Shown in pieces: positions 1-64,000 of a DNA stretch of 64,000 nt; position 1 is the stretch's first letter, and each line of letters begins with the position of its first letter. The translations under genes and the position numbers were made by a program. The notes under the pieces were generated by a model. The model did no database searches. It had not been told where the DNA came from and saw only the letters and a program-made list of their open reading frames with translations. This DNA is from Rathayibacter tritici (lineage in GTDB: Bacteria; Actinomycetota; Actinomycetes; Actinomycetales; Microbacteriaceae), in the NCBI RefSeq assembly GCF_002932875.1, contig NZ_PSWS01000039.1, forward strand, positions 39,755 to 103,754, written 5' to 3'.

Positions 1-1
1 C

Positions 2-637
2 TCCGACAGAGCGTCGCTCGCCGCGGCCCGGGCCGCGCTCAGCGCGCTGCAGGCCGAGGTCGGCGGCGAAAGCGAAGGAGCGGACCGCTGGCGTGCGCTC
101 CTGCAGATGGCGACCGCGCGCGCCTCCGGAGCGATCGACGCCGCCCTGCCCGGGAAGCGGGCGAATCCGCCCTCGTGCACGTTCACCGTGGCAGTGCTCG
201 ACGGAGCGCTCCTCGTCACCGGCAATGTGGGGGACAGCCGCAGCTACTGGATCCCGGATGCCGGCGAGCCCCGGCAACTGAGCGTCGACGACTCGTGGGC
301 GCAGGAGCAGATCGCGTCGGGAGTGCCGCGGGAGCAGGCCGAGACGGCGCCCGACGCGCACGCGATCACCCGGTGGCTCGGCGCCGACGCGCACGACGAG
401 GAGCCGCGCGTCGCCTCCGAGGAGCTGACCGAGGCTGGCTGGGTGCTGGTCTGCTCCGATGGGCTGTGGAACTACGCGTCGGCCGCAGACGACCTCGCGC
501 GCGTGCTCCGCGAGGCGCAGGAGCGGGTGGGCGCCGATCCGGTGACCCTCGCGGAGGCGCTGGTCGCCTGGGCGAACGAGCGCGGCGGGCACGACAACAT
601 CACGGTCGCGCTGGCCCGCTTCGTGCTTGCGGACTAG
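2..637 (+). CDS. PP2C-family Ser/Thr protein phosphatase, 3' part (5' end outside window)
   Basis: The reading frame is open from the left edge, so the start lies upstream of the window. The visible part carries PP2C hallmarks in order: GNVGDSRSYW (metal-binding GD strand), CSDGLWNY (metal-binding SDG motif) and GHDNITVAL near the end (DN metal ligands). The family is Mn/Mg-dependent phosphoserine/phosphothreonine phosphatases, usually cytoplasmic and paired with Hanks-type kinases. It probably belongs with the VWA, FHA and kinase genes found about 11-15 kb further on, although they are not adjacent. The N-terminal metal-binding motif cannot be seen. Confidence 0.9.
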   Translation, partial: SDRASLAAARAALSALQAEVGGESEGADRWRALLQMATARASGAIDAALPGKRANPPSCTFTVAVLDGALLVTGNVGDSRSYWIPDAGEPRQLSVDDSWAQEQIASGVPREQAETAPDAHAITRWLGADAHDEEPRVASEELTEAGWVLVCSDGLWNYASAADDLARVLREAQERVGADPVTLAEALVAWANERGGHDNITVALARFVLAD

Positions 638-728
638 CGTTCCCCGGTCCGTCCGGTGTTCCCCGTTCGTCCAGTACCCCCAGCCCGCGCTGGACGGATC
701 CGCGCACCTCCGCGACCGCCTCCGTCCC

Positions 729-734
729 TACAGT
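729..734 (+). promoter_or_regulatory. -10 hexamer of leaderless promoter for mmsA
   Basis: TACAGT ends 7 nt before the ATG of the dehydrogenase and no ribosome-binding site lies between them, so transcription probably starts at or next to the A of ATG. Inferred from position only. Confidence 0.5.
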
Positions 735-741
735 CGTCGCC

Positions 742-2259
742 ATGAGCATCGCTGAGCCCGCCACCGCCCTGTCCGTCGTCGGCCACTGGATCGACGGGGC
801 TCCCTCGGTCTCCTCGTCCGGCCGTACCGCCCCGGTCTACGACCCGGCCCGGGGAATCGTGACCAGGGAGGTCGCCCTCGCCGACCGCGCCGAGGTTGCC
901 GCCGCCGTCGCCTCTGCGAAGGCCGCCTTCCCCGGCTGGCGCGACACGTCGCTCGCGAAGCGGCAGCAGATCGTCTTCCGCTTCCGGGAGCTGCTCGACT
1001 CCAGGAAGCAGGAGCTTGCCGAGCTGATCACCTCGGAGCACGGCAAGGTCGTCTCGGACGCACTCGGTGAGATCGCCCGCGGGCAGGAGGTCGTGGAGTT
1101 CGCGACCGGCCTGGCCCACCACCTCAAAGGCGAGTACTCCGAGCAGGTCTCGACGGGCGTCGACGTCTACTCGGTGAAGCAGCCTCTCGGCGTCGTCGGG
1201 ATCATCAGCCCGTTCAACTTCCCCGCGATGGTGCCGATGTGGTTCTTCCCGATCGCAATCGCTGCCGGCAACAGCGTCGTGGTCAAGCCCTCCGAGAAGG
1301 ACCCGTCACCGGCGATCTGGCTCGGCGCGCTCTGGAAGGAGGCAGGCCTCCCCGACGGCGTCTACACCGTGCTGAACGGCGACAAGGTCGCCGTCGACGG
1401 GCTGCTCGAGCACCCGGACGTCCGCTCGATCTCGTTCGTCGGCTCGACGCCGATCGCCCAGTACGTCTACGAGACCGGCACCCGCCACGGAAAGCGGGTG
1501 CAGGCGCTCGGTGGGGCGAAGAACCACATGCTGGTCCTCCCGGACGCGGACCTCGACCTCGTCGCCGACTCCGCGATCAACGCCGGCTTCGGCTCGGCGG
1601 GGGAGCGGTGCATGGCGATCTCGGTCGTCGTCGCGGTCGAACCCGTGGCGGATGAGCTGATCGACAAGATCCGGGAGCGGGCCGCGGCCCTCCGCACCGG
1701 TGACGGCCGCCGCGGCTGCGACATGGGCCCGCTGATCACCGAGGCGCACCGCGACAAGGTCGCCTCCTACATCGCGATCGCGCAGGAGGACGGCGCCGAG
1801 GTGGTCATCGACGGCCGCGGCATCGAGGTCGACGGTGACGCGAACGGCTTCTGGCTCGGCCCGACCCTTCTCGACCGCGTGCCGACGACGTCCCGCGCCT
1901 ACACGGAGGAGATCTTCGGACCGGTCCTCTCGATCGTCCGCGTCGCGTCTTACGAGGAGGGCGTCGCGCTCATCAACGCCGGTGCCTTCGGTAACGGCAC
2001 GGCGATCTTCACGAATGACGGAGGAGCGGCCCGCCGCTTCCAGAACGAGGTCGAGGTCGGAATGATCGGCATCAACGTCCCCATCCCGGTGCCGGTCGCG
2101 ACGTTCTCCTTCGGCGGCTGGAAGGCGTCACTGTTCGGCGACACCAAGGCTCACGGTGCCGAGGGCGTCCGCTTCTTCACCCAGCAGAAGGCCATCACGA
2201 GCCGGTGGCTCGACCCCTCCCACGGCGGCATCGATCTCGGCTTCCCGCGGCAGTCCTAG
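742..2259 (+). CDS. mmsA: CoA-acylating methylmalonate-semialdehyde dehydrogenase
   Basis: A 505-residue aldehyde dehydrogenase, the usual MMSDH length. The family signature SPFNFPAMVPMWFFP lies near residues 155-170, the catalytic cysteine is in GERCMAIS (Cys about 290), and EIFGPVLS follows near residue 392. MMSDHs convert malonate or methylmalonate semialdehyde plus CoA and NAD to acetyl- or propionyl-CoA and CO2, in valine, beta-alanine, pyrimidine or inositol breakdown. The frame is open far upstream, but ATG 742 is chosen because homology begins there and a TACAGT hexamer sits 7 nt before it. Its stop overlaps that of the convergent pucR-type regulator. The class III aminotransferase at 6045 could supply the semialdehyde. 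Confidence 0.9.
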   Translation: MSIAEPATALSVVGHWIDGAPSVSSSGRTAPVYDPARGIVTREVALADRAEVAAAVASAKAAFPGWRDTSLAKRQQIVFRFRELLDSRKQELAELITSEHGKVVSDALGEIARGQEVVEFATGLAHHLKGEYSEQVSTGVDVYSVKQPLGVVGIISPFNFPAMVPMWFFPIAIAAGNSVVVKPSEKDPSPAIWLGALWKEAGLPDGVYTVLNGDKVAVDGLLEHPDVRSISFVGSTPIAQYVYETGTRHGKRVQALGGAKNHMLVLPDADLDLVADSAINAGFGSAGERCMAISVVVAVEPVADELIDKIRERAAALRTGDGRRGCDMGPLITEAHRDKVASYIAIAQEDGAEVVIDGRGIEVDGDANGFWLGPTLLDRVPTTSRAYTEEIFGPVLSIVRVASYEEGVALINAGAFGNGTAIFTNDGGAARRFQNEVEVGMIGINVPIPVPVATFSFGGWKASLFGDTKAHGAEGVRFFTQQKAITSRWLDPSHGGIDLGFPRQS

Positions 2260-3752
2260 TGGATCAGCCGCAGCGCCGTCCAAAGTTCTGTGCGGGCGGA
2301 GACGTCGCCGAGATCGATGCCGAGGGCGCGCTCTACGGCGGTGATGCGGTTGCGGAGCGTGTGGCGGTGCACGCCCAGGTCACGCGCCGCCGGCTCCCAG
2401 GCGCCGTTGCGGCGTAGCCACGCGCGAGCACTCTCGAGCAACACCGCACCGTCCGGGGTCAGCAGCGGTGCGAGCATCCGGCGGGCGAGCGGGGCGCCTC
2501 CGGACGCGGTGAGCAGCCCGAGCATTCCCTCAGCGGCGACGTCCTCGAAGCGGATCAGACGCGCGCCGCTCGCCCGCGTCGCCGCCCGCCGCGCCTCCTC
2601 GAGGCCTCGCTCGAGGTCGGCCCAGCCCAGCGGAGCGGAGGCGCCGCCCGCCGCTCCGTGCCGCTCCAGTACCGCGATCAGCGGGTCGAGCCCGTCGGCG
2701 CCGGTGATGGCGACGAGGGATCCGTCCCGCTCCGCGAAGAACAGCGTCGCGTCGTCCTCGTCCGCCACGACCTCCAGCTCGTCGAGGAGCGAGTCGCCCT
2801 GAACGGGTGCGCTCAGCACGATCACCCTCACCGGCTCGTCCGGCAGCGGGCTCCCGAGCCGCCGTGCCGTGCTCTCGGCCACGTCGAACGCGCCCGCGGC
2901 CAACAGTTCCAGCAGCCCCGATCGCAGTTGTCGGCGGGAGGAGTCGAGGGCGCGCCGCTGCTCCAGGGCGATGCTCGCCAGTGCGATGACGCTCGCGACC
3001 AGGTCGTTGCCCGCCGGATCCAGCGGCGTGCCCGTCCCCACCGCGAGCACCCCGCGCAGATGGTCGCGGCGCCCGATCGTCTGGAGCGTTACGCCTCCTC
3101 CGTCGTCCAGCCGCAGCCCCGCGCGGGTGCCGCGGCTCAGCGCATGCCTCGCGGCCGCGGCGACCGCCTCCTCCGCCGGCACGCAGAGCCGCGTGGGCAG
3201 GCGCACCCGCTGCCCCACCGCGTCGTACAGGGCGACCCAGCACCCCAACTGACGCTCCAGCTCGGTGAGGATCGCCGCGAGCCCGTCCGGCCGCAGTGCT
3301 GCGCGGGCGACCCGCCGCTGGGCCTCCAGCGACCACTCCAGCCGCTCACGCTGCTCCCGCGAGATCACGTCCGCGACGAAACGGATGATCCCCATGAACG
3401 GCGTGAGGTCCGCCACCTCCACCAGTGGCAGGCCCTGACGCTCGCAGGCCACGATCAGCGCGGCGGGCACGTTGTCGTGCACGATCCGGGTAGCGAAGCC
3501 GAGCGCGCGGATGCCGCGGCCACGCAGCCGGGCGACGTACTCCTCCGAGAACTCGGCGCTGTCGTGTCCGGTGAAGTGGACGCCGTCAGTGAGTAGCAGC
3601 TGCCCCGCTTCGAGCCAGGGCGTCGGATCGACGAGGTCGGAGGAGTGCGCCCAGGTCAGAGGGGCGTCGAGGTCGGCCTCGTTGTGCACGCCGGCGAGCA
3701 CCCGGAGGCGGAAGGCCGGCTCTGCCAGCAGATCGCGGACGGTCGCGGGCAT
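2256..3752 (-). CDS. PucR-family transcriptional regulator
   Basis: A 498-residue regulator. The N-terminal ~130 residues match the PucR effector-type domain (start PATVRDLLAEP, then HSSDLVDPTPWLEAGQLLLT). The last ~60 residues form the PucR helix-turn-helix (AARDLGVHRHTLRNRI). PucR proteins typically activate catabolism of purines, amino acids or GABA/beta-alanine. The frame extends to 3857, but the ATG at 3752 is preceded by AAGGGAG 6-7 nt upstream and begins the conserved domain. It is convergent with mmsA with overlapping stops, and is the likely regulator of the dehydrogenase/aminotransferase pathway. Confidence 0.88.
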   Translation of the reverse strand: MPATVRDLLAEPAFRLRVLAGVHNEADLDAPLTWAHSSDLVDPTPWLEAGQLLLTDGVHFTGHDSAEFSEEYVARLRGRGIRALGFATRIVHDNVPAALIVACERQGLPLVEVADLTPFMGIIRFVADVISREQRERLEWSLEAQRRVARAALRPDGLAAILTELERQLGCWVALYDAVGQRVRLPTRLCVPAEEAVAAAARHALSRGTRAGLRLDDGGGVTLQTIGRRDHLRGVLAVGTGTPLDPAGNDLVASVIALASIALEQRRALDSSRRQLRSGLLELLAAGAFDVAESTARRLGSPLPDEPVRVIVLSAPVQGDSLLDELEVVADEDDATLFFAERDGSLVAITGADGLDPLIAVLERHGAAGGASAPLGWADLERGLEEARRAATRASGARLIRFEDVAAEGMLGLLTASGGAPLARRMLAPLLTPDGAVLLESARAWLRRNGAWEPAARDLGVHRHTLRNRITAVERALGIDLGDVSARTELWTALRLIH

Positions 3753-3835
3753 GCGCGGCTCCCTTCCACAACTCGTCCATCGTAGGCGCAGGGTCGCGCC
3801 GGCCGACGTGCGGACCCGGAGCGAGCGTCGGCGCC

Positions 3836-3905
3836 GCACAACGTCAGCTGAGAGCACGTCTTATCCACCATCGTCGATGAGACCTACCCGCAGCTGACGT
3901 TGTGC
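3836..3905. repeat. Long inverted repeat between pucR-type gene and SGNH esterase
   Basis: GCACAACGTCAGCTG (3836-3850) is perfectly inverted as CAGCTGACGTTGTGC (3891-3905) around a 40-nt loop. It lies between the start of the PucR gene and the stop of the SGNH gene. It could terminate the SGNH transcript or be a mobile palindromic element; there is no T-tract. Confidence 0.7.
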
Positions 3906-3929
3906 CGCGCGCACCGGCTGTCGGGTCGC

Positions 3930-4823
3930 TCAGCCGGTCGCCAACGACGACGCGTTCCACTCCACCTCGGCGATTCTCGCCTGCCCGGCAATGTTGGGGT
4001 GGAAGTGGTCGACGGTGCTGAGCAGGTCGGGCGTGAAGTCGAGCCTGCTGAGCGCACCGCCGTCCCAGCGGCACAGCGAGCCCTGCGCTGCGCACGCGTT
4101 CTCGAGGACCGTGTTGAAGTCCTCGAGGCGCTTCGCCGCGGCGGCGCCCGAGGCCGCAGCCGCCGCCGGACTCAGGGGGGCGCCTGTCGCGCTGACTCCG
4201 CGGGTGGTGCGGCAGACTCCAGCCGATGCCCAGCGCCCAGCGCCGGAGGTCCCGCGAACGGAGTGCCACTGCGAGGCGTTGTTCGGCACCGATGCGAGGA
4301 CGATCCCGGCCGTCGGCCACGAGCTGCGGATCGCGCTCATTGCGGCGTCCACGCCCTGGCGGAAGGTGTCGACCGGAGTCATCGTGTAGCCGTCGCTCGC
4401 CACCGGCACGTTCGGGCCGCAGAGGTCGTTGCCGCCGACCAGGAGCGTGATGACATTCGGATGCACGCCCGCCGAGACCGCGGCCGCGACTCGCGCCGGG
4501 ACCTGAGAGACGGTATTGCCGCTCTGCGCGAAGTTGGCGGTGCTGACCGTCGTCCACGGGCGAGAGTCCTGCAGACGTCGGGCGAAGGAGTCGACAGCAG
4601 GGTCACTGCCCGTCGACCAGCTGCGATCGGGGCAGTCCGCGAAGGATCCGCAAGCGGTGAACGCTCGAGTGGTCGAGTCTCCCAGGGCGAGGAGGGAGAC
4701 CTGCGGGGCATCCGCGGCAGTGGCGGCGCCGGTGGGAACGAAGGCAGCGGTCGCCGCGAGGACGGCTCCGATGCTGAGGGCTCGGAGCGCGGTGCGCGCT
4801 CCGCTGAGAGTGGTGAGGGTCAT
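3930..4823 (-). CDS. Secreted SGNH/GDSL-family esterase or lipase
   Basis: A 297-residue protein with a typical Sec signal peptide (about residues 1-37, ending near ATAADA). The SGNH blocks are present: LALGDSTT (nucleophile Ser50), NFAQSGN (Gly), LLVGGNDLC (Asn) and DHFHPN near the C-terminus (catalytic Asp and His). Six cysteines are compatible with disulphides as in actinobacterial SGNH lipases. It should hydrolyse ester bonds (lipid, acetylated polysaccharide or cutin-like) outside the cell; the substrate cannot be told. It shares an upstream 15-bp motif with the two S1 protease genes nearby. Confidence 0.88.
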   Translation of the reverse strand: MTLTTLSGARTALRALSIGAVLAATAAFVPTGAATAADAPQVSLLALGDSTTRAFTACGSFADCPDRSWSTGSDPAVDSFARRLQDSRPWTTVSTANFAQSGNTVSQVPARVAAAVSAGVHPNVITLLVGGNDLCGPNVPVASDGYTMTPVDTFRQGVDAAMSAIRSSWPTAGIVLASVPNNASQWHSVRGTSGAGRWASAGVCRTTRGVSATGAPLSPAAAAASGAAAAKRLEDFNTVLENACAAQGSLCRWDGGALSRLDFTPDLLSTVDHFHPNIAGQARIAEVEWNASSLATG

Positions 4824-4899
4824 GTCAGTCCTTTGTCTCTGGTGGCGGCGGGCCAGGGGGAGGATGGCGGCGGCGACCGAGAAGAGGGCGCGCCCCGGA

Positions 4900-4914
4900 T
4901 GAGGAGATCCGCAC
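4900..4914 (-). promoter_or_regulatory. Shared upstream motif (copy 1, SGNH gene)
   Basis: The plus strand reads TGAGGAGATCCGCAC, 77 bp upstream of the SGNH start. The identical 15-mer stands upstream of the first S1 protease and a 12/15 match upstream of the second. It may be a common regulator site; inference. Confidence 0.45.
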
Positions 4915-4986
4915 GTGAGGGCTCCGCACCGGCGGTGGCCGTAGCGTCCTCACATCCGGTGTGGTGCCGACGGGCTCGCAGCGGGC

Positions 4987-5823
4987 TCAGCCGGGAGGCG
5001 CGAGCACGTAGCCGCGCTGCTCCTCGAAGAGGCGGGAGATGGGGACGTACGCCATTAAGTCGGGTCGCGAGCTGGCCGGCAGGGCGCCATCGGTGATGAT
5101 TCCGTAGAGCCGTCCGCCCCGGCTTGCTACCGGTCCGCCCGAGTCGCCGCTGACCGTCGACGCCGTCCACGTCGTCGCTGCGAGCAGAAAGGGTGGCGAG
5201 CGCGGCGGAAGCGGCGCGATACCCCACGTGCAGTTCACCCCGGACACCGCTCCGCTGGTGCAGAAGACTTCGTTCTCACCCGGGACTCCCATGCCGTCGA
5301 AGGGCATGCTCACGTACCGTCCCGTGTGGTCGCGGAGGAAGATATTGCCGATGGCGCGGGGGGAGTAGGTGGTGTAAGGGTCGCAGTGGCGGATCATCGA
5401 CCCGCTAGCGCAGTTCCAGTTGGTTCGGGGTATCGGGTCGATCCTGGCGATCTCGAGATCGGAGGTTCCTGATTCCCAGATCACCCTCCCAATCACGCCC
5501 TGATCAGCCACGCTGACGGAATCACCCTCGTTCCCGCAGTGCCCGGCCAGCACGACGTATCGGGTTTTCCTGATCCCGGGCGACATCGGGGAGTACCAGC
5601 TCGTCGAGCTGAGGACGGCACCGACGGTGCAGTACGCGCGCGGTAGCTCCACCCGGCTCCCGGCCTGGAGGGGGGTCTTCTCGCGGAACTCCGAGACGGC
5701 GTTCGCGGGCGCTGTTCCTGCGCCGATCAGCGCGACGGCGACCGCGAGCGACGCGAGAACGATTCGCCTCCGCTTTCGGAACCGTCGTCCGAGCCTGTGG
5801 CGCAGCGAGAAATAGGCGGTCAA
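4987..5823 (-). CDS. Secreted S1-family (chymotrypsin-fold) serine protease, paralogue A
   Basis: A 278-residue protein with an arginine-rich N-region and hydrophobic core (residues ~21-38), a signal peptide cleaved near PANA. The catalytic triad is visible: LAGHCG (His95), SDLEIARID (Asp122) and SGDSGGPV (Ser228). An upstream ATG at 5910 would add 29 residues, but the TTG at 5823 has AGGAG 5 nt before it and aligns with the ATG of the paralogue at 8262 (both read M-T-A-x-F-S), so TTG is chosen. The mature part is about 235 residues with paired cysteines. Clavibacter-type plant pathogens carry families of secreted S1 proteases (Pat-1/Chp, Ppa); relation to these is a hypothesis. Confidence 0.87.
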   Translation of the reverse strand: MTAYFSLRHRLGRRFRKRRRIVLASLAVAVALIGAGTAPANAVSEFREKTPLQAGSRVELPRAYCTVGAVLSSTSWYSPMSPGIRKTRYVVLAGHCGNEGDSVSVADQGVIGRVIWESGTSDLEIARIDPIPRTNWNCASGSMIRHCDPYTTYSPRAIGNIFLRDHTGRYVSMPFDGMGVPGENEVFCTSGAVSGVNCTWGIAPLPPRSPPFLLAATTWTASTVSGDSGGPVASRGGRLYGIITDGALPASSRPDLMAYVPISRLFEEQRGYVLAPPG

Positions 5824-5951
5824 GGGATCTCCTGGTGAGAGTCGTGGAGCGAGTGGCGGGAAGGGCACGATCGAGCCGTTCCCGATCAGGCCTCGGGGCC
5901 GTCCCTGCACAGAGAGTGCCAGCGCGAGTCGAGAGAGACACGGCTCGGCGC

Positions 5952-5966
5952 TGAGGAGATCCGCAC
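5952..5966 (-). promoter_or_regulatory. Shared upstream motif (copy 2, protease A)
   Basis: TGAGGAGATCCGCAC on the plus strand, 15/15 identical to the copy at 4900, lying 129 bp upstream of the TTG start of protease A. Possible common regulatory site. Confidence 0.45.
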
Positions 5967-6044
5967 AGGCCTCGACGTTCCGGCCAGGTCGGAGGCGGCG
6001 CGTCGACGGATCCGCCCGCGCGGAGGTGCACCGGTCGCGGCACG

Positions 6045-7379
6045 ATGGACTCCATGACGTCCTCGCCCCTTCCCGCCGTCCGCGACAACGCCTCGGTCAC
6101 CGCTGCGGACCGGTCCCGCGTGTTCCACTCCTGGTCGGCCCAGGGCGCCCTGAATCCGCTGCCGATCGCGGGCGGCCTCGGCGCCGAGGTCTGGGACGTC
6201 GACGGCACCCGCTACCTCGACTTCTCGAGCCAGCTGGTCAACGTCACCATCGGCTACCAGCATCCGAAGGTCGTCGCCGCGATCCAGGAGCAGGCCGGCA
6301 TTCTCGCCACGGTCGGCCCCGCCTCCGCGAACGAGACCCGTGCAGAGGCGGCGCGCCTGATCATCGAGCGGGCGCCGGAGGGCATGGCGAAGGTCTTCTT
6401 CACCAACGGCGGAGCGGACGCGAACGAGAACGCGATCCGGATGGCCCGCCTGGTCACCGGCCGCGACAAGGTCGTGTCGCTGTATCGCTCCTATCACGGC
6501 AACACCGGCGCGGCGATCGTGTCCACCGGTGACTGGCGGCGCATCCCCAACGAGTACGCCCGCGGTCACGTGCACGCCTTCGGACCGTACCTCTACCGCA
6601 CCGAGTTCTGGGCCGAGACGATCGAGCAGGAGTGCGAGCGCGCCCTGCACCACCTCGAGCGCATTGTCCAGGCAGAGGGGCCGGAGTCGATCGCCGCGTT
6701 CCTGCTGGAAACCATCCCCGGCACCGCGGGCGTGCTCACGCCGCCGCCCGGCTACCTCTCGGGTGTGCGCGAGATCGCCGACCGGTACGGCATCCAGCTG
6801 ATCCTCGACGAGGTCATGGCCGGCTTCGGGCGCACGGGCGAGTGGTTCGCTTTCGACGCTTTCGACGTGCGTCCCGACCTCATCACCTTCGCGAAGGGCG
6901 TCAACTCGGGCTACGTCCCGATCGGCGGCGTCGTCCTCTCGGATCCGATCGCCCACCACTTCGACGAGCGCGTCTTCCCCGGCGGCCTCACTTACTCCGG
7001 CCACCCGCTCGCCGCGGCCAGCGTCGTCGCGACGCTCGAAGCGATGGCGGAGGAGGGCATCGTCGAGAACGCGCGGATCATCGGCTCCGAACACCTCGCA
7101 CCCGGCCTGGCCGCTCTCGAGGCCAAGCACGACCTGATCGGTGAGGTCCGCGGTTCAGGAGTTTTTTGGGCGCTCGAGCTCGTCACCGACCGGGCCGCGC
7201 GCACTCCGCTGCCCGCCGCGGCCGTCGCCCGCCTCAAGGCCGACCTGCTCGCCCGAGGCCTGCTGCCCTTCACCGCCGACAATCGGATCCACGTCGTTCC
7301 CCCGGCTGTCATCACCCCCGCGGAGGTCGCTCGCGGCCTCAGCATCCTCGATGACGCCCTCACCGCCTTCAGCGGTTGA
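6045..7379 (+). CDS. Class III PLP-dependent aminotransferase (omega-amino acid type)
   Basis: A 444-residue fold-type I enzyme. Visible motifs: FTNGGADANENAIRMAR (cofactor phosphate region), LDEVMAGFGRTG (Asp for the pyridine nitrogen) and TFAKGVNSGYVPIGG (Schiff-base Lys284). The family moves amino groups from omega-amino acids such as beta-alanine, GABA or taurine to pyruvate or 2-oxoglutarate. With mmsA and a PucR regulator nearby, beta-alanine or a related omega-amino acid, giving malonate semialdehyde, is the most likely substrate; this is inference. ATG 6045 and ATG 6054 are both possible starts and neither has a clear ribosome-binding site. Confidence 0.85.
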   Translation: MDSMTSSPLPAVRDNASVTAADRSRVFHSWSAQGALNPLPIAGGLGAEVWDVDGTRYLDFSSQLVNVTIGYQHPKVVAAIQEQAGILATVGPASANETRAEAARLIIERAPEGMAKVFFTNGGADANENAIRMARLVTGRDKVVSLYRSYHGNTGAAIVSTGDWRRIPNEYARGHVHAFGPYLYRTEFWAETIEQECERALHHLERIVQAEGPESIAAFLLETIPGTAGVLTPPPGYLSGVREIADRYGIQLILDEVMAGFGRTGEWFAFDAFDVRPDLITFAKGVNSGYVPIGGVVLSDPIAHHFDERVFPGGLTYSGHPLAAASVVATLEAMAEEGIVENARIIGSEHLAPGLAALEAKHDLIGEVRGSGVFWALELVTDRAARTPLPAAAVARLKADLLARGLLPFTADNRIHVVPPAVITPAEVARGLSILDDALTAFSG

Positions 7380-7422
7380 TCGGACGCAGGACGCCGCCGA
7401 CCGCTGCCGGGCGACCACCGCG

Positions 7423-8262
7423 TCAGGTGGGCGGTGCGAGGGCATAGCCGGACTGCTCCTGCAGAATGCGACTGAGGGGGACGTAGGTCATGAAGTCGGG
7501 ATCCGGGTCCACCGGATACATGCCCTCGCTGATGATTCCGTACAGCGTCCCACTCCTGCTCGCCACCGGTCCTCCCGAATCACCGTCTTCGACCTGGTTG
7601 CGGAAAGTCCTCGCGCCGAGGATGTACGGCGGAGAACCGGGCGGAAGCGGATGGACACCCCAGGTGCAGTTCACGCCGGAGTAGGCGCCGCTCGTGCAGA
7701 AGACCTCATTGACGCCGGGGACGCCCATTCCGGTGACGGGCAGGCTTGCGTAGCGTCCGCCGTTGTCGAACAGGAAGATTCGGCCGGTTGCTCGCCGGGT
7801 ATAGGCCGTGGCGACGGTACAGCGGTGGAGCGCCGAGCTGGGATCGCAGCCGAAGTTGTTCTCGGCGATCGGGTCAATCCGCGCGATCTCCGCGTCGAGT
7901 ATTGGCGATTCCCAGATCACCGAGCCGATGATGCCCTGGAGGTTCACTCTGACCGGGTCGCCTACGTGGCCGCAGTGTCCCGCCGTGACGATGTAGCGCG
8001 TCGCCCGGGCCGACGGAGCCATCGACCCGTACCAGGTCGTGGAAATGAGGACGGCGCCGACGGTGCATCGGAATGTCCCGATTGCGACGTGGCTCCCGGC
8101 CTGAATGGGGATCTGCTCGCGGAATTCGGAGACAGCGCTCGCCGGCGCAGCGCCCGCGCTGAGCATTCCGAGCGTGACACCGACGCCGATGCAGGCGAGC
8201 AGTATCCGTGTGCCGAGTCGCCGCCTGAGCCGGTGGCGCCGAGCAGAAAAATGAGCAGTCAT
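7423..8262 (-). CDS. Secreted S1-family serine protease, paralogue B
   Basis: A 279-residue paralogue of the protease ending at 4987, similar over its full length. It has a basic N-region and signal peptide (cleavage near APASA), then the triad VTAGHCG (His96), LDAEIARID (Asp123) and DGDSGGPV (Ser about 229). Both paralogues share the stretches VSEFRE, CTVGAVL, MGVPGxNEVFCTSG and GVNCTWG. ATG 8262 is chosen over the in-frame start at 8337 because AGAGGA lies 6 nt upstream. It converges on the aminotransferase gene, so the aminotransferase is enclosed by the two protease copies, suggesting duplication around it. Confidence 0.88.
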   Translation of the reverse strand: MTAHFSARRHRLRRRLGTRILLACIGVGVTLGMLSAGAAPASAVSEFREQIPIQAGSHVAIGTFRCTVGAVLISTTWYGSMAPSARATRYIVTAGHCGHVGDPVRVNLQGIIGSVIWESPILDAEIARIDPIAENNFGCDPSSALHRCTVATAYTRRATGRIFLFDNGGRYASLPVTGMGVPGVNEVFCTSGAYSGVNCTWGVHPLPPGSPPYILGARTFRNQVEDGDSGGPVASRSGTLYGIISEGMYPVDPDPDFMTYVPLSRILQEQSGYALAPPT

Positions 8263-8324
8263 CGAGGTCCTCTTCCGTCCTCGGCAGGCTGGCAGGGACT
8301 GTCGGGGGAAGGCCGATCTCGGGC

Positions 8325-8339
8325 TGAGGATGTCCACAC
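8325..8339 (-). promoter_or_regulatory. Shared upstream motif (copy 3, protease B)
   Basis: TGAGGATGTCCACAC on the plus strand matches 12 of 15 positions of the motif at 4900 and 5952, and lies 63 bp upstream of the protease B start. Confidence 0.4.
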
Positions 8340-8390
8340 CGCCGCGCGCGGAGCGGGATTCTCAGAAGCGCAGCAATAAGAAGTGGCGTC

Positions 8391-9134
8391 CTAAGAAGCG
8401 CTATGCAGCGCGAACGCCGTCACGAACCCGAGTACCGCGTAGAGCCCCGTGAGCACGTTGTCCCGGTCAAAAGCCTCCGGGATCATCGTGTTCGAGATCA
8501 TCGCCAGGATCGCGCCTGCGGCGACGGTCGTCACAAACGCCACCACCGCTCCCGGTGCCGTCGCGAAGACCAGGAAGCCGACGAGCGCGGCCGCGGCCGA
8601 GAGCGCCGCGATCCCGCCCCAGACGGTGAAGACGTAGCGGGCGGATCGGCCGTCCGTCTTCATGCCGACCGTGGAGGAGAGGCCCTCGGGCAGGTTCGAG
8701 ATCGCGACCGCGGCGACGATCGGCACACTGATCGCCGCTCCCGTCCCGCCCTGCGCGACCGAGAGGCCGAGCACGATCGACTCCGGAATGCCGTCGATGA
8801 GCGCGCCGGCGGCGATCGCCGCTCCCGCGCCGCCGCCCGACCCCTTGGCGCTCTTGCGGTTCCCCGCCCCCGCTCGCGTGAGCAGCGCGTCGGCGCCGAC
8901 GAAGACCACGGCTCCGGCGAGGGTCCCGAGGATCGTCGCGAGCAGCCCGCCGTCGTCCACCGCCTCCTGCACGAGCTCGTACGCGAGCGCCGAAATCAGC
9001 ACGCCCGCGCCGAACGCCGAAATCGCGGCGGTGAGCTTGGGAGGGACGCGCACGAACCAGGCGAGAAAGGCGCCGATCAGAAGGGTGGCGCCACCGATGG
9101 CGCCACTGATGAGGGCGAGGGTCCACGCAGGCAC
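8391..9134 (-). CDS. ZIP-family divalent metal transporter
   Basis: A 247-residue polytopic protein with about eight membrane segments. The ZIP metal-site signatures appear as ALIDGIPESIVLG (TM4) and ISNLPEGLSS (TM5), with MIPEAF near the end; the usual TM4 histidine is replaced by Asp (DGIPES), which occurs in part of the family. It probably imports Zn, Fe or Mn across the cytoplasmic membrane. The GTG start at 9134 follows GAGAGG by 8 nt. It runs in the same direction as the upstream glycosyltransferase pair, 73 bp away. Confidence 0.85.
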   Translation of the reverse strand: MPAWTLALISGAIGGATLLIGAFLAWFVRVPPKLTAAISAFGAGVLISALAYELVQEAVDDGGLLATILGTLAGAVVFVGADALLTRAGAGNRKSAKGSGGGAGAAIAAGALIDGIPESIVLGLSVAQGGTGAAISVPIVAAVAISNLPEGLSSTVGMKTDGRSARYVFTVWGGIAALSAAAALVGFLVFATAPGAVVAFVTTVAAGAILAMISNTMIPEAFDRDNVLTGLYAVLGFVTAFALHSAS

Positions 9135-9207
9135 GTGCTCAGCCTCTCAGGCTCCGGCGGTGTCCGCGCCGGGCTTGACGGGCCTGCGGGGCGGGCGCCG
9201 GTGCGGT

Positions 9208-10305
9208 TCAGCGGCGACCGGCCGCCGTCACGCGCGGTGCTCCGGCCGTCGCGATGCTGTGCTGGTAGAAGAGCCAGCCGAACACGATGGTCCCGAAGAG
9301 GAGGATGACTCGCGCGAGGACCACCGCCGCAATGGCCACCGTGCCATCGACGCCGCCGGCGACGAGGGTTCCCACCATCGCGACCTCGTAGCCGCCCACA
9401 CCGTTGGGTGTGACGATGACCATGCTGGCGACCGTGGCCACGCCGTAGGCCACGAAGACGAGTGCGGGATCGGCGGCCGTCCCGAACGAGGCGAGAGCCA
9501 CCCAGAACAGCCCGGCATCGAGAGCGTTCACCGCGAAGGACCAGGCGAACGGAGCGATGAGGGCGCGCGGCCGGGTCAGGACACGACGCAGCTCGAGATG
9601 CAAACCGTCGAAGAAGCGCACCAGCGCTACCGTGTCGATCCTCGAGCGGCGCCGGAAGAGCCGTACGGCGCGATCGGCCGCGCAGGCGACGAATCCGGCG
9701 AACCGGTGCAGCAGGCGGCGGCGGCGCAGCAGCACCAAGCCGGCGATCGTGGCGCCGATCGCGAGGCCGCCGATGAGGGCGGCGAGCCACAGCACTCCCG
9801 GCGCCGGATCGCCCGAGAACAGGAGCGAGCCGGCCGCGACGAGGAGCAGGAGGAGGAAGGAGGCGAAGGTCACGGCGAAGCGCGCGAGCTGGGCGAACGT
9901 GGCGCGGCTCACTGGCACGCCGAGGGTGCTCAGCTTCCACGCCGTATAGGCGATGCCGGCGGAGCCGCCGGCGGGCAACATGTGATTCGCGAAGTTGAAC
10001 TCGAGCGACATCCGCATGGCCGTGAGTGGACCCACCCGCGAGATCTCGCCCTGGGAGCGGAGGAAGGAGAAGAGGACCTCACCCGTGGCAGCGAAGCTCG
10101 CGAGCTGCAGGGGCACCAGCAGCACGAGGATCCACAGGTTGATCCGGTTCAGGTTCCCCACGGCGTCGACCACGGTCGGCCAGGCGCTCCACACGATCAG
10201 CGCAACGATGACAGCCGTCGCTGCGCTCAGCCAGAAGCGCGGGGACTGGTACCAGTGCGGGCGGGGAACGACCGCGGCGGGCGTCGTACTCACAACCTCG
10301 CTCAT
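9208..10305 (-). CDS. Lysylphosphatidylglycerol synthase-like transmembrane protein (UPF0104/YbhN family)
   Basis: A 365-residue integral membrane protein with roughly eight hydrophobic segments and the family motif TPNGVGGYEVAMVG in the C-terminal third. It resembles only the flippase half of MprF; there is no aminoacyltransferase domain. Such proteins often sit beside glycosyltransferases and may move a glycolipid across the membrane. The ATG at 10305 overlaps the glycosyltransferase stop in ATGA, so the pair is translationally coupled. The frame stays open to 11217 only because of high GC. Confidence 0.82.
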   Translation of the reverse strand: MSEVVSTTPAAVVPRPHWYQSPRFWLSAATAVIVALIVWSAWPTVVDAVGNLNRINLWILVLLVPLQLASFAATGEVLFSFLRSQGEISRVGPLTAMRMSLEFNFANHMLPAGGSAGIAYTAWKLSTLGVPVSRATFAQLARFAVTFASFLLLLLVAAGSLLFSGDPAPGVLWLAALIGGLAIGATIAGLVLLRRRRLLHRFAGFVACAADRAVRLFRRRSRIDTVALVRFFDGLHLELRRVLTRPRALIAPFAWSFAVNALDAGLFWVALASFGTAADPALVFVAYGVATVASMVIVTPNGVGGYEVAMVGTLVAGGVDGTVAIAAVVLARVILLFGTIVFGWLFYQHSIATAGAPRVTAAGRR

Positions 10306-11168
10306 CGAGGTGACGGATCCGCTGGGGACGTCACGGACGCGGGCGGTGCGGCCACCGGCGCCGAGCACGTGCGTCGCCGGGCCGGGTTGCCGTAGCCGTG
10401 CCGCGCGAGGGTCAGCGTGTCGGTGCGGTAGTAGCGGGAGAGCTTGTCGCGGTCGATCGAGCGGAACAGCCGGGCCTTCACCATCGCCGTCGGTGCGTAG
10501 CGGAGGGAGTGGCCGGTGCGCAGGAGGGCGATGGTGACATCGACGTCCTCGCTGATCCCTTCGTCGTCGGCTCCGACCAGGGGCCGGGCCGTGAGCCACG
10601 CGTTGCGGCGGAACGCGCTGTTGAAGCCGTAGAGCATGGGCCGCACACCGATGCTGCGCTGGTGCCACGCCCGAAAGCCCCGGTACCAGCAACTGAACCA
10701 GAACCGGCCGTGGGGGGAGAGCTCGGCGACCGCTGCGCCCCCGCCGATTCCATCGATGTCCTCGGTCGCGAAGATCATGCGGATGCTCTCGACCCAGTCG
10801 GCGCGGACGAGCGAGTCGGCGTCGATCCGGGCGATGACGTCTCCTCTGGCGGCGTCGAAACCGCTCGAGCGCGCGTGGCCGACGCCGCGACGCGGTTCGT
10901 GCACGACCCGAACCCGCGCGAATCGAGCGACGATCGCGAGCGTTGCGTCGCGACTGCCGTTGTCGACCACGATGATCTCGTCGGCCGGATCGCTCTGATT
11001 CGCGAGCGCCTCGAGGCATCTGGCGATGATCACCTCCTCGTTGAAGGCGGGGATCACGACCGAGACGGTGGGTCGCCGGTCCGCCCGAGGGCGCAGAGCA
11101 CCGGGGGCGCTGTCGAGATGTCCCTGGGCGCTGTCGTGGTGCCCCTGGGCGCTGTCGTGGTGTGGCAT
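10302..11168 (-). CDS. Family 2 glycosyltransferase
   Basis: A 288-residue GT-A fold enzyme. Motifs: VSVVIPAFNEE (nucleotide binding, ~35-45), VVDNGSRDAT, RIDADS (DxD-type metal site) and ISEDVDVTIALL (acidic acceptor region). No membrane segment is evident, so it is cytoplasmic or membrane-associated. It likely adds a sugar to a lipid or surface polymer with help from the coupled flippase-like protein. The first 22 residues contain a seven-residue unit (HHDSAQG) repeated three times, encoded by 21-bp DNA repeats; the true start could lie after these, near residue 33, but no good alternative codon with a ribosome-binding site is obvious. Confidence 0.82.
   Translation of the reverse strand: MPHHDSAQGHHDSAQGHLDSAPGALRPRADRRPTVSVVIPAFNEEVIIARCLEALANQSDPADEIIVVDNGSRDATLAIVARFARVRVVHEPRRGVGHARSSGFDAARGDVIARIDADSLVRADWVESIRMIFATEDIDGIGGGAAVAELSPHGRFWFSCWYRGFRAWHQRSIGVRPMLYGFNSAFRRNAWLTARPLVGADDEGISEDVDVTIALLRTGHSLRYAPTAMVKARLFRSIDRDKLSRYYRTDTLTLARHGYGNPARRRTCSAPVAAPPASVTSPADPSPR
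11105..11164. repeat. 21-bp tandem repeat, three copies, in glycosyltransferase N-terminus
   Basis: Units begin at 11105, 11126 and 11147 with GGGCGCTGTCG. The second and third are nearly identical and the first has a few changes. Being a multiple of three, copy-number change would keep the frame. Confidence 0.8.
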
Positions 11169-11295
11169 GGAAGCAGCCGATTCTGTCCGGAGGGCCGCAG
11201 CGGTGGTGCCCGATCAATGAGGTTCCTGAGACCCGGCACAGCGGGTCGGCTCTGCACTGTATCCCTCTCCCCTGTCCCGCACGGGCAGTACGACG

Positions 11296-11682
11296 TCAAA
11301 TCCGGCAACGATGGCGCGCGTCAGGATCGCTGCGGCCCGGTCGTACCGCGGATTCCTCGACTGCCTCGGCGTCGCCACCGAACCCGGACGGGGGGCGCTC
11401 GGCGGTCAGGCGTCGGTGGTCCGCCCGCGGGGGCCGACGGGCACAGTCGCGTCCGGTGCGCGCGGCAGGTGGACGAGCGAGCAGGACGGAGACGATCATC
11501 AGCAGGAACCAGGAGACCAGCGTGGACGCCGACACGGGCTGCCAGCCGACGACCTGATCGGGGTAGAGCCAGGCCCCCGCCGAGGTCGCGATGCTCTCGG
11601 CGATCCCGATGAAGAGCGCGACCAGCGTGAACGCCACGAGCAACGGCATCCGGTGCGTTCCGCGGTGCACGCGGTACACCAT
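11296..11682 (-). CDS. Small hypothetical membrane protein
   Basis: A 128-residue frame filling the gap between the glycosyltransferase and the VWA gene. Two hydrophobic stretches (about residues 13-35 and 48-70) around a short polar loop (YPDQVVGWQP) suggest two membrane helices; the last 55 residues are arginine-rich and may not be conserved. The start is uncertain: the frame opens at 11730, but ATG 11682 avoids overlap with the divergent VWA start. No family recognised. Confidence 0.45.
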   Translation of the reverse strand: MVYRVHRGTHRMPLLVAFTLVALFIGIAESIATSAGAWLYPDQVVGWQPVSASTLVSWFLLMIVSVLLARPPAARTGRDCARRPPRADHRRLTAERPPSGFGGDAEAVEESAVRPGRSDPDARHRCRI

Positions 11683-11717
11683 CGTGGTGCCGGGGCCCGC
11701 CGCGTCGGGCGTCCCCA

Positions 11718-11723
11718 TAAACT
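11718..11723 (+). promoter_or_regulatory. -10 hexamer of leaderless promoter for VWA gene
   Basis: TAAACT ends 6 nt before the ATG at 11730, with no ribosome-binding site between them. Confidence 0.5.
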
Positions 11724-11729
11724 GACGCA

Positions 11730-13004
11730 ATGGCGGAGTTCAGCGCGACGGTTTTCCAGAACGAGTTCCTCTCGGACGGCGCGACTGATGTGCACGCCAT
11801 TGTCACGGTGACCGCGTCCGGCACCGGAGCCGCCGGGTCCGACGGTGCCGCAGCCGAGATCATCATCGTCGACTGCTCCGGATCGATGACGGGCGAGAAC
11901 ATGACGGCCGCCAAGCGCGCCGCCGCCGTGGCCGTCGACCAGATCGTTGACGGCACATTCTTCGCGATCGTCGCCGGCTCCGAGCGTGCCGACCGCGCCT
12001 TCCCCTACCCCAACGCCACGGTGTCGATGGTGCGCATGGAGCCGGGTGCGCGTGCCGCGGCGAAGGAAGCGATCGGCTACCTCCAGGCCGACGGCGGCAC
12101 CGCGATGGGCACCTGGCTGACCCTCGCCCGCCAGCTGTTCGCGACAGTTCCGGAGGCGACCCAGCGGCACGCGATCCTGCTCACGGACGGCAAGAACGAG
12201 CACGAGTCGCGGATGCAGCTCGATGCGGCGATCCGAGCGGCGGGCGGCGAGTTCCAGTGCGACGTGCGCGGCGTCGGCTCGCGCTGGATCGTCGAGGAGG
12301 CGCGCACGATCGCGAGCGCCCTGCTGGGTACCGTGGGCCTGATCGCGAACCCGGCCGACATGGCCGCCGACTTCGAGACGCTGATGCGGGCGTCGATGGG
12401 CCGCGGAGTCGCCAACGGCGAGCTGCGGGTGTGGACGCCGCAGGGCGCGCAGCTGCTCTTCGTCCGCCAGGTGGCGCCGAACCTCGAGGACCTCAGCGTC
12501 CGGCGCTCCGCCGTGAATCCGCTCACCGGCGCCTACCCGACCGGCGCCTGGGGCGATGAGTCTCGGGAGTACCACGTGGCTGTCCGGGTCGCATCGAAGC
12601 CGGTCGGTGCGGAGCAGCTGGCCGCGCGGGTGCAGCTCAGTGTCCGCGACCAGGTGGTCGCCTCCGCCCTGGTGAAGGCTCGCTGGACCGACGACTCCGC
12701 TCTGACCGCCCGTATCGACCCGGCCGTCGCGCACTACACCGGCCAGACCGAGCTCGCCTCGGCGATCCAGGACGGACTCGCGGCGAAAGCCCGGGGCGAC
12801 GAGGCGACCGCGACGGTGAAGCTTGGCCGCGCCGTGCAGCTCGCGTCCGTCACCGGGAACGACGAGGCGACCGCGAAGCTGCGCAAGGTCGTCGAGATCG
12901 ACAACCCGAACGAGGGGACGGTGCGGCTCAGGCGCGGTGTCGACCGTCTCGACGAGATGGCGCTGGACACCGCGTCGACCAAGACCACACGGGTGCGCAA
13001 GTGA
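11730..13004 (+). CDS. VWA-domain protein
   Basis: A 424-residue protein with a von Willebrand factor A domain at about residues 40-220. The MIDAS metal site is intact: DCSGSM (Asp48, Ser50, Ser52), the Thr in DGGTAMG and TDGKNE. There is no signal peptide, so it acts inside the cell. The C-terminal half (about 230-420) is a beta-rich region followed by helices with no family I can name. It overlaps the FHA gene in GTGA. VWA, zinc-ribbon/FHA, PP2C and Hanks-kinase genes recur together in Actinobacteria, so it is probably a partner in phospho-signalling; the binding partner is unknown. Confidence 0.85.
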   Translation: MAEFSATVFQNEFLSDGATDVHAIVTVTASGTGAAGSDGAAAEIIIVDCSGSMTGENMTAAKRAAAVAVDQIVDGTFFAIVAGSERADRAFPYPNATVSMVRMEPGARAAAKEAIGYLQADGGTAMGTWLTLARQLFATVPEATQRHAILLTDGKNEHESRMQLDAAIRAAGGEFQCDVRGVGSRWIVEEARTIASALLGTVGLIANPADMAADFETLMRASMGRGVANGELRVWTPQGAQLLFVRQVAPNLEDLSVRRSAVNPLTGAYPTGAWGDESREYHVAVRVASKPVGAEQLAARVQLSVRDQVVASALVKARWTDDSALTARIDPAVAHYTGQTELASAIQDGLAAKARGDEATATVKLGRAVQLASVTGNDEATAKLRKVVEIDNPNEGTVRLRRGVDRLDEMALDTASTKTTRVRK

Positions 13005-14005
13005 GCTTCCGCTGCCCCGAGGGGCACACCTCCCAGTCGGGCGACTACTGCGACGTCTGCGGGGCGCCGATCGGAGCCGCGCCGGTCACGCCTCCCGCTC
13101 CCGCCGCGCCGACCACGGCGATCCCGACCGGACCCTCGGTCTGCCCGCACTGCTCGTTCCCCAACGAGGCCGGTGCGCTGTTCTGCGAGAACTGCGGCTA
13201 CGACTTCACCACCGGCTCCCTGCCCGAGGCCGATCCGTTCACCGCCTCGGGCGCCGTGCGCGCGCCGGGCGAGGTCGGCGGATCGGCGACACCGGGCGGC
13301 GACCCGGCCGAGCACCCGGGGGAGGCCCCTGCGCCGCGGGTCGACCCCGCGGCTCCGACCGAGCTCATTCCGGAGCAGGAGGCGGGCTTTGACACGCCGG
13401 TCGCGACGGTGCCGCCGGCCGGCTCCGCGGCTGTTGCCGCGGCTGTTGCTCCGCATGCCGCCCCGCCGACCGAGGTGATTCCGGAGGTGGCGCCGCCGGA
13501 GAAGGCCACGTCCGCGCCGGCCACCGGGTCCGCCCGCACGGCCACCGGGTCCGCCCGCACGGCCACCGGGTCCGCCCGCACGGCCGCCTCCGCCGATCCG
13601 GACCGCCCCTGGATCGCCGAGCTCTGGGTCGATCCTGAGTGGTACGCCGAGCAGCGCGCCGACGACCCGATGCCCTCGCCCGGACCGCCCGCGACGGTCG
13701 TCCTGCGCGAGCGCACCGAGCTGGTGGGGCGGCCCTCCGTCTCGCGCGGCATCTCGCCTCAGGTCGACTGCGGCTCCGACTCCGGAGTCTCACGCCGGCA
13801 CTGTCAGCTGAGCACGGACGGCTACCGCTGGTGGGTCGAGGACCTGCAGTCGGCGAACGGCACCTACCTCGCGGCGGCCGGCGCACCCCTCCCACAGACG
13901 CCGATCGCGGCCGGTCAGCGGCGTGAAGTGCAGGAGGGCGACCGGATCTACCTCGGCGCCTGGACCCGGATCGTCCTCCGCCTCGCGCTCCCCGGCGAGG
14001 CGTAG
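13001..14005 (+). CDS. Zinc-ribbon and FHA-domain protein
   Basis: A 334-residue protein. Two zinc ribbons at the N-terminus (CPEGH...CDVCG and CPHCSFPNEAGALFCENCG, residues ~5-67) are followed by a ~140-residue Ala/Pro-rich linker and a C-terminal FHA domain (about 245-334) with the phosphothreonine-binding pattern GRPSVSRG, SGVSRRHCQL and SANGTYL. It should read phosphothreonine marks set by a Hanks-type kinase such as the one convergently encoded next door. GTG 13001 overlaps the VWA stop (GTGA). The linker contains a triplicated seven-residue unit, TGSARTA. Confidence 0.87.
   Translation: MSFRCPEGHTSQSGDYCDVCGAPIGAAPVTPPAPAAPTTAIPTGPSVCPHCSFPNEAGALFCENCGYDFTTGSLPEADPFTASGAVRAPGEVGGSATPGGDPAEHPGEAPAPRVDPAAPTELIPEQEAGFDTPVATVPPAGSAAVAAAVAPHAAPPTEVIPEVAPPEKATSAPATGSARTATGSARTATGSARTAASADPDRPWIAELWVDPEWYAEQRADDPMPSPGPPATVVLRERTELVGRPSVSRGISPQVDCGSDSGVSRRHCQLSTDGYRWWVEDLQSANGTYLAAAGAPLPQTPIAAGQRREVQEGDRIYLGAWTRIVLRLALPGEA
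13520..13582. repeat. 21-bp tandem repeat, three copies, in FHA-protein linker
   Basis: Three near-identical units starting at 13520, 13541 and 13562, each beginning GCCACCGGGTCCGCCCGCAC, encode ATGSART three times. In-frame expansion in a disordered linker. Confidence 0.85.
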
Positions 14006-14345
14006 GCCTTCCTCCGTCCCCACCGTCCGATGTGCAGGGGATCCGTCATGCCCAAGCGGCGTCACGCGGAAGAGAGCGCTCTCCGCCTGGAAGCCCCTGC
14101 ACATCGCACGGCCCCCTGCACATCGCTCGGCTCCCGACAGACGGCGCACGTCCAAGACCACAGCACCCCGAGCCAGGGCGAGTCCGATGTGCAGGAGATC
14201 CGTCGTTCCGGACCGGCGCCACGCGGCGGAGAGCGCTCTCCGCCGACGAGCCCCTGCGAATCGCACCGTCCCCTGCGAATCGCACGCGTGACCTGCGAAT
14301 CGCACGGGCGCCTGCAGATCGCGCGGTCCCCGCACCGCACGGCGG
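14006..14345. repeat. Intergenic repeat region with 19-20-bp-spaced motif array
   Basis: This 340-bp gap between the convergent FHA and kinase genes has no gene. It holds two diverged direct copies (starting 14025 and 14182) that begin GTCCGATGTGCAGG and contain a GAGAGCGCTCTC palindrome. Each copy ends in repeats of CCTGCRMATCGCAC at 14096, 14115, 14253, 14272, 14292 and 14311, spaced 19-20 bp within a cluster. In copy 2 the 22 bp at 14224-14245 is a perfect palindrome. The function is unknown: protein-binding array, RNA structure or selfish repeat. Confidence 0.75.
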
Positions 14346-15311
14346 TCAGCGCCCGGTCAGCACTCCCAGCATCCACGAGAGCGCCGCGATCGCGCTGACG
14401 CCCACCACGCTCGAGCCGATGATCACCGTGCGCCGCATCCGAGCCGCGCGCGAGTTCGAAGCGGACCCCGCCGCCACCCCTCCACGCAGACTGTGTGCCA
14501 CCTCGTCAGCGGTCGGCCGCTTGTCCGGATTCCGCTGCGTCATCGATAACAGCAGCGTCCTCCACTCCGCGGGCAGCGTGTCCGGCACGGAGGGGCTGTG
14601 GTGCAGGCGAGCGATCGCTGCCTCCAGGACCGTTCCCGAATATTCGCGGTGCCCGGTCAGTGCCTCGAGGAGGACCAGCCCGAGCGAGAAGACGTCGCTC
14701 GCTCCGCTGATCTGCTCGCCCGCAACCTGCTCCGGGCTGACGAAGCTGGCGGTGCCGATCACGACGCCGTCGCTGGTCAGGCGCGACCCGTCCATGAAGT
14801 GGGCCACGCCGAAGTCGGTGAGCTTGGCCGTGCGGTCGTAGCCGCTGGACGCGACGTCACTGACCAGAATGTTCGCGGGCTTCACGTCGCGGTGCACGAC
14901 GCCCCGTTCGTGCAGGTAGGCCAGCGCCTCGGCGAGCTGCGCGCCGATCGCAGCGACCTCACCCGCGGGGAGGGGGCCGGCCTCGAGCCGCGCCTCCATC
15001 GTGGGGTCGGCGACGAGCTCCATCACGACGTAGCGGCGCACGTCGCCGCCGAAGTTGTGCAGGCCGGCGTCGAACAGGTTCACGATATTGGGATGGGCGA
15101 AGGAGCTCAGCATCCGCACTTCGCGCTCCTGACGGGCGACGTCCTCAGGGTCCGAGGCCTCCGCGCGGAACACCTTCACCGCGACATCGCGCTGCACCGA
15201 CTCGTCACGAGCCCGGTAGACCGAGCCCATCCCGCCGGAGCCGATCCGCTCAATCAGGTAGTAACGGCCCGCGACCTTCTGCTGGGCGGCATTCGCGGCG
15301 ATAGCACTCAC
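14346..15311 (-). CDS. Hanks-type Ser/Thr protein kinase with C-terminal membrane anchor
   Basis: A 321-residue kinase. Subdomains are all visible: GSGGMGSVYRA (glycine loop), VAVKVF (Lys46), HRDVKPANIL (catalytic loop), LTDFGVAHF (DFG) and GTASFVSPEQV (in place of APE). One transmembrane helix lies at about 296-318 with only a few residues after it, so there is no PASTA or other sensor outside. GTG 15311 is chosen because GGAAGG precedes it; GTG 15353 is a further possible start adding 14 residues. Likely substrates are read by the neighbouring FHA protein; PP2C at the left edge may reverse it. Confidence 0.87.
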   Translation of the reverse strand: MSAIAANAAQQKVAGRYYLIERIGSGGMGSVYRARDESVQRDVAVKVFRAEASDPEDVARQEREVRMLSSFAHPNIVNLFDAGLHNFGGDVRRYVVMELVADPTMEARLEAGPLPAGEVAAIGAQLAEALAYLHERGVVHRDVKPANILVSDVASSGYDRTAKLTDFGVAHFMDGSRLTSDGVVIGTASFVSPEQVAGEQISGASDVFSLGLVLLEALTGHREYSGTVLEAAIARLHHSPSVPDTLPAEWRTLLLSMTQRNPDKRPTADEVAHSLRGGVAAGSASNSRAARMRRTVIIGSSVVGVSAIAALSWMLGVLTGR

Positions 15312-15512
15312 GGCGATCCCGCCTTCCGCTCGAACGGTGCGCTCCAGGCGCACAGGACGGGCGCTTGCGATGACCGTACCGCGAGTCGGTACCGGCCCGG
15401 TCGGTTGGACGGGGGGATTGACACCCCCGGTGGCACACAGGGGTGGTCACCCCGCACTCTCCACGCCCAGGCCGGCCGGAGCGGGTCGTCGAAAAAACGG
15501 CCCGCCGGACGC

Positions 15513-16136
15513 TCAGCTGCGGCGGCCCAGCATCCCCTCGAACGATCCGTCGAGCGCCCACGGGTCGGGGGCGGATCCGGAGCGGGAGGAGCGGGCGGCC
15601 TCGGCGGCCAGCTCGCGTCCGGCGCGCTCAGTGCGCGAAGGCAGCGCCCGTCCGTCCTCGGTCGCGCCGCCCCAGTCGTCCGTCGCCGCGAACACGGTGG
15701 TCGCCAGTGGAGCCGCGTGCAGATAGCTGAACAGCGGACGCATCGCGTAGTCGACAGCGAGGGAGTGGCGGGGTGACCCGCCCGTGGCGGCCAGCAGCAC
15801 GGGTAGGCCGCGCAGCGCCTCCGTGTCGAGGACGTCGACGAACGACTTGAAGAGCCCGCTGTAGCTGGTGGTGAAGATCGGCGTCACGGCGATCAGCCCG
15901 TCGGCGCCGGCGACGGCGTCCAGCGCAGTCTGCAGTGCCGGGCTCGCAAAGCCGGTGAGGAGGTTGTTCGTGACGTCGTGCGCGAGGTCGCGCAGCTCCA
16001 CGACGCTCCGCTCGACGGCGAAGCCCTGTTCGACGAGGGCGGACTCGGTGGCGTCGGCCAGGCGGTCGGCGAGCAGACGGGTCGAGGACGGCTGGCTGAG
16101 GCCGGCCGAGAGGACGGTGATCCTGCGGGTGTCCAT
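15513..16136 (-). CDS. NAD(P)H-dependent FMN reductase (CE1759 type)
   Basis: A 207-residue flavodoxin-like protein starting TVLSAGLSQPSSTRLLAD, with the FMN-binding loop pattern ITPIFTTSYSGLFKSFVDVL near residues 84-105. It should reduce free FMN with NAD(P)H and hand it to the flavin monooxygenase encoded 12 bp upstream in the same operon. ATG 16136 follows AGGAG by about 6 nt. Confidence 0.85.
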   Translation of the reverse strand: MDTRRITVLSAGLSQPSSTRLLADRLADATESALVEQGFAVERSVVELRDLAHDVTNNLLTGFASPALQTALDAVAGADGLIAVTPIFTTSYSGLFKSFVDVLDTEALRGLPVLLAATGGSPRHSLAVDYAMRPLFSYLHAAPLATTVFAATDDWGGATEDGRALPSRTERAGRELAAEAARSSRSGSAPDPWALDGSFEGMLGRRS

Positions 16137-16148
16137 GCGGGCTCCTGA

Positions 16149-17243
16149 CTAGACGGTGACGGGCTCGGGCTGCGCGTCGCGCGCGGCGACACGGGAGGAG
16201 TGGGTGGGCGCGTCCGGCACGTGCGCCGGGCGGCCCTCGGCGAATCCGGCGCGCAGAGCGGGGAGGATCTCGCCGAGCATGTCCATCTGCTCCAGGACGG
16301 TCTTCAGCGGAAGGCCCGCGTGATCCATCAGGAACAGCTGGCGCTGGTAGTCGCCGACGTACTCGCGGAAGCCGAGGGTGCGATCGATGATCTGCTGCGG
16401 GGAGCCGACGGTGAGGGGGGTCTGCTCGGTGAAGTCCTCGAGAGAGGGGCCGTGGCCGTAGACGGGGGCGTTGTCGAAGTAGGGGCGGAACTGCGAGAGG
16501 GCGTCCTGCGAGTTCTGCGCCAGGAAGATCTGCCCGCCGAGCCCGACGATCGCCTGGTCCGCGGTGCCGTGGCCATAGTGCTCGAAGCGCTGGCGGTAGA
16601 GCTCCACCATCTTCTGCGTGTGCGAGGCGGGCCAGAAAATGTGGTTCGCGAAGAAGCCGTCGCCGTAGTACGCGGCCTGCTCGGCGATCTGGGGCGAACG
16701 GATCGAGCCGTGCCAGACGAACGGCGCGACGCCGTCGAGGGGGCGCGGGGTGGACTGGAAGCCCTGGAGGGGGGTGCGGAAGTGACCCTCCCAGTCGACG
16801 TACTCCTCCGTCCAGAGGCGATGGAGCAGGTCGTAGTTCTCGATCGTCAGCTCGATGCCGCGGCGGATGTCCTTGCCGAACCACGGGTAGACGGGGCCGG
16901 TGTTGCCGCGGCCGAGCATCAGGTCGACGCGGCCGCCGGCGAGGTGCTGAAGCATCGCGTAGTCCTCGGCGAGCTTCACCGGGTCGTTCGTGGTGATCAG
17001 CGCCATCGCGGTCGAGAGCTGGATCCTCTCGGTCTTCGCCGCGAGGTAGCCGAGCGTGGTAGTGGGGGAGGAGGACCAGAACGGCGGATTGTGGTGCTCG
17101 CCGAGGGCGAAGACGTCGAGGCCGATCTCCTCGGCCTTCAGCGCGATCGCGAGGGTCGCCTGAATCTTCTCGGACTCCGACGGTGTCCGTCCGGTCGTGG
17201 GGTCGGTCGTTGAATCGCTGACCGTGAAGATGCCGAACTGCAT
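16149..17243 (-). CDS. LLM-class flavin-dependent monooxygenase (CE1758 type)
   Basis: A 364-residue luciferase-like (bacterial luciferase TIM-barrel) protein: MQFGIFTVSD start, ALGEHHNPPF near residue 47 and GRGNTGPVYPWFGKD near 112. It uses reduced FMN and O2 to oxidise an unknown organic substrate. The gene is followed at once by a dedicated flavin reductase, the classic two-component arrangement. ATG 17243 follows AGGAG. The substrate cannot be inferred. Confidence 0.87.
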   Translation of the reverse strand: MQFGIFTVSDSTTDPTTGRTPSESEKIQATLAIALKAEEIGLDVFALGEHHNPPFWSSSPTTTLGYLAAKTERIQLSTAMALITTNDPVKLAEDYAMLQHLAGGRVDLMLGRGNTGPVYPWFGKDIRRGIELTIENYDLLHRLWTEEYVDWEGHFRTPLQGFQSTPRPLDGVAPFVWHGSIRSPQIAEQAAYYGDGFFANHIFWPASHTQKMVELYRQRFEHYGHGTADQAIVGLGGQIFLAQNSQDALSQFRPYFDNAPVYGHGPSLEDFTEQTPLTVGSPQQIIDRTLGFREYVGDYQRQLFLMDHAGLPLKTVLEQMDMLGEILPALRAGFAEGRPAHVPDAPTHSSRVAARDAQPEPVTV

Positions 17244-17353
17244 CGGGCGCTCCTTCTGTCCTCCGGCCCGGCGGGGCCTGGTCTATGCGTCTGCATGTAC
17301 AAGGGCATACAACCGCGCGCAGCCGGATTCATTCCCGGCCCTCGTTTGGCTGC

Positions 17354-18667
17354 TCAGGAGCGCGTCAGGGAAGGAATGCGGGCCACCCCGTCGACGACCT
17401 CCTGGGCGAAGCTCGTCGTGTCGTCATCGACAGTGACGAGGGAGTCGCGGGCGATCTCGAAGGCTCCCACCAGGTCGCGGCGAAGCCGACGGACCTCATC
17501 GACGGCTCGACCGCCGTCCACCCCGAGCTTCTTCGCTTCTTTCGCGAAGCCTGCGTCGGACATCGCATCGAAGCGGTATTCACCGTCGATCGACATTGCC
17601 GCCTGTGGTGCTTCACCCCTGGCCCCGAATCGCGACCGATCGTCAAGGTAGGGGGCGATGGTGTTCAGGTCGTAGAGGGGTGCTAGTTGAGAGTGGGCGC
17701 CGTCGAGCATCATCGAATAGTTCTTGATGTGCGCGTCGGTGCAGTAGGCGACGCTGTTGAAGGCAACACCACGGAAGAACTCCCATCCGGTCTGCACTCT
17801 CTGGCTGTCGCTGAGTGCAAGAGCGCGGATGAGGGTCGCGACGGCGCCGATCCCTGGTCCACCATCCCGTCGCTGGTACTTCTTCGCAGGATCCGTTGAC
17901 AGGGCCTGTCCTAGGTCTTCCTGATGTAATCGCCGGATGATTCCGTCTGCTCCGGGCTCTCGGTCGTAGCGTTTCGAGACGAAGACTCGGTGTGGCCCGA
18001 TCTGCTCAATCCAGAACTCGGCAGTCGTGAGACCCAGGTTGCTCGCCGCGGTCAATGTCAAGTATTCGACGACGTCGACGCGCCGGAATCCGTCCGGTGG
18101 GACCGGCTTGAGGAGGTGGGTTGTCGGAGTTGCGCCCAACGCACGTGCCCACTCGCCTCGGTCGCGAACGAGCGCGATCTTGGGTTGCGCTCCAGGGAGA
18201 GAGAACCGCTGATCGAGGCGCGCGTCCGGAGTCCCATCGCGGTACTCGTCGATGACCAATCGAAGCTGCTCGGCGACGTCCTCGTCTGCCAATCTCTCTA
18301 CCGCGGTCCGGTCACTGTCCGCGTCGGTAGATCCTTTTCCAGGAGGAAGAAGTTGAACGGCTCCTGGGGTGTCGGCTCCTGTGTGTTCGAGGATGGCAAA
18401 TGGATTCTTGGGATTGACGTCGAAGCGTTGAGCAATGGCGCTTCGTGCTGCGTCGTTGTCGGTGATGAGCCCGTTGAGCCAGGGCAGGACCTTCCGCTTG
18501 TTGTGTCGCTCCACTGCTGTGCTCATCGATAAGGAGAGGGGGGTGCTCAGCGGGTCGCGCCTGTACTCCTCGTCATAGACGAAGACGGTGTTGCCCGTGC
18601 TTTCCTGCAGAAAGGTTCCGGCTCTTCTGCCGTCGAGATAGGCGACGAGCTCACGCGCGGCGGGCAT
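17354..18667 (-). CDS. hipA: HipA-family Ser/Thr kinase toxin
   Basis: A 437-residue HipA-like protein. The N-terminal subdomain (ELVAYLDGRRAGTF, residues ~4-100) is followed by the kinase domain with LPGAQPKIALV (nucleotide loop), FVSKRYDRE, HQEDLGQAL, CTDAHIKNYSM (catalytic Asp and Asn) and LAPLYDLNTI (metal-binding Asp). HipA kinases phosphorylate glutamyl-tRNA synthetase or a related target to arrest growth. The N-terminal ATG at 18667 starts inside the last codons of the HipB-like gene (17-bp overlap), fitting coupled expression with the antitoxin. GC is lower than in neighbouring genes, suggesting transfer. Confidence 0.9.
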   Translation of the reverse strand: MPAARELVAYLDGRRAGTFLQESTGNTVFVYDEEYRRDPLSTPLSLSMSTAVERHNKRKVLPWLNGLITDNDAARSAIAQRFDVNPKNPFAILEHTGADTPGAVQLLPPGKGSTDADSDRTAVERLADEDVAEQLRLVIDEYRDGTPDARLDQRFSLPGAQPKIALVRDRGEWARALGATPTTHLLKPVPPDGFRRVDVVEYLTLTAASNLGLTTAEFWIEQIGPHRVFVSKRYDREPGADGIIRRLHQEDLGQALSTDPAKKYQRRDGGPGIGAVATLIRALALSDSQRVQTGWEFFRGVAFNSVAYCTDAHIKNYSMMLDGAHSQLAPLYDLNTIAPYLDDRSRFGARGEAPQAAMSIDGEYRFDAMSDAGFAKEAKKLGVDGGRAVDEVRRLRRDLVGAFEIARDSLVTVDDDTTSFAQEVVDGVARIPSLTRS

Positions 18668-18872
18668 CGAGCGCTGTTTCTTCGAGGCCGTAACCCAGTG
18701 CTCGGAGCACGTCGAGCACCGCACCGACTCTCGCATTGGGGTTACCTCGCTCGAACTCGTTCACCCACTTCCTGGAGAGTCCTGCACGCTGGGCGAGCTC
18801 GGCCTGGCTGAGGCCCGCGTTCTCTCGCAGTGAGACCACGAGCTGCCTCAGGTCGTTCACTCCACTGAACAT
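18651..18872 (-). CDS. hipB: HipB-like helix-turn-helix antitoxin
   Basis: A 73-residue Xre-type DNA-binding protein: LRQLVVSLRENAGLSQAELAQRAGLSRKWVNEFERG is the helix-turn-helix. ATG 18872 has GGAGGAGG 6 nt upstream. The frame extends into long antisense ORFs but is only meaningful here. HipB proteins bind HipA and repress their own operon; inverted TGTAACC...GGxTACA sites sit directly upstream. Confidence 0.9.
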   Translation of the reverse strand: MFSGVNDLRQLVVSLRENAGLSQAELAQRAGLSRKWVNEFERGNPNARVGAVLDVLRALGYGLEETALDARRA

Positions 18873-18891
18873 CGTCCGCCTCCTCCATAGG

Positions 18892-18987
18892 TGTAACCGT
18901 ACGGCTACATACCATAATGTAACCCATCGGGTACTGCTTGCAGTGTAACCGAGCGCACCCATGTAGCGATGCCACTGAAAGGTTACA
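18892..18987 (-). promoter_or_regulatory. hipBA promoter with repeated operator sites
   Basis: TGTAACCGTACGGCTACA (18892-18909) is a near-perfect palindrome. A second, weaker copy is TGTAACCCATCGGGTACT (18918-18935), 26 bp on. Further half-sites are TGTAACC (18944-18950) and, inverted, GGTTACA (18981-18987). The AT-rich spacer at 18908-18920 could hold the -10 box. This is the layout expected for HipB cooperative autorepression. Confidence 0.7.
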
Positions 18988-19088
18988 GCGTTCACGGGAC
19001 GAGTGCCGCGTGCAAGGTCTGATGTCGTCCGTGACCGCGAGCCGGACAGCCCGCGCTCCCCGGAACATCCCGGCAATGCGCCCCACAC

Positions 19089-19094
19089 TAGAGT
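19089..19094 (+). promoter_or_regulatory. -10 hexamer of leaderless promoter for ATP-grasp operon
   Basis: TAGAGT ends 6 nt before the ATG at 19101, without a ribosome-binding site. Confidence 0.5.
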
Positions 19095-19100
19095 CGTGTC

Positions 19101-20768
19101 ATGGGTGACCTTTTCGACGGATACGGGTCCCAGAAGGTCGCGCGGCCCGTCTCGGGTGCCGCCCCCTGGGACGAGATGTTCGCCGACGTGGCGTCTGCAG
19201 GAGGCCCCGACGGGGTCCGCGGCGCCTACCGCGACATCTACTCCTCGCTCGCGCGGATGACCCAGGAGGAGCTGCGCGGCCGCACCGACGCGCTCGCCTC
19301 CTCCTACCTCGCGCAGGGTGTCACCTTCGACTTCGCGGGGGAGGAGCGTCCGTTCCCCCTCGACGCCGTGCCGCGGGTGATCGAGCGCGCGGAGTGGAAC
19401 GAGGTGCAGAGCGGCATCACGCAGCGAGTCCGCGCCCTCGAGGCCTTCCTCGCCGACGTCTACGGCCCGCAGAACGCGGTCGCCGACGGAGTGATCCCGG
19501 CGGGCCTGATCTCCAGCTCTCACCACTTCCACCGTCAGGCGGCGGGCATCGTCCCGGCCAACGGCGTGCGGATCCAGGTGTCCGGCATCGACCTGATCCG
19601 CGACGAGCAGGGCGGCTGGCGCGTCCTCGAGGACAACGTGCGGGTGCCTTCCGGCGTCTCCTACGTGATCTCGAACCGCCGGATGATGGCGCAGACCCTG
19701 CCCGAGCTGTTCGTCTCGATGCGCGTGCGCCCGGTCGGCGACTACCCGAACAAGCTGCTGCAGGCCCTGCGCGCTTCGGCCCCGGAGGGAGTCGATGACC
19801 CGACAGTCGTCGTGCTCACCCCGGGCGTCTACAACTCCGCCTACTTCGAGCACACCCTGCTCGCCCGCCTGATGGGCGTCGAGCTGGTCGAGGGCCGTGA
19901 CCTGTTCTGCACCGGCGGCAAGGTGTTCATGCGCACCACCTCCGGCCCCACCCGGGTGGACGTGATCTACCGCCGCGTGGACGACGAGTTCCTCGATCCG
20001 CTGCAGTTCCGCGCCGACTCGATGCTCGGTTCCCCCGGCCTGATGCTCGCCGCCCGGCTCGGGACCGTCACCATCGCCAACGCTGTCGGCAACGGCGTGG
20101 CCGACGACAAGCTCGTCTACACCTACCTGCCCGACCTCATCCGCTACTACCTCTCGGAGGAGCCGGTGATCAAGAACGTCGACACCTGGCGGCTGGAGGA
20201 CCCGGGCGCGCTCGAGGAGGTGCTCGACCGCCTGGACGAGCTCGTCGTGAAGCCGGTCGACGGCTCCGGCGGGAAGGGGCTGGTCGTGGGGCCGGCCGCG
20301 TCCGCGAAGGAGCTGGCCGAGCTGCGCTCGCGCCTCCAGGCCGACCCGCGCGGCTGGATCGCCCAGCCGGTCGTGCAGCTCTCCACCATCCCCACCCTCG
20401 TCGACGACGGGATGCGTCCCCGCCACGCCGACCTGCGGCCCTTCGCCGTGAATGACGGCACCGACGTCTGGGTGCTGCCCGGCGGTCTCACCCGCGTCGC
20501 GCTCCCGGAGGGGCAGCTCGTCGTCAACTCGTCGCAGGGCGGCGGATCGAAGGACACCTGGGTGGTCGGTCTGGAGGATCCGCGCACCGCCGAGCCCGAG
20601 GCACGCGACATCCAGGCGCTCGTCGCCGAGCAGGCCGCGGTCACCAGCTCCATCCCGATCGTCTACCCGCTCAACCACACCCCCGACCACTCGCCGCAGG
20701 ACGCGCCGACCAACGACCAGGACCAGCAGCAGCAGCAGCAGACTCTCGCGGCAGGGGAGGACGACTGA
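19101..20768 (+). CDS. Circularly permuted ATP-grasp protein (COG2308 type)
   Basis: A 555-residue protein of the circularly permuted ATP-grasp type: AGIVPANGVRIQVSGIDLIRDEQG, EDNVRVPSGVSYVISNR, VVKPVDGSGGKGLVVGP (glycine-rich ATP loop, ~390-405) and VNSSQGGGSKDTWV near residue 475. ATP-grasp enzymes join a carboxylate to an amine. First gene of a three-gene operon with alpha-E and transglutaminase proteins, an arrangement known from comparative genomics and predicted to make or modify peptides. The C-terminal ~50 residues contain a Gln run and are probably disordered. Confidence 0.88.
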   Translation: MGDLFDGYGSQKVARPVSGAAPWDEMFADVASAGGPDGVRGAYRDIYSSLARMTQEELRGRTDALASSYLAQGVTFDFAGEERPFPLDAVPRVIERAEWNEVQSGITQRVRALEAFLADVYGPQNAVADGVIPAGLISSSHHFHRQAAGIVPANGVRIQVSGIDLIRDEQGGWRVLEDNVRVPSGVSYVISNRRMMAQTLPELFVSMRVRPVGDYPNKLLQALRASAPEGVDDPTVVVLTPGVYNSAYFEHTLLARLMGVELVEGRDLFCTGGKVFMRTTSGPTRVDVIYRRVDDEFLDPLQFRADSMLGSPGLMLAARLGTVTIANAVGNGVADDKLVYTYLPDLIRYYLSEEPVIKNVDTWRLEDPGALEEVLDRLDELVVKPVDGSGGKGLVVGPAASAKELAELRSRLQADPRGWIAQPVVQLSTIPTLVDDGMRPRHADLRPFAVNDGTDVWVLPGGLTRVALPEGQLVVNSSQGGGSKDTWVVGLEDPRTAEPEARDIQALVAEQAAVTSSIPIVYPLNHTPDHSPQDAPTNDQDQQQQQQTLAAGEDD

Positions 20769-21700
20769 TGCTCTCCCGGATCGCCGAGTCGCTGTTCTGG
20801 ATCGGCCGCTACATCGAGCGCTCCGACGGCACCGCCCGCATCCTCGACGTCCACCTCCAGCTCCTCCTCGAGGATCCGTGGATCGACGAGGACACGGCCT
20901 GTCGCTCGCTCCTGTCGGTGATGGGCTCGACCCCGCCCGACGATATGCGCGACATCACCCGCGCCGACGTGCTGAGCATCCTCGCGATCGACCGCGCAAA
21001 CCCCGCTTCGATCGCCTACTCGCTCGGCGCCGCCCGCGAGAACGCCCGCCGCGCCCGCGAAATCGTCTCGACCGAGCTCTGGGAGTGCCTGAACACCACG
21101 CGCACCCGGATGCCGCGCCGCGTGTCGGGCGAGCGCGTCTCGGAGTTCTTCAGCTGGGTACGCGAGCGCTCCGCCCTCGCCGTCGGCATCATCGAGTCGG
21201 CGACCTCGCGCGACGAGGCCTGGCAGTTCTTCACCCTCGGCCGCTCGATCGAGCGCGCCGACATGACCGCCCGGCTCCTCGCCACCCGGTCGCTCACCGA
21301 GGCGAGCGGCCCCTCCTGGACCACGATCCTTCGCTCCTGCGGCGCCTACGAGGCCTACCTGCGCACCTACCGTGGCGTGCCGAGCGCGCGGAACGCGGCC
21401 GAGTTCCTCCTCCTGGACCGGCTCTTCCCGCGCTCGATCCTCTTCTCGGTCTCGCGGGCGGAGGCGTGCATGCGCGACATCGAGCCGCGCACCGGCCGCA
21501 TCGGCCACTCGGGAGATGCGCAGCGCGTCCTCGGGCGGATCCGCAGCGAGCTGGAGTTCCGGCCGATCACCGACATCCTCGTGGACCTGCCGCGCCATAT
21601 GGACAGCGTGCAGGAGGCGACGTCGGCCGCGTCCGAGGCGATTCGCCAGCGGTACTTCCCCACCAACGTCATGCCGAGCTGGATCGGGGAGGCATTGTGA
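20768..21700 (+). CDS. Alpha-E domain protein (COG2307 type)
   Basis: A 310-residue all-helical protein beginning MLSRIAESLFWIGRYIERSDG, the hallmark of the alpha-E family, with FFTLGRSIERADMTARLLATR near residue 160. No catalytic motif is known for the family. It starts one base inside the stop of the ATP-grasp gene (TGATG) and ends in GTGA overlap with the transglutaminase gene, so the three proteins are made together. Confidence 0.9.
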   Translation: MLSRIAESLFWIGRYIERSDGTARILDVHLQLLLEDPWIDEDTACRSLLSVMGSTPPDDMRDITRADVLSILAIDRANPASIAYSLGAARENARRAREIVSTELWECLNTTRTRMPRRVSGERVSEFFSWVRERSALAVGIIESATSRDEAWQFFTLGRSIERADMTARLLATRSLTEASGPSWTTILRSCGAYEAYLRTYRGVPSARNAAEFLLLDRLFPRSILFSVSRAEACMRDIEPRTGRIGHSGDAQRVLGRIRSELEFRPITDILVDLPRHMDSVQEATSAASEAIRQRYFPTNVMPSWIGEAL

Positions 21701-22545
21701 GCAGGCTGCGCATCAGACACACCACGGGCTTCACCTACGCGGGAGATGTGGTCGCGTCGTACAACGAGGCGCGGATGCTGCCCGCCTCCTCCGACGGGCA
21801 GCTGGTGCTGTTCTCGAACCTCGACATCCGGCCGGTGACCTCGGTGCACGCCTACACCGACTACTGGGGCACCCGCGTCTCGTCGTTCGACGTGCTCGAC
21901 GCCCATCGTGAGCTCTCGCTGACGGCGACCTCGCTCGTCGAGATCCGGCCGAAGCCTCATCCCGACCACCCCACCGGCTGGGAGCAGCTGTCCGAGCAGG
22001 TCGAGACGCGCACGGAGTACGTCGAGCAGTCGAAGCAGACCCACCGCACCGCGCCCGCGGAGGATCTCGCGGCACTCGCCCGGTCGCTCGCCGACGACGC
22101 CTCCGGCCCCTGCGAGGCCGCGCTCTCGATCGCCGAGACGATCGGTCGGGCGATGACGTACCGGCAGGGCGTTACCGGCGTGCACTCCACGGCGTCGGAG
22201 TCGTGGACCGCACGCGAGGGCGTCTGCCAAGACATCACCCACATCGTCCTCGGGGCGCTGCGCTCGGTGGGTATCCCGGCGCGCTACGTGTCGGGCTACC
22301 TCCACCCCAAGCCGCACGCCGAGATCGGCGAAACCGTGGTGGGGGAGTCGCACGCCTGGGTGGAGTGGTTCTGCGGAGGCGCGTGGCGCGGCTACGATCC
22401 GACCAATCTGATGGACATCGGCGATCGCCACGTCATCGTGGGCCGGGGCCGCGACTACAACGACATCGCGCCCTTGCGCGGGGTCTTCGCGGGTCCGCGC
22501 TCGTCGAAGCTCTTCGTCCGCGTCGAGATCACGCGCGAGGCGTGA
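21697..22545 (+). CDS. Transglutaminase-like cysteine protease-fold protein
   Basis: A 282-residue protein with an N-terminal beta-rich transglutaminase_N region (IRHTTGFTYAGDV) and the core domain with Cys in REGVCQDITH, His in GESHAWVEWF and Asp in WRGYDPTN. These could act as a peptidase or an acyltransferase. GTG 21697 overlaps the alpha-E stop (GTGA). It may trim or cross-link the peptide-type product of the ATP-grasp partner; inference. Confidence 0.9.
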   Translation: MSRLRIRHTTGFTYAGDVVASYNEARMLPASSDGQLVLFSNLDIRPVTSVHAYTDYWGTRVSSFDVLDAHRELSLTATSLVEIRPKPHPDHPTGWEQLSEQVETRTEYVEQSKQTHRTAPAEDLAALARSLADDASGPCEAALSIAETIGRAMTYRQGVTGVHSTASESWTAREGVCQDITHIVLGALRSVGIPARYVSGYLHPKPHAEIGETVVGESHAWVEWFCGGAWRGYDPTNLMDIGDRHVIVGRGRDYNDIAPLRGVFAGPRSSKLFVRVEITREA

Positions 22546-22557
22546 GGGGTGAGAGGA

Positions 22558-22818
22558 TCATCGCTCGTAGACCTGGCGGCGGTGGCCGAGCGTGATGACC
22601 ACGACGAGGAGCACGCCATCGTCGACGGTGTAAAGGATTCTGTAGTCGCCAACGCGGACCCGGAGTCCGGGCCGTCCTCGCAGGGCCGTGGCGCCGGGCG
22701 GTCGGGGATCCTCACCGAGAAGTGCGATGACGCCCTGAATCCGCTTCCGGTCCCGCTGGTCGATCCCCCGAAGAGCCTTGACGGCCGCGGGCCGCAGATT
22801 GATGCGGTAGCTGCTCAT
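22558..22818 (-). CDS. relE: RelE/ParE-family toxin
   Basis: An 86-residue basic protein: YRINLRPAAVKALRGIDQRDRKRI, then RVGDYRILYTVDDGVLLVVVITLGHRRQVYE, the RelE fold with the catalytic-type R and Y positions and the C-terminal Tyr. RelE toxins cleave mRNA in the ribosome. The ATG at 22818 overlaps the antitoxin stop in ATGA. Open frame beyond is an artefact. Confidence 0.9.
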   Translation of the reverse strand: MSSYRINLRPAAVKALRGIDQRDRKRIQGVIALLGEDPRPPGATALRGRPGLRVRVGDYRILYTVDDGVLLVVVITLGHRRQVYER

Positions 22819-23063
22819 TCCCAGCCGAGATCGACCTTGGCCTGAGCCCAGGGGATGTCGTCGCCCTCCTCGGCCATCGCGGCGTCGAAGGCCTGGACGT
22901 CCTCGACCTCCTCGAGGGCGTCCATCATCCGCTCGTACTGCTCGGGACTGACGATGACAGCCTCCGCTCGCCCGCGGCGTTCGACGATGACGGCCTCGGT
23001 GTGGGACCGCTCGACGAGGTCGGAGAAGTTCGCGCGCGCATCCGTGACGGAGATCGTGACCAT
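22815..23063 (-). CDS. Phd/YefM-family antitoxin
   Basis: An 82-residue antitoxin: TISVTDARANFSDLVERSHTEAVIVERRGRAEAVIVSPEQYERM is the Phd/YefM DNA-binding half, followed by an acidic tail that should wrap the RelE toxin. ATG 23063 has a -10 hexamer 6 nt upstream and no ribosome-binding site, so the message is probably leaderless. Confidence 0.92.
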   Translation of the reverse strand: MVTISVTDARANFSDLVERSHTEAVIVERRGRAEAVIVSPEQYERMMDALEEVEDVQAFDAAMAEEGDDIPWAQAKVDLGWE

Positions 23064-23069
23064 GCGGTG

Positions 23070-23098
23070 AGTGTACGTTGCTCGCGATTTTCTGTACA
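23070..23098 (-). promoter_or_regulatory. Promoter of the phd-relE operon
   Basis: On the minus strand a TGTACA box (23093-23098) and TACACT (23070-23075) are separated by 17 bp, and TACACT ends 6 nt before the antitoxin ATG. The TGTAC half-sites in both boxes may also be the autoregulatory operator. Confidence 0.55.
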
Positions 23099-23111
23099 GT
23101 TCGGCGCGCTC

Positions 23112-24389
23112 TCACGCGCGGGGGCTCAGGAGCGGGCGGGCCCCGGTACCTGAGCCGGGCTCGACGTCGGCCGCCGCGAACCGGGCGGCATGGCGGTGGC
23201 GGAGGTGGAAGCCGACCCCGATCGCGGCCGCCGCGATCCCGGAGGCGGCGCCCACCAGCATCGCCTGGCGCGGCCCGTAGGCGTCCGCCACCCAACCGAT
23301 CAGCGGCGCACCGACCGGCGTCCCGCCCACGAAGATCGCGAGGTACAACGCCATCACCCGGCCGCGCATCTCCGGCGCTGTCGAGAGCTGCACGTAACCG
23401 TTGGCGGAGGTCATCAGCGTCTGCGACGCGATCCCGACGAAGGGGAGCAAAATCGCGAACGCCCAGACGGTCGGCATCAGTCCGGCCAGCGCGAGCGCGA
23501 GGCCGAATGCGGCCGAGGCGCCGACGATAAGGCGGAGCCGCGGGCGGTCCCGCCGAGCCGAGAGCAGCGCCCCCAGCACCGAGCCGACGGCGATCGCGGA
23601 GGAGAGTAGGCCGAACTCGCTCGCCCCCAGGTCGAACTCGACGGTCGCCATCGTCGAGGCGAAGATCGGGAAGTTGAGGCCGAACGTGCCGATCAGGAAC
23701 ACGATCGCCAGCACCACCAGGATGTCCGGCCGCCTCGAGACGTAGCGGAACCCTTCCAGCAGTGCGCCCGGCTCGCGGGTCGCGCGCGGGGCGCTGCGCA
23801 ACTGATCGCGGTGCAGTGCCCGGAGCGAGAGCAGCACGGCGAGGAAGCTCGCCGCGTTGAGCAGGAACACCCAGCCGGAACCGATCGCGGCGATGAGCAC
23901 GCCCGCGAGAGCCGGCCCGATCATCCGGGCCGAATTGAACGAGGCCGAGTTCAGCGAGACGGCGTTGGTGAGGTCGTGCTCCTCCACCAGTGCCGAGACG
24001 AAGGTCTGGCGCACGGGTGCGTCGATCGCGGCGGCGAAGCCCAGCAGCAGAGCGAAGAGGTACACCATCCAGAGCTGGACGACGCCTGTCACGACGATCA
24101 GGCCCAGCCCGAGCCCGAGCGCCCCCATCGCGCCCTGGGTGGCCATCAGCAGCGTGCGACGGTCGAAGCGGTCGGCGATGAAGCCGGAGAAGGGGACCAT
24201 TACCAGCTGCGGCCCGAACTGCAGCGCCATCGTCACGCCGAGCTCCGTCGCATCGTGATCGGTGAGGTCGTTGATCACGATCCAGTCCTGAGCGGTGCGC
24301 TGCATCCAGGTGCCGACATTCGAGACCATCGCGCCGGCGAACCAGATCCGGTAGTTCGGCACCGCGAGGGAGCGGAACATCGCGCTCAC
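23112..24389 (-). CDS. MFS exporter (EntS-like, MFS_3)
   Basis: A 425-residue transporter with about 12 membrane segments. RSLAVPNYRIWFAGAMVSNVGTWMQRTAQDW at the N-terminus and GFIADRFDRRTLL in the TM2-TM3 loop are typical of EntS-like drug/siderophore exporters. The GTG at 24389 overlaps the stop of the upstream MarR remnant in GTGA. The substrate is unknown. Confidence 0.87.
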   Translation of the reverse strand: MSAMFRSLAVPNYRIWFAGAMVSNVGTWMQRTAQDWIVINDLTDHDATELGVTMALQFGPQLVMVPFSGFIADRFDRRTLLMATQGAMGALGLGLGLIVVTGVVQLWMVYLFALLLGFAAAIDAPVRQTFVSALVEEHDLTNAVSLNSASFNSARMIGPALAGVLIAAIGSGWVFLLNAASFLAVLLSLRALHRDQLRSAPRATREPGALLEGFRYVSRRPDILVVLAIVFLIGTFGLNFPIFASTMATVEFDLGASEFGLLSSAIAVGSVLGALLSARRDRPRLRLIVGASAAFGLALALAGLMPTVWAFAILLPFVGIASQTLMTSANGYVQLSTAPEMRGRVMALYLAIFVGGTPVGAPLIGWVADAYGPRQAMLVGAASGIAAAAIGVGFHLRHRHAARFAAADVEPGSGTGARPLLSPRA

Positions 24390-24559
24390 CGGTCGGCGAC
24401 CGCGCGCGCCGCCGCCGCAGAGTACAGCAGGCTCCGATCCTTGAGCTCGTGCTGACCCTGCTCGGGGAGTCGTCGCCGGAGCCGCCCGGTCGCCGCCCGC
24501 AGCTCGTCTGCGAGGGTCGTCGGAGTGCGGTCGTTCCGCGGAGTCCCGATCGAAGGCAC
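24386..24559 (-). pseudogene. Truncated MarR-family regulator remnant
   Basis: A 57-codon frame (GTG 24559 to TGA 24386). Residues 1-38 look like the first helix of MarR regulators that precede EntS-type exporters (TLADELRAATGRLRRRLPEQ). Residues 39-57 (KDRSLLYSAAAARAVADR) look like the normal C-terminal tail, so the ~90-residue winged-helix DNA-binding core appears to be missing through an internal deletion. The stop still overlaps the exporter start in GTGA, so translational coupling is kept although repression should be lost. A sequencing-independent check is needed to be sure that it is not a novel short protein. Confidence 0.55.
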
Positions 24560-24565
24560 ATAGCT

Positions 24566-24571
24566 AGGCTA
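24566..24571 (-). promoter_or_regulatory. -10 hexamer upstream of marR remnant/MFS operon
   Basis: TAGCCT (minus strand) ends 6 nt before the GTG at 24559. The surrounding AT-rich TTAGTTTGTTAGCCTAGCTA is a plausible former MarR operator. Confidence 0.5.
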
Positions 24572-24586
24572 ACAAACTAATACCCC

Positions 24587-25447
24587 TCATGTGGGGGTCC
24601 GCGCGCTCCGCACCGCTCCGATGCTCGCGGCCACCACGAGTGCGATCCCGACCGCTTCGACCGCGCTGAGCCGCTGCCCGAGCACGAGGAAGCCCGACAG
24701 CGCGGCGGCCCCGGGCGCGAGCGACATCAGGATCGAGAATGTGGAGGAGCGCAGCCGCCGCAGCGCCAGCAGCTCGAGCGCGTAGGGGACGGCAGAGGAG
24801 AGCACCGCCACGGCGAGCCCGAGCAGCAGCACCGGCGGCAGCACGAGGGCGGAACCCGCGGAGGCGACACCGACCGGCAGCGAGACGACTGCTCCGACCG
24901 CGAGCGCCAGTGCGAGCCCGTCGAGCCCCTGGAACCGCCCGCCGGTGCGCCCCGCGAACACGATGTACGCCGCCCAGAGCACCGCCGCGCCGAGCGCGAA
25001 GCCGACACCAACCGGATCCAGCGCCGAGAAGCCGCCCTGCGAGAGCGTCACCACGCCGGCCAGCGCGAGCACAGCCCAGACGAGGCTCGCGAGGCTCCTC
25101 CCGGCGATCACCGAGAGCGTCAGCGGCCCCAGCACCTCGAGGGTCACCGCCGCGCCCTGCGGGATCCGAGCGATCGCCTCGTAGTAGCAGGCGTTCATCC
25201 CGCCGAGGGCGAGTCCGTACGCGGCGACCGTCGCCCAGTCGCTGCGGCTGTGGCCGCGCAGCCGCGGACGGCAGACCAGGAGCAGCACGACGGCCGAGAA
25301 CACCAGCCGCAACGTCACGGTGCCGAGCGGCCCCGCGGCGGGGAAGAGCAGTACGGCGAAGGAGGCGCCGAGCTGCACACTCGCGACCGACCCGAGCACG
25401 AGGCCGATCGAGCCCGCGCTCGCCGGAGGGCGCTCCGGCCCGGCCAC
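24587..25447 (-). CDS. EamA/DMT-family membrane transporter
   Basis: A 286-residue protein with about ten membrane helices and the two-fold EamA repeat (first half ~10-140, second ~150-285; GGMNACYYEAIARIPQGAAVTLEVLGPL in the first). Similar to RhtA-type amino-acid/metabolite exporters. The GTG at 25447 is 5 bp after the stop of the phosphatase gene, so both probably share an mRNA. The longer frame upstream is antisense noise. Confidence 0.8.
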   Translation of the reverse strand: MAGPERPPASAGSIGLVLGSVASVQLGASFAVLLFPAAGPLGTVTLRLVFSAVVLLLVCRPRLRGHSRSDWATVAAYGLALGGMNACYYEAIARIPQGAAVTLEVLGPLTLSVIAGRSLASLVWAVLALAGVVTLSQGGFSALDPVGVGFALGAAVLWAAYIVFAGRTGGRFQGLDGLALALAVGAVVSLPVGVASAGSALVLPPVLLLGLAVAVLSSAVPYALELLALRRLRSSTFSILMSLAPGAAALSGFLVLGQRLSAVEAVGIALVVAASIGAVRSARTPT

Positions 25448-25452
25448 TGCGC

Positions 25453-26079
25453 TCAGCTGGAGCGCCGCTGGGTCTGCACGGGCGGAACGTTGTAGCCGAG
25501 CAGTCCGATGCCGGTCTCGTCCCAGCGCAGCGTGGTCAGCGACACGTTCTCGACCACGGGGAAGGTGTGCCGATAGGTCTCGGGGTTGATGCCGAGGTAG
25601 GCGCAGAGGAGCAAGCGGAGCAGCGTGCCGTGCGCGACGACGAGTACGCGGCCGTCGGGGTGCTCGCTGTGGATCCGGGCGAGCGAGGTGTTGGCGCGGG
25701 CAACGGCGTCCAGGCCCGACTCGCCTCCGGGCATCGGTTGGATCGCCGGGGCGGCGACCCACGCGTGGTACTCGTCCGGGAAGCGCTTCTCCATCTCCTC
25801 GGTCGTCAGCCCCTCACCGCGGCCGAAGTCGACCTCGACCAGCGCCGGGTCGGGCTGGAGCTCGAGGTGGGCGGCGCGCGCGGCCGGCACGGCGGTGCGC
25901 ACGGCCCGGACGAGGGTGGAGGAGTACACCGCCTCGAGGTCGGCGTCGACGGCCCAGGCCGCCAGAGTCGCGGCCTGGTCCTGACCCCGGGGGGTCAGTG
26001 CGATGTCGGAGGAGCCCGCGAAGCGGTTCTCGGAGTGCCAGACAGTCTCTCCGTGCCGGGCGAGGATCAAGGTCGTCAC
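25453..26079 (-). CDS. Histidine phosphatase family protein
   Basis: A 208-residue protein with the phosphoglycerate-mutase-like fold. The phosphohistidine motif is LARHGET (His9), with a second basic set at SSTLVRAVRTA, an acidic VEVDFGRGEGLT and the second catalytic His in VVAHGTLLRLLL. It is a cytoplasmic phosphatase of unknown substrate. GTG 26079 has TAGGCT 6 nt upstream, a leaderless arrangement. Confidence 0.88.
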   Translation of the reverse strand: MTTLILARHGETVWHSENRFAGSSDIALTPRGQDQAATLAAWAVDADLEAVYSSTLVRAVRTAVPAARAAHLELQPDPALVEVDFGRGEGLTTEEMEKRFPDEYHAWVAAPAIQPMPGGESGLDAVARANTSLARIHSEHPDGRVLVVAHGTLLRLLLCAYLGINPETYRHTFPVVENVSLTTLRWDETGIGLLGYNVPPVQTQRRSS

Positions 26080-26085
26080 CCCCCG

Positions 26086-26091
26086 AGCCTA
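26086..26091 (-). promoter_or_regulatory. -10 hexamer of leaderless promoter for histidine phosphatase
   Basis: TAGGCT on the minus strand ends 6 nt before the GTG start at 26079. Confidence 0.45.
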
Positions 26092-26113
26092 GCGACCGCG
26101 ACGACGCAGGCGC

Positions 26114-26812
26114 TTAGGCGGCCGGCACCGTGTAGTGCGCGTCGACCATCACCGGGAGGTGGTCCGAAACGCCCTGGGGCAGCGTCGAGACACGCTCGAT
26201 CCGCACGGAGTCGCTGATGGCGAAGTCGAAGTGCCCGCTGAAGTAGCGGTAGCGCGCATAGGTGGGGGAGTCGCTGCGCGAGACCAGGTAGCCGTTGCGG
26301 GTCATCCGGCGGTCGAGTCCGCGGAAGAACCACGGGTAGTTGTAATCGCCGACCATGAGCGATGGGGTGTCCGGTGCATACTCCCGCAGCCGATTCAGTG
26401 CCTCGTCGATCTGCTTGCGGCGCAGGGCGTTGCCGGCCGACAGCGGAGCGGCGTGGAACGAGGAGACCGCGATCGAGCCGCCGTCGCGGTCGTCGAGGCG
26501 GACGGCCAGCAAGCGCTCGTGAGCCGGTGACATCACCCGGTCGTGCATGGACTTGCTGAGCTCGAACGCAGCGCTTGCCGAGAGCTCGAAGCGATCCTGC
26601 GAGTAGTAGACAGCCAGGCCCAGACGGTTGCGGGCGGTGACCGAGGCGAGTCGGAGCGCGCCTACCTCCTGCGGCAGCTTTGTCGTGTCGCACTCCTGCA
26701 GGCAGAGGACGTCGATGTCATGGCGGGCGGCGAGAGGAGCGATCTCCGCGTGCGCTCGGTGCTCCCGGAGGTTGTAGGAGATCACGCGGAGGGCGCGTTC
26801 GGTCGGCTGCAT
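26114..26812 (-). CDS. Endonuclease/exonuclease/phosphatase (EEP) family protein
   Basis: A 232-residue EEP-fold hydrolase: VISYNLRE (Asn), LCLQECD (metal Glu), SSFHAAPLS (His), VGDYNYPWF (Asp/Asn) and SDHLPVMV (catalytic Asp-His) appear in the correct order. There is no signal peptide or membrane helix. Members cleave phosphodiesters in DNA, RNA, lipids or sphingomyelin; the substrate here is unknown. Confidence 0.88.
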   Translation of the reverse strand: MQPTERALRVISYNLREHRAHAEIAPLAARHDIDVLCLQECDTTKLPQEVGALRLASVTARNRLGLAVYYSQDRFELSASAAFELSKSMHDRVMSPAHERLLAVRLDDRDGGSIAVSSFHAAPLSAGNALRRKQIDEALNRLREYAPDTPSLMVGDYNYPWFFRGLDRRMTRNGYLVSRSDSPTYARYRYFSGHFDFAISDSVRIERVSTLPQGVSDHLPVMVDAHYTVPAA

Positions 26813-26818
26813 TTCGCC

Positions 26819-26824
26819 AGTGTA
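26819..26824 (-). promoter_or_regulatory. -10 hexamer of leaderless promoter for EEP gene
   Basis: TACACT on the minus strand ends 6 nt before the ATG at 26812. Confidence 0.45.
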
Positions 26825-26934
26825 GGGCGCGGCGACACACCGCCGGTCGACCCTCGGGCGAACACGGAGGGACCTGCTCGGAACGCAGTCGGATCGTTCG
26901 CCGACCGGCCGAGAAGGTCCCGGCCGTGGACGAA

Positions 26935-27186
26935 TCAGCGCTGCTCGGTACCCGAAGCGTCGGTCTCGGCGTCGGTCCCGTGGACGCCGTCGGTGGGCCC
27001 CCAGCCCGGCAGCGGCGGGTTCTGCTCCTCGCCGTCGGCGCCGACGCCGTCGGCCAGAGGAGAGGAGGCGCCGCCGATCTCGTCAAGACCGGCGGAGGTG
27101 CCGGTCTCGGTCGCGGGGTCGGGCGTGCGCGCGTCGTCGGTCGCGTCGGACGGGGTGGGCTCGATGTCGTAGTCGGAGCTGCTCAT
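26935..27186 (-). CDS. Small acidic hypothetical protein
   Basis: An 83-residue, strongly acidic, Gly/Asp/Thr-rich protein of low complexity, probably disordered (start SSSDYDIEPTPSDATDD). No family recognised. Its ATG has TAGCGT 6 nt upstream, supporting expression. Confidence 0.6.
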   Translation of the reverse strand: MSSSDYDIEPTPSDATDDARTPDPATETGTSAGLDEIGGASSPLADGVGADGEEQNPPLPGWGPTDGVHGTDAETDASGTEQR

Positions 27187-27192
27187 GGTCCG

Positions 27193-27198
27193 ACGCTA
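27193..27198 (-). promoter_or_regulatory. -10 hexamer of leaderless promoter for acidic protein
   Basis: TAGCGT on the minus strand ends 6 nt before the ATG at 27186. Confidence 0.4.
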
Positions 27199-27248
27199 CG
27201 ACTCCGACGCCGCCGGGGGCACCCCCTTGCGCTCGCGCCGACGACGAA

Positions 27249-27279
27249 GGCCCCCCGCACCGGATCGGTGCGAGGGGCC
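27249..27279 (-). terminator. Stem-loop terminator after desaturase
   Basis: GGCCCCCCGCACC pairs with GGTGCGAGGGGCC around a 5-nt loop, 16 bp beyond the desaturase stop. There is no T-tract on the minus strand, as is common in this GC range. Confidence 0.65.
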
Positions 27280-27294
27280 CTCGAAGGCGGGGAC

Positions 27295-28410
27295 TCAGCG
27301 CCCGTAGGCGGAGGCGGCGGGGCAGTCGAACGGGTCGCCGCCGGCCGAGAGGCCGACCTTGTTGAGGTAGCGCACAACGATCGCGTACGACTCCATCAGC
27401 GAGGTCTCGGTGTACGGGATCTGGTGGGTGGCGCAGTACTCCTTGGCGATGACCTGCGCGCGGCGCAACGCCGGGCGTGGCATGTTCGGGAAGAGGTGGT
27501 GCTCGACCTGGTAGTTGAGGCCGCCCATGTACAGGTCGGTCAACCAGGTGCTGCGGATGCTGCGCGAGGTGAGGACCTGGCGGCGCAGGAAGTCGACGCG
27601 CGCCTCCTTCGGCAGCAGCGGCATGCCCTTGTGATTCGGCGCGAAGGAGGCGCCCATGTACAGGCCGAAGACGCCCAGCTGCACGCCGACGAAGGCGAAC
27701 GCCATGCCGAGCGGGAGCGCCCAGAAGACGACGGCGAGGTAGAGACCGACGCGGGTGACGAGCATCGAGATCTCGACCCACCGCTTGTCGACCTTGCCCT
27801 TGCCGAACACTGTACGGAAGCCGTGCAGGTGCAGGTTGAGGCCCTCGAGCAGCAGCAGCGGGAAGAACGCGTAGCCCTGGCGGCGGGTGAGCCAGGCGTA
27901 GAGGCCGCGCGAGCGCGCAGCGTCCTCGGCGGTGAACGAGACGACGTCGCGCTCGATGTCCGGGTCCTTACCCAGAACGTTCGGATTCGCGTGGTGACGG
28001 CTGTGCTTGGTCATCCACCAGGAGTAGCTGATGCCGACGACGAGATTGGCGAGGGTGCGTCCTGCGACGTCGTTGGCCTTGCCGGACTCGAACACCTGGC
28101 GGTGCGAGGCCTCATGGGCGAGGAAGGCGAACTGCGTGAGCACAATGCCCAGGGCAGCGGCGAGCACAAGCTGGAACCAGGAGTCGCCCAGGAGGACGAA
28201 GCCGGTGACGATACCGCCGAGCGCGAGGACGAGCGCGCCGAACATCATGTAGTAGAACCCGGTACGGCGACGCAGGAGCCCCGCGTCGCGGACCGTGCTG
28301 AGGAGGCCGGAGTACTCGGTCGTCGGGTTGACGCGACCGTCGGCGCGGGGTCGGGTCCGCACGACGCGGGGGGCGCCTGCGGGGACGGACGTGGTGGTGG
28401 GGGTGCTCAT
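27295..28410 (-). CDS. Membrane fatty acid desaturase
   Basis: A 371-residue di-iron desaturase. The three histidine boxes are HEASHRQ, HSRHHANPN and QVEHHLFPNM, with about four membrane helices between them. It introduces a double bond into acyl chains of membrane lipids (acyl-lipid or acyl-CoA type), typically in response to cold. ATG 28410 follows GAGG by 7 nt; the longer frame to 28488 is less likely. Confidence 0.88.
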   Translation of the reverse strand: MSTPTTTSVPAGAPRVVRTRPRADGRVNPTTEYSGLLSTVRDAGLLRRRTGFYYMMFGALVLALGGIVTGFVLLGDSWFQLVLAAALGIVLTQFAFLAHEASHRQVFESGKANDVAGRTLANLVVGISYSWWMTKHSRHHANPNVLGKDPDIERDVVSFTAEDAARSRGLYAWLTRRQGYAFFPLLLLEGLNLHLHGFRTVFGKGKVDKRWVEISMLVTRVGLYLAVVFWALPLGMAFAFVGVQLGVFGLYMGASFAPNHKGMPLLPKEARVDFLRRQVLTSRSIRSTWLTDLYMGGLNYQVEHHLFPNMPRPALRRAQVIAKEYCATHQIPYTETSLMESYAIVVRYLNKVGLSAGGDPFDCPAASAYGR

Positions 28411-28629
28411 CAGCGCCTCGCTCTTCGTGGTGACCGTCGGCGGCGACAGTCTCTCGGCGAGCGATCCCGACGGGGGCGGTCCGCTCATGGTTCACCGCGT
28501 CGGTAGTGGCCGGACGCGGCATGTGGGCGGCCGGGGTCACGGGCAACCTACTGTGAACACTACGGGGACGCGGGCACCAGCGCACCAGGGCGATTGCCAG
28601 TCTCGCGCCCGGATGTGGCGCAACGGGGG

Positions 28630-28667
28630 CGCGCGCCTCCGACGGAACGAGCAGTCGGAGGCGCGCG
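28630..28667 (-). terminator. Stem-loop terminator after pspA
   Basis: CGCGCGCCTCCGAC pairs with GTCGGAGGCGCGCG around a 10-nt loop, directly beyond the stop of the PspA gene. Confidence 0.75.
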
Positions 28668-28671
28668 GGCC

Positions 28672-29409
28672 TCAGGAGCTGATCGAGTCCTGCGGGCGGC
28701 CGGACTTCAGCGCGGCGAGGCGCGCCTCCACCTCGGTCATTTCCCCGAGGTCCTCCAGCGACTCGAACTGCGCGTCCAGGCTCGAGGAGGCGAGCTCCTC
28801 CGCGCCGCGCACGCGCGCCTCCTCGCGGCGGATTTTCTGCTCGAAGCGGCTCACCTCGCTCGTCGGGTCCATCAGGTCGATGCTCTTCACGGCGTCCTGC
28901 ACCTGGCTCTGCGCTTCGACGGTCTTCGCGCGGGCGATCAGCTCGTCGCGCTTGCTGGAAAGCTGCTGCAGCTTCTCGCGCATCTGGTTCAGGCCCGACT
29001 TGAGCTTGTCGACGACCTCGGTCTGCGAGCGGATGGTCGGCTCGGCGTCCTTCGCCTCCTTCTCGGACTGGATCTGGCGCTGCAGCGCGACCTTGGCCAG
29101 CGCGTCGAACGTGTCGGCGTCGCCCGCGTTTCCGGAGGTGCGCAGCTCGTCCGCCTTGCGACTCGCGGCGAGCGCCTTGCTCCCCCACTCCTGGGCGTTC
29201 TGCTCGTCTTCGCGGTAGTCGTCCTCGAGCAGGCGCAGGTTGCCGATCGTGGTCGCGATCGCGGACTCCGCGTCGCGGATGCTGTCGGTGTAGTCGCGGA
29301 CCATCTGGTCGAGCATCTTCTGCGGGTCCTCGGCCTGGTCGAGGAGCGCATTGATGTTGGCCTTCGCGAGCTGCGCGATGCGGCCGAAGATCGACTGTCT
29401 CTGAGCCAT
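28672..29409 (-). CDS. pspA: PspA/IM30 family membrane-stress protein
   Basis: A 245-residue coiled-coil protein; starts FGRIAQLAKANINALLDQAEDP, the PspA N-terminal amphipathic helix and first hairpin, then long heptad-rich helices. PspA/IM30 proteins form ESCRT-III-like assemblies on the inner face of the membrane and protect it under envelope stress. ATG 29409 follows AAGGAGAG. It lies 60 bp downstream of the TPM-domain gene and probably shares its transcript. Confidence 0.9.
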   Translation of the reverse strand: MAQRQSIFGRIAQLAKANINALLDQAEDPQKMLDQMVRDYTDSIRDAESAIATTIGNLRLLEDDYREDEQNAQEWGSKALAASRKADELRTSGNAGDADTFDALAKVALQRQIQSEKEAKDAEPTIRSQTEVVDKLKSGLNQMREKLQQLSSKRDELIARAKTVEAQSQVQDAVKSIDLMDPTSEVSRFEQKIRREEARVRGAEELASSSLDAQFESLEDLGEMTEVEARLAALKSGRPQDSISS

Positions 29410-29469
29410 GATGTCTCTCCTTGTGTCGTAGGTGGTGCCGGGATGGTGAGCCGTGGTGCGGCGGGAGGA

Positions 29470-31521
29470 TCAGAAGCGTCCGCCGCCGCCGCCGCGACGT
29501 CCGCCTCCGCTGCGTCCCCCGCCGAACCCGCCGCCGCCGGAGCGCTGGGACGAGCCGCCCCCGCCGAAGCCGCCGAGCCCGCCCCCGCCGAAGCCGCCCG
29601 AGCGGTAGCCGCCGCTGCGTCCCCCACTCAGCAGCGACTCGACCAGGATCCCGCCGAGGAAGGCGCCCGCCGTGCCGTGGCCGTACGGGCTGCCGACGGC
29701 ATTCGGGGCGGAGTAGCTGCCCGCGTCGGTGCGCGCCCGCTCCAGCGCCTGCTGGGCGAGGGAGGAGGCGCGCTGGGCCGAAGCGAGGGCCTCGCGCGGG
29801 TCGATGGTCGCCATCCGCTCGGCGTACTCGGCGGAGCGGGCGGCTTCGGCGATGCGGGTGCGGGCCTCGGAGCCGACGGCCCCGCGCCGGGCGGCGATGA
29901 AGTCCTCGGCGGCCGAGACGCGACTGCGGGCGGCGGTGAGCTCGGCGCCGAGGGCGGCCCGCTCGCGTTCGCGCTGGGCCTGGGCGTCGCGGAACCCGCC
30001 GACGGCCGCGTCGATGGTCGCGTCGGCCGCGGCGAGTGCCTCGAGGAGGGCGAGCGGGTCGTGCGGCTGAGAACCGGCCGCGCGCTCGACCCCGTCGAGG
30101 GCGGCCTCGGTCGAGGCGACGGCGGTGGCGACGTTCTGAGCCTGGGCGGCGGACTCCGGAGCGTCGGACGCGGCGAGTGCGCGACCCTGCGCCACGTCGG
30201 CGCGGATCTCGGCGAGGCGGCCGGCGAGCGACGCCTCCGCCCGCTGCAGGTCGGCCCGGCGGGCGGCCACGGCATCGGCGAGCCCCGAGGCCTGCTCGGC
30301 GGCCTGCTGCCCGGCGCGTAGCAGTACGGCGGCGCGGCCGGAGTCGCCGGCCTGCATCGCCTGCTGGGCGGCGGCGAGCTGGTCACGGGCGAAGCGGAGC
30401 CGGTCCTCGGCCTGGTCGGCGTCGTCGCTCACGTCCTCGACCGCGGTCGGCGCGTAGCGGACGGAGAGGTCGGCGATCAGGGCGCGGGTCGAGGGGAGGC
30501 GGTCGCCGACCTCGGTGGCGCGGGCCGCGAGTGCGGCGGCGACCTGCGGGGCGTTCTTCTCGAGGTCGCGCAACTCGTCGAAGGCGCTCGCGCGCTCGTC
30601 GAGGGTCTGCTCGGCGTCGGCGCAGAGCTGGAGGATGCGCTGGTAGCCGTCGCGGCGCTCCTGATCCGTCTCCGGCTCCGCGTCGTCGAGCCGCTGCTGC
30701 AGGGTGAAGGCCTCGCCGAGCAGGCGCTTCGCGGTGACCAGCGCCTCGCGGAACGCGCCGGTCGCGTCGGCGCCGAACTGCGCCTCCGCGAAGCCGACCT
30801 CCTGCTCGCTGGTGCGGACGGCGTCGTCGGTGTGGACGAGGGCCGACCCCGCGCGGGTGGCGAGCTCGTCTATCGAGGCCTCCACCGCCTCCTGGGCCCG
30901 GCGACGCCGCGCGCGACGGACGAGGAACAGCACCACGAGTCCGATCACGACCAGGGCAGCGAGCACCCCGAGCGCGATCAGCAGTCCCGAGCCGAGGGAT
31001 TCGCCGGTGGTGGGCGCGTCCAGGCGCTGCCCGATGCCGTCGGCGGCCGCCACCGCGGCTCCTGCCCAGTCGCCCGCGGCGAGCCTGGGTTCGATGTCGT
31101 CGGTCTGGAGCGAGGAGACCTGCTCCTCGTCGAGGGCGAAGCCCTGCGCCACCGACACCTGGTACTGACGGGCGTCGACCGCGACGGCCAGCAGGACGTC
31201 GTCGGTGCCCAGCCCGTTGCGCGTTGCGGTCTCATCGGCCCAAGCAGTGCGGTCGGAGGGATCGGTGAAGGTGTCGACGAAGGCGACGAAGAGCTGCACG
31301 CGGTGCTGATTGTTGAGGGCGCTCGAGGCCCGCTCGATCTCGGTCGTCTCAGCGGGGCTCAGCACGCCGGCCGAGTCGAGCACAGGGGAGGAGGAGAACG
31401 CGACGGGCGACTCGGCCACCGCCGCGGTCGTCGGGACCAGCGCAAGGGTCGCGGCGACCAGGAGGGCCACGAGCGCCGGCAGTCGCAGGGAACTCACGGG
31501 GTGGTGGGGTCTCGCCGGCAT
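29470..31521 (-). CDS. TPM-domain membrane protein with long coiled-coil and glycine-rich tail
   Basis: A 683-residue protein. A signal peptide (about 1-38) is followed by an extracytoplasmic TPM domain (~40-180: VLDSAGVLSPAETTEIERAS, GTDDVLLAVAVDARQYQVS), one membrane helix (~185-205), then ~400 residues of Ala/Glu/Arg-rich coiled coil in the cytoplasm and a C-terminal Gly/Ser/Arg tail (FGGGGLGGFGGG). TPM proteins are linked with photosystem repair and membrane-protein quality control. Its PspA neighbour suggests joint work at the membrane. ATG 31521 follows GGAG; the upstream extension is noise. Confidence 0.83.
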   Translation of the reverse strand: MPARPHHPVSSLRLPALVALLVAATLALVPTTAAVAESPVAFSSSPVLDSAGVLSPAETTEIERASSALNNQHRVQLFVAFVDTFTDPSDRTAWADETATRNGLGTDDVLLAVAVDARQYQVSVAQGFALDEEQVSSLQTDDIEPRLAAGDWAGAAVAAADGIGQRLDAPTTGESLGSGLLIALGVLAALVVIGLVVLFLVRRARRRRAQEAVEASIDELATRAGSALVHTDDAVRTSEQEVGFAEAQFGADATGAFREALVTAKRLLGEAFTLQQRLDDAEPETDQERRDGYQRILQLCADAEQTLDERASAFDELRDLEKNAPQVAAALAARATEVGDRLPSTRALIADLSVRYAPTAVEDVSDDADQAEDRLRFARDQLAAAQQAMQAGDSGRAAVLLRAGQQAAEQASGLADAVAARRADLQRAEASLAGRLAEIRADVAQGRALAASDAPESAAQAQNVATAVASTEAALDGVERAAGSQPHDPLALLEALAAADATIDAAVGGFRDAQAQRERERAALGAELTAARSRVSAAEDFIAARRGAVGSEARTRIAEAARSAEYAERMATIDPREALASAQRASSLAQQALERARTDAGSYSAPNAVGSPYGHGTAGAFLGGILVESLLSGGRSGGYRSGGFGGGGLGGFGGGGSSQRSGGGGFGGGRSGGGRRGGGGGRF

Positions 31522-31748
31522 CGCGCACACTCCTTCGTCGTCGCCTCCCGAGTGTAGACAGCCCCGGTGTCCGAGGTGGGTCGGGAGGCGGCGGGCCGTC
31601 GACCGCGTGCCTCGTGTGGGGTATGGGAGAACGCCGAGAGGAGGAATGGCCGCGCGCCGCTCGCGGTTGACGCTCGGAGTGCGCCGCAAGGTGCGCGTGC
31701 CTCCCCCTCAGGGATGCTCCTGAGACAGCTGCCTAGAAAGGCGATCCC

Positions 31749-32822
31749 GTGGATCCGTTCTCCCCCCTCACCGCCGGCGACCTCGATCTCGCCAACCGCA
31801 TCGTCCTGGCTCCGATGACGCGCTTGCGCTCCGACGAGCAGGGGGTGCCCGGCGCGATCGTCGCCGAGTACTACGCCCAGCGCGCCAGCATGGGCCTGCT
31901 GATCAGCGAGGGCGTCTTCCCCAGCGCCGAGTCGAAGGGCTACGCCGGGCAGCCGGGCATCGAGACGGACGCGCAAGCGGCCGGTTGGCGTGCGGTCGCC
32001 GACGCCGTGCACGCCGCGGATGGACGGATCGTCATGCAGCTGATGAACGCGGGCCGGGTCTCGCACATCGAGATCACCGGGACCGAGCGGATCGTCGCCC
32101 CGAGCGCCGTCGCCATCGACGGCGAGGTGCACACCCCCTCCGGCAAGAAGCCGTTCCCGGTGCCGCACGCGCTGAGCACCGAGGAGTTGGCGATCGTGCG
32201 GGACGAGTTCGTCGCGGCCGCCCGTCGCGCGATCGACGCGGGCTTCGACGGGGTCGAGGTGCACGGCGCCAACGGCTACCTGCTGCACGAGTTCCTTTCG
32301 CCCGTCTCGAACGTGCGCACCGATCAGTACGGCGGGACCCCGGCCGAGCGTGCCGCGTTCGTGCTCGAGGTCACCCGCGCCATTGCCGACGAGGTCGGCG
32401 CCGGACGCGTCGGCATCCGCCTGTCGCCGGCCCACAACATCCAGGACGTCGTCGAGACCGACGCCGACGACGTGCGCGCCACCTACGAGGCTGTGGTCGA
32501 CGGGCTCGCTCCGCTCGGGCTCGCCTACCTCAGCGTGCTGCACGCCGAGCCGACCGGCGAGCTGGTCCAGAGCCTTCGCTCCCGCTTCGACGGCGTCTTC
32601 ATCGCCAACAGCGGCTTCGGCTCGCCGACCAGCCGCGAGGAGGCGACCGAGCTGATCACCGACGGTCACGCGGACGCCGTGGCGGTCGGCCGTCCGGCGA
32701 TCGCCAACCCCGACCTGGTCGAGCGCTGGCAGGGCGGGCACCCCGAGAACGAGGTCGTCCAGGAGACGGTCTACGGCGGCGGAGCCGAGGGCTACACGGA
32801 CTACGAGCGCCTCTCGGCGTAG
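31749..32822 (+). CDS. Old Yellow Enzyme family ene-reductase (NADH:flavin oxidoreductase)
   Basis: A 357-residue FMN TIM-barrel: NRIVLAPMTRLRSD, IVMQLMNAGRVSH, GFDGVEVHGANGYLLHEFLSP (substrate-binding HxxN), FIANSGFG and AVAVGRPAIANPDL. It reduces the C=C bond of enones or nitroalkenes with NADPH; the physiological role is usually detoxification. GTG 31749 is the start, with AGAAAGG about 7 nt upstream. It is divergent from the TPM gene and ends at a strong terminator. Confidence 0.9.
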   Translation: MDPFSPLTAGDLDLANRIVLAPMTRLRSDEQGVPGAIVAEYYAQRASMGLLISEGVFPSAESKGYAGQPGIETDAQAAGWRAVADAVHAADGRIVMQLMNAGRVSHIEITGTERIVAPSAVAIDGEVHTPSGKKPFPVPHALSTEELAIVRDEFVAAARRAIDAGFDGVEVHGANGYLLHEFLSPVSNVRTDQYGGTPAERAAFVLEVTRAIADEVGAGRVGIRLSPAHNIQDVVETDADDVRATYEAVVDGLAPLGLAYLSVLHAEPTGELVQSLRSRFDGVFIANSGFGSPTSREEATELITDGHADAVAVGRPAIANPDLVERWQGGHPENEVVQETVYGGGAEGYTDYERLSA

Positions 32823-32852
32823 TCGGTGCACGTTCCGTCCTCACCAGACAGC

Positions 32853-32890
32853 CGGAAGGCCCGTTCCCTCGACGGGGAGCGGGCCTTCCG
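32853..32890 (+). terminator. Stem-loop terminator after ene-reductase
   Basis: GGAAGGCCCGTTCCC pairs with GGGGAGCGGGCCTTCC around TCGAC, then GTGTT. It is a clear GC-rich hairpin 30 bp after the stop. Confidence 0.8.
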
Positions 32891-33332
32891 TGTTCCGCTG
32901 CGGCCCGTTGGCTGCTAAGGCGCTCTTCCTCGATCTGGGCGGACTACCGTCGGACGCGGGCGACGCCGGACCCCTAGCGCCGAGAGATCAGGGGTGTCAC
33001 AAACGTCGCGCCCTGAATAACGGAGACCTTGCCGGTGCCAGAGTCCGCCCCTGCGATGCGGATACCGCGGGCCACGCGCTCGGGTACGACACCTCGCCAC
33101 CAGTCAGCAGGTCTGCTCTTATGCCACGAGCAGGACGGGTGCAGTCGCCCACCCCGCTGCCGAATGCCAATCAGGCGCCGAAGCGCGCCAGATGCGGTTT
33201 CCTCATTTTCTCCTGCTAAGTTCGTGTCGAACATTTAGCCCAGGGGTCGAGGAACGTGAGCGGCATGCCTCACGCGGCGTTCTGCTCTACTTGCCGGGGC
33301 GGTTATTAGTTTACCGTGGAAGTGAGAAAATT
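32891..33332. other. Gene-poor junction before the low-GC operon
   Basis: About 440 bp without a convincing gene. A minus-strand frame at 32974-33234 (86 codons, ATG start) exists but has no recognisable domain and no ribosome-binding site; it could be a decayed gene. GC falls steadily from about 33190 onward. GTTCG-TGT-CGAAC at about 33220-33232 is a small palindrome. No tRNA, integrase or inverted repeats typical of an insertion sequence were seen. Confidence 0.5.
33318..33326 (+). promoter_or_regulatory. Ribosome-binding site deciding the TTG start at 33333
   Basis: GGAAGTGAG lies 6 nt before TTG 33333. The frame is open from 33192, but no better start with such a site occurs before the conserved region of the aminotransferase. 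Confidence 0.5.
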
Positions 33333-34613
33333 TTGTCGATCGAAAATACTCAGGTAACTGATCCAAGCGCTGTCTACTATCCAGTTACGGCGCAGAAGAT
33401 GGTCCGAGGAGAAGGCGTTTACCTCTTCGATGACGAGGGTAACGCGTTCCTCGATTGTGCGTCGGCGACCTTCAACCTGAGTCTCGGGTACTCCCACCCG
33501 GCCGTCGTCAAGGCGATTAAGGATCAGGCTGATCAACTTATCCACGTCACGAGCAGCTTCCAAACAGATCAAATTAATCATCTCTCGCGGCGCCTCGCTG
33601 ACCTTGCTCCCGCGTCCATTACTCGTACGCACCTTAAAGTTGCCGGTGGATCGGAAGCAAACGAGGGCGCAATCAAGATGGCTCAGCGGGCAACGGGAAA
33701 ACGAGACGTTATTACGCTCTTTCGAGCGCACGTCGGTCAGACGATGATGATGACGAGCATGTCAGGCAACGCTTTCCGCCGGGAGCCATTTCAGACGCTT
33801 TTTCATAACTCGCTTCAGGTCCCCGATCCGTACTGTCACCGGTGCTTCTATGGGCAGCAAAAAGCCAGCTGCGGCTCGCTATGTACCGAGCGCCTGTACG
33901 ACTTCATGGAGTATGCCAGCAGTGGAAGCGTAGCGGCGTTCATGGTCGAGCCAATTTCCGGGAACGGCGGCAACATAGTCCCGCCTGATGGCTACTTCCA
34001 AAAGTTGCGTAAATTCTGCGACGATACTGGCGTCAAATTGATTCTCGACGAAATTCAGACAGGCATAGGACGGACGGGCCGCATGTTCGCGGCCGAACAT
34101 TTTGCCGTTGAGCCTGATGCGATCACGGTCGCAAAAGGTCTAGGCGGCTCCGGCGCGCAAGTCGCGGCCATCCTCGCCAGCGATGACATGGCCGGACTGC
34201 CCAGTGATCAGCACTCCTTCACATATGGTTCTAATATCATGGCCGCGGCGGCGGCCATCGCGACCCTCGAGGTGATCGACAATAAGGAATTCCTCGCTAA
34301 CGTTCGTGCGACGGGTGACCGTATCCTCGGGCGGTTGAACGAAATGAAAAGAAAATATGCGGTGATTAACGATGTGAGAGGCGTCGGTCTGATGATCGGA
34401 ATCGAAATCGCTGACGTAGACGGAACGCCGAACGTTGACCTAACCAACGATCTTGCTCGAAAGGCGATGGACTTCGGATTGATTATGCGTACTTCACGGT
34501 ACGGACGCGGCAACGTCCTGAAGATCCGCCCGCCTCTCATCTTGACGATGACCCAAGCAGATGACATCTGCGACCGGTTCGAACGGCTCCTCGCAGCTCA
34601 TGCCAACTTCTGA
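33333..34613 (+). CDS. Class III PLP-dependent enzyme (aminotransferase or phospho-lyase), low-GC operon gene 1
   Basis: A 426-residue fold-type I PLP enzyme. Visible: GEGVYLFDDEGNAFLDCAS, VAGGSEANEGAIKMAQRATG (cofactor phosphate), a cysteine-rich insert DPYCHRCFYGQQKASCGSLC, ILDEIQTGIGRTGRMFA (cofactor Asp) and TVAKGLGGSG (Schiff-base Lys). Class III members include omega-aminotransferases but also ethanolamine-phosphate and phospho-hydroxylysine phospho-lyases; the kinase downstream makes the latter possible. GC is clearly lower than in the surroundings (codons such as AAA, ATT, GAT frequent). It overlaps the next gene by 14 bp. Confidence 0.82.
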   Translation: MSIENTQVTDPSAVYYPVTAQKMVRGEGVYLFDDEGNAFLDCASATFNLSLGYSHPAVVKAIKDQADQLIHVTSSFQTDQINHLSRRLADLAPASITRTHLKVAGGSEANEGAIKMAQRATGKRDVITLFRAHVGQTMMMTSMSGNAFRREPFQTLFHNSLQVPDPYCHRCFYGQQKASCGSLCTERLYDFMEYASSGSVAAFMVEPISGNGGNIVPPDGYFQKLRKFCDDTGVKLILDEIQTGIGRTGRMFAAEHFAVEPDAITVAKGLGGSGAQVAAILASDDMAGLPSDQHSFTYGSNIMAAAAAIATLEVIDNKEFLANVRATGDRILGRLNEMKRKYAVINDVRGVGLMIGIEIADVDGTPNVDLTNDLARKAMDFGLIMRTSRYGRGNVLKIRPPLILTMTQADDICDRFERLLAAHANF

Positions 34614-35823
34614 CGTAGATTTCGAAATCCTCTTCCTTGGAGGTGGCTTTCGAACGACGACGTTCCTCGCCTCGGCCCCCTGGTTGCTCAAGCGACGCAT
34701 CGGAATTGTTGAGAAGCGTACCCGGGTAGGGGGTGGTGATTTTCACGGCTACGCGATTCAAAGCACTTCTATCGGCTCAAGATTCTTTAAAGATATTGAT
34801 TTGAAGGCCGATTTTGCTCCCCTCCTCAGCGACGACCTCGTAGGGAAAGTCGCCAACGCTAAAGGGCCAATCGACCTTCGACAGCTGGCTTCAGCCTTGG
34901 ACAGAGTCGGCGCTGTCCTCACCGGAGCGCTTCCCGCGGAAGCGGTTATGACCGGGTGTGCGGGGCGAGAAATCGTTGTCTGCGGCGGCGCGCCTCGAGT
35001 GACGCTGGACACTGGACAAGAGCTGACCTCGCGTCATCTCGTGATCGCAACAGGGCGACATGAGTTGCTCCACCCAGCACTCGAGATGTGGCGCGACAAA
35101 ACGATCCTCTCCGGACATCTCCTCAACCCGGCTGAAGAGGCGCGCACGCTCGACACCCTTGACATGCATCCTACTAAGCCGATCGTTGTCGCCGGATCGT
35201 CGCATTCTGCGATGTCCGCCCTTCGCGTCCTACTGGCCCTTCGAGCGCGGGCTCCCCAAAAGTTTGGAAAGCGAGAGATCTTGGTACTGCAACGGTCGAA
35301 AGCTCGCTTGTTTTACTCCTCGCGGGAGGAAGCTCGTATTTACCAGGATTTGAATCGAGAGGTGCCGGTGACGGACGCGGCAGTGTGCAGTGCATCGGGA
35401 AATGTCTTTCGGGATACTGGCTTGCGACATGAGTCCAAGGCTATCTTCTTACGTGCGTCTCAGGGGCAGATCTCTCAAGTCTCAATGATGCCCATCAGTT
35501 TGCTGCAAGATCAGCGCGATTTGTATGACCGGGCGGCACTCATTGTTCAGGCGCTCGGGTACGTCGGCCGGACTCCTAAAATTATGCACAGCTCCGGTCG
35601 GATGGTTCGCGCGCCAGACACGCCTTTCCGTCTCGCCGCAGATCGGCAAGGGCGAGTTCTCATCGATGGCTCTCATCGAAACGACATCACAGCGCTTCGG
35701 CTCGATCCGACTCCGCCCGAGTACCAGGACAACGCTCAGTATGGGCAAGAGCTTTACCGAGACCTCTCCACTCGGCTGAGTGAGCATCTGAAAATTCTGC
35801 GTCCCACGAGGTGGCCCTCATGA
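34600..35823 (+). CDS. FAD/NAD(P)-binding oxidoreductase, low-GC operon gene 2
   Basis: A 407-residue protein with two Rossmann motifs: ILFLGGGFRTTTF at residues ~9-21 (FAD) and PIVVAGSSHSAMSALR near 190-205 (NAD(P)H). HLVIATGRHELL near residue 150 and a late ALIVQALGYVGRTP complete the two-dinucleotide-binding flavoprotein pattern. It resembles flavin monooxygenases of the N-hydroxylase or Baeyer-Villiger groups, but I cannot assign a reaction. ATG 34600 gives a 14-bp overlap with gene 1; ATG 34561 is an alternative. The stop overlaps gene 3 in ATGA. Low GC like its neighbours. Confidence 0.72.
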   Translation: MPTSDVDFEILFLGGGFRTTTFLASAPWLLKRRIGIVEKRTRVGGGDFHGYAIQSTSIGSRFFKDIDLKADFAPLLSDDLVGKVANAKGPIDLRQLASALDRVGAVLTGALPAEAVMTGCAGREIVVCGGAPRVTLDTGQELTSRHLVIATGRHELLHPALEMWRDKTILSGHLLNPAEEARTLDTLDMHPTKPIVVAGSSHSAMSALRVLLALRARAPQKFGKREILVLQRSKARLFYSSREEARIYQDLNREVPVTDAAVCSASGNVFRDTGLRHESKAIFLRASQGQISQVSMMPISLLQDQRDLYDRAALIVQALGYVGRTPKIMHSSGRMVRAPDTPFRLAADRQGRVLIDGSHRNDITALRLDPTPPEYQDNAQYGQELYRDLSTRLSEHLKILRPTRWPS

Positions 35824-37196
35824 GCACTTCCATACCTGCCTTCGACGCGGTCCTGGCCGGCGTCTTCGAGAGACGGACTCATGTCGCACCAATAGTTGTC
35901 GGCATTACCGGGCCAGATACATCCGGCAAGAGTCAGATGGCGAGTCGGATGCAGGCAGTGCTGGCTCAGTCCGGGGTTGCGGCTACTATCGTTCACGTCG
36001 ATGACTTTCACAACCCGAAAAAAATACGTTACGACGAAAGGCTCACTGAATCAGAAGCGTATCTCGAGAAAAGCATCGACATGGAACGGCTGATTGACGG
36101 CCTTCTTCGACCATTACGCGACACGGGGACGCTTAATGCTCAGCTTCAGCACCTTGACCTCGATAGCGATACGTTCTCCATAAAAAAGAATTACGTCGTC
36201 GCCGCCGGTGGCGTCATGATAGTCGAGGGAATCTTCTTACTCCGAGAAGATGTGCGGGAATTCATCGATTACATGGTTTTCCTGCACGTCGAGCCCCAGG
36301 AAATGCTCGACCGAGCGTATCGCAGGGACGTGCCACATCAAGGACTCAGTGTCCTACGCAAGTATCATGAAAAATACATCCCGGGACAACGGTTCTTTCT
36401 ACAGCAAAATCGCCCCCAGGACCATGCGGATGTTATCATCGATAATTCTCGGTGGCATTCACCAACTGTCATTCCGGTTGCCCGCACAGTTCAATCGCTT
36501 TTGGAGGAAGTCGACGCTCAATGGATCCTCTTTGATCTATGGGAAACATTAGTCCCGCTACCTCAAGCGACGAAGGCGCAAGCATTCTACGCTTTCTGCG
36601 AGCATCTCGACGAGGATCCGAGGTTATTACGGACGGCCTGGGACGCAACACGGCAGGCAAGAGAGACGAGGCCTCTCGAGCAATACCTTGACGAGTTATC
36701 ACAGAACCTAGATAAAAAATGGTCGAGCACTGCTGTTCGCGACGCCTTGGCTGCGCGTCGCGCTATTCATGGTGCAGAATTTTATGCTGCACAGCCGAGA
36801 ATCACGAGAGAGTTAGGAAAAATCAGCGGATCTGGTCGGCTTCTCGGGTTGGTGTCGAATTGCAGTTCAGATGTTCGCTCGTTACTCGCTGATTCGGGTA
36901 TTTCCGATTCTTTTGCGGCCATAACACTTTCTTCGGAAGCGGGAAGGATGAAGCCGGCGCCGTCCATTTTTGAGCAGGCAGCTGCCTTGCTTAACGCAAC
37001 TCCGTCGGAAACAATCTTTGTCGGAGATGGTTCAGACTTCGAACTTGTCGGCGCGCTCACCGCGGGGCTTCACCCTGTCCGCCTGGCGGTGCATGATCGA
37101 ATTATGTGGCCCGGGACAACCGTGGACACCCTTTCAATATTAGCTGATGCATGTGCGGCAAATCCACGACGAAATGAAAAATTAAGGGAAGGGTAA
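35820..37196 (+). CDS. Uridine-kinase-like P-loop kinase fused to HAD hydrolase, low-GC operon gene 3
   Basis: A 458-residue two-domain protein. Residues ~20-215 are a uridine-kinase/phosphoribulokinase-like NTPase: Walker A GPDTSGKS (31-38), HVDDFHNPKKIRYDE, GGVMIVEGIFLL and YRRDVPHQG. Residues ~233-445 are a HAD domain: WILFDLWETLV (nucleophile Asp239), LVSNCSSD, RMKPAPSIFEQA (Lys) and IFVGDGSDFELVGA. The second Asp of the HAD DxD pair is Trp (DLW), as in HADs that are not typical phosphatases. A kinase and a hydrolase in one chain suggest phosphorylation and removal of phosphate from one small molecule. ATG 35820 overlaps the upstream stop (ATGA) with AGGTGG before it. Confidence 0.75.
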   Translation: MSTSIPAFDAVLAGVFERRTHVAPIVVGITGPDTSGKSQMASRMQAVLAQSGVAATIVHVDDFHNPKKIRYDERLTESEAYLEKSIDMERLIDGLLRPLRDTGTLNAQLQHLDLDSDTFSIKKNYVVAAGGVMIVEGIFLLREDVREFIDYMVFLHVEPQEMLDRAYRRDVPHQGLSVLRKYHEKYIPGQRFFLQQNRPQDHADVIIDNSRWHSPTVIPVARTVQSLLEEVDAQWILFDLWETLVPLPQATKAQAFYAFCEHLDEDPRLLRTAWDATRQARETRPLEQYLDELSQNLDKKWSSTAVRDALAARRAIHGAEFYAAQPRITRELGKISGSGRLLGLVSNCSSDVRSLLADSGISDSFAAITLSSEAGRMKPAPSIFEQAAALLNATPSETIFVGDGSDFELVGALTAGLHPVRLAVHDRIMWPGTTVDTLSILADACAANPRRNEKLREG

Positions 37197-37199
37197 AGG

Positions 37200-37850
37200 A
37201 TGTCAATGCTTGACCACGTCGACCTCGTGATATTCGACTGCGACGGAGTTCTCGTCGACAGTGAGGTGCTCGCCGTCGAGGTCGACAAGCGGATCTGTGC
37301 AGAATTCGGTTGGGAGCTGTCCACCGAGGAGGTCGTCGATCGCTTCCTCGGCAGACCCGCTTCCCACTTCTGTTCGCAGCTCGAGGAGCACCTGGGTAGG
37401 AAGCTACCGCTCGACTGGGAAGAGAAGTACCAGCCGTGGTACGACGAGGCCTTCGACGCCCATTTGCAGGCGGTCCCCGGCATCGAGGCCGCTCTCGACC
37501 AGCTCGAGTTCCGAACCTGCGTTGCGTCGAGCGGCAGTCACGAGAAGATCCGAAAGACCTTGGGGCACACAGGTCTCCTTCGTCGCTTTGAGGGCCGCAT
37601 CTTCAGCTCCTCGGAAGTGCTCAACGGCAAACCTGCACCGGACATCTTCCTGCACGCCGCTCACCGGTTGGGGCACCAGCCGGAGAACTGCGTTGTCGTG
37701 GAGGACAGCAAATACGGAGTCCGCGCCGCCCGCGCCGCAGGAATGCGTGTCTTCGGCTACGCCGGCGGGCTGACCCCCGCCTCGTGGCTGGAAGCCGAGG
37801 GAGCCACCGTCTTCACCTCGATGGCGGAATTGCCCGGCATGCTTCACTGA
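37200..37850 (+). CDS. HAD-IA phosphatase (beta-phosphoglucomutase/YieH-like)
   Basis: A 216-residue HAD with the full motif set: VIFDCDGVLVDSE (DxD), VASSGSHEKIRKTL (motif II Ser), NGKPAPDIFLHAA (Lys) and VVEDSKYGVRAARAAG (acidic pair). It should dephosphorylate a small phospho-metabolite or act as a phosphomutase. It begins 3 bp after gene 3 with AAGGGAAGG in front, so it is co-transcribed with the low-GC operon, yet its own GC is clearly higher. Either it is a host gene captured behind the island or it was acquired from another source. Confidence 0.85.
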   Translation: MSMLDHVDLVIFDCDGVLVDSEVLAVEVDKRICAEFGWELSTEEVVDRFLGRPASHFCSQLEEHLGRKLPLDWEEKYQPWYDEAFDAHLQAVPGIEAALDQLEFRTCVASSGSHEKIRKTLGHTGLLRRFEGRIFSSSEVLNGKPAPDIFLHAAHRLGHQPENCVVVEDSKYGVRAARAAGMRVFGYAGGLTPASWLEAEGATVFTSMAELPGMLH

Positions 37851-37892
37851 CGCCGCTGGACGCTCGCGTTCGGTCGAGATACTGCGGCTCGA

Positions 37893-38066
37893 TCAGCTCG
37901 CGCCGCCACGATTCTTCAGCTCGGATTCGATCCGGGCGTCCTGCTCGGGGGAGAGCTCGTGGTCCTCGTCCTCCGGGCCAGCCGTCTCGCCGACGCGCCC
38001 CTCGCCGAGGGCATGGATCGAGGTGATCTCGTCGTCGAGGGCCGCGTCGCGGTCGTGCTCGCTCAC
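37893..38066 (-). CDS. Small acidic hypothetical protein
   Basis: A 57-residue frame (GTG 38066 to TGA) reading SEHDRDAALDDEITSIHALG at its start, very rich in Asp and Glu. Its GTG overlaps the stop of the upstream 80-residue gene (GTGA), which argues for real translation. No family recognised. Confidence 0.6.
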   Translation of the reverse strand: MSEHDRDAALDDEITSIHALGEGRVGETAGPEDEDHELSPEQDARIESELKNRGGAS

Positions 38067-38305
38067 GAGCCGGTCTCGATCTCCCCGGCGGAGACGGCCT
38101 CGGCGTACTTGCGGAGGTCCGGGCCGGGCTCGAAGTCGATGAAGCGGTCCTTCAGACGCGCGTTCAGCTCGGCGAAGACGTCTTCCCAGGGCTCACCCTT
38201 CTTGCTCGTCGCGAGGTCGAGTACCGCCTCGCGGAGCACTCTGTCCGAGTCCTCGAGGATCTTGTCTCGGGCTTCGTCGTTCCAGCGGATGTCCTGTGCG
38301 TCCAT
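38063..38305 (-). CDS. Small hypothetical protein
   Basis: An 80-residue soluble protein beginning MDAQDIRWNDEARDKILEDS with an amphipathic, charged composition. No motif recognised. ATG 38305 has TACGGT ending 6 nt upstream, the same leaderless layout seen elsewhere. It is coupled by a GTGA overlap to the 57-residue acidic protein. Confidence 0.65.
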   Translation of the reverse strand: MDAQDIRWNDEARDKILEDSDRVLREAVLDLATSKKGEPWEDVFAELNARLKDRFIDFEPGPDLRKYAEAVSAGEIETGS

Positions 38306-38311
38306 GCTCTG

Positions 38312-38317
38312 ACCGTA
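38312..38317 (-). promoter_or_regulatory. -10 hexamer of leaderless promoter for 80-residue gene
   Basis: TACGGT on the minus strand ends 6 nt before the ATG at 38305. Confidence 0.45.
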
Positions 38318-38411
38318 GGCGCGGGGCCGGGGCCGCCCAAGGACTTGCGGGGCGGTCGCGGGAGGCGTAGGAGGGGCGGGCATCGCTCCGCGGTGACGCG
38401 TCGGAGCACCG

Positions 38412-38417
38412 TAGGAT
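38412..38417 (+). promoter_or_regulatory. -10 hexamer of leaderless promoter for TauE/SafE gene
   Basis: TAGGAT ends 7 nt before the ATG at 38425. Confidence 0.5.
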
Positions 38418-38424
38418 TCCCCCG

Positions 38425-39231
38425 ATGCTGACCTTCACCGAGGATCTCGGCCTCCCCGTTCTCGCGCTGATGATCCTTGCCGCCTTCGCGGCCGGCTGGA
38501 TCGACGCGGTGGTGGGCGGCGGTGGCCTGCTCCAACTCCCCGCCCTCCTGCTCGTCCCCGGCATCTCTCCCGTGCAGGCCCTCGCCACGAACAAGCTCGC
38601 GTCGGTCTTCGGCACGACCACCAGTGCGATCACCTACTACCGCCGGGCGAGACCGGACCTGCGCACCGCGGTGCCGATGGCGGCGGTCGCCCTCGCGGGC
38701 AGCTACGGTGGTGCGACGCTCGCCGGCCTGCTTCCGGCCACGGTGTTCAAGCCGATCATCGTCGTTGCGCTCATCGTCGTCGCCGTGGTCACGATCGCGC
38801 GTCCGGCCCTCGGCAGCGTCACCGTGCTCAAGCACGCGGGCCGCCGGCACCTCGTCACGGCGGCCGTCCTCGGACTCCTGATCGGCTTTTACGACGGCCT
38901 GATCGGTCCCGGCACCGGCACTTTTTTGATCATCGCCCTGATCACTGCGCTGGGCTACGACTTCCTGCTCGCCAGCGCGAAGGCGAAGATCGTCAACGTC
39001 GCGACCAACCTCGGCGCCCTGCTCTACTTCGTGCCGGGCGGCCACGTGATCTGGCTGCTCGGCCTCCTGATGGGCGTCGCGAACGTCGCGGGCGCCTACC
39101 TCGGCTCCCGGATGGCCGTGGCCCGCGGCAGCCGGTTCATCCGCGTCGCGTTCCTCGTCGTCGTCGGCGCCCTCATCCTCAAGGTCGGCTCCGACGTCTG
39201 GACCGAGAACCTGGCGCCGCTGCTGCGGTAG
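38425..39231 (+). CDS. TauE/SafE-family sulfite/anion exporter
   Basis: A 268-residue membrane protein with eight predicted helices. The duplicated TauE signatures are AGWIDAVVGGGGLLQLPALLL in the first half and GFYDGLIGPGTGTFLIIALI in the second. Family members export sulfite, sulfoacetate or other small anions. No sulfur genes are adjacent, so the substrate is open. Confidence 0.88.
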   Translation: MLTFTEDLGLPVLALMILAAFAAGWIDAVVGGGGLLQLPALLLVPGISPVQALATNKLASVFGTTTSAITYYRRARPDLRTAVPMAAVALAGSYGGATLAGLLPATVFKPIIVVALIVVAVVTIARPALGSVTVLKHAGRRHLVTAAVLGLLIGFYDGLIGPGTGTFLIIALITALGYDFLLASAKAKIVNVATNLGALLYFVPGGHVIWLLGLLMGVANVAGAYLGSRMAVARGSRFIRVAFLVVVGALILKVGSDVWTENLAPLLR

Positions 39232-39325
39232 CGGCCCCGCAGGACGGATGCCGTCGGCGTCCACCCACGGGCGGGACCCCGCCGCAGCACGCGATCCCGC
39301 CAGAAGCGTTCGGGCCTGCTCGTCG

Positions 39326-40822
39326 TCAGCCGAAGGGGATCGAGCCCACGAGCACGCCGACGGCCAGCATGACCAGCGAGACGATCACCGCGCGCCACAG
39401 CACCTTGCGGTGGTGGTCGCCGAGGTTCACTGCGGCGAGGGAGACGAGCAGGAGGATCGCCGGCACCAGCGGGCTCTGCAGGTGCACCGGCTGGCCGGTG
39501 ATCGACGCGCGAGCCATCTCGACCGGCGAGATGCCGTAGTTCGCTGCGCTCTCGGAGAGCACGGGGAGGATGCCGTAGTAGAACGCGTCGTTCGACATGA
39601 AGAAGGTCATCGGGATGCTCAGCACGCCCGTGATCACGGCGAGGAACGGGCCGAGAGCCGGCGGGATCACCGCGACGACCCACTCCGCCATCGCATCGAC
39701 CATGCCCGTGCCATTGAGCACGCCGATCAGCACGCCCGCCGCGAGCACCATCGACACGACGCCGACGATGCTGGGCGCGTGCTTGACGATCTCGGACGCC
39801 TGGTCCTTCATCGTCGGGAAGTTGATCAGCAGGGCGATCGCCGAGCCGACCATGAAGACGTAGGGCAGCGGCAGGATGTCGGCGACGAGCAGCGTCATCA
39901 CGGCGAGGGTCAGGACCAGGTTCACCCAGATCAGCGTCGGGCGCAGCGTCTCGCGCTCGGGGTCCAGCATCGAGTCGGCCATCGCAGTGTCGCCGTCGTC
40001 CGCCTGCACGCGGGCGGCGACCGCTACCTGGGCCCCGCGCAGGGCCTGAGGGCCGCGGAGGAAGGAGAAACGCTCCCGGGCGATGGTGCGGATGCCTCCG
40101 GTCAGCGCCGCCAGGCCGCCGCTCGTGCGGGCTCCGCCGGAGCGGGAGGAGGAGCCGCGACCGGCGCCGACGAGCTCCTGCTCGAGCATCGGCTCAGCCA
40201 GCGCGAGCGTGCCGAGGCGACGGCGCTCGCCGAGGCCGAGGAACCAGGCGAAGACGAGGGTGACGGCCAGGCCCACCGCGAGCGAGGGGAGCATCGGCAC
40301 GAAGATCTCGCTCGGCGAGACCTGCAGGGCCGCGGCGGCGCGCACCGTCGGTCCGCCCCAGGGGACGATGTTGAGCGTGCCGTTGGCCAGGCCCGCGACG
40401 CAGGTCAGCACGACCGGATTCATCCCCAGGCGGAGGTAGATCGGCAGCATCGCGGCGGTGGTGACGATGAAGGTGGTCGAGCCGTCGCCATCGAGCGAGA
40501 CCGCGCCGGCGAGCAGCGCCGTGCCGAGCACGACCTTCGCCGGGTCGTCGCCGAGCGCGCGGACAATGAAGCGGATCAGCGGATCGAAAAGCCCGACGTC
40601 GATCATGATCCCGAAGTACATGATCGCGAACATCAGCAGCGCGGCCGTGGGCGCGAGGTTGCCGATCGCCTCGAGCACCATGTCGCCGATGCCGAGACCG
40701 GCTCCCGCGAAGAGGCCGAAGATCGTCGGCACGACGATCAGGGCGACCATCGGCGTCAGCCGCTTGGTCATGATCAGGGCCATGAAGGCCAGGATCATCG
40801 TGAATCCGAGTACTACCAACAC
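39326..40822 (-). CDS. CitMHS-family metal-citrate:H+ symporter
   Basis: A 498-residue transporter with about 12 helices and a ~90-residue cytoplasmic loop in the middle. GAVSLDGDGSTTFIVTTAAMLPIY and NIVPWGGPTVRAAAAL are hallmarks of CitMHS proteins, with ITGQPVHLQSPLVPAILL near the end. Members take up citrate complexed with Mg or Ca. GTG 40822 follows GGAG. It is divergent from a CitA/CitB-type two-component system, its likely regulator. Confidence 0.9.
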   Translation of the reverse strand: MLVVLGFTMILAFMALIMTKRLTPMVALIVVPTIFGLFAGAGLGIGDMVLEAIGNLAPTAALLMFAIMYFGIMIDVGLFDPLIRFIVRALGDDPAKVVLGTALLAGAVSLDGDGSTTFIVTTAAMLPIYLRLGMNPVVLTCVAGLANGTLNIVPWGGPTVRAAAALQVSPSEIFVPMLPSLAVGLAVTLVFAWFLGLGERRRLGTLALAEPMLEQELVGAGRGSSSRSGGARTSGGLAALTGGIRTIARERFSFLRGPQALRGAQVAVAARVQADDGDTAMADSMLDPERETLRPTLIWVNLVLTLAVMTLLVADILPLPYVFMVGSAIALLINFPTMKDQASEIVKHAPSIVGVVSMVLAAGVLIGVLNGTGMVDAMAEWVVAVIPPALGPFLAVITGVLSIPMTFFMSNDAFYYGILPVLSESAANYGISPVEMARASITGQPVHLQSPLVPAILLLVSLAAVNLGDHHRKVLWRAVIVSLVMLAVGVLVGSIPFG

Positions 40823-40938
40823 AGCTGACTCCTTCGTCGGGTGCCTCCGCCCGCGCTCGGCGGGAGAGCCGGACGCGAGATGGGGAAACCCTAGGCAGCC
40901 CCGGAGCCCTCGCCGCGGTATCGCTCATTACAGCGACA

Positions 40939-40973
40939 TCTGCGCATAGTGTGGCTTCTGCGCATTCTGCGCA
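40939..40973. promoter_or_regulatory. Direct TCTGCGCA repeats between citrate transporter and sensor kinase
   Basis: TCTGCGCA occurs at 40939, 40957 and 40966 in the 170-bp divergent intergenic region. They are candidate binding sites for the CitB-type response regulator. Inferred from position and repetition. Confidence 0.45.
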
Positions 40974-40994
40974 CAACGACGGCGAGGAGGGGCG

Positions 40995-42677
40995 ATGCGC
41001 TTCGCGACGCACGTCCTCGTCCTGCAACTCGCCACCGTCTCGGCCGCCGTCCTGGTCTGCGCCGGCCTCGTCACGGCGCTCAGCGTTCAGCAGTTGCGCG
41101 GTGAGGCGGAGGGGACGGCGCTCGCCATCGCCCGCACCGTCGCCGAGGACCCCGACGTGCGCGACGCGGTCGCCGCCTCCTCCGCTGTGCCCGGCGCGCC
41201 GGACGCCGCCGAGCTGCGCGAGGGCCCGCTGGAGGAGGTCGCCGCCGGAGTGGAGCAGCGCACCGGCGCGCTCTTCGTGGTGATCACCGACGACCAGGGC
41301 ATCCGCCTCGCGCACCCCGACGACGACCGGCTCGGCGAGCGGGTCTCGACCAGCCCCGACGAGGCGCTCGCCGGGCGCGAGAGCGTCTCCTGGGGCACCG
41401 GCACGCTGGGTGAGTCGGCACGGGCGAAGGTACCGGTCTTCGCGGCGGGGGAGCAGCGGGTCGTCGGCGAGGTCAGCATCGGCTTCGCGCGCTCCAGTGT
41501 CTTCACCGACCTGCCGACCACCCTGCTCGGGGTCCTCGCCGCGGCGCTCGCCGGACTCGTGCTCGCCGCCGTCGCCTCCCTGTTCATCCGCCGCCGCCTG
41601 CTGCGTCTGACGCTCGGGCTCGCCCCGGAGGAGCTGACCTCGCTCGTCCAAGACCAGGCCGCGGTACTCAACGGGGTCGACGAGGGCGTGCTCGCGCTCG
41701 ACCGCGACGGGCGGGTCGGCGTCTGCAATGCACGGGCCGCGGCAATCCTCGGCTCCGATGACCCGACCGGGCGGGCGCTGCACGGGCGACCGCTCGCCGC
41801 GCTGGAGCTGCCGACTCCGCTGGCCGATGCGATCGGCGCCGCCCTGCACTCCGTGGAGCAGGCCCGGGCCGGCGGCGAGGAGGGGTTCGTGGTCCGCTCG
41901 CGCATCGTCTACGTCGACATCCGCCGAGTGACCCGCGGCGACCGCGACCTGGGGGTGGTCGTCGTGCTCCGTGACCGCACGGACCTCGCCGCGCTCAGCC
42001 GGCGCCTGGACGCGGTCGGCGCGATGACCAACGCGCTCCGCGTGCAGCGGCACGAGTTCGCCAACCGCCTGCACGTGGTCGCGGGCCTGCTCGACGCGGG
42101 GCGGACGGGTTCGGCGCGCGACTACCTCGACGAGGTGCTGACTCGCGGGCCGCTGAAGTACCCCGTGCAGCACGCCGACCGGCTGCAGGAGCCGTACTTG
42201 CAGGCGCTCGTCGGAGCGAAGGGGATCGAGGCGGCCGAGCGCGGCGTGCTGCTGACGCTCGGCGAGGAGACGCTGGTGCGCGGCACCGTTGTCGAGCCGG
42301 AGGACGTCGCGACGGTGATCGGGAACCTCGTCGACAACGCGGTGCGCGCGGCGGTCGAGGGGCGGCGGGACGTGCGTTTCGTCGAGGTCGAGCTGCTGGA
42401 CGACGGCGACGCTCTTTTCGTGACGGTCGCCGACTCCGGCGACGGCGTCGTGGATCCGGAGTCACTGTTTGACCGGTCGGGCGCGAGCGACCCTCTCGCG
42501 GACGACGGTCGGGTGCACGGGCGCGGCTTCGGGCTCCCGCTCTGCCGCGAGGTGGCCGCTCGGCGCGGCGGCGAGGTCTGGCTGGCGGACGCAGGCGGGG
42601 CGGAGTCGGGGGCCGTGCTCTGCGCGCGGCTCCCCGGGTCGGTCAGGCCGCCGCAGCTGGACGGGGGTGACTGGTGA
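40995..42677 (+). CDS. CitA/DcuS-type sensor histidine kinase
   Basis: A 560-residue membrane kinase. Two helices (about 10-30 and 175-200) enclose a ~140-residue periplasmic-type PAS sensor (VVITDDQGIRLAHPDDDRLG). A cytoplasmic PAS domain (~225-330) precedes the phosphoacceptor LRVQRHEFANRLHVVAGLL (His about 353) of the SpoOB/citrate class, followed by the ATPase with VIGNLVDNAVRAA (N box), VADSGDGV and GRGFGLPLCREV. It should sense citrate or another carboxylate outside the cell. The stop overlaps the regulator start. Confidence 0.92.
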   Translation: MRFATHVLVLQLATVSAAVLVCAGLVTALSVQQLRGEAEGTALAIARTVAEDPDVRDAVAASSAVPGAPDAAELREGPLEEVAAGVEQRTGALFVVITDDQGIRLAHPDDDRLGERVSTSPDEALAGRESVSWGTGTLGESARAKVPVFAAGEQRVVGEVSIGFARSSVFTDLPTTLLGVLAAALAGLVLAAVASLFIRRRLLRLTLGLAPEELTSLVQDQAAVLNGVDEGVLALDRDGRVGVCNARAAAILGSDDPTGRALHGRPLAALELPTPLADAIGAALHSVEQARAGGEEGFVVRSRIVYVDIRRVTRGDRDLGVVVVLRDRTDLAALSRRLDAVGAMTNALRVQRHEFANRLHVVAGLLDAGRTGSARDYLDEVLTRGPLKYPVQHADRLQEPYLQALVGAKGIEAAERGVLLTLGEETLVRGTVVEPEDVATVIGNLVDNAVRAAVEGRRDVRFVEVELLDDGDALFVTVADSGDGVVDPESLFDRSGASDPLADDGRVHGRGFGLPLCREVAARRGGEVWLADAGGAESGAVLCARLPGSVRPPQLDGGDW

Positions 42678-43345
42678 GCGCGGACACGGCGCAGGAGCGC
42701 ACAGTGCTGGTGGTGGACGACGACTTCCGGGTTGCCCAGCTGCATGCGGACCTGGTGGACGCGCGGCAGGGTCTGACCGCGCTGGCTCCGGTACACACGG
42801 CCCGGGCGGCGCGGGCGGCCGTCGCCGAGCATGCCCCCGACCTGCTGCTGCTCGATGTCCACCTGCCGGATCAGAGCGGGATCGCGCTGCTTCGGGAGCT
42901 CGACACCGACGCATTCGTGGTGAGCGCCGCCTCCGACGGGGGGACGGTGCGTCGGGCCCTGCACGCGGGGGCTCTCGGCTACCTGATCAAGCCGTTCGAG
43001 GCGCGGCTGCTCGGCGAACGCCTCGACGCCTACGTGCGGTTTCGGAACGTGCTGCGGGAGGACCGCGCGGCCGATCAGGAGGCGGTGGAGCGGGCCCTGC
43101 GGATCCTGCACTCGGGCGACGCTTCCGCCGCGCAGCCGTCACGCTCGGCGACTGAGCAGTTGGTCCTCGCGCGATTGGCTGAGTCCGGTGCCGAGCTCTC
43201 GGCCCTCGACGTGGCCGAGCGGGCCGGGATCTCGCGCGCCACCGCCCAGCGCTACCTCTCCGGCCTCGCGGGCCGCGGCCTCGTCGAGATGACCCTCAGC
43301 TACGGCACTACCGGCCGCCCGGAGCACCGGTACCGCGCTCGGTGA
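42674..43345 (+). CDS. CitB/DcuR-type response regulator
   Basis: A 223-residue regulator. The receiver domain shows VLVVDDDFRVAQLHADLV (acid pocket), LLLLDVHLPDQSG (phospho-Asp about 57) and GYLIKPFEARLL (Lys). The C-terminal helix-turn-helix is ALDVAERAGISRATAQRYLSGL. GTG 42674 overlaps the kinase stop (GTGA). It probably controls the divergent citrate transporter gene. Confidence 0.92.
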   Translation: MSADTAQERTVLVVDDDFRVAQLHADLVDARQGLTALAPVHTARAARAAVAEHAPDLLLLDVHLPDQSGIALLRELDTDAFVVSAASDGGTVRRALHAGALGYLIKPFEARLLGERLDAYVRFRNVLREDRAADQEAVERALRILHSGDASAAQPSRSATEQLVLARLAESGAELSALDVAERAGISRATAQRYLSGLAGRGLVEMTLSYGTTGRPEHRYRAR

Positions 43346-43351
43346 CGTCAC

Positions 43352-43413
43352 AACGAAGGCTGGGACGCACGTTCCGGGCCCTGCAGCCCTGGAACGGCGT
43401 CCCAGCCTTCGTT
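43352..43413. terminator. Bidirectional stem-loop terminator between citB-type and terC genes
   Basis: AACGAAGGCTGGGACGC (43352-43368) is perfectly inverted as GCGTCCCAGCCTTCGTT (43397-43413); an inner GTTCC/GGAAC pair extends the stem. It lies between convergent stops. Confidence 0.85.
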
Positions 43414-43423
43414 ATGCAGCGGG

Positions 43424-44452
43424 TCAGTGCGTCGCGTCGACGTCCGCTCCGGCGGTCTCGGCCACGCGGCGGCGTTCGGCGGCCTCGGCGGCCATGCGGC
43501 GGCCCTTCGGGCTGACCAGGGAGGCGATCACGGTGATCACCAGGACGCCGATGATGACCGAGAGCGAGAGGCCGGTGCCGATCTCGAACACGTCCACGTG
43601 CTCGCCGTTATTGATGAACGGCAGGGTGTTCTCGTGCAGCGCGTGCAAGATCAGCTTCACGCCGATAAAGGCGAGGATCGCGGCCAGGCCGATGCTGAGG
43701 TAGACGAGGCGGTCGAGCAGGCCGTCGATCAGGAAGTACAGCTGACGCAGGCCCAGCAGCGAGAATGCAGTCGCCGTGAAGACGAGGTACACGTCGCTGG
43801 TCAGGCCGAAGATCGCCGGCACGCTGTCGAGGGCGAACAGGATGTCGGTTCCGCCGATCGCCGCCATCACGAGGATCATCGGCGTGAGAACCTTCTTGCC
43901 GTTGATCCGGGTGTAGAACCTGTCGCCGTCGTACTGGTCGCTGGTCTTGAAGAGCCGCTTAGCCAGGCGCACCATCACGTTGTCGCCGGCGTGGTCGTCG
44001 CCCGGCTTCACCAGGTTGAACGCGGTCAGCAGCAGGATCAGGCCGAAGATGTAGAACACCCAGGCGAACGAGTTGATCAGCGCGGCGCCGAGGAAGATGA
44101 AGCCGGTGCGGGCGATCAACGCGAAGACGATGCCGAAGAGCAGGACCTTTTGCTGGTCGGCTCGGGGCACCTTGAAGCTCGCCATGATGATCAGGAAGAC
44201 GAACAGGTTGTCGACCGAGAGGGCCTTCTCGGTGATGTAGCCGGCGAAGTACTCGGAGCCGGGAGTCGCTCCGCCGAACACGAGGACGCCGAGGCCGAAG
44301 AGCACAGCGATGCCGACATAGAGCGCCGACCAGGTCGCCGACTCCTTCAGCGTGGGCTCGTGCGCCTTGCGAACGTGGAAGAAGAAGTCGAAAAGAAGGA
44401 GCAGGACGATAAAGACGATCGTCAGGGTCCAGATCAGGGGCGACACGGTCAT
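43424..44452 (-). CDS. TerC-family integral membrane protein
   Basis: A 342-residue protein with about nine helices. The TerC signature residues are in ITEKALSVDNLFVFLIIM and GGTDILFALDSVPAIFG (acidic metal-binding positions inside the membrane). TerC/Alx proteins are linked to tellurite resistance and manganese export, often loading secreted metalloproteins. No yybP-ykoY Mn riboswitch pattern was recognised upstream. Confidence 0.9.
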   Translation of the reverse strand: MTVSPLIWTLTIVFIVLLLLFDFFFHVRKAHEPTLKESATWSALYVGIAVLFGLGVLVFGGATPGSEYFAGYITEKALSVDNLFVFLIIMASFKVPRADQQKVLLFGIVFALIARTGFIFLGAALINSFAWVFYIFGLILLLTAFNLVKPGDDHAGDNVMVRLAKRLFKTSDQYDGDRFYTRINGKKVLTPMILVMAAIGGTDILFALDSVPAIFGLTSDVYLVFTATAFSLLGLRQLYFLIDGLLDRLVYLSIGLAAILAFIGVKLILHALHENTLPFINNGEHVDVFEIGTGLSLSVIIGVLVITVIASLVSPKGRRMAAEAAERRRVAETAGADVDATH

Positions 44453-44641
44453 GAAAGGGCTGGCCTCGCTCGAGAAGGGGGTCGGGGGACGGTCGTAGGG
44501 GTCGCTCGTCAGGGGAACCCGTCAGAGGAAACGGTAGCGAGCCGCAGTGGCGACCGGGGTGCACACCGGTGGATCATGAGTATTTTCTCAGTTCTCAGCG
44601 CGTCCCTCGCGCTCAGCGGCCGGAGCACCACACTGGTCAGC

Positions 44642-45514
44642 ATGACCGACGCCGCTGTCGACAGGACCTTCGAGGACGCCTTCGGCGTCACCATCCACTA
44701 CCGCTGGTGGCCGCACCCCGCGCCTCGCGCGATCGTGCAGCTCGCCCACGGCGTCGGCGAGCACTCGGGGCGCTACCTCGAGGTGGCGAAGGCGCTGGTC
44801 GCCGCGGGATACGCCGTCGCGGCGGACGACCACCGCGGCCACGGGCGGACCGGGCTCCAGCAGCACCGCGGCGACTCCTCCCGGCTCGGACTGCTGGGCC
44901 CGGGCGGCCTGCGCGCGACGGAGGCGGCGATCCTCCGCCTGACCCGGCTGCTCGCCGAGGAGAGCCCCGGCGTGCCGATCGTGCTGCTCGGTCACTCCTG
45001 GGGGTCGCTGATGGCGCAGCGGATCATCGACCACCACGCGGCCGACTACGCCGCGCTCGTGCTCAGCGGTACGGCCTACCGCCTCCCGGGCTGGATCAAT
45101 GCGGGCGACCTGACGAAGCGGCACCGCGTTCCCGGCGGCCTGGGGCTCGAGTGGCTCTCGCGCGACCCGGACGTCTGGCAGCGGTTCCACGACGACCCGC
45201 TCACCTTCACCACTCCGCTCGCGCAGCGGATCGGCCTGGTCGAAACCCTGCGGCTGGTCGGGCGCCCGAAGCGCCGGCGCGCGCATCCGCTGCCGCTGCT
45301 GCTGCTGGTGGGCGCCGACGACACCCTCGGCGGCGAGCGCTCCGTGTGCGCGCTCGCCCGGTCCTACCGGCGCCGCGCGGGATACACGGACGTCTCGGTG
45401 CGCGTCTACGCGGAGGCTCGGCACGAACTCTTCCAGGAGCTGAACCGGGCCGAGGTCACCACCGATCTGGTGGAGTGGCTGGGCGAGCGCTTCCCCGCAC
45501 CGAGCGGCGCCTAG
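44642..45514 (+). CDS. Alpha/beta hydrolase (monoacylglycerol lipase/lysophospholipase-like)
   Basis: A 290-residue alpha/beta hydrolase: VQLAHGVGEHSGRYLEVAKAL (oxyanion region), ADDHRGHGRTG, LLGHSWGSLMAQ (nucleophile Ser), LLLVGADDTLGG (Asp) and YAEARHELFQE (His). The profile fits Hydrolase_4 lysophospholipases. No signal peptide. ATG 44642 is preferred, but the in-frame ATG 44576 is possible; neither has a clear ribosome-binding site. Confidence 0.87.
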   Translation: MTDAAVDRTFEDAFGVTIHYRWWPHPAPRAIVQLAHGVGEHSGRYLEVAKALVAAGYAVAADDHRGHGRTGLQQHRGDSSRLGLLGPGGLRATEAAILRLTRLLAEESPGVPIVLLGHSWGSLMAQRIIDHHAADYAALVLSGTAYRLPGWINAGDLTKRHRVPGGLGLEWLSRDPDVWQRFHDDPLTFTTPLAQRIGLVETLRLVGRPKRRRAHPLPLLLLVGADDTLGGERSVCALARSYRRRAGYTDVSVRVYAEARHELFQELNRAEVTTDLVEWLGERFPAPSGA

Positions 45515-45517
45515 GCT
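45512..45517 (+). promoter_or_regulatory. -10 hexamer of leaderless promoter for lipoate ligase
   Basis: TAGGCT, overlapping the hydrolase stop codon, ends 6 nt before ATG 45524. Confidence 0.5.
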
Positions 45518-45523
45518 GGCGTC

Positions 45524-46573
45524 ATGCATGGCGAGTACAAGGTCCCCGGCGGAAAGCTCGTGGTCGTCGACCTCGACGTGGTCGACGGACGGTTCGCCGG
45601 TTTCCGGCTGGCAGGCGACTTCTTCCTCGAGCCGGACACGGCACTGGACGACATCGACCGGGCGGTCATCGGGCTCCCGGTCGAGACGGACGCGAAGTCC
45701 CTCGCCGCTGCCATCCGGCAGGCGCTCCCCGCCGATGCGGTCCTCCTCGGTTTCACTCCCGAGGCCGTCGCCGTCGCGATCCGGCGCTCGCTGCAACAGG
45801 CCACCAGCTGGCGCGACTACGACTGGCGGATCGTGCACGACCGGGCCGTTCCTCCGGCGACCCACCTGGCACTCGACGAGGTGCTGACCGCCGCGGTGGG
45901 CGAGGGCCGCCGCGAACCGACGCTGCGGATCTGGGAGTGGGACCGACCCGCCGTCGTGATCGGCAGTTTCCAGTCGCTGCGGAACGAGGTCGACCTCGAC
46001 AACGCGGCGAAGTACGGCGTCGATGTGGTGCGCCGCATCTCCGGAGGCGGCGCGATGTTCATGGAGGCGGGCAGCGTCGTCACCTACTCGCTCTACGTTC
46101 CCGGCGACCTCGTGCAGGGGCTGACCTTCGCCGACTCCTACGCCTTCCTCGACGAGTGGGCGGTGAGCGCGCTGCGGTCGCTCGGGATCGACGCGGTCTA
46201 CCAACCGCTCAACGACATCACCTCGCCCTCCGGCAAGATCGGCGGAGCGGCGCAGAAGCGCCTGGGCTCCGGCGCGGTGCTGCACCACGTGACCATGAGC
46301 TACGACATCGACGCCGAGAAGATGGTGCAGGTACTGCGGATCGGACGCGAGAAGCTGTCCGACAAGGGCATCGCCTCCGCCGTGAAGCGCGTCGACCCGC
46401 TGCGCAGCCAGACCGGGCTCAGTCGCGCCGAGATCATCGAGCGGATGAAGGCGACCTTCGTGCAGCTGCACGGCGGCGAGCCGGGGACGCTGACCGAGGA
46501 GGAGTACGCGGCGGCCGAGGAGCTGGTGCGGACGAAGTACTCGACTCCGGAGTGGCTCCGGCGCGTGCCCTGA
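45524..46573 (+). CDS. Lipoate-protein ligase A family enzyme with N-terminal accessory domain
   Basis: A 349-residue protein. Residues ~1-85 (GEYKVPGGKLVVVDLDVVDG, FRLAGDFFLEPD) resemble the small accessory (LplB or LplA C-terminal) domain. Residues ~100-345 are the catalytic BPL/LplA domain: RIWEWDRPAVVIGSFQS, VRRISGGGAMFMEAGSV (RRxxGGG lipoate pocket) and SPSGKIGGAAQKR (catalytic Lys). It should attach lipoate via lipoyl-AMP to 2-oxoacid dehydrogenases or GcvH. The accessory domain comes first, opposite to E. coli LplA. Confidence 0.85.
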   Translation: MHGEYKVPGGKLVVVDLDVVDGRFAGFRLAGDFFLEPDTALDDIDRAVIGLPVETDAKSLAAAIRQALPADAVLLGFTPEAVAVAIRRSLQQATSWRDYDWRIVHDRAVPPATHLALDEVLTAAVGEGRREPTLRIWEWDRPAVVIGSFQSLRNEVDLDNAAKYGVDVVRRISGGGAMFMEAGSVVTYSLYVPGDLVQGLTFADSYAFLDEWAVSALRSLGIDAVYQPLNDITSPSGKIGGAAQKRLGSGAVLHHVTMSYDIDAEKMVQVLRIGREKLSDKGIASAVKRVDPLRSQTGLSRAEIIERMKATFVQLHGGEPGTLTEEEYAAAEELVRTKYSTPEWLRRVP

Positions 46574-46584
46574 CGGGCGTGCGG

Positions 46585-46611
46585 GTCGGAGGGGAGCGGC
46601 GGCTCCCCGAC
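46585..46611. terminator. Stem-loop between convergent lipoate ligase and GNAT genes
   Basis: GTCGGAGGGGAGC pairs with GCTCCCCGAC (one bulged A) around GGCG. Confidence 0.6.
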
Positions 46612-46631
46612 TCGGCTCGGCTCAGCCCGGC

Positions 46632-46916
46632 TCAGCCGGCGAGGAGCTCCTGGTAGTCGGGGTGCTCGGCGATGAACTCGGCGACGAACGGGCAGGCCGG
46701 CACGATGCGCCCGTTGAAGCGCTCGTGTGCGTCATCGAGAGCCGCCTCGACGAGGGCCTCGCCGAGCCCCTCGTGGCGATGCTCAGGAGCGATCTCGGTG
46801 TGCAGGAACACCACGTCGCGGCCGCGGACGGCGTAGTCGACCACTCCGACGTTCTCACCGTCGAGCCAGAGCGTGTAGCGGGACGAGTCCTCGTCGTGGC
46901 GCACCTCGGAGATCAT
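46632..46916 (-). CDS. Small GNAT-type N-acetyltransferase (COG2388)
   Basis: A 94-residue protein with the compact GNAT core: FLHTEIAPEHRHEGLGEALVEAALDDA contains the acetyl-CoA loop (R/Q-x-x-G-x-G/A type, here RHEGLG), and ends CPFVAEFIAEHPDYQELL, typical of this short family. Substrate unknown. ATG 46916 has TAGAGT 6 nt upstream. Confidence 0.85.
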   Translation of the reverse strand: MISEVRHDEDSSRYTLWLDGENVGVVDYAVRGRDVVFLHTEIAPEHRHEGLGEALVEAALDDAHERFNGRIVPACPFVAEFIAEHPDYQELLAG

Positions 46917-46922
46917 CGCGCC

Positions 46923-46928
46923 ACTCTA
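46923..46928 (-). promoter_or_regulatory. -10 hexamer of leaderless promoter for GNAT gene
   Basis: TAGAGT on the minus strand ends 6 nt before the ATG at 46916. Confidence 0.5.
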
Positions 46929-47000
46929 CGCCGGAGCATCCCGGTGCCCCGCCGAGTGCCCGCGACGCGCGGAGCGTGTCGTCGGCCGCGCGCGCACTGG

Positions 47001-47006
47001 CACAAT
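47001..47006 (+). promoter_or_regulatory. -10 hexamer of leaderless promoter for DNA methyltransferase
   Basis: CACAAT ends 6 nt before the ATG at 47013. Confidence 0.4.
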
Positions 47007-47012
47007 TGCCGG

Positions 47013-47885
47013 ATGCCCAGGACCATCCAGATCGCGGACAGCGTCCCGGAATCACGGAGCGCAGTGTTCCACGCCGACAACCTCGAGGTCCTCCCGCAGC
47101 TCGCCGACGGGGCCTTCACCGTCGTCTACCTCGACCCGCCGTTCAACACCGGCCGGGCGCAGGTGCGGACCTCGACCACCTCCGTCCGCTCCGCCACCGG
47201 CACGATCGCCGGCTTCAAGGGGCGCAGCTACGAGCGGATCCGCGGCGACCTGCTCCGCTACGACGACCACTTCGACGACTACTGGTCGTTCCTCGAGCCT
47301 CGGCTGGCCGAGGCATGGCGCCTCCTGGCCGATGACGGCACGCTCTACCTCCACCTCGACTACCGCGAGGCGCACTACGCCAAAGTGCTGCTCGACGCGC
47401 TCTTCGGCCGCGAGTGCTTCCTGAACGAGATCATCTGGGCGTACGACTACGGGGCGAAGGCCACCCGCCGCTGGCCGACCAAGCACGACACGATCCTCGT
47501 CTACGTGAAGGATTCACGCGGCTACCACTTCGACTCCGCGGCCGTGGACCGTGAGCCGTACATGGCCCCCGGTCTGGTCACCCCCGAGAAGGCCGAGCGC
47601 GGCAAGCGACCGACCGATGTCTGGTGGCACACCATCGTCTCGCCGACCGGCCGCGAGAAGACCGGCTACCCGACGCAGAAGCCGGAGGGGATCCTCCGCC
47701 GCATTGTGCAGGCCTCCAGCCGCGAGGGCGACGCCGTTCTCGACTTCTTCGCCGGCTCGGGTACGACCGGGGCGGTCGCCCACGCCCTGGGCCGCCGCTT
47801 CGTCCTCGTCGACGAGCACGCGGATGCGGTCGCCGTCATGCGCCGCCGCTTCGCCACTCTCTCCCCGGCCCCCCTCTTCCTCTGA
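47013..47885 (+). CDS. Solitary DNA methyltransferase (beta-class, N4-cytosine or N6-adenine)
   Basis: A 290-residue S-adenosylmethionine-dependent enzyme. The catalytic motif TVVYLDPPFNTG (motif IV) precedes the cofactor motif LDFFAGSGTTGAVAHALGR (motif I), the beta-class order; YPTQKPEGILRRIVQASS is motif X. No restriction endonuclease is adjacent, so it is an orphan methylase or a housekeeping epigenetic mark. The frame is open from 46662, but ATG 47013 starts the conserved region. The DUF559 nuclease-fold gene downstream is separated by a palindrome. Confidence 0.9.
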   Translation: MPRTIQIADSVPESRSAVFHADNLEVLPQLADGAFTVVYLDPPFNTGRAQVRTSTTSVRSATGTIAGFKGRSYERIRGDLLRYDDHFDDYWSFLEPRLAEAWRLLADDGTLYLHLDYREAHYAKVLLDALFGRECFLNEIIWAYDYGAKATRRWPTKHDTILVYVKDSRGYHFDSAAVDREPYMAPGLVTPEKAERGKRPTDVWWHTIVSPTGREKTGYPTQKPEGILRRIVQASSREGDAVLDFFAGSGTTGAVAHALGRRFVLVDEHADAVAVMRRRFATLSPAPLFL

Positions 47886-47920
47886 CGCGGGCTCGGCCCC
47901 GCCCTTGCGCGGCCTCCGCC

Positions 47921-47974
47921 CACTGTCCAAAAGTTGTCGCACTCGGCGCCGAGTGCGACAACTTTTGGACAGTG
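47921..47974. repeat. 54-bp perfect palindrome
   Basis: The 27 bases at 47921-47947 (beginning CACTGTCCAAAAGTTGTCGC) are exactly inverted at 47948-47974, with no loop. It lies between the methyltransferase stop and the DUF559 gene. A related, imperfect copy is found at 48997-49060 on the other side of that gene. Confidence 0.9.
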
Positions 47975-48074
47975 GCGGCGGGCAACGCTCCTCCACAGGG
48001 GCGGGATCGGCGGATCGTCCACTGATGGTGGAGTGCGGGCGCCGCGGGAGAGGCGTGAGCGCCAGAGTGGCGGC

Positions 48075-48977
48075 ATGTCCAGTACTGATCTCGGAGCTTT
48101 CACCCGGCGCGCGGCGCTCCGCGCAGGGGCGACGGATGCGCAGCTGCGCGCTCCTACCCTGGCCAGCCCGTTCCACGGAGTGCGCACCCGCGTGATGCCG
48201 GTCACGCATCTCGAACGAGCCGTCGCCTACCTGCCCCGGCTTCGGCCCTGGCAGCTCTTCTCCCACCTGACCGCTGCCGAAGCGTGGGGCGTGCCGCTCC
48301 CGGCGCGACCAGAAGAGGACGATCCGATCCACGTCGCTGCGACGAGGCCGCACCGGCCCCCGAGGACTCGGGGCGTGATCGGTCATACCCTCGCGGAGAC
48401 CGACAGAGTCCAGCGGCACGGTCTCCCGGTCACGGGAGCGGCGTCGACGTGGATCGCCCTCGGTTCGCTGCTGTCTGCGCGTGATCTGCTCGCCGCCACC
48501 GATCACCTTCTCTTCGAACCGCGGTTTCCGCGCCGAGGCGAGCTTCGGCCCTTCGTGACGCTTCTGGAGCTGCAGGACCGCCTGGCCGGTCATGGCGGCC
48601 GAGGCCGACGCGGGCTGACGGTGGCGCTGCAGCTCGCGTCGACGGGGGCCGCCTCGCGGAAGGAGACGCTGCTTCGCGCGCTCGTGCAGGAGGCGGGACT
48701 GCCGGCGCCCGAGGTGAACGCCGAGATCAGAGTCGATGGCCGCCTGCTGGCGATCGGCGACCTGGTCTTCAGACGGTGGAAGGTTGTGGCGGAGTACGAC
48801 GGCGGCCAGCACCGGACGGACGACGCGCAGTTCTCCCGCGACCGCGAGCGGCTCCTCGCCCTGCATCTCGCGGGCTGGATCGTCGTGGTCGTCCGCGCGG
48901 AGGGTCTGGCTCGCGGCCGGGCTCGGACAATCGCCGAGCTGCGTGCTGCCCTCGACGCCCACGGCTGGCGACCGTGA
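48075..48977 (+). CDS. AbiEi-like/DUF559 protein with PD-(D/E)XK nuclease-type C-terminus
   Basis: A 300-residue protein. The N-terminal half (LGAFTRRAALRAGATDAQLR, LRPWQLFSHLTAAEAWGVPL) resembles the AbiEi-type winged-helix region of proteins common in Microbacteriaceae. The C-terminal half has the DUF559 (Vsr-related endonuclease) pattern VVAEYDGGQHRTDDAQFSRDRERLLALHLAGWIVVVV, with E-Y-D-G and Q-H as the putative metal site. No partner toxin is visible. ATG 48075 is chosen over the in-frame 47934, which lies within the palindrome. Confidence 0.72.
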   Translation: MSSTDLGAFTRRAALRAGATDAQLRAPTLASPFHGVRTRVMPVTHLERAVAYLPRLRPWQLFSHLTAAEAWGVPLPARPEEDDPIHVAATRPHRPPRTRGVIGHTLAETDRVQRHGLPVTGAASTWIALGSLLSARDLLAATDHLLFEPRFPRRGELRPFVTLLELQDRLAGHGGRGRRGLTVALQLASTGAASRKETLLRALVQEAGLPAPEVNAEIRVDGRLLAIGDLVFRRWKVVAEYDGGQHRTDDAQFSRDRERLLALHLAGWIVVVVRAEGLARGRARTIAELRAALDAHGWRP

Positions 48978-48996
48978 CGCTCCCCACCGACCGGTC

Positions 48997-49060
48997 CCCG
49001 CGAGAGCGCAGAAGTTGTCGCACTCGACGCCGACTGCGACAACTTCTGGAGTCTCGCGGG
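48997..49060. repeat. Imperfect palindrome related to the element at 47921
   Basis: Outer arms CCCGCGAGA / TCTCGCGGG and inner arms AGAAGTTGTCGCA / TGCGACAACTTCT enclose a short centre. The core GAAGTTGTCGCACTCG matches the first palindrome (AAAGTTGTCGCACTCG), so the two belong to one repeat family. Confidence 0.85.
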
Positions 49061-49066
49061 CAGGGC

Positions 49067-50095
49067 TCAGCTGCTCGCGCGCACCACGAGCGTCGTCGGC
49101 ATCAGCGTGCGGTGCTCCACGGGAAGGCCCTCGATCCGGGCGGTCAGCAGCTCGATCATGCGGGCGCCGAGTTCGTCGGGGATCTGGCGCACCGTCGTCA
49201 GCGCGGGCACGGCGTTTCGCGCAAAGAGGTCGTCGTCGAAGCCGACGACCGACACGTCCTCGGCGATCCGTCGTCCGGCTTCGCGCAGCGCGGCGTACGC
49301 GCCGACCGCCATCTGGTCGTTTGCGGCGAAGACGCCGTCGAGGTCGGGGTCGCGGGCGAGGAGGCGGCGCATCGCCTCGGTGCCGCTGGCGGGCGAGAAA
49401 TCGCCCCACTCGACGAGGTCGTCGGCAAGGCCCGCGTCGGTCAGGGCGCCGCGCCAACCGATCAGGCGATCCACGCCGGGCGGCATATCAGCGGGTCCCG
49501 CGATGGTCGCGATCCTGCGCCGGCCGCGCTCGATCAGGTGGGCTGTGGCGACGGCAGCGCCCTCGACGTTGTCGACGTCCACGAAGTAGGAACCGCGCTC
49601 CTCCGGCGAAAGCGGCCGCCCACCGAAGACGATCGGCAGCGTGCCCGAGAGTGCCGCGTAGGAGTGGTCGCCCGAGTGGTGCGAGACCACGAGCGCGCCG
49701 TCGACATTGCCGCCCAGGAGGTAGCGCCGTGTCTTCTCGCCGTCGGTCTCGGAGGCGATCAGCATCGAGAGCGTGTAGTCGGTGTCGGCCAGGCGCATCG
49801 CGGCGCCCTGCACGATCGCGGCGAAGAACGGATCCGCGAAGACTCGGGCTGTCGACTCCGGCACGATCAGCGCGATCGACTGCGTGCGCCGCGAGGCGAG
49901 CATCCGGGCCGCGCGGTTGGGCACGTAGTCGAGCTCACCGATGGCTTTCTGGACGGCGGCTACGATCTCGGCCGCGACCTGCGGGGCCCCGTTGACCACC
50001 CGCGACACGGTCGCGCGCGAGACTCCGGCCCGCGCCGCGACCATCTCGAGGGTGGGAGAGCGGCCCCCGCTGCGGATGCCCGTCGCCTCACTCAC
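49067..50095 (-). CDS. LacI-family repressor (CebR-like)
   Basis: A 342-residue repressor. The helix-turn-helix is TLEMVAARAGVSRATVSRVVNGAPQV (residues ~15-40), with hinge YVPNRAARMLASRRT, then a periplasmic-binding-protein-like sugar domain (GGNVDGALVVSHHSG, GVFAANDQMAVGAYAALREAG). It is encoded 3 bp after the beta-glucosidase gene in the same direction. A TGGAGCGCTCTC site upstream of that operon resembles the CebR operator, so cellobiose or a similar beta-glucoside is the likely inducer. Confidence 0.9.
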   Translation of the reverse strand: MSEATGIRSGGRSPTLEMVAARAGVSRATVSRVVNGAPQVAAEIVAAVQKAIGELDYVPNRAARMLASRRTQSIALIVPESTARVFADPFFAAIVQGAAMRLADTDYTLSMLIASETDGEKTRRYLLGGNVDGALVVSHHSGDHSYAALSGTLPIVFGGRPLSPEERGSYFVDVDNVEGAAVATAHLIERGRRRIATIAGPADMPPGVDRLIGWRGALTDAGLADDLVEWGDFSPASGTEAMRRLLARDPDLDGVFAANDQMAVGAYAALREAGRRIAEDVSVVGFDDDLFARNAVPALTTVRQIPDELGARMIELLTARIEGLPVEHRTLMPTTLVVRASS

Positions 50096-50098
50096 GGG

Positions 50099-51574
50099 TC
50101 AGCCGAGGGTCGCCGCGGCGCTGCCGCCGAGCAGTCGGGAGTAGACCAGGCCCGAGTCCTTCACGATCCGCTCCTGCGTTCCGTAGTCGACGCGCACGAT
50201 GCCGAAGCGCTTCTCGTAGCCCCACGCCCACTCGTAATTGTCCAGGAGCGACCAGACGAAGTAGCCGCGGACGTCGGCGCCCTGGTCGATCGCGTCGGCG
50301 ACCTTCTCGACGTGATCGAGCACGTACTGTGTGCGGTCCACGTCGGGGACGCGGTTCTCGAGCACGACGTCATCGTAAGCGGCGCCGTTCTCGGTCACGT
50401 AGAGCGGAGGAAGGTTCTCGTACTCCAGGCCCAGGCGGGTCAGCAGGTAGCGCAGCCCGTCCGGGTTCACCTCCCAGTCCATCGCGGTGCGCGGCAACCC
50501 GCGCGAGGGGAAGGTGATGAACTCGGAGCCGACCCAGGGGGAGCCGACCTCGCGGTCGGTAGCCTGCGCGAAGTCCTCGGCGCCGGCCGGCAGCGGGTGG
50601 GCCGAGACGTTGTCGTCGTGGTAGTGGTTCACGCCGAGGAAGTCGAGCGGGAGCGAGATGAGGTCGAGGTCCCCGTCCACGATCAGCTCGTCGAGGCCGA
50701 GCCCGGCGACGTCCTCGAGCAGGTCCTCGGGGTACTCGCCGCGCAGCAGCGGGTCGAGGAAGATGCGGTTCTGGAGCGCGTCGAAGCGGCGCGCGGCGTC
50801 GAGGTCGGCCTCGTCCTCGGGGTCGTCGGGGACGGCGTTCGAGAGGTTGAGCGTGATGCCCAGGTTCTGCGCGCCGAGCTGCCGGAGCGTCGAGACGGCC
50901 AGCCCGTGGGCGAGGTGCGTGTGGTGGACGGCGGCGAGGGCCTTCTGCTGCGAGACGACGCCGGGAGCGTGCACGCCTGCTCCGTACGAGAGCAGGGTCG
51001 AGCAGAACGGCTCGTTGAACGTGGTCCAGTGCTGCACCCGGTCGCCGAGGCCTTCGTAGACAGCCTCGGCGTAGTCCCGGAAGCGCTCGGCGGTGTCGCG
51101 GTTCGCCCAGCCGCCGGTCTCCTCGACGGCCTGCGGGAGGTCCCAGTGGTAGAGGGTCAGCCACGGCAGCACACCGGCGCCGAGCAGCTCGTCGACCAGG
51201 CGGGAGTAGAAGTCGAGGCCCTCGGGGTTCACGGCGCGGTCGCCGGGCTTCACCCGCGACCAGCTGACCGAGAAGCGGTAGGACCCCAGCCCAAGCTCCT
51301 TCATCAGCTGCACGTCGGCGGGCATCCGGTGGTAGTGGTCGACCGCGACCTCGGGAGTGTCTCCCTTCGCGACGGCTCCGGGCACGCGCGAGAACGCGTC
51401 CCAGATGCTGTCCTCCTTGCCGCCCTCGTGCCCGGCGCCCTCGACCTGGGCGGCAGCGGTCGCGGATCCCCAGAGGAAGCCGGCGGGCCAGTCGCGAGTG
51501 GCGAGCCGGTCGGCCCGCGTGATCTGCTCCGAGAGATTCGGGGTCACGGGGGAGGGGGTGGGGGCGGCGCTCAT
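50099..51574 (-). CDS. Family GH1 beta-glucosidase
   Basis: A 491-residue TIM-barrel glycosidase: WGSATAAAQVEGAGHEGGKEDSIWD start, HWTTFNEPFC (acid/base Glu) and PPLYVTENGAAYDD (nucleophile Glu), with YFVWSLLDNYEWAWGYEKRFG near the end. It has no signal peptide, so it hydrolyses imported cellobiose or other beta-glucosides in the cytoplasm. ATG 51574 follows GGAG. In operon with the LacI-type repressor. Confidence 0.92.
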   Translation of the reverse strand: MSAAPTPSPVTPNLSEQITRADRLATRDWPAGFLWGSATAAAQVEGAGHEGGKEDSIWDAFSRVPGAVAKGDTPEVAVDHYHRMPADVQLMKELGLGSYRFSVSWSRVKPGDRAVNPEGLDFYSRLVDELLGAGVLPWLTLYHWDLPQAVEETGGWANRDTAERFRDYAEAVYEGLGDRVQHWTTFNEPFCSTLLSYGAGVHAPGVVSQQKALAAVHHTHLAHGLAVSTLRQLGAQNLGITLNLSNAVPDDPEDEADLDAARRFDALQNRIFLDPLLRGEYPEDLLEDVAGLGLDELIVDGDLDLISLPLDFLGVNHYHDDNVSAHPLPAGAEDFAQATDREVGSPWVGSEFITFPSRGLPRTAMDWEVNPDGLRYLLTRLGLEYENLPPLYVTENGAAYDDVVLENRVPDVDRTQYVLDHVEKVADAIDQGADVRGYFVWSLLDNYEWAWGYEKRFGIVRVDYGTQERIVKDSGLVYSRLLGGSAAATLG

Positions 51575-51617
51575 GGCGGACTCCTTCGGCAGCGGTTCGA
51601 CCATCCTAGGGCCCCGA

Positions 51618-51629
51618 TGGAGCGCTCTC
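51618..51629. promoter_or_regulatory. CebR-type operator upstream of beta-glucosidase
   Basis: TGGAGCGCTCTC, centred on the palindrome GAGCGCTC, is close to the known CebR consensus TGGGAGCGCTCCCA of Actinobacteria, about 45 bp upstream of the GH1 start. Confidence 0.6.
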
Positions 51630-51775
51630 TCGCGCCGGAACCTGAGACATCTCGGTCCGGACGACGGCGAGGCACCGCCCAGGAGCCCGGACACCGCGAT
51701 GAGCGCGGTGTCCGAGCGGCGAAGGCGATGCCTCGGAGGGGGACCCAGGCGCGGCGACCGGTCGGCGCCGCACGC

Positions 51776-53611
51776 TCAGCCGCGGTGGTCGCCGTGCCCG
51801 TCCCGCGGCCCGGCGGTCGGGACAGAATCCGTTCGGACGTCCGGCTCGATGCTGCCAGCGGCCAGGTCGGCACCGGCGCGCGCGGCGAGCTGCGGATCGG
51901 TGCGCCGCAGCTCCTCGGCGCTGTCCTCGGCGGCCTGGTCGTGCGCCTCCTGCATGGCCGACTTCGCCCGCAGCGGCGGGGTCTTGAGGAACCACGAGAG
52001 CACGAAGGCCAGCAGGACGACGCCCAGCGCGACCTGGAAGACGGTCACCGTCGCGTCGTTGAACCCGGTCAGGAACGGAGCAGAGAGGGCGCGGTCCGCC
52101 GTGTTCAGGAACGAGGTGTCTCCGTCGAGAGCGGAGCCGATCGCCGCGGTGTCCTGCGACTGGAGCAGCTTCAGGATGTCGGCGTTGGCCGGGTCCGCGA
52201 CGACGGCCGGGTCGGTGGCCGCCCGCTGCAGGTCGGCCGAGAGCACCGGGTTCCTGAACGCTGCGGCGATGGTCTCGGGGATGCGGCTGAACAGCACCGA
52301 GAAGATGACGGCGGTGCCCAGCGTGCCGCCGATCTGTCGGAAGAACGTCGAGGCGCTGGTCGCGACTCCCATGTTCGCCACGTCGACCGAGTTCTGCGAG
52401 GCCAGGGTAAGGGTCTGCATCATCTGCCCGAGCCCCAGGCCCAGCAGCAGCATCCCGCCCATCATGAAGATCACGGGCTTGTCGATCGTCACGAAGCTGA
52501 AGTAGAGGAACGCGGCCGACATCAGGAAGGTGCCGACGATCGGGAAGGCCCGGTAACGGCCGGTACGCGAGATGATCTGCCCCGAGACGATCGAGGCGAT
52601 CATCAAGCCAAGGATCATCGGCAGCATCAGGAAGCCGGACTCGGTCGGCGTGGCACCATTGACCAGCTGCAGGTACAGCGGGATCGCCATCATGCCGCCG
52701 AACATGCCGAAGCCGACCAGGACGCCCAGCACGGTCGCCATCGAGAAGGTGGGCGAGCGGAAGAGCTTGAGCGGGATCAGCGCGTCGTCGCCCATCAGCC
52801 GCTCGGCCGCGATGAAGCCGACGATACCCAGCGCGCCGACGAGGTAGCAGACCCAGGCGATCGGCGAGCCCCAGCCCCACTCCCGGCCCTGCTCCGCGAT
52901 CAACAGCAGCGGGCCGGCGGCGATGACCACGAGCGAGGCGCCCCACCAGTCGATCCGCACCGAGCGCTTGCCGGCGGGCTTGGGGAGGTGCAGGAAGCGG
53001 ACCACGATGAACAGCGCCACGGCGCCGATCGGCAGGTTGATCAGGAAGACCCAGCGCCACCCGGTGATGAAGAGGATTTCGGGAGTGCCGGCGAGCAGGC
53101 CGCCGATGAGGGGGCCGACGACGCTCGAGATGCCGAAGACGGCGAGGAAGTAGCCCTGATACTTAGCGCGCTCGCGCGGGGGGAGGATGTCGCCCATCAC
53201 GGTGAGCGCGAGCGACATCAATCCGCCGGCGCCGAGGCCCTGCACGGCGCGGAAGCCGGCGAGGCCGAGCATCGAGGTCGAGAAGCCCGCGAGAGTCGAA
53301 CCGATCAGGAACAGGACGATCGCGATCAGGTAGAGCGGCCGGCGGCCGAAGATGTCGGAGAGCTTGCCGTAGATGGGCGTCGCGATCGTCGAGACGATCA
53401 GGTAGGCAGTGGTCACCCACGCCTGCTGCGAGAGGCCGTCGAGGTCGTCCGCGATGGTGCGCATCGAGGTGCCGACGATCGTCTGGTCGAGCGAAGAAAG
53501 GAACATCCCGGCCATCAGGCCGAAGATGACGAACAGGATCTGGCGGTGCGACATCACGGCGCCGGAGGGCGTCGCGGTCGCGGCGGATGGAGCGGAGGCG
53601 GAGTCGGCCAC
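51776..53611 (-). CDS. DHA2-family MFS multidrug exporter (14 TM)
   Basis: A 611-residue transporter of the EmrB/QacA type. MFLSSLDQTIVGTSMRTIADDLDG at TM1, PIYGKLSDIFGRRPLYL in the TM2-TM3 loop and VVGPLIGGLLAG (motif C) at TM5 are typical. About 14 helices, an extended extracytoplasmic loop near residues 450-500 and a charged tail. Likely exports hydrophobic drugs or own metabolites by proton antiport. No TetR/MarR regulator is adjacent. Confidence 0.88.
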   Translation of the reverse strand: MADSASAPSAATATPSGAVMSHRQILFVIFGLMAGMFLSSLDQTIVGTSMRTIADDLDGLSQQAWVTTAYLIVSTIATPIYGKLSDIFGRRPLYLIAIVLFLIGSTLAGFSTSMLGLAGFRAVQGLGAGGLMSLALTVMGDILPPRERAKYQGYFLAVFGISSVVGPLIGGLLAGTPEILFITGWRWVFLINLPIGAVALFIVVRFLHLPKPAGKRSVRIDWWGASLVVIAAGPLLLIAEQGREWGWGSPIAWVCYLVGALGIVGFIAAERLMGDDALIPLKLFRSPTFSMATVLGVLVGFGMFGGMMAIPLYLQLVNGATPTESGFLMLPMILGLMIASIVSGQIISRTGRYRAFPIVGTFLMSAAFLYFSFVTIDKPVIFMMGGMLLLGLGLGQMMQTLTLASQNSVDVANMGVATSASTFFRQIGGTLGTAVIFSVLFSRIPETIAAAFRNPVLSADLQRAATDPAVVADPANADILKLLQSQDTAAIGSALDGDTSFLNTADRALSAPFLTGFNDATVTVFQVALGVVLLAFVLSWFLKTPPLRAKSAMQEAHDQAAEDSAEELRRTDPQLAARAGADLAAGSIEPDVRTDSVPTAGPRDGHGDHRG

Positions 53612-53756
53612 GGTGGTCCCCTTGTCTGGCGGACGCGTCCAGGCACGGCAATCCGCCGCAAACGTTGCGTGCTGCGCAAAGTTACATCGCGTGTGAAGTT
53701 TGCGACAGGGGGTCCCATCAACCTGAGCAGTATCTCAGGTCCGCCGGAGTCGCGGG

Positions 53757-55301
53757 TCACGCCGTGGCCGGGACCGCCTCGTCCGCCCAGCCGGCCTCGC
53801 GCAGCGCAGCACGCGCCTCCGCTCGCGCGGAGTAGGGGGTGCGGACACCGAGGATGTCGCGGTAGTTCTGGTGCCCGGGACCGGCCCAGAGGATGGCGTC
53901 GCCCTCGTGCGCCAGGGAGACGGCGACGCGGATGGCGCGCTTGGGGTCGTCGACCTCGTGGAGCTCGGCATCCGGGCGGGCAGCGCGGGCGGCGTCGACG
54001 AGGGTTCGACGGATTGAGGCCGGGTCCTCGAAGCGCGGGTGGTGATCGGTGATCACCAGCGCGTCGCTGCCCAGGACCGCGGCCTCGGCCATCGCGGGAC
54101 GCTTGAGCGCATCACGATCGCCGTCCGCCCCGAAGACCATGATCACGCGACCCGGGGTGACCTCGCGAACCGCTTCGAGTGTGCGCGCGAAGGCGTCGGC
54201 GCTGTGGCCGAAGTCGACGTACACCGTGGGACCGCGCTCGCCCGAGACGCGCTCGGTGCGTCCGGGAAGGGAGGCGTCCACTCCGCCGTCGCGGTGCAGG
54301 GCGGCACGGATCTCACCGATTGGCCAGCCGGCTTCGATCAGCATCGCGATGGCGAGACCGGCATTGGCCGCCATGTGCACGCCGATGATCGGGACGGACG
54401 TCGTGATCGCGCGGCCCTCGCGGTTCTCGAGCCGGAACCGGGTGCGGCCGAACTGCTGCTCGAGCACGGTCACGGTCCAGTCGGCGTCCACGCCGGGGAC
54501 GGAGGTGATCGTGGTGATCGGCACGCCGGCGACCTCGCAGAGGCGGGCACCAGCGGGGGAATCGAGCGAGACAACGGCGCGGCGGGCCCGATCGGGCCGG
54601 AAGAGCTGCGCCTTTTCGCCGAAGTAGGTGTCCATGTCGCCGTAGTCGTCGAGATGGTCGTGGCTGAGGTTGGTGAACCCCGCGACGTCGAAGACGACGC
54701 CGTCGACGCGGTGCCGGGTGAGAGCCTGCGCACTGACCTCGATTGCTGCGGCGCCGACGCCCTCCTCCTCCATTCGGGCGACCAGCGCGTGCAGCTCGGT
54801 GGCCTCCGGTGTGGTGAGACCGCTGGTCACCGACGTATCGCCGATGTGGCGCTCGGCTGTCGAGCTCAAGCCCGGGACGACGCCGAGCTGGCGGAGGATC
54901 CCCTCGAGCATGTGCACGGTCGACGTCTTGCCGTTGGTGCCGGTCACGCCCAGGAGCACCGGGGAGCGTTCAGCCGTGCCGTAGACGGCGGAGGCGATCG
55001 CACCCAGTCGCGAGCGCGGCTGGTCGACCACGAGGACGGGCAACCCGGTCGCTCGGGCGGACGCCGCTCCTGCGCCGTCGGTGAGCACGGCTGCCGCCCC
55101 GCGCGAGGCGGCCTGCTTGACGAAGTCGGTGCCGTGACGGTTCACGCCGGGCAGTGCGACGAAGAGGTCGCCTGGTTCGACATCGGAGGCGATCAGTGTG
55201 ACTCCGCTGATCTCGGTCGTGAGGTCGTCGTCGCCCCCGAGCTCGAGCGTCCGTGCGAGTGCAGCGAGAGGAACGGAAGGCGCAGTGAGGGGTCGGAGCA
55301 T
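53757..55301 (-). CDS. murE: MurE-like UDP-MurNAc-tripeptide synthetase
   Basis: A 514-residue Mur ligase: VALPGVNRHGTDFVKQA (uridine-binding N-domain), LGVTGTNGKTSTVHMLEGIL (ATP loop, ~110-128), TPEATELHALVARMEEEG, FTNLSHDHLDDYGDMDTYF and MVFGADGDRDALKRPAM. At about residues 416-420, where MurE usually has DNPR for meso-diaminopimelate, this protein reads DHHPR, which hints at another third residue (the family uses diaminobutyrate, ornithine or lysine). ATG 55301 with AGAGGA upstream is preferred to 55376. It stands alone, outside any division/cell-wall cluster. Confidence 0.85.
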   Translation of the reverse strand: MLRPLTAPSVPLAALARTLELGGDDDLTTEISGVTLIASDVEPGDLFVALPGVNRHGTDFVKQAASRGAAAVLTDGAGAASARATGLPVLVVDQPRSRLGAIASAVYGTAERSPVLLGVTGTNGKTSTVHMLEGILRQLGVVPGLSSTAERHIGDTSVTSGLTTPEATELHALVARMEEEGVGAAAIEVSAQALTRHRVDGVVFDVAGFTNLSHDHLDDYGDMDTYFGEKAQLFRPDRARRAVVSLDSPAGARLCEVAGVPITTITSVPGVDADWTVTVLEQQFGRTRFRLENREGRAITTSVPIIGVHMAANAGLAIAMLIEAGWPIGEIRAALHRDGGVDASLPGRTERVSGERGPTVYVDFGHSADAFARTLEAVREVTPGRVIMVFGADGDRDALKRPAMAEAAVLGSDALVITDHHPRFEDPASIRRTLVDAARAARPDAELHEVDDPKRAIRVAVSLAHEGDAILWAGPGHQNYRDILGVRTPYSARAEARAALREAGWADEAVPATA

Positions 55302-55506
55302 GGTGTCCTCTCGTCGACGACTCCGGGGGGCCGTGCGGCCGGAAGGGGCGGTCGCACGCGGAGTCGTGTCTGTCACTCAAGCTAGGGGTCCGCTTATGTG
55401 AATCCTTAGAGGATATGCGCCTCTCGCGCGGAGGGGCATGGGTGGACAGATCCGCTCGCCGGTGCTTTCGCCCGCTGTGTTCCGGGCCCGTGACACCGGG
55501 TCTGTC

Positions 55507-55512
55507 TAGGCT
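55507..55512 (+). promoter_or_regulatory. -10 hexamer of leaderless promoter for VanY-type gene
   Basis: TAGGCT ends 6 nt before ATG 55519; GGAGG abuts the ATG with no spacing and so is unlikely to serve as a ribosome-binding site. Confidence 0.45.
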
Positions 55513-55518
55513 CGGAGG

Positions 55519-56379
55519 ATGACGCTGAACGAGAACGAGCCGACCGGCCCTCGCCCGGTCCGCCGCCGAGCCCTAGTCATCGGAGGAGTCGCCGCGGCGG
55601 CGGGCCTGACTGCGCTGGGCGTGGGAGCCGCCATCGGGAACGGCGCCGCGCCCCCGTCGTCGACGCCCGTGCCGCCGTCGCCCCTCACCACCGCTACGAC
55701 GACCGCCTCGGCCACCGCCGCTGCGAAGCCGACCCCGACGCCCTCCTCCTCGGGGATCGACCTCGGCGCGCAGTCCGTCGATGATCCGGCGAGCACCTGG
55801 GTCGTCGTCAACAAGCTCCGGACACTCTCGCCTGTCGACTACGTCCCGGCCGACCTGACCTTCCCCGACGTGCCTTACGTCAACCGCCAGCCGATGCGCC
55901 AGGCCACGGCCGACGCCCTCGTCTCGCTCTTCACTGCGGCCAGAAGTGAGGCGGGCCTCTCGCTCGCCGTGCAGAGCGCCTACCGCTCCTACGACACGCA
56001 GGTCCGTGTCTACGCGGGCTGGGTGTCCTCGCGCGGGCAAGCGGGAGCGGATGCCACCAGCGCGCGCCCGGGGCACAGCGAGCACCAGACGGGCTGGGCG
56101 GTGGACGTGGTCGGAGCATCGGGAGAGTGCGCGCTCGAGATCTGCTGGGTTGACACTGCGGAGGGACAGTGGGTCGGCGCGAACGCGCACCGGTTCGGCT
56201 TCCTGGTGCGGTACAAGCCGGACACCACCTCGATCACGGGGTACGAGTCGGAGCCGTACCACCTGCGCTATGTCGGCACCCCGCTCGCCGGCTACCTGCA
56301 CGACTCCGGTATCGAGACGCTCGAGCGAGCTTTCGGCCTTCCGGATGCGCCCGATTACGCGCCGGGGACCACGTCCTAG
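55519..56379 (+). CDS. D-alanyl-D-alanine carboxypeptidase, VanY/M15B family
   Basis: A 286-residue exported protein: a hydrophobic signal/anchor near residues 20-40 (twin-arginine-like PVRRRALVIGG before it), a Thr/Ala/Pro linker, then the peptidase domain (~85-275) with SAYRSYDTQVRVY, GHSEHQTGWAVDVVG (zinc His and Asp) and EPYHLRYVG (Glu and zinc His). It trims the terminal D-Ala from peptidoglycan stems outside the membrane. Confidence 0.88.
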   Translation: MTLNENEPTGPRPVRRRALVIGGVAAAAGLTALGVGAAIGNGAAPPSSTPVPPSPLTTATTTASATAAAKPTPTPSSSGIDLGAQSVDDPASTWVVVNKLRTLSPVDYVPADLTFPDVPYVNRQPMRQATADALVSLFTAARSEAGLSLAVQSAYRSYDTQVRVYAGWVSSRGQAGADATSARPGHSEHQTGWAVDVVGASGECALEICWVDTAEGQWVGANAHRFGFLVRYKPDTTSITGYESEPYHLRYVGTPLAGYLHDSGIETLERAFGLPDAPDYAPGTTS

Positions 56380-56562
56380 CCGGTCTCGTGGTGACAGACG
56401 GACACGACCGGGCGTGACACGCGCCGCTCGTTACCGTACTGTTACTCGGAGCGATTTCGGAGGCTGGTCATACCGGTCGCCCACCCCGCCTGGTGACATC
56501 ACCGCTTCCCCTGCTCCCGAGCCCGGTCCCCCCGCTGGGCCGCCGAACCGTGAGATCTCTCT

Positions 56563-58002
56563 GTGCCCCCTCGTTCCACCCGCTCCGCCCTGCCCGCCGA
56601 CCACCCCGAGACCCCCGCAGCGCCGCTCACCCGTCGTGACCTGCGCGAGCGCGAGGGTCGCCTCCGCCCCGCCGCTGCTCTCGCCACCGCCGCGCGACCC
56701 TCGGCCCCGGCCCGGCCGCAGCTCGCCGGCGAGGCGTCCTTCGCCTCCCGCCGCGACCGCCACGAGGCTGAGGGGCACCGGACTCGCACCGCGTCCGCCC
56801 GCCGCGGCGCCTCCTTCGTCCGCCCCTTTCGCCCCTCTCCGCGCACGATGGTGCTCGCCGTCTCCGGCGGCCTCGTCGTCGTGGCCGTCGCCTCGAGCCT
56901 GAGCCTCACGGTCGGCGCAGGCTCCTCCGCTGAGTCGGGGTCCGCGTCGGCGTCCGCTCCCCCGACGGCGGCCGGCGTCGCCGTGCTCCCCGCGACCACC
57001 GCCTCCGCGCGGGTCGTGCTCAGCTCCGTCTCGACCACTTCCGGCACCGTCGCGGGCGGCACCAGCGTCACGCTCGAGGGAGCGAACCTCGACGCGGTCG
57101 CCACGGTTCGGTTCGGCGACGCCGAGGGCAGTGTGGCCGTGGAGAACCGGGACCAGATCACGGTCACGGCTCCGCCTGCGGACGGCGAGGCGACGGGCGA
57201 GGTCCCGGTTGCCTTCTTCGACGCCGACGGCCACCCGATCACCTTCGACGCGGTCACCGACTCCGCCGCCGCGGTCACCGTCGACGGCGCCCCCGCCGAT
57301 GCGGTGCAGCCCGCCGTCGACACGTCGGATTCCGCGGCGGGTACCACGGCGCAGGCCTCGACCGACCTCGCCGCTCCGACCGCGAGCGCCACTGCCGGGC
57401 CCGCCGCCGCCGGGCCCGCCTCTGCCGGGCCCGCCGCCGCGTCCGGCTCCGCCGCGATCGGCGTGCTCGCCAGCACGAAGGTCGTCGCTTCGGCGATCAC
57501 CTTCGCCTACACGCCCGACCCGGCGATCGAGGCTGCGAAGGCGCAGGCCGCGCTCGACGCGAGCCGCCTCGCCTCCCAGCTCGATTACCTCCGCACCTAC
57601 TGGAGCGACGACAACTCAGCCCAGTACGGCGTGATCCCGGGCAACGACTGCGTCAACTTCGCCTCGCAGTCGCTGATCGCCCGCGGCTGGGAGATGGACG
57701 GCGAGTGGAGCTACTCCTCCTCCCGCGGTTACAGCTCGGCCTGGGCGTCCTCCACCGCGTTCCACGCCTATCTCGAGGCGCATCCCGAGCGCGCGACGCC
57801 GATCTCGAACTCGGAGCGGAACCTGGTGAAGCCGGGCGACATCGTCCAGTTCGACTGGAACGGCTCGGGCGACTGGGACCACACCGGCGTTGTGACGAGA
57901 GTCGACGGCGACACGATCCTCTACTCCTCGCACACCGCCGACAACTACGACCAGAGCATCGACTCGGCCTCCGCCGCCCGGATCACGTTCTGGGGAATCT
58001 GA
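56563..58002 (+). CDS. Exported protein with IPT/TIG domain and Amidase_6-type domain
   Basis: A 479-residue protein. A ~90-residue basic cytoplasmic N-region precedes one membrane helix (~95-115), an IPT/TIG immunoglobulin-like domain (~145-235: STTSGTVAGGTSVTLEGANL), an Ala/Gly/Pro-rich linker with AAGPASAGP repeats, and a C-terminal amidase-like domain (~330-479) with GNDCVNFASQSLIARGW (catalytic Cys), KPGDIVQFDW and WDHTGVVTRV (catalytic His). It likely cleaves peptidoglycan or a surface peptide. GTG 56563 is used. A strong terminator follows. Confidence 0.8.
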   Translation: MPPRSTRSALPADHPETPAAPLTRRDLREREGRLRPAAALATAARPSAPARPQLAGEASFASRRDRHEAEGHRTRTASARRGASFVRPFRPSPRTMVLAVSGGLVVVAVASSLSLTVGAGSSAESGSASASAPPTAAGVAVLPATTASARVVLSSVSTTSGTVAGGTSVTLEGANLDAVATVRFGDAEGSVAVENRDQITVTAPPADGEATGEVPVAFFDADGHPITFDAVTDSAAAVTVDGAPADAVQPAVDTSDSAAGTTAQASTDLAAPTASATAGPAAAGPASAGPAAASGSAAIGVLASTKVVASAITFAYTPDPAIEAAKAQAALDASRLASQLDYLRTYWSDDNSAQYGVIPGNDCVNFASQSLIARGWEMDGEWSYSSSRGYSSAWASSTAFHAYLEAHPERATPISNSERNLVKPGDIVQFDWNGSGDWDHTGVVTRVDGDTILYSSHTADNYDQSIDSASAARITFWGI

Positions 58003-58009
58003 TGCGGTG

Positions 58010-58057
58010 ACAGCGAAGGGGCCGCCTCCGCTGATGCGGTGACGGCCCCTTCGCTGT
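58010..58057. terminator. Bidirectional stem-loop terminator
   Basis: ACAGCGAAGGGGCCG (58010-58024) pairs perfectly with CGGCCCCTTCGCTGT (58043-58057), between the amidase gene and the convergent Asp23 operon. Confidence 0.8.
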
Positions 58058-58190
58058 GGGTCAGCTTGCCGACGGCCTCCCTGGCCTTGCCGACACGATT
58101 CACGGCTGCGATTCGTGTCGTCTGCACCCGTCAAGGGCTGCGTCTGTTCCGTATGATCGCCCGCCGGTGGGTACCGACGAGCGTGGCGGG

Positions 58191-58811
58191 TCAGGCGACC
58201 CGATCCTCCTTCGAGAACCCGGCCCGGGCGCTGGACGCGATCTCGAGCAGAACCGGCAGGCGAGCACCCAGCAGGGTGTCGAGGGCGATCACCTCGTGAT
58301 GCACCGCGTCGACGACGGTCCGCGGCGAGACCCCGGCGCGGGGGAGGACCCGGACCTTGAGCGCGGTGTCCGAGCCGTGCCGGTAGGCCGCGACCGTGAC
58401 ATCGAGCAATTCGGTGCGTCCGGCGAGAGCGTTCTCGAGCACGTCCTCGGCGAAGCCGGTCGCAATCTCGATCCCGCCGGCAGGCCCGTCCTCGGCCTCC
58501 TCGCGGAGGACCGTCGTGGTGCGGCCGCGGCCGTGGGCGAAGGCCATCACGAGCGCCAGGACGATGCCGAGCAGGCAGATCCCGACGATGGCGTAGAGCG
58601 GCCAGAGGACCGCCGCATCGCTCCACGCGGTGCCCTGTTCTGGCGAGAGGCGCGAGACCAGGTCGGCGCCCTGGCCGTCTGCGAAGGAGAGCATCGAGTC
58701 ACGGACCGGCTGCGCGACGGCGATCAGGACGGCCCCCACGCTGACGGCCGCGAGCACGAGGCCCACGACGAAGAGGACGAGGCGGTTGACGAAGCGGTTG
58801 CTCGTGGTCAT
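58191..58811 (-). CDS. AmaP-like membrane anchor protein of Asp23 module
   Basis: A 206-residue protein with two membrane helices (about 10-32 and 67-90) and a C-terminal cytoplasmic domain resembling AmaP, the alkaline-shock-response membrane anchor that tethers Asp23 (GFAEDVLENALAGRTELLDVTVAAYR). It is the last gene of a five-gene operon, overlapping the preceding stop by one base (TGATG). Confidence 0.75.
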   Translation of the reverse strand: MTTSNRFVNRLVLFVVGLVLAAVSVGAVLIAVAQPVRDSMLSFADGQGADLVSRLSPEQGTAWSDAAVLWPLYAIVGICLLGIVLALVMAFAHGRGRTTTVLREEAEDGPAGGIEIATGFAEDVLENALAGRTELLDVTVAAYRHGSDTALKVRVLPRAGVSPRTVVDAVHHEVIALDTLLGARLPVLLEIASSARAGFSKEDRVA

Positions 58812-59392
58812 CAGATCCTCCCGGACGTCGAGATGCGGACGGTGGCGCGCGGGGTGGGCGAGGCGGCGATGCGGCCGAGCTCGTCGTCGACAGCACTCTG
58901 CACCGCATCGCGGTCGACGGCGATACCCGAGGCGGGGGTCACGTCGACCAGTGCCGTGCGGCGACCGAGCGAGGCGCGAGTGTCCTCGCGACGGGAGTGA
59001 GCGGCCGTACGGGCGGTGCGGGCGAGCGCGGAGGCGATCACGCCGTCGTCCACGACCACGGCGAGGCGGTCGTTGTCGACGGTGTGGCGCGCACGCGAGC
59101 CGGGCGCCAGCGCGAGCACCAGCAGGACGAGGGCGAGGACGCCCGCGCCGACCGCGAGCCCGATGAGAGCGGTGTTCGCAAGAGACGCGACTCCGACGAT
59201 CCCGCCGAGCAGCGCCGAGGGAGTGGCGAGCAGAGCACTGGCGCCGAGGACGGCGAGAACCGCCTCCGTGCCGACGTAGGCGGCGACCAGGGCGATCAGC
59301 ACCAGGACGACGATCTGCGCGGCCGAACGAGACCGATGGGTCTCGCGGCGGAGGTAGCGGCGGTAGCGGGTGGTGGGGGCCGACGGGCTCAT
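58811..59392 (-). CDS. DUF6286-type membrane protein of Asp23 module
   Basis: A 193-residue protein: a basic N-terminus (TRYRRYLRRETHRSRS), two hydrophobic hairpins (~25-50 and ~70-95) and a C-terminal soluble domain (DNDRLAVVVDDGVIASALARTARTAA) as in actinobacterial DUF6286 proteins next to Asp23. Function not known. ATG overlaps the upstream stop (ATGA). Confidence 0.75.
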   Translation of the reverse strand: MSPSAPTTRYRRYLRRETHRSRSAAQIVVLVLIALVAAYVGTEAVLAVLGASALLATPSALLGGIVGVASLANTALIGLAVGAGVLALVLLVLALAPGSRARHTVDNDRLAVVVDDGVIASALARTARTAAHSRREDTRASLGRRTALVDVTPASGIAVDRDAVQSAVDDELGRIAASPTPRATVRISTSGRI

Positions 59393-59739
59393 ACGACTCT
59401 CCTCGTGCTCCGGGTGCGGGTGCCGGTGACCCGGATGTCGATCCGGCTGACGGTGCGCCCGGTCAGTGCCTCCATCCGGGAGGCGATACGGGCGCGGTCG
59501 CCGTGCAGGCGCTCGAGCAGTGATCCGCCCGCGGGAACGGCACCGGACTCGAGGACGACCGGGGCGGTCACCGCGAGCGCGAGGCCGCCGTGATCGTCCG
59601 AGAGGCGGACGCGGATGGCCGAGACTTCCACGCCCAGCTCCTCGTGCGCGATCGCGACGGCCGCGCGCTCGATGGAGCGGACGGTGATGGTGACGGTGCC
59701 CGCCACCGGCGATGCGGAAGGCGTGTCGAGAGCGGTCAC
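59389..59739 (-). CDS. Asp23/Gls24-like small protein
   Basis: A 116-residue soluble protein with alternating beta strands and helices (GTVTITVRSIERAAVAIAHEELGVEVSAIRVRLSD), similar in pattern to the Asp23 fold. GTG 59739 has AGGAG 6 nt upstream; the longer frame to 60243 runs over other genes and is rejected. Third gene of the operon, 8 bp after DUF2273. Confidence 0.65.
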   Translation of the reverse strand: MTALDTPSASPVAGTVTITVRSIERAAVAIAHEELGVEVSAIRVRLSDDHGGLALAVTAPVVLESGAVPAGGSLLERLHGDRARIASRMEALTGRTVSRIDIRVTGTRTRSTRRVV

Positions 59740-59747
59740 GGCGGCTC

Positions 59748-59969
59748 CTAGCGGGAGGTAGTGCGGCCGCGGAACACGTCCACGAGGCTGCGCACGTCGA
59801 GGGAGCCGTCGGCGATGCGAGCGATCACGATGCCCAGTGCCATGAAGACGGCGGTGAGGACGAAGCCCCAGAAGCCGAACATCAGGGCCGCGAAGGCGAG
59901 GACCGCGCCGACCACGACGCCGAGGACGGTACTGCGGCCACCGGGTGCGGGGCGCTGGACGTCGCTCAT
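59748..59969 (-). CDS. DUF2273 small membrane protein
   Basis: A 73-residue protein with a double hydrophobic segment (VLGVVVGAVLAFAALMFGFWGFV...) and a C-terminal DGSLDVRSLVDVFRGR, the DUF2273 pattern found beside Asp23 and AmaP. Probably helps anchor Asp23. ATG overlaps the Asp23 stop (ATGA). Confidence 0.85.
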   Translation of the reverse strand: MSDVQRPAPGGRSTVLGVVVGAVLAFAALMFGFWGFVLTAVFMALGIVIARIADGSLDVRSLVDVFRGRTTSR

Positions 59970-60472
59970 CGGACGCGGCTCTCGGCGGCCTCGTCGTCCT
60001 TGTCCTCGCCCGGGATGTGCACGTCGACGATCGCGACGTTGATCTCGGCGACGGCCATGCCGACCAGCTCGGTGATGGCCTCGGAGACAGCGGAGCGGAC
60101 GGAGTCGGCCACCTTCTGCATCGGAACCGGGTACTCGACGACGATCGTGACGTCGGCCGCGACCTGGGTCTCGCCGACCTCGACGCTGACGCCCTGCGCG
60201 TGGTCGGCGCCTCCGACGACCTGGCGGATCGCGCCGAAGGCACGGGCGGCGTTGTTACCGAGGGCGAAGACGCCGGGAACCTGGCGGGCGGCGATGCCGG
60301 CGACCTTAGCCACGACGCTGTCGTCGATGACCGTGGTGCCCTGGGCAGTACCGGAGGTCTGCGAGCCGCCGAGGCTCGTGACCGTGTCGACCGACGTCTT
60401 GCCGACGGAGGTCTTATCGACCGACGCCTTGTCGACGCGGGGGGTGGAGGGGGTGCGCGTGGTGTCGCTCAT
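59966..60472 (-). CDS. Asp23/Gls24-family envelope stress protein
   Basis: A 168-residue protein. After a ~45-residue Thr/Ser/Lys-rich region comes the Asp23 domain (~50-155: VIDDSVVAKVAGIAARQVPGVFALG, VEVGETQVAADVTIVVEYPVPM). Asp23 is abundant and held at the membrane by AmaP; loss triggers cell-wall stress in Staphylococcus. First gene of the operon; ATG 60472 follows AGGAG. The 190-bp gap to the divergent sigma-factor gene must contain both promoters. Confidence 0.9.
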   Translation of the reverse strand: MSDTTRTPSTPRVDKASVDKTSVGKTSVDTVTSLGGSQTSGTAQGTTVIDDSVVAKVAGIAARQVPGVFALGNNAARAFGAIRQVVGGADHAQGVSVEVGETQVAADVTIVVEYPVPMQKVADSVRSAVSEAITELVGMAVAEINVAIVDVHIPGEDKDDEAAESRVR

Positions 60473-60664
60473 GGTGTCTCCTGACCGTCTCTGCGGCCGC
60501 CGCTACGGGGCGGACCGAGGTTCTCAGTCCGGCGGAATTCCGCTCGGGCTGTGCTTTCATAGGTGGGACGGAGCCCGGAGGCCGTTCGTCACGGTGTCGG
60601 ATCACCTTTTTCCTGACCGTCACCTGAGAGTGGCCCGAGGCTGCAAGAGCAGGGAGGAGGCGCC

Positions 60665-61213
60665 GTGCCCGGACTGGAAGCGGCGAGCGATGCGCTGCTC
60701 GCTGAGCGTTCCGCCGAGGGCGACGTCCGCGCCTTCGAGGTGCTCGTCAAGCGGCACCAGTCGATCCTGCGTGCCTACGCCTGGCGGTTCACGGGCTCGC
60801 AGGCTGACGCGTCCGACGCGGTGCAGAACGCCCTGATGACGGTCTGGGAGCAGCTGCCTCAGCTCAAGGAGCCGGCGAGCGTGCGCAGTTGGATGATGCG
60901 GATCGTCAGCCGCGCCAGCGTCGACCTGCTGCGCCAGCGCCGCCCCACCGACGACGTCGACGCCGTGGAGCACCCGGCGTCGCGAGAGCCCGGCCCCTTC
61001 GAGGCCGCCGAGCAGAGCGGCGCCATGCGGGCGCTCGCGCACGCCCTCTCTGAGCTGCCGGAGTCGCAGCGACAGTGCTGGCTGCTGCGCGAGGTCGGCG
61101 GAGAGTCGTACCACGAGATCGCCGATCACCTCGGTCTCACGGTGACCGCCGTGCGGGGCAAGCTCGCTCGCGCGCGCGAGTCGCTGGTCGTGGCGATGGA
61201 GGACTGGCGATGA
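60665..61213 (+). CDS. ECF-type RNA polymerase sigma factor
   Basis: A 182-residue sigma factor. Region 2 (~20-90: DVRAFEVLVKRHQSILRAYAWRF, AVQNALMTVWEQLPQL) binds core and the -10 element; region 4 (~120-175: LPESQRQCWLLREVGGESYHEIADHLGLTVTAVRGKLARAR) binds -35. GTG 60665 is preceded by GGGAGGAGG. It heads an operon with two Asp23-like genes and is divergent from the second Asp23 operon, so it probably controls these envelope genes. Confidence 0.92.
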   Translation: MPGLEAASDALLAERSAEGDVRAFEVLVKRHQSILRAYAWRFTGSQADASDAVQNALMTVWEQLPQLKEPASVRSWMMRIVSRASVDLLRQRRPTDDVDAVEHPASREPGPFEAAEQSGAMRALAHALSELPESQRQCWLLREVGGESYHEIADHLGLTVTAVRGKLARARESLVVAMEDWR

Positions 61214-61226
61214 GGGAGCAGACGCG

Positions 61227-61868
61227 ATGAACGCGGACCAGGGTCCCGGCGACGGGCAGGAGAGCGCGGTGGAGCACGATGTCGTGCTGCCGACCGCGCC
61301 CGACCAGGAGGGCGACGGCATCGGCATCGACGAGCTGAGCGACTACCTCGACCGAGGGCGCTCGCCGTACGACCCTGTCATCGAGGAATCGCCCGAGCAC
61401 CGCCGTACGCTCCGCGCCCTCCAGCGGGTGCGCGCTCTCTCCAGCGCGCTCATCGACGACGACGCCGCGCGCCTGCCCGCTCCGCACGAGAGCTGGTTCG
61501 GCTCGATCCTGACCCAGGTGCGCCGCGAGGCGCGGGCCGGCCGCGACATTCCGCTGGCGAGCGTCCAGCCCGACGTCTTGCTCACCATCACTGAGGGCGC
61601 GGTCCGCGGACTGGTGCGCGAGGCGGGCGACAGTGTCGCCGGTGTGCTGGTGGGCCGCTGCCGCCTGTTGGGCGACGTCGCCGAACCGGGCGCGGAGGTC
61701 GTGGTGGATCTGACGATCTCGGTCTTCTGGGGCGTCCCGATCGCCGAGGCCGCCCAGCAGGTGCGCGAGCGCGTGCACTCGCGGCTGCTGACCCAGACCG
61801 AGCTGCGGGTGGTCAGGATCGACGTCCGCGTGCAGGACGTCTACGTCCCCGGGCCGGAGGAGTCGTGA
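61227..61868 (+). CDS. Asp23-like protein with extra N-terminal region (possible anti-sigma)
   Basis: A 213-residue protein, 13 bp after the sigma-factor gene. Residues ~30-85 (IDELSDYLDRGRSPYD, PEHRRTLRALQRVRALSSALI) are helical and occupy the place where an anti-sigma domain would be expected, but there is no zinc HxxxCxxC motif. Residues ~108-205 match the Asp23 fold (VLLTITEGAVRGLVREAGDSVAGVLVGRCRL). No membrane helix. A role as soluble anti-sigma is an inference from gene order only. Confidence 0.75.
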   Translation: MNADQGPGDGQESAVEHDVVLPTAPDQEGDGIGIDELSDYLDRGRSPYDPVIEESPEHRRTLRALQRVRALSSALIDDDAARLPAPHESWFGSILTQVRREARAGRDIPLASVQPDVLLTITEGAVRGLVREAGDSVAGVLVGRCRLLGDVAEPGAEVVVDLTISVFWGVPIAEAAQQVRERVHSRLLTQTELRVVRIDVRVQDVYVPGPEES

Positions 61869-62245
61869 GCGGCCTCGAGTCCGCGTCGGCCGCTGATCCC
61901 GTGACGGCGCTCGCCGCAGAGCTGCGCGCCCTCGACGGTGTCGCCGCGCTCGTGCCCGCGCGGCCGGAGGTGCGCGACGTGCTCGCTCACGCGGCCGCGG
62001 TGCTGAGCGCTACGGGCGTCGTGGTCGGGCCGCTCGGGACCGCGAGCGGCGGGACCTTCGCCGCTCCGGTGCTGGTCCGCGTGGCGGGCGAGGAGGTGGC
62101 GGTGGCCGTGGACTTCTGTGTGACGGACGAGGCGTCGGCGCCCGATGTGGCGCGCGCGATCGGAGCCGTGGTGCGCGAGTGGTGCGTCCGCGAGCATCCG
62201 CAGTTATCGCCCCGGGTGAGCGTGCGGGTCGCCGCGGTCGACTGA
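61865..62245 (+). CDS. Diverged Asp23-like small protein
   Basis: A 126-residue soluble protein with an Asp23-like strand-helix pattern (VTALAAELRALDGVAALVPA, APVLVRVAGEEVAVAVDFCV). GTG 61865 overlaps the stop of the previous gene (GTGA). Third gene of the sigma-factor operon; no individual function known. Confidence 0.65.
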   Translation: MSGLESASAADPVTALAAELRALDGVAALVPARPEVRDVLAHAAAVLSATGVVVGPLGTASGGTFAAPVLVRVAGEEVAVAVDFCVTDEASAPDVARAIGAVVREWCVREHPQLSPRVSVRVAAVD

Positions 62246-62258
62246 TCGACGGCAGCGC

Positions 62259-63182
62259 TCAGCGGCGCTCGGCGAGAAACGCCTCCGTTTCGGCCGCGGT
62301 CGGCGCGGAGACCGCAGCCCCGTGCCGGGTGACCGAGATCGCAGCGGCCGCGCTCGCCCAGCGGCTGAGGGCGACCAGGTGCTCCGGGTCATCGGCTCCG
62401 GTCGCCGCGAGGCGGGCCGCGAACGCGCCGCAGAAGGTGTCGCCGGCGCCGGTGGTGTCCACCGCCTCCACCGGGAAGGCCGGGGTGCGAATCGGCGAGC
62501 GGCCGCGGACCGCCACGACGACGCCGTCGGAGCCGAGTGTGACCAGCACGAGCGGCACCAGCGCGGTGAGGGCCGCGGCGAGTGCATCGTCGTCGTCTCC
62601 GCCCAGGCCCCGGTCGGCGGCGAGCTCGCGCGCCTCGTGCTCGTTGACGATCAGCACATCCAGCGCCGCCAGTAGCTCCTCGGGTAGCGGGCCGATCGGA
62701 GCGGCGTTCAGGATCGTCGTGGCGCCGCCTGCGCGCGCGGCGCGGGCCGCCTCCGTCACCGTCGCGGTCGGGATCTCGAGCTGCAGGAGGACGGCGTCGG
62801 CCGCCGCGACGAGCGCCGACTCCTTCGCGGTCAGCCCGACCAGAGCGGCGTTCGCGCCGGAGTCGACGACGATCGCGTTCTCCCCCCGCTCGTCGACGGT
62901 GATCTGGGCGGTGCCGGTACGGACGTCTCCTCGGCGCGCGCGCAGCTCCAGGGGCTCGGCGTCGAGGACTGCGGCGAGCTCGTCGCCCGCGGAGTCGTGG
63001 CCGAGGCTCGTGACGAAGACGGTGCCCGGCTGGGTGCGGGCCGCCGCGACGGCCTGGTTCAGCCCCTTGCCGCCGGGGAAAGTGCGCGCGTCGAGGGCGA
63101 GTACCGTCTCTCCCGGCCCAGGGATGCGGGCGACCCGGTGGACGTGATCGAGGTTGGCGCTACCGAGCACGAGGAGGGACAT
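62259..63182 (-). CDS. PfkB-family sugar kinase (ribokinase-like)
   Basis: A 307-residue carbohydrate kinase: LGSANLDHVHRVARIPGPGETV and ALDARTFPGGKGLNQAVAAAR (PfkB signature 1, sugar binding), NEHEARELA, and VDTTGAGDTFCGAFAARLAA (signature 2, anion hole and catalytic Asp). Closest to ribokinase. ATG 63182 is preferred to the longer frame to 63248, because the conserved region starts there. Divergent from the aldo/keto reductase. Confidence 0.88.
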   Translation of the reverse strand: MSLLVLGSANLDHVHRVARIPGPGETVLALDARTFPGGKGLNQAVAAARTQPGTVFVTSLGHDSAGDELAAVLDAEPLELRARRGDVRTGTAQITVDERGENAIVVDSGANAALVGLTAKESALVAAADAVLLQLEIPTATVTEAARAARAGGATTILNAAPIGPLPEELLAALDVLIVNEHEARELAADRGLGGDDDDALAAALTALVPLVLVTLGSDGVVVAVRGRSPIRTPAFPVEAVDTTGAGDTFCGAFAARLAATGADDPEHLVALSRWASAAAAISVTRHGAAVSAPTAAETEAFLAERR

Positions 63183-63189
63183 GCCCTCG

Positions 63190-63195
63190 ACGTTA
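63190..63195 (-). promoter_or_regulatory. -10 hexamer of leaderless promoter for PfkB kinase
   Basis: TAACGT on the minus strand ends 7 nt before the ATG at 63182. Confidence 0.45.
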
Positions 63196-63235
63196 GGGCA
63201 CGCGCAAGGGGGTCCGCCGCTCCCCGGGCGGCACC

Positions 63236-63241
63236 TACGGT
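63236..63241 (+). promoter_or_regulatory. -10 hexamer of leaderless promoter for aldo/keto reductase
   Basis: TACGGT ends 6 nt before the ATG at 63248. Confidence 0.45.
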
Positions 63242-63247
63242 GGAGCA

Positions 63248-64000
63248 ATGGACACTCGAATCCTCGGACGCACCGGCGCCCCTGTCTCCGTCGTCGGCCT
63301 CGGAACCTGGCAGCTCGGTGCCGACTGGGGGGACGTCGCCGAGACCGACGCGCTCGCCGTGCTCGACGCCGCCGTCGAGTCGGGGGTCACCCTCTTCGAC
63401 ACCGCGGATGTGTACGGCGACGGCCGCAGCGAGCGCACGATCGGCGCCTACCGCGCAGCGCATCCGGACGCGAAGGTCGTCGTCGCCACGAAGATGGGCC
63501 GTCGCGCCGAGCAGATCCCCGCGAATTACGTGCTCGAGAACTTCCGCGCCTGGACCGACCGCTCGCGCGCGAACCTCCGCGTCGACACCCTCGACCTGGT
63601 GCAGCTGCACTGCCCGCCCACCTCCGTCTACTCCGACGACGCGGTCTACGACGCGTTGGACACCCTCGTGGCCGAGGGCGCGATCGCGGCCTACGGCGTC
63701 TCGGTCGAGCGCACTGAGGAGGCGCTCACCGCGATCGCCCGCCCGAACGTCGCGAGCGTCCAGATCATCCTGAATGCGTTCCGCCTGAAGCCGCTCGACG
63801 AGGTGTTGCCCGCCGCCCGCGAGGCCGGCGTCGGCATCCTCGCCCGCGTCCCGCTCGCCTCCGGCCTGCTCAGCGGCCGGTACACGACCGAGACCACCTT
63901 CGCTCCGGAGGACCACCGCAGCTACAACCGCGACGGCTCCGCCTTCGACGTCGGCGAGACCTTCTCTGGCGTCGACTTCGCAACCGGCGTGGAGGCGGCG
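63248..64000 (+). CDS. Aldo/keto reductase, 5' part (runs off window)
   Basis: The first 251 codons of an AKR TIM-barrel oxidoreductase. The catalytic tetrad is visible: DTADVYGDG (Asp and Tyr), VVATKMGRR (Lys) and LVQLHCPP (His). GVSVERTEEALTAI and ILARVPLASGLLSGRYT follow. It reduces aldehydes or ketones with NADPH; the C-terminal cofactor-binding loop is outside the window. Confidence 0.9.
   Translation, partial: MDTRILGRTGAPVSVVGLGTWQLGADWGDVAETDALAVLDAAVESGVTLFDTADVYGDGRSERTIGAYRAAHPDAKVVVATKMGRRAEQIPANYVLENFRAWTDRSRANLRVDTLDLVQLHCPPTSVYSDDAVYDALDTLVAEGAIAAYGVSVERTEEALTAIARPNVASVQIILNAFRLKPLDEVLPAAREAGVGILARVPLASGLLSGRYTTETTFAPEDHRSYNRDGSAFDVGETFSGVDFATGVEAA

Follow-up and report, generated by a model that had tools for sequence, protein, structure and literature searches.

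Azasugars are sugar mimics that block sugar-cutting enzymes. The azasugar 3GC comprises the aminotransferase GabT1, a phosphatase, and the dehydrogenase GutB1, and the consensus given for GabT1 in the excerpted text of PMC8382821 is SGNxFRxxxFPNx7LxVPxPYCxRC. Flavin N-hydroxylases are listed in general terms with amino sugars among their substrates in the portion of a review used here (PMC7347517), and standalone hydrazine synthetases are laid out as a lysine/ornithine N-hydroxylase, a MetRS-like protein, and a cupin, the co-occurrence of N-hydroxylase and MetRS-like protein being part of their published signature in the excerpt of PMC8664883. Part of a further source, PMC11705231, is also cited. 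In the open-licence literature, we found no pathway combining an aminotransferase (AT), a flavoprotein, a kinase, and a HAD protein. Here we describe such a block within a 64-kb stretch of DNA (the window, meaning the whole stretch that was analysed), in which the first enzyme of azasugar synthesis is linked to what appears to be oxidation of nitrogen and, in related clusters, also to the ligation of amino acids.

Layout and composition of the four-gene block

The block consists of four ORFs on one strand, at the positions originally predicted, all of them open from start to stop. Its features are as follows.

33191..33332, no strand assigned: low-GC leader ahead of the AT gene (GC 0.53); the left edge of the island is near here
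33333..34613, + strand: AT, GabT1-type class III aminotransferase, predicted phosphoketose aminotransferase; TTG start
34600..35823, + strand: flavoprotein, distantly SidA/PvdA-like, predicted N-hydroxylase
35820..36500, + strand: uridine-kinase-like P-loop kinase domain of the fusion gene at 35820-37196; boundary approximate
36501..37196, + strand: HAD domain of the same fusion gene; motif I DLWET; boundary approximate
37200..37850, + strand: stand-alone HAD phosphatase (P0004); motif I DCDGV intact; compositionally the least foreign

The AT and flavoprotein genes overlap by 14 bp, and the flavoprotein and kinase-HAD genes overlap at ATGA. Just 3 bp, preceded by the purine-rich stretch AAGGGAAGGGTAAAGG, separate kinase-HAD from the HAD phosphatase; this spacing was as first described and was confirmed at the ORF level. 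A longer AT frame could begin at an ATG at 33192, but it adds 47 residues that are absent from the relatives. No peptide synthetase, transporter, or regulator was found among the four genes, as had been noted at the outset.

Composition was compared with that of 44 background ORFs in the window (GC 0.709, SD 0.026, lowest 0.624; lowest CAI 0.466), which were chosen by a GC-by-codon-position heuristic and some of which are possibly spurious. The values of GC, GC3, and CAI z-score were 0.553, 0.64, and -3.5 for AT; 0.574, 0.61, and -4.1 for the flavoprotein; and 0.528, 0.54, and -4.8 for kinase-HAD. These three genes lay below all 44 background ORFs in both GC and CAI, whereas the HAD phosphatase (0.631, 0.80, and -1.7) did not and was intermediate. 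The claim that no more than three of the genes look clearly foreign (GC of 53 to 57% versus a 71% background, with outlying codon use) was thereby borne out, and the block does not share the GC and codon usage of its flanks. Upstream, GC was 0.675 at 33000-33190 versus 0.528 at 33191-33332. Horizontal acquisition of the four-gene block is the best reading of these data. No integration mechanism was visible: a tRNA search of the 64-kb window found none, and a search for bracketing repeats over 32700-38450 returned only short pairs. One 20-nt pair of 75% identity, at 32783 and 37793, flanks the block and probably reflects chance. A DNA similarity search with the left flank gave only short matches to Streptomyces plasmids.

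The aminotransferase and the flavoprotein

AT matched PF00202 (E 4e-91). It was 57 to 59% identical to ATs from Bacilli in which the gene belongs to an MFS-AT-phosphatase-GutB1 locus (three loci), 44 to 46% identical to three Paenibacillus-type azasugar ATs (37 to 59% over all of the azasugar-type ATs compared), and 69%, 70%, and 55% identical to its counterparts in the syntenic operons of genomes G001, G608, and G927, respectively. Its motif SGNAFRREPFQTLFHNSLQVPDPYCHRC retains 14 of the 16 fixed residues of the GabT1 consensus as printed in the excerpt of PMC8382821, with FPN changed to FQT; the spacing from FPN to L is 2 residues shorter than printed, as it is in three GutB1-bearing Bacillus-type ATs. 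The PLP lysine lies within TVAKGLGG. In a tree, AT and its counterparts from Fictibacillus and G608 formed one group (98/99), adjoining the ATs of GutB1-bearing loci and apart from three other class III ATs (34 to 36% identity). Matches to AT at E <= 1e-100 occurred in 18 of 398 Bacilli-class genomes, and five of six neighbourhoods inspected among those 18 (L007 aside) had a GutB1-like gene beside the AT. Taken together, the sequence comparisons strongly support the prediction that AT belongs to the GabT1-type aminotransferases, which serve azasugar (nojirimycin-type) pathways.

The original prediction had considered that the PLP enzyme might be a phospho-lyase; this identity was rejected on the motif and on the tree, which included no phospho-lyase. 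In a PDB search with AT, a racemase (242 bits) outscored ethanolamine-phosphate phospho-lyase (196 bits). Because the enzyme groups with GabT1-type azasugar ATs, the first step of the pathway is one that is already published, and the view that the gene set matches no pathway had to be given up. An aminocyclitol-type pathway, in which AT would aminate a cyclic ketone like ValM and kinase and phosphatase steps would follow as in C7-cyclitol routes, was considered, given that ValM falls in the similarity cluster of GabT1 in the excerpt of PMC8382821. We judge it improbable, since no cyclase gene was noticed by eye in the operon region or in the clusters of relatives and since AT was nearest to ATs of GutB1- or flavoprotein-bearing loci in a comparison set that did not include ValM.

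The flavoprotein carries the dinucleotide motifs GGGFRT and GSSHSA. Its family aligned in hhalign with two SidA-type N-hydroxylases at a probability of 95.5 over 309 columns, spanning both Rossmann motifs and an ATGY-like end, and two single-sequence flavoproteins used as controls gave 1.4 and 26.5. The top match of its predicted structure was PvdA, tied with flavin monooxygenases, and a distant relative in Shinella is annotated as SidA/IucD/PvdA family. Against PF13434 (Lys_Orn_oxgnase), the window flavoprotein had no match (0 families), and two of the six alignment members matched at E <= 1. The initial label of FAD/NAD(P) oxidoreductase can thus be narrowed, on profile and structure model, to a distant relative of flavin N-hydroxylases, and the protein likely N-hydroxylates an amine. 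A genome scan with the single flavoprotein sequence gave no match; a scan with the alignment gave five loci, none of them actinobacterial, but it overlooked G608 and G927, which belong to another collection, and its silence is therefore weak evidence. Gammaproteobacterial flavoproteins at L009 and L011 had another gene context and were set aside. Six of eight matches in one search and the G033 match in another shared the FAD motif only and were not counted as relatives.

A GutB1 query from P. polymyxa had no match across the 64 kb at E 1e-3, and the GutB1-type Pfams PF00107, PF08240, and PF16912 were absent from the four operon proteins. The flavoprotein might replace GutB1, oxidising an alcohol (or the amine) and thereby allowing the aminopolyol to close into a nojirimycin-like ring, with the kinase and HADs handling phosphate only. 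The flavoprotein does sit right behind AT, the place of the dehydrogenase in Paenibacillus-type clusters, and its fold is common to several two-dinucleotide flavoproteins. However, the profiles lie closer to N-hydroxylases than to the two flavoproteins used for comparison, and the hydrazine-synthetase-like MetRS genes of three intact relatives suit an N-hydroxy substrate, making this route to a classical azasugar unlikely.

Relatives in Bacillota and a proposed pathway

The order AT-flavoprotein-kinase-HAD was intact in three Bacillota genomes (loci L007, L068, and L069) and decayed in a fourth (G024), so that the genes do occur together elsewhere. Each of the three intact loci has a MetRS-like gene downstream of the core; ATP-grasp genes also lie downstream in Bacillota, and clusters L007 and L068 include an MFS transporter. 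By eye, regulator-like genes were seen upstream in the clusters of relatives, where ligase-type genes are also present. In the window, queries for MetRS-like, ATP-grasp, FemAB-like, and cupin proteins had no match at E 1e-3. An MFS query weakly matched an MFS gene resident in the window (22% over 222 aa), which was not counted as a partner.

The kinase domain scored 95 bits against PRK07667, below the curated cut-off, and matched PF00485 at E 1.5e-6. Its Walker A motif is kept in G001, G608, G927, and G024, and HVDDFHNPK is exact in G001 and G024 and slightly altered in G608 and G927; in Bacillota, the kinase is a separate gene. The fused HAD domain (PF00702, E 7e-12) was 38% identical over 204 aa to a stand-alone HAD gene of Fictibacillus. 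In its motif I, DLWET, the second Asp is replaced by Trp, and G001, G024, G608, and G927 have DLWNT. The domain may not be an ordinary phosphatase, because the usual second Asp is absent. P0004 matched PF13419 at 102 bits, one of the two families (PF13419 or PF00459) that define the phosphatase of the azasugar 3GC, and, across 186 aa, shared 41% identity with the HAD phosphatase encoded in the azasugar locus of Paenibacillus polymyxa; no counterpart was seen in the Bacillota operons.

We propose that the block is an imported variant of an azasugar pathway whose sugar-derived amine undergoes N-hydroxylation in place of ring closure by a dehydrogenase, a reading that we hold at about an even chance. 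AT would aminate C2 of a phosphoketose, in the simplest case fructose-6-phosphate, to give a 2-amino-2-deoxy-polyol phosphate; homology for this step is strong, and the substrate is presumed. The flavoprotein, with FAD and NADPH, would convert the amine to an N-hydroxylamine, as its fold, profile, and gene company suggest. The original phosphate would be taken off by the stand-alone HAD phosphatase, the role ascribed to such enzymes in azasugar clusters of the Paenibacillus type, and another hydroxyl would be phosphorylated by the uridine-kinase-like domain. The fused HAD domain, lacking the usual acid/base Asp, may serve in binding, in regulation, or in a different kind of chemistry. Oxidation at C6 and closure of the ring, as in the usual pathway, are not encoded here, there being no GutB1-type alcohol dehydrogenase nearby. 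The window operon would either end at a simpler N-oxidised amino-polyol or need genes beyond the 64 kb, while in Bacillota the hydroxylamine is probably joined to amino acids by the MetRS-like and ATP-grasp proteins. Of the route first suggested (phosphorylate/eliminate or transaminate/oxidise/dephosphorylate), transamination, oxidation, and phosphate chemistry on a probably sugar-derived molecule are retained, and phospho-lyase elimination is not.

The MetRS-like proteins of G001 and G024 were 27 to 30% identical to two proteins from N-hydroxylase/cupin loci versus 18 to 23% for three further MetRS sequences of those genomes. Among the best 25 of 317 matches, the top-ranked plasmid relative of the MetRS-like protein is flanked by a lysine N6-hydroxylase/ornithine N5-oxygenase gene on one side and a cupin gene on the other, the arrangement of standalone hydrazine synthetases. 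By these comparisons, the MetRS-like proteins appear to resemble hydrazine-synthetase components, and the pairing with an N-hydroxylase is itself part of the published signature noted above. The proposed pathway could accordingly be extended, without excluding it, to N-N bonded amino-sugar conjugates (hydrazine or azoxy), the core hydroxylamine being O-aminoacylated by the MetRS-like protein and rearranged, with the window supplying the hydroxylamine half. We consider this extension distinctly unlikely: the tree split between hydrazine synthetases and ordinary MetRS was weakly supported (77/86), the window has no MetRS-like gene, and no hydrazine-synthetase cupin was found among the ORFs of L068 and L069 or at the clusters in whole-genome searches of G001 and G024 (at most 27.6 bits, the best two inside long frames).

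It was also considered that the block might be a truncated import, its core captured minus ligases and transporter and now drifting with no working pathway. The intact Bacillota loci have two (G927) to four (G001 and G608) further genes of ligase or transporter type, and G024 exemplifies cluster decay. Against this stand the four open ORFs with their tight overlaps, the conserved motifs kept in AT, the flavoprotein, the kinase, and P0004, and a plausible phosphatase 3 bp downstream of the fusion gene, and we give truncation a slim chance. Returning to a sugar amine that is N-hydroxylated, a more far-reaching and tentative possibility, somewhat doubtful at present, is that the AT-flavoprotein-kinase-HAD core represents a new class of natural-product pathway, its product joined in Bacillota to amino acids by a hydrazine-synthetase-like enzyme, of which the hydroxylamine half moved alone into a high-GC bacterium. 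If so, its products (sugar-polyol hydrazines, azoxy compounds, or O-aminoacyl-hydroxylamines) would be the first metabolites of their kind. The block as a whole, with its nitrogen-oxidising type of enzyme and a kinase where a dehydrogenase is usual, predicts amino-sugar products of a sort not yet described, either N-oxygenated or N-N bonded.

Comparison with known systems

Like the azasugar 3GC, the window has a GabT1-type AT with an adjacent HAD phosphatase akin to that of Paenibacillus; it differs in having an N-hydroxylase-like flavoprotein and a kinase-HAD fusion instead of a zinc-type dehydrogenase, and azasugar mining based on the trio would miss such a block. The flavoprotein shares two dinucleotide-binding motifs, overall profile, and predicted fold with the SidA/PvdA/IucD N-hydroxylases, but it falls below Pfam/NCBIfam detection, has SHSA in the second motif and a QALGY end, and lies beside a sugar-type AT with no amino-acid or siderophore pathway. 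In valanimycin-type pathways, as far as the excerpted sources describe them, the same logic of amine to hydroxylamine to aminoacylation applies, but there the N-hydroxylase (VlmH/VlmR) has two components and the aminoacyl transfer by VlmA draws on seryl-tRNA. Valanimycin-type pathways also include a kinase, VlmJ. With the hydrazine synthetases, the Bacillota versions have in common the pairing of an N-hydroxylase-like flavoprotein with MetRS-like and ATP-grasp proteins, a pairing that one unannotated Burkholderia locus appears to have as well. They differ in that no cupin was found at the Bacillota clusters and in that the amine donor is apparently sugar derived, and the window differs further in having none of the MetRS-like, ATP-grasp, and cupin genes.

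Layout, composition and occurrence of the operon

Four open reading frames on a single strand of the window make up the operon.

33333-37850, all on one strand: aminotransferase (P0001), flavoprotein, kinase-HAD fusion and last HAD protein (P0004)

As the original prediction had described, the aminotransferase and flavoprotein genes overlap by 14 bp (34600-34613), the flavoprotein and kinase-HAD genes share an ATGA overlap (35820-35823), and P0004 follows after a 3-bp gap. The claim that three genes deviate in GC content and codon usage also held: relative to 44 window ORFs picked heuristically as background (GC 0.709, SD 0.026), genes 1 to 3 were compositional outliers (GC 0.553, 0.574 and 0.528; CAI z-scores -3.5, -4.1 and -4.8) lying below the lowest of the 44, and P0004 deviated more mildly (GC 0.631; z -1.7). 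No tRNA was found in the whole window, and a repeat search around the operon returned short, weak pairs only. The high GC content of the window and its short similarities to Streptomyces plasmids point to an actinobacterial source. A second class III aminotransferase gene at 6045-7379, with about 30% identity to the operon enzyme and host-like composition, is apparently a resident gene.

A neighborhood search, a check proposed with the original prediction for Actinobacteria, recovered the four-part core in Bacillota, intact at L007, L068 and L069, which makes four loci with the window included. L007 (Fictibacillus nanhaiensis, G001) and L068 (G608) share the order aminotransferase, flavoprotein, kinase, HAD, FemAB/GNAT-like, ATP-grasp, MetRS-like and MFS; the order at L069 (G927) is aminotransferase, flavoprotein, kinase, HAD, ATP-grasp and MetRS-like. 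At L022 (G024:C2:3926500-3945000), the kinase-to-MFS genes are kept and still open, and the aminotransferase and flavoprotein front is lost; at 12076-13427 of this locus, a shortened regulator-like gene adjoins a flavoprotein C-terminal part, a decayed copy.

The core is rare. A whole close flavoprotein relative turned up once among 18 genomes of the genus and once among 34 of the family, where the G024 remnant and a single FAD-motif match were also recovered. Among the genomes sampled at higher ranks, it was present in one of 398 for the class, two of 397 for the order and one of 392 for a Paenibacillus-type order; G001 is counted in the genus, family, class and order sets alike. The eight flavoprotein matches of the class sample comprised G001, the distant G426 and six FAD-motif matches. 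The window aminotransferase is 69 to 70% identical to those of G001 and G608, versus 36 to 39% for the flavoprotein, kinase and HAD; for G927, the values are 55% versus 38 to 40%. Such a mismatch may stem from genes evolving at unequal rates or from a mosaic origin.

Flavoprotein relatives also occur in other settings. On Tistrella mobilis pTM3 (L001/L008), by eye, the neighbors are cysteine-synthase-like, HMGL-like, haem-oxygenase-like diiron and ATP-grasp genes and two MFS genes, an apparent uncharacterized small-molecule cluster. In two gammaproteobacterial MAGs (L009:194-8005 and L011:9701-17501), a distant flavoprotein comes first in a shared gene string that, by eye, encodes an 806-aa dehydrogenase/aminomethyltransferase-like protein and peptidase-like, sulfatase-like and TauD-like proteins. 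At L023 (G426:C1:4330000-4349000; 9210-12895, strand -), a distant flavoprotein, about 25% identical to the Tistrella relative, adjoins two ATP-grasp-like genes; the flavoprotein and ATP-grasp pairing recurs across otherwise different loci.

The aminotransferase and azasugar clusters

Beal and Horenstein describe the azasugar three-gene cluster (3GC) as an aminotransferase, a phosphatase and a dehydrogenase and print an aminotransferase consensus (PMC8382821). P0001, a class III PLP enzyme, matches 14 of its 16 fixed residues; the consensus FPN reads FQT, and the gap after this position is 2 residues shorter than the one printed there. The same shorter gap was found in the aminotransferases of three MFS-aminotransferase-phosphatase-GutB1 loci from sampled Bacilli genomes (L045 to L047; phosphatase assigned by eye), whose gene layout is that published for B. 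velezensis (PMC8382821). Identity to P0001 was 57 to 59% for these enzymes, 44 to 46% for Paenibacillus-type aminotransferases, 42% for the Streptomyces and 37% for the Erwinia enzyme, and 34 to 36% for three other class III aminotransferases. The three best distinct loci with plasmid-borne relatives were opened: the Paenibacillus polymyxa gene adjoins a HAD phosphatase gene and one annotated gutB1, the Erwinia tracheiphila gene adjoins dehydrogenase, HAD and MFS genes, and the Streptomyces locus also holds a dehydrogenase and a glycosyltransferase. In the class sample, an aminotransferase matched at E <= 1e-100 in 18 of 398 genomes, and five of the six neighborhoods opened besides L007 contained a GutB1-like gene. 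The predicted GabT1-type amination is shown by homology.

The aminotransferase tree, whose root is unsure because the outgroup branches are long, placed the window, Fictibacillus and G608 in one group (98/99) and paired G927 with G240 (97/93), at whose locus neither GutB1 nor the flavoprotein occurs. This locus, L048 (G240:C1:1758000-1772000), carries the GabT1-like gene at 7773-9083 (strand -; 52% identity to the window enzyme), with no GutB1-like neighbor; its neighbors encode amino-acid-kinase-family, NDK-like and NTP_transf_5 proteins, an MFS transporter and a protein of 769 aa that matched no Pfam family. By eye, G927 seemingly has similar NDK-like and nucleotidyltransferase-like genes.

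Kinase and HAD domains

The kinase domain is nearest to PRK07667/uridine kinase, scoring under the cutoffs of those models. Walker A is kept in the window, G001, G024, G608 and G927. HVDDFHNPK occurs unaltered in the window, G001 and G024 and with slight changes in G608 and G927. Motif I of the fused HAD domain reads DLWET, versus DxDxT/V in phosphatases, and DLWNT in the other four genomes.

Kinase-linked HAD domains with DLW[EN]T
36501-37196, window
L007:11939-12616
L068:10979-11644
L069:11372-12049

Trp replaces the second Asp at all five loci examined, G024 included. Since this Asp is the usual general acid/base, ordinary phosphatase activity of the fused domain is doubtful, the motif suggesting a nonstandard HAD function. 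P0004 has an intact motif and, across 186 aa, shares 41% identity with the phosphatase of the P. polymyxa azasugar locus; the Bacillota operons showed no counterpart to it.

Predicted chemistry and comparison with known systems

Published hydrazine synthetases use a MetRS-like part to form an ester between an amino acid and the N-hydroxylamine; a cupin then rearranges this ester to give the N-N bond (PMC8664883, PMC11705231). Among the 25 plasmid matches listed (of 317) for the Bacillota MetRS-like protein, the best (226 bits) was from Robbsia, with a cupin gene on one side and a gene for lysine N6-hydroxylase/ornithine N5-oxygenase on the other; the second (221 bits) was in an unannotated Burkholderia locus encoding, by eye, an N-hydroxylase, ATP-grasp, MetRS-like, CoA-transferase-like and cupin proteins; and the remaining 23 scored at most 122 bits. 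A whole-genome search of G001 and G024 for the hydrazine-synthetase cupin gave at best 27.6 bits, away from the clusters, and no match was found among the ORFs of L068 and L069. Given also the weakly supported split between MetRS-like proteins and ordinary MetRS (77/86) and the finding of none of the Bacillota ligation genes in the window, N-N bonding in the Bacillota clusters is treated as a possibility and not as a finding.

In the window operon, the kinase would phosphorylate, the flavoprotein would N-hydroxylate an amine, and P0004 would remove phosphate. No description of an azasugar-type aminotransferase together with an N-hydroxylase was found in the titles and abstract openings of papers that searches of an open-licence collection listed. 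In contrast to the 3GC, the operon has no dehydrogenase leading on to ring closure; because this defining gene was tested for and is absent, the operon is not classed as a 3GC, and because it does not match the Pfam family PF13434, the flavoprotein is not classed as a SidA-family N-hydroxylase. The operon works like a 3GC and probably also like a SidA-family N-hydroxylase.
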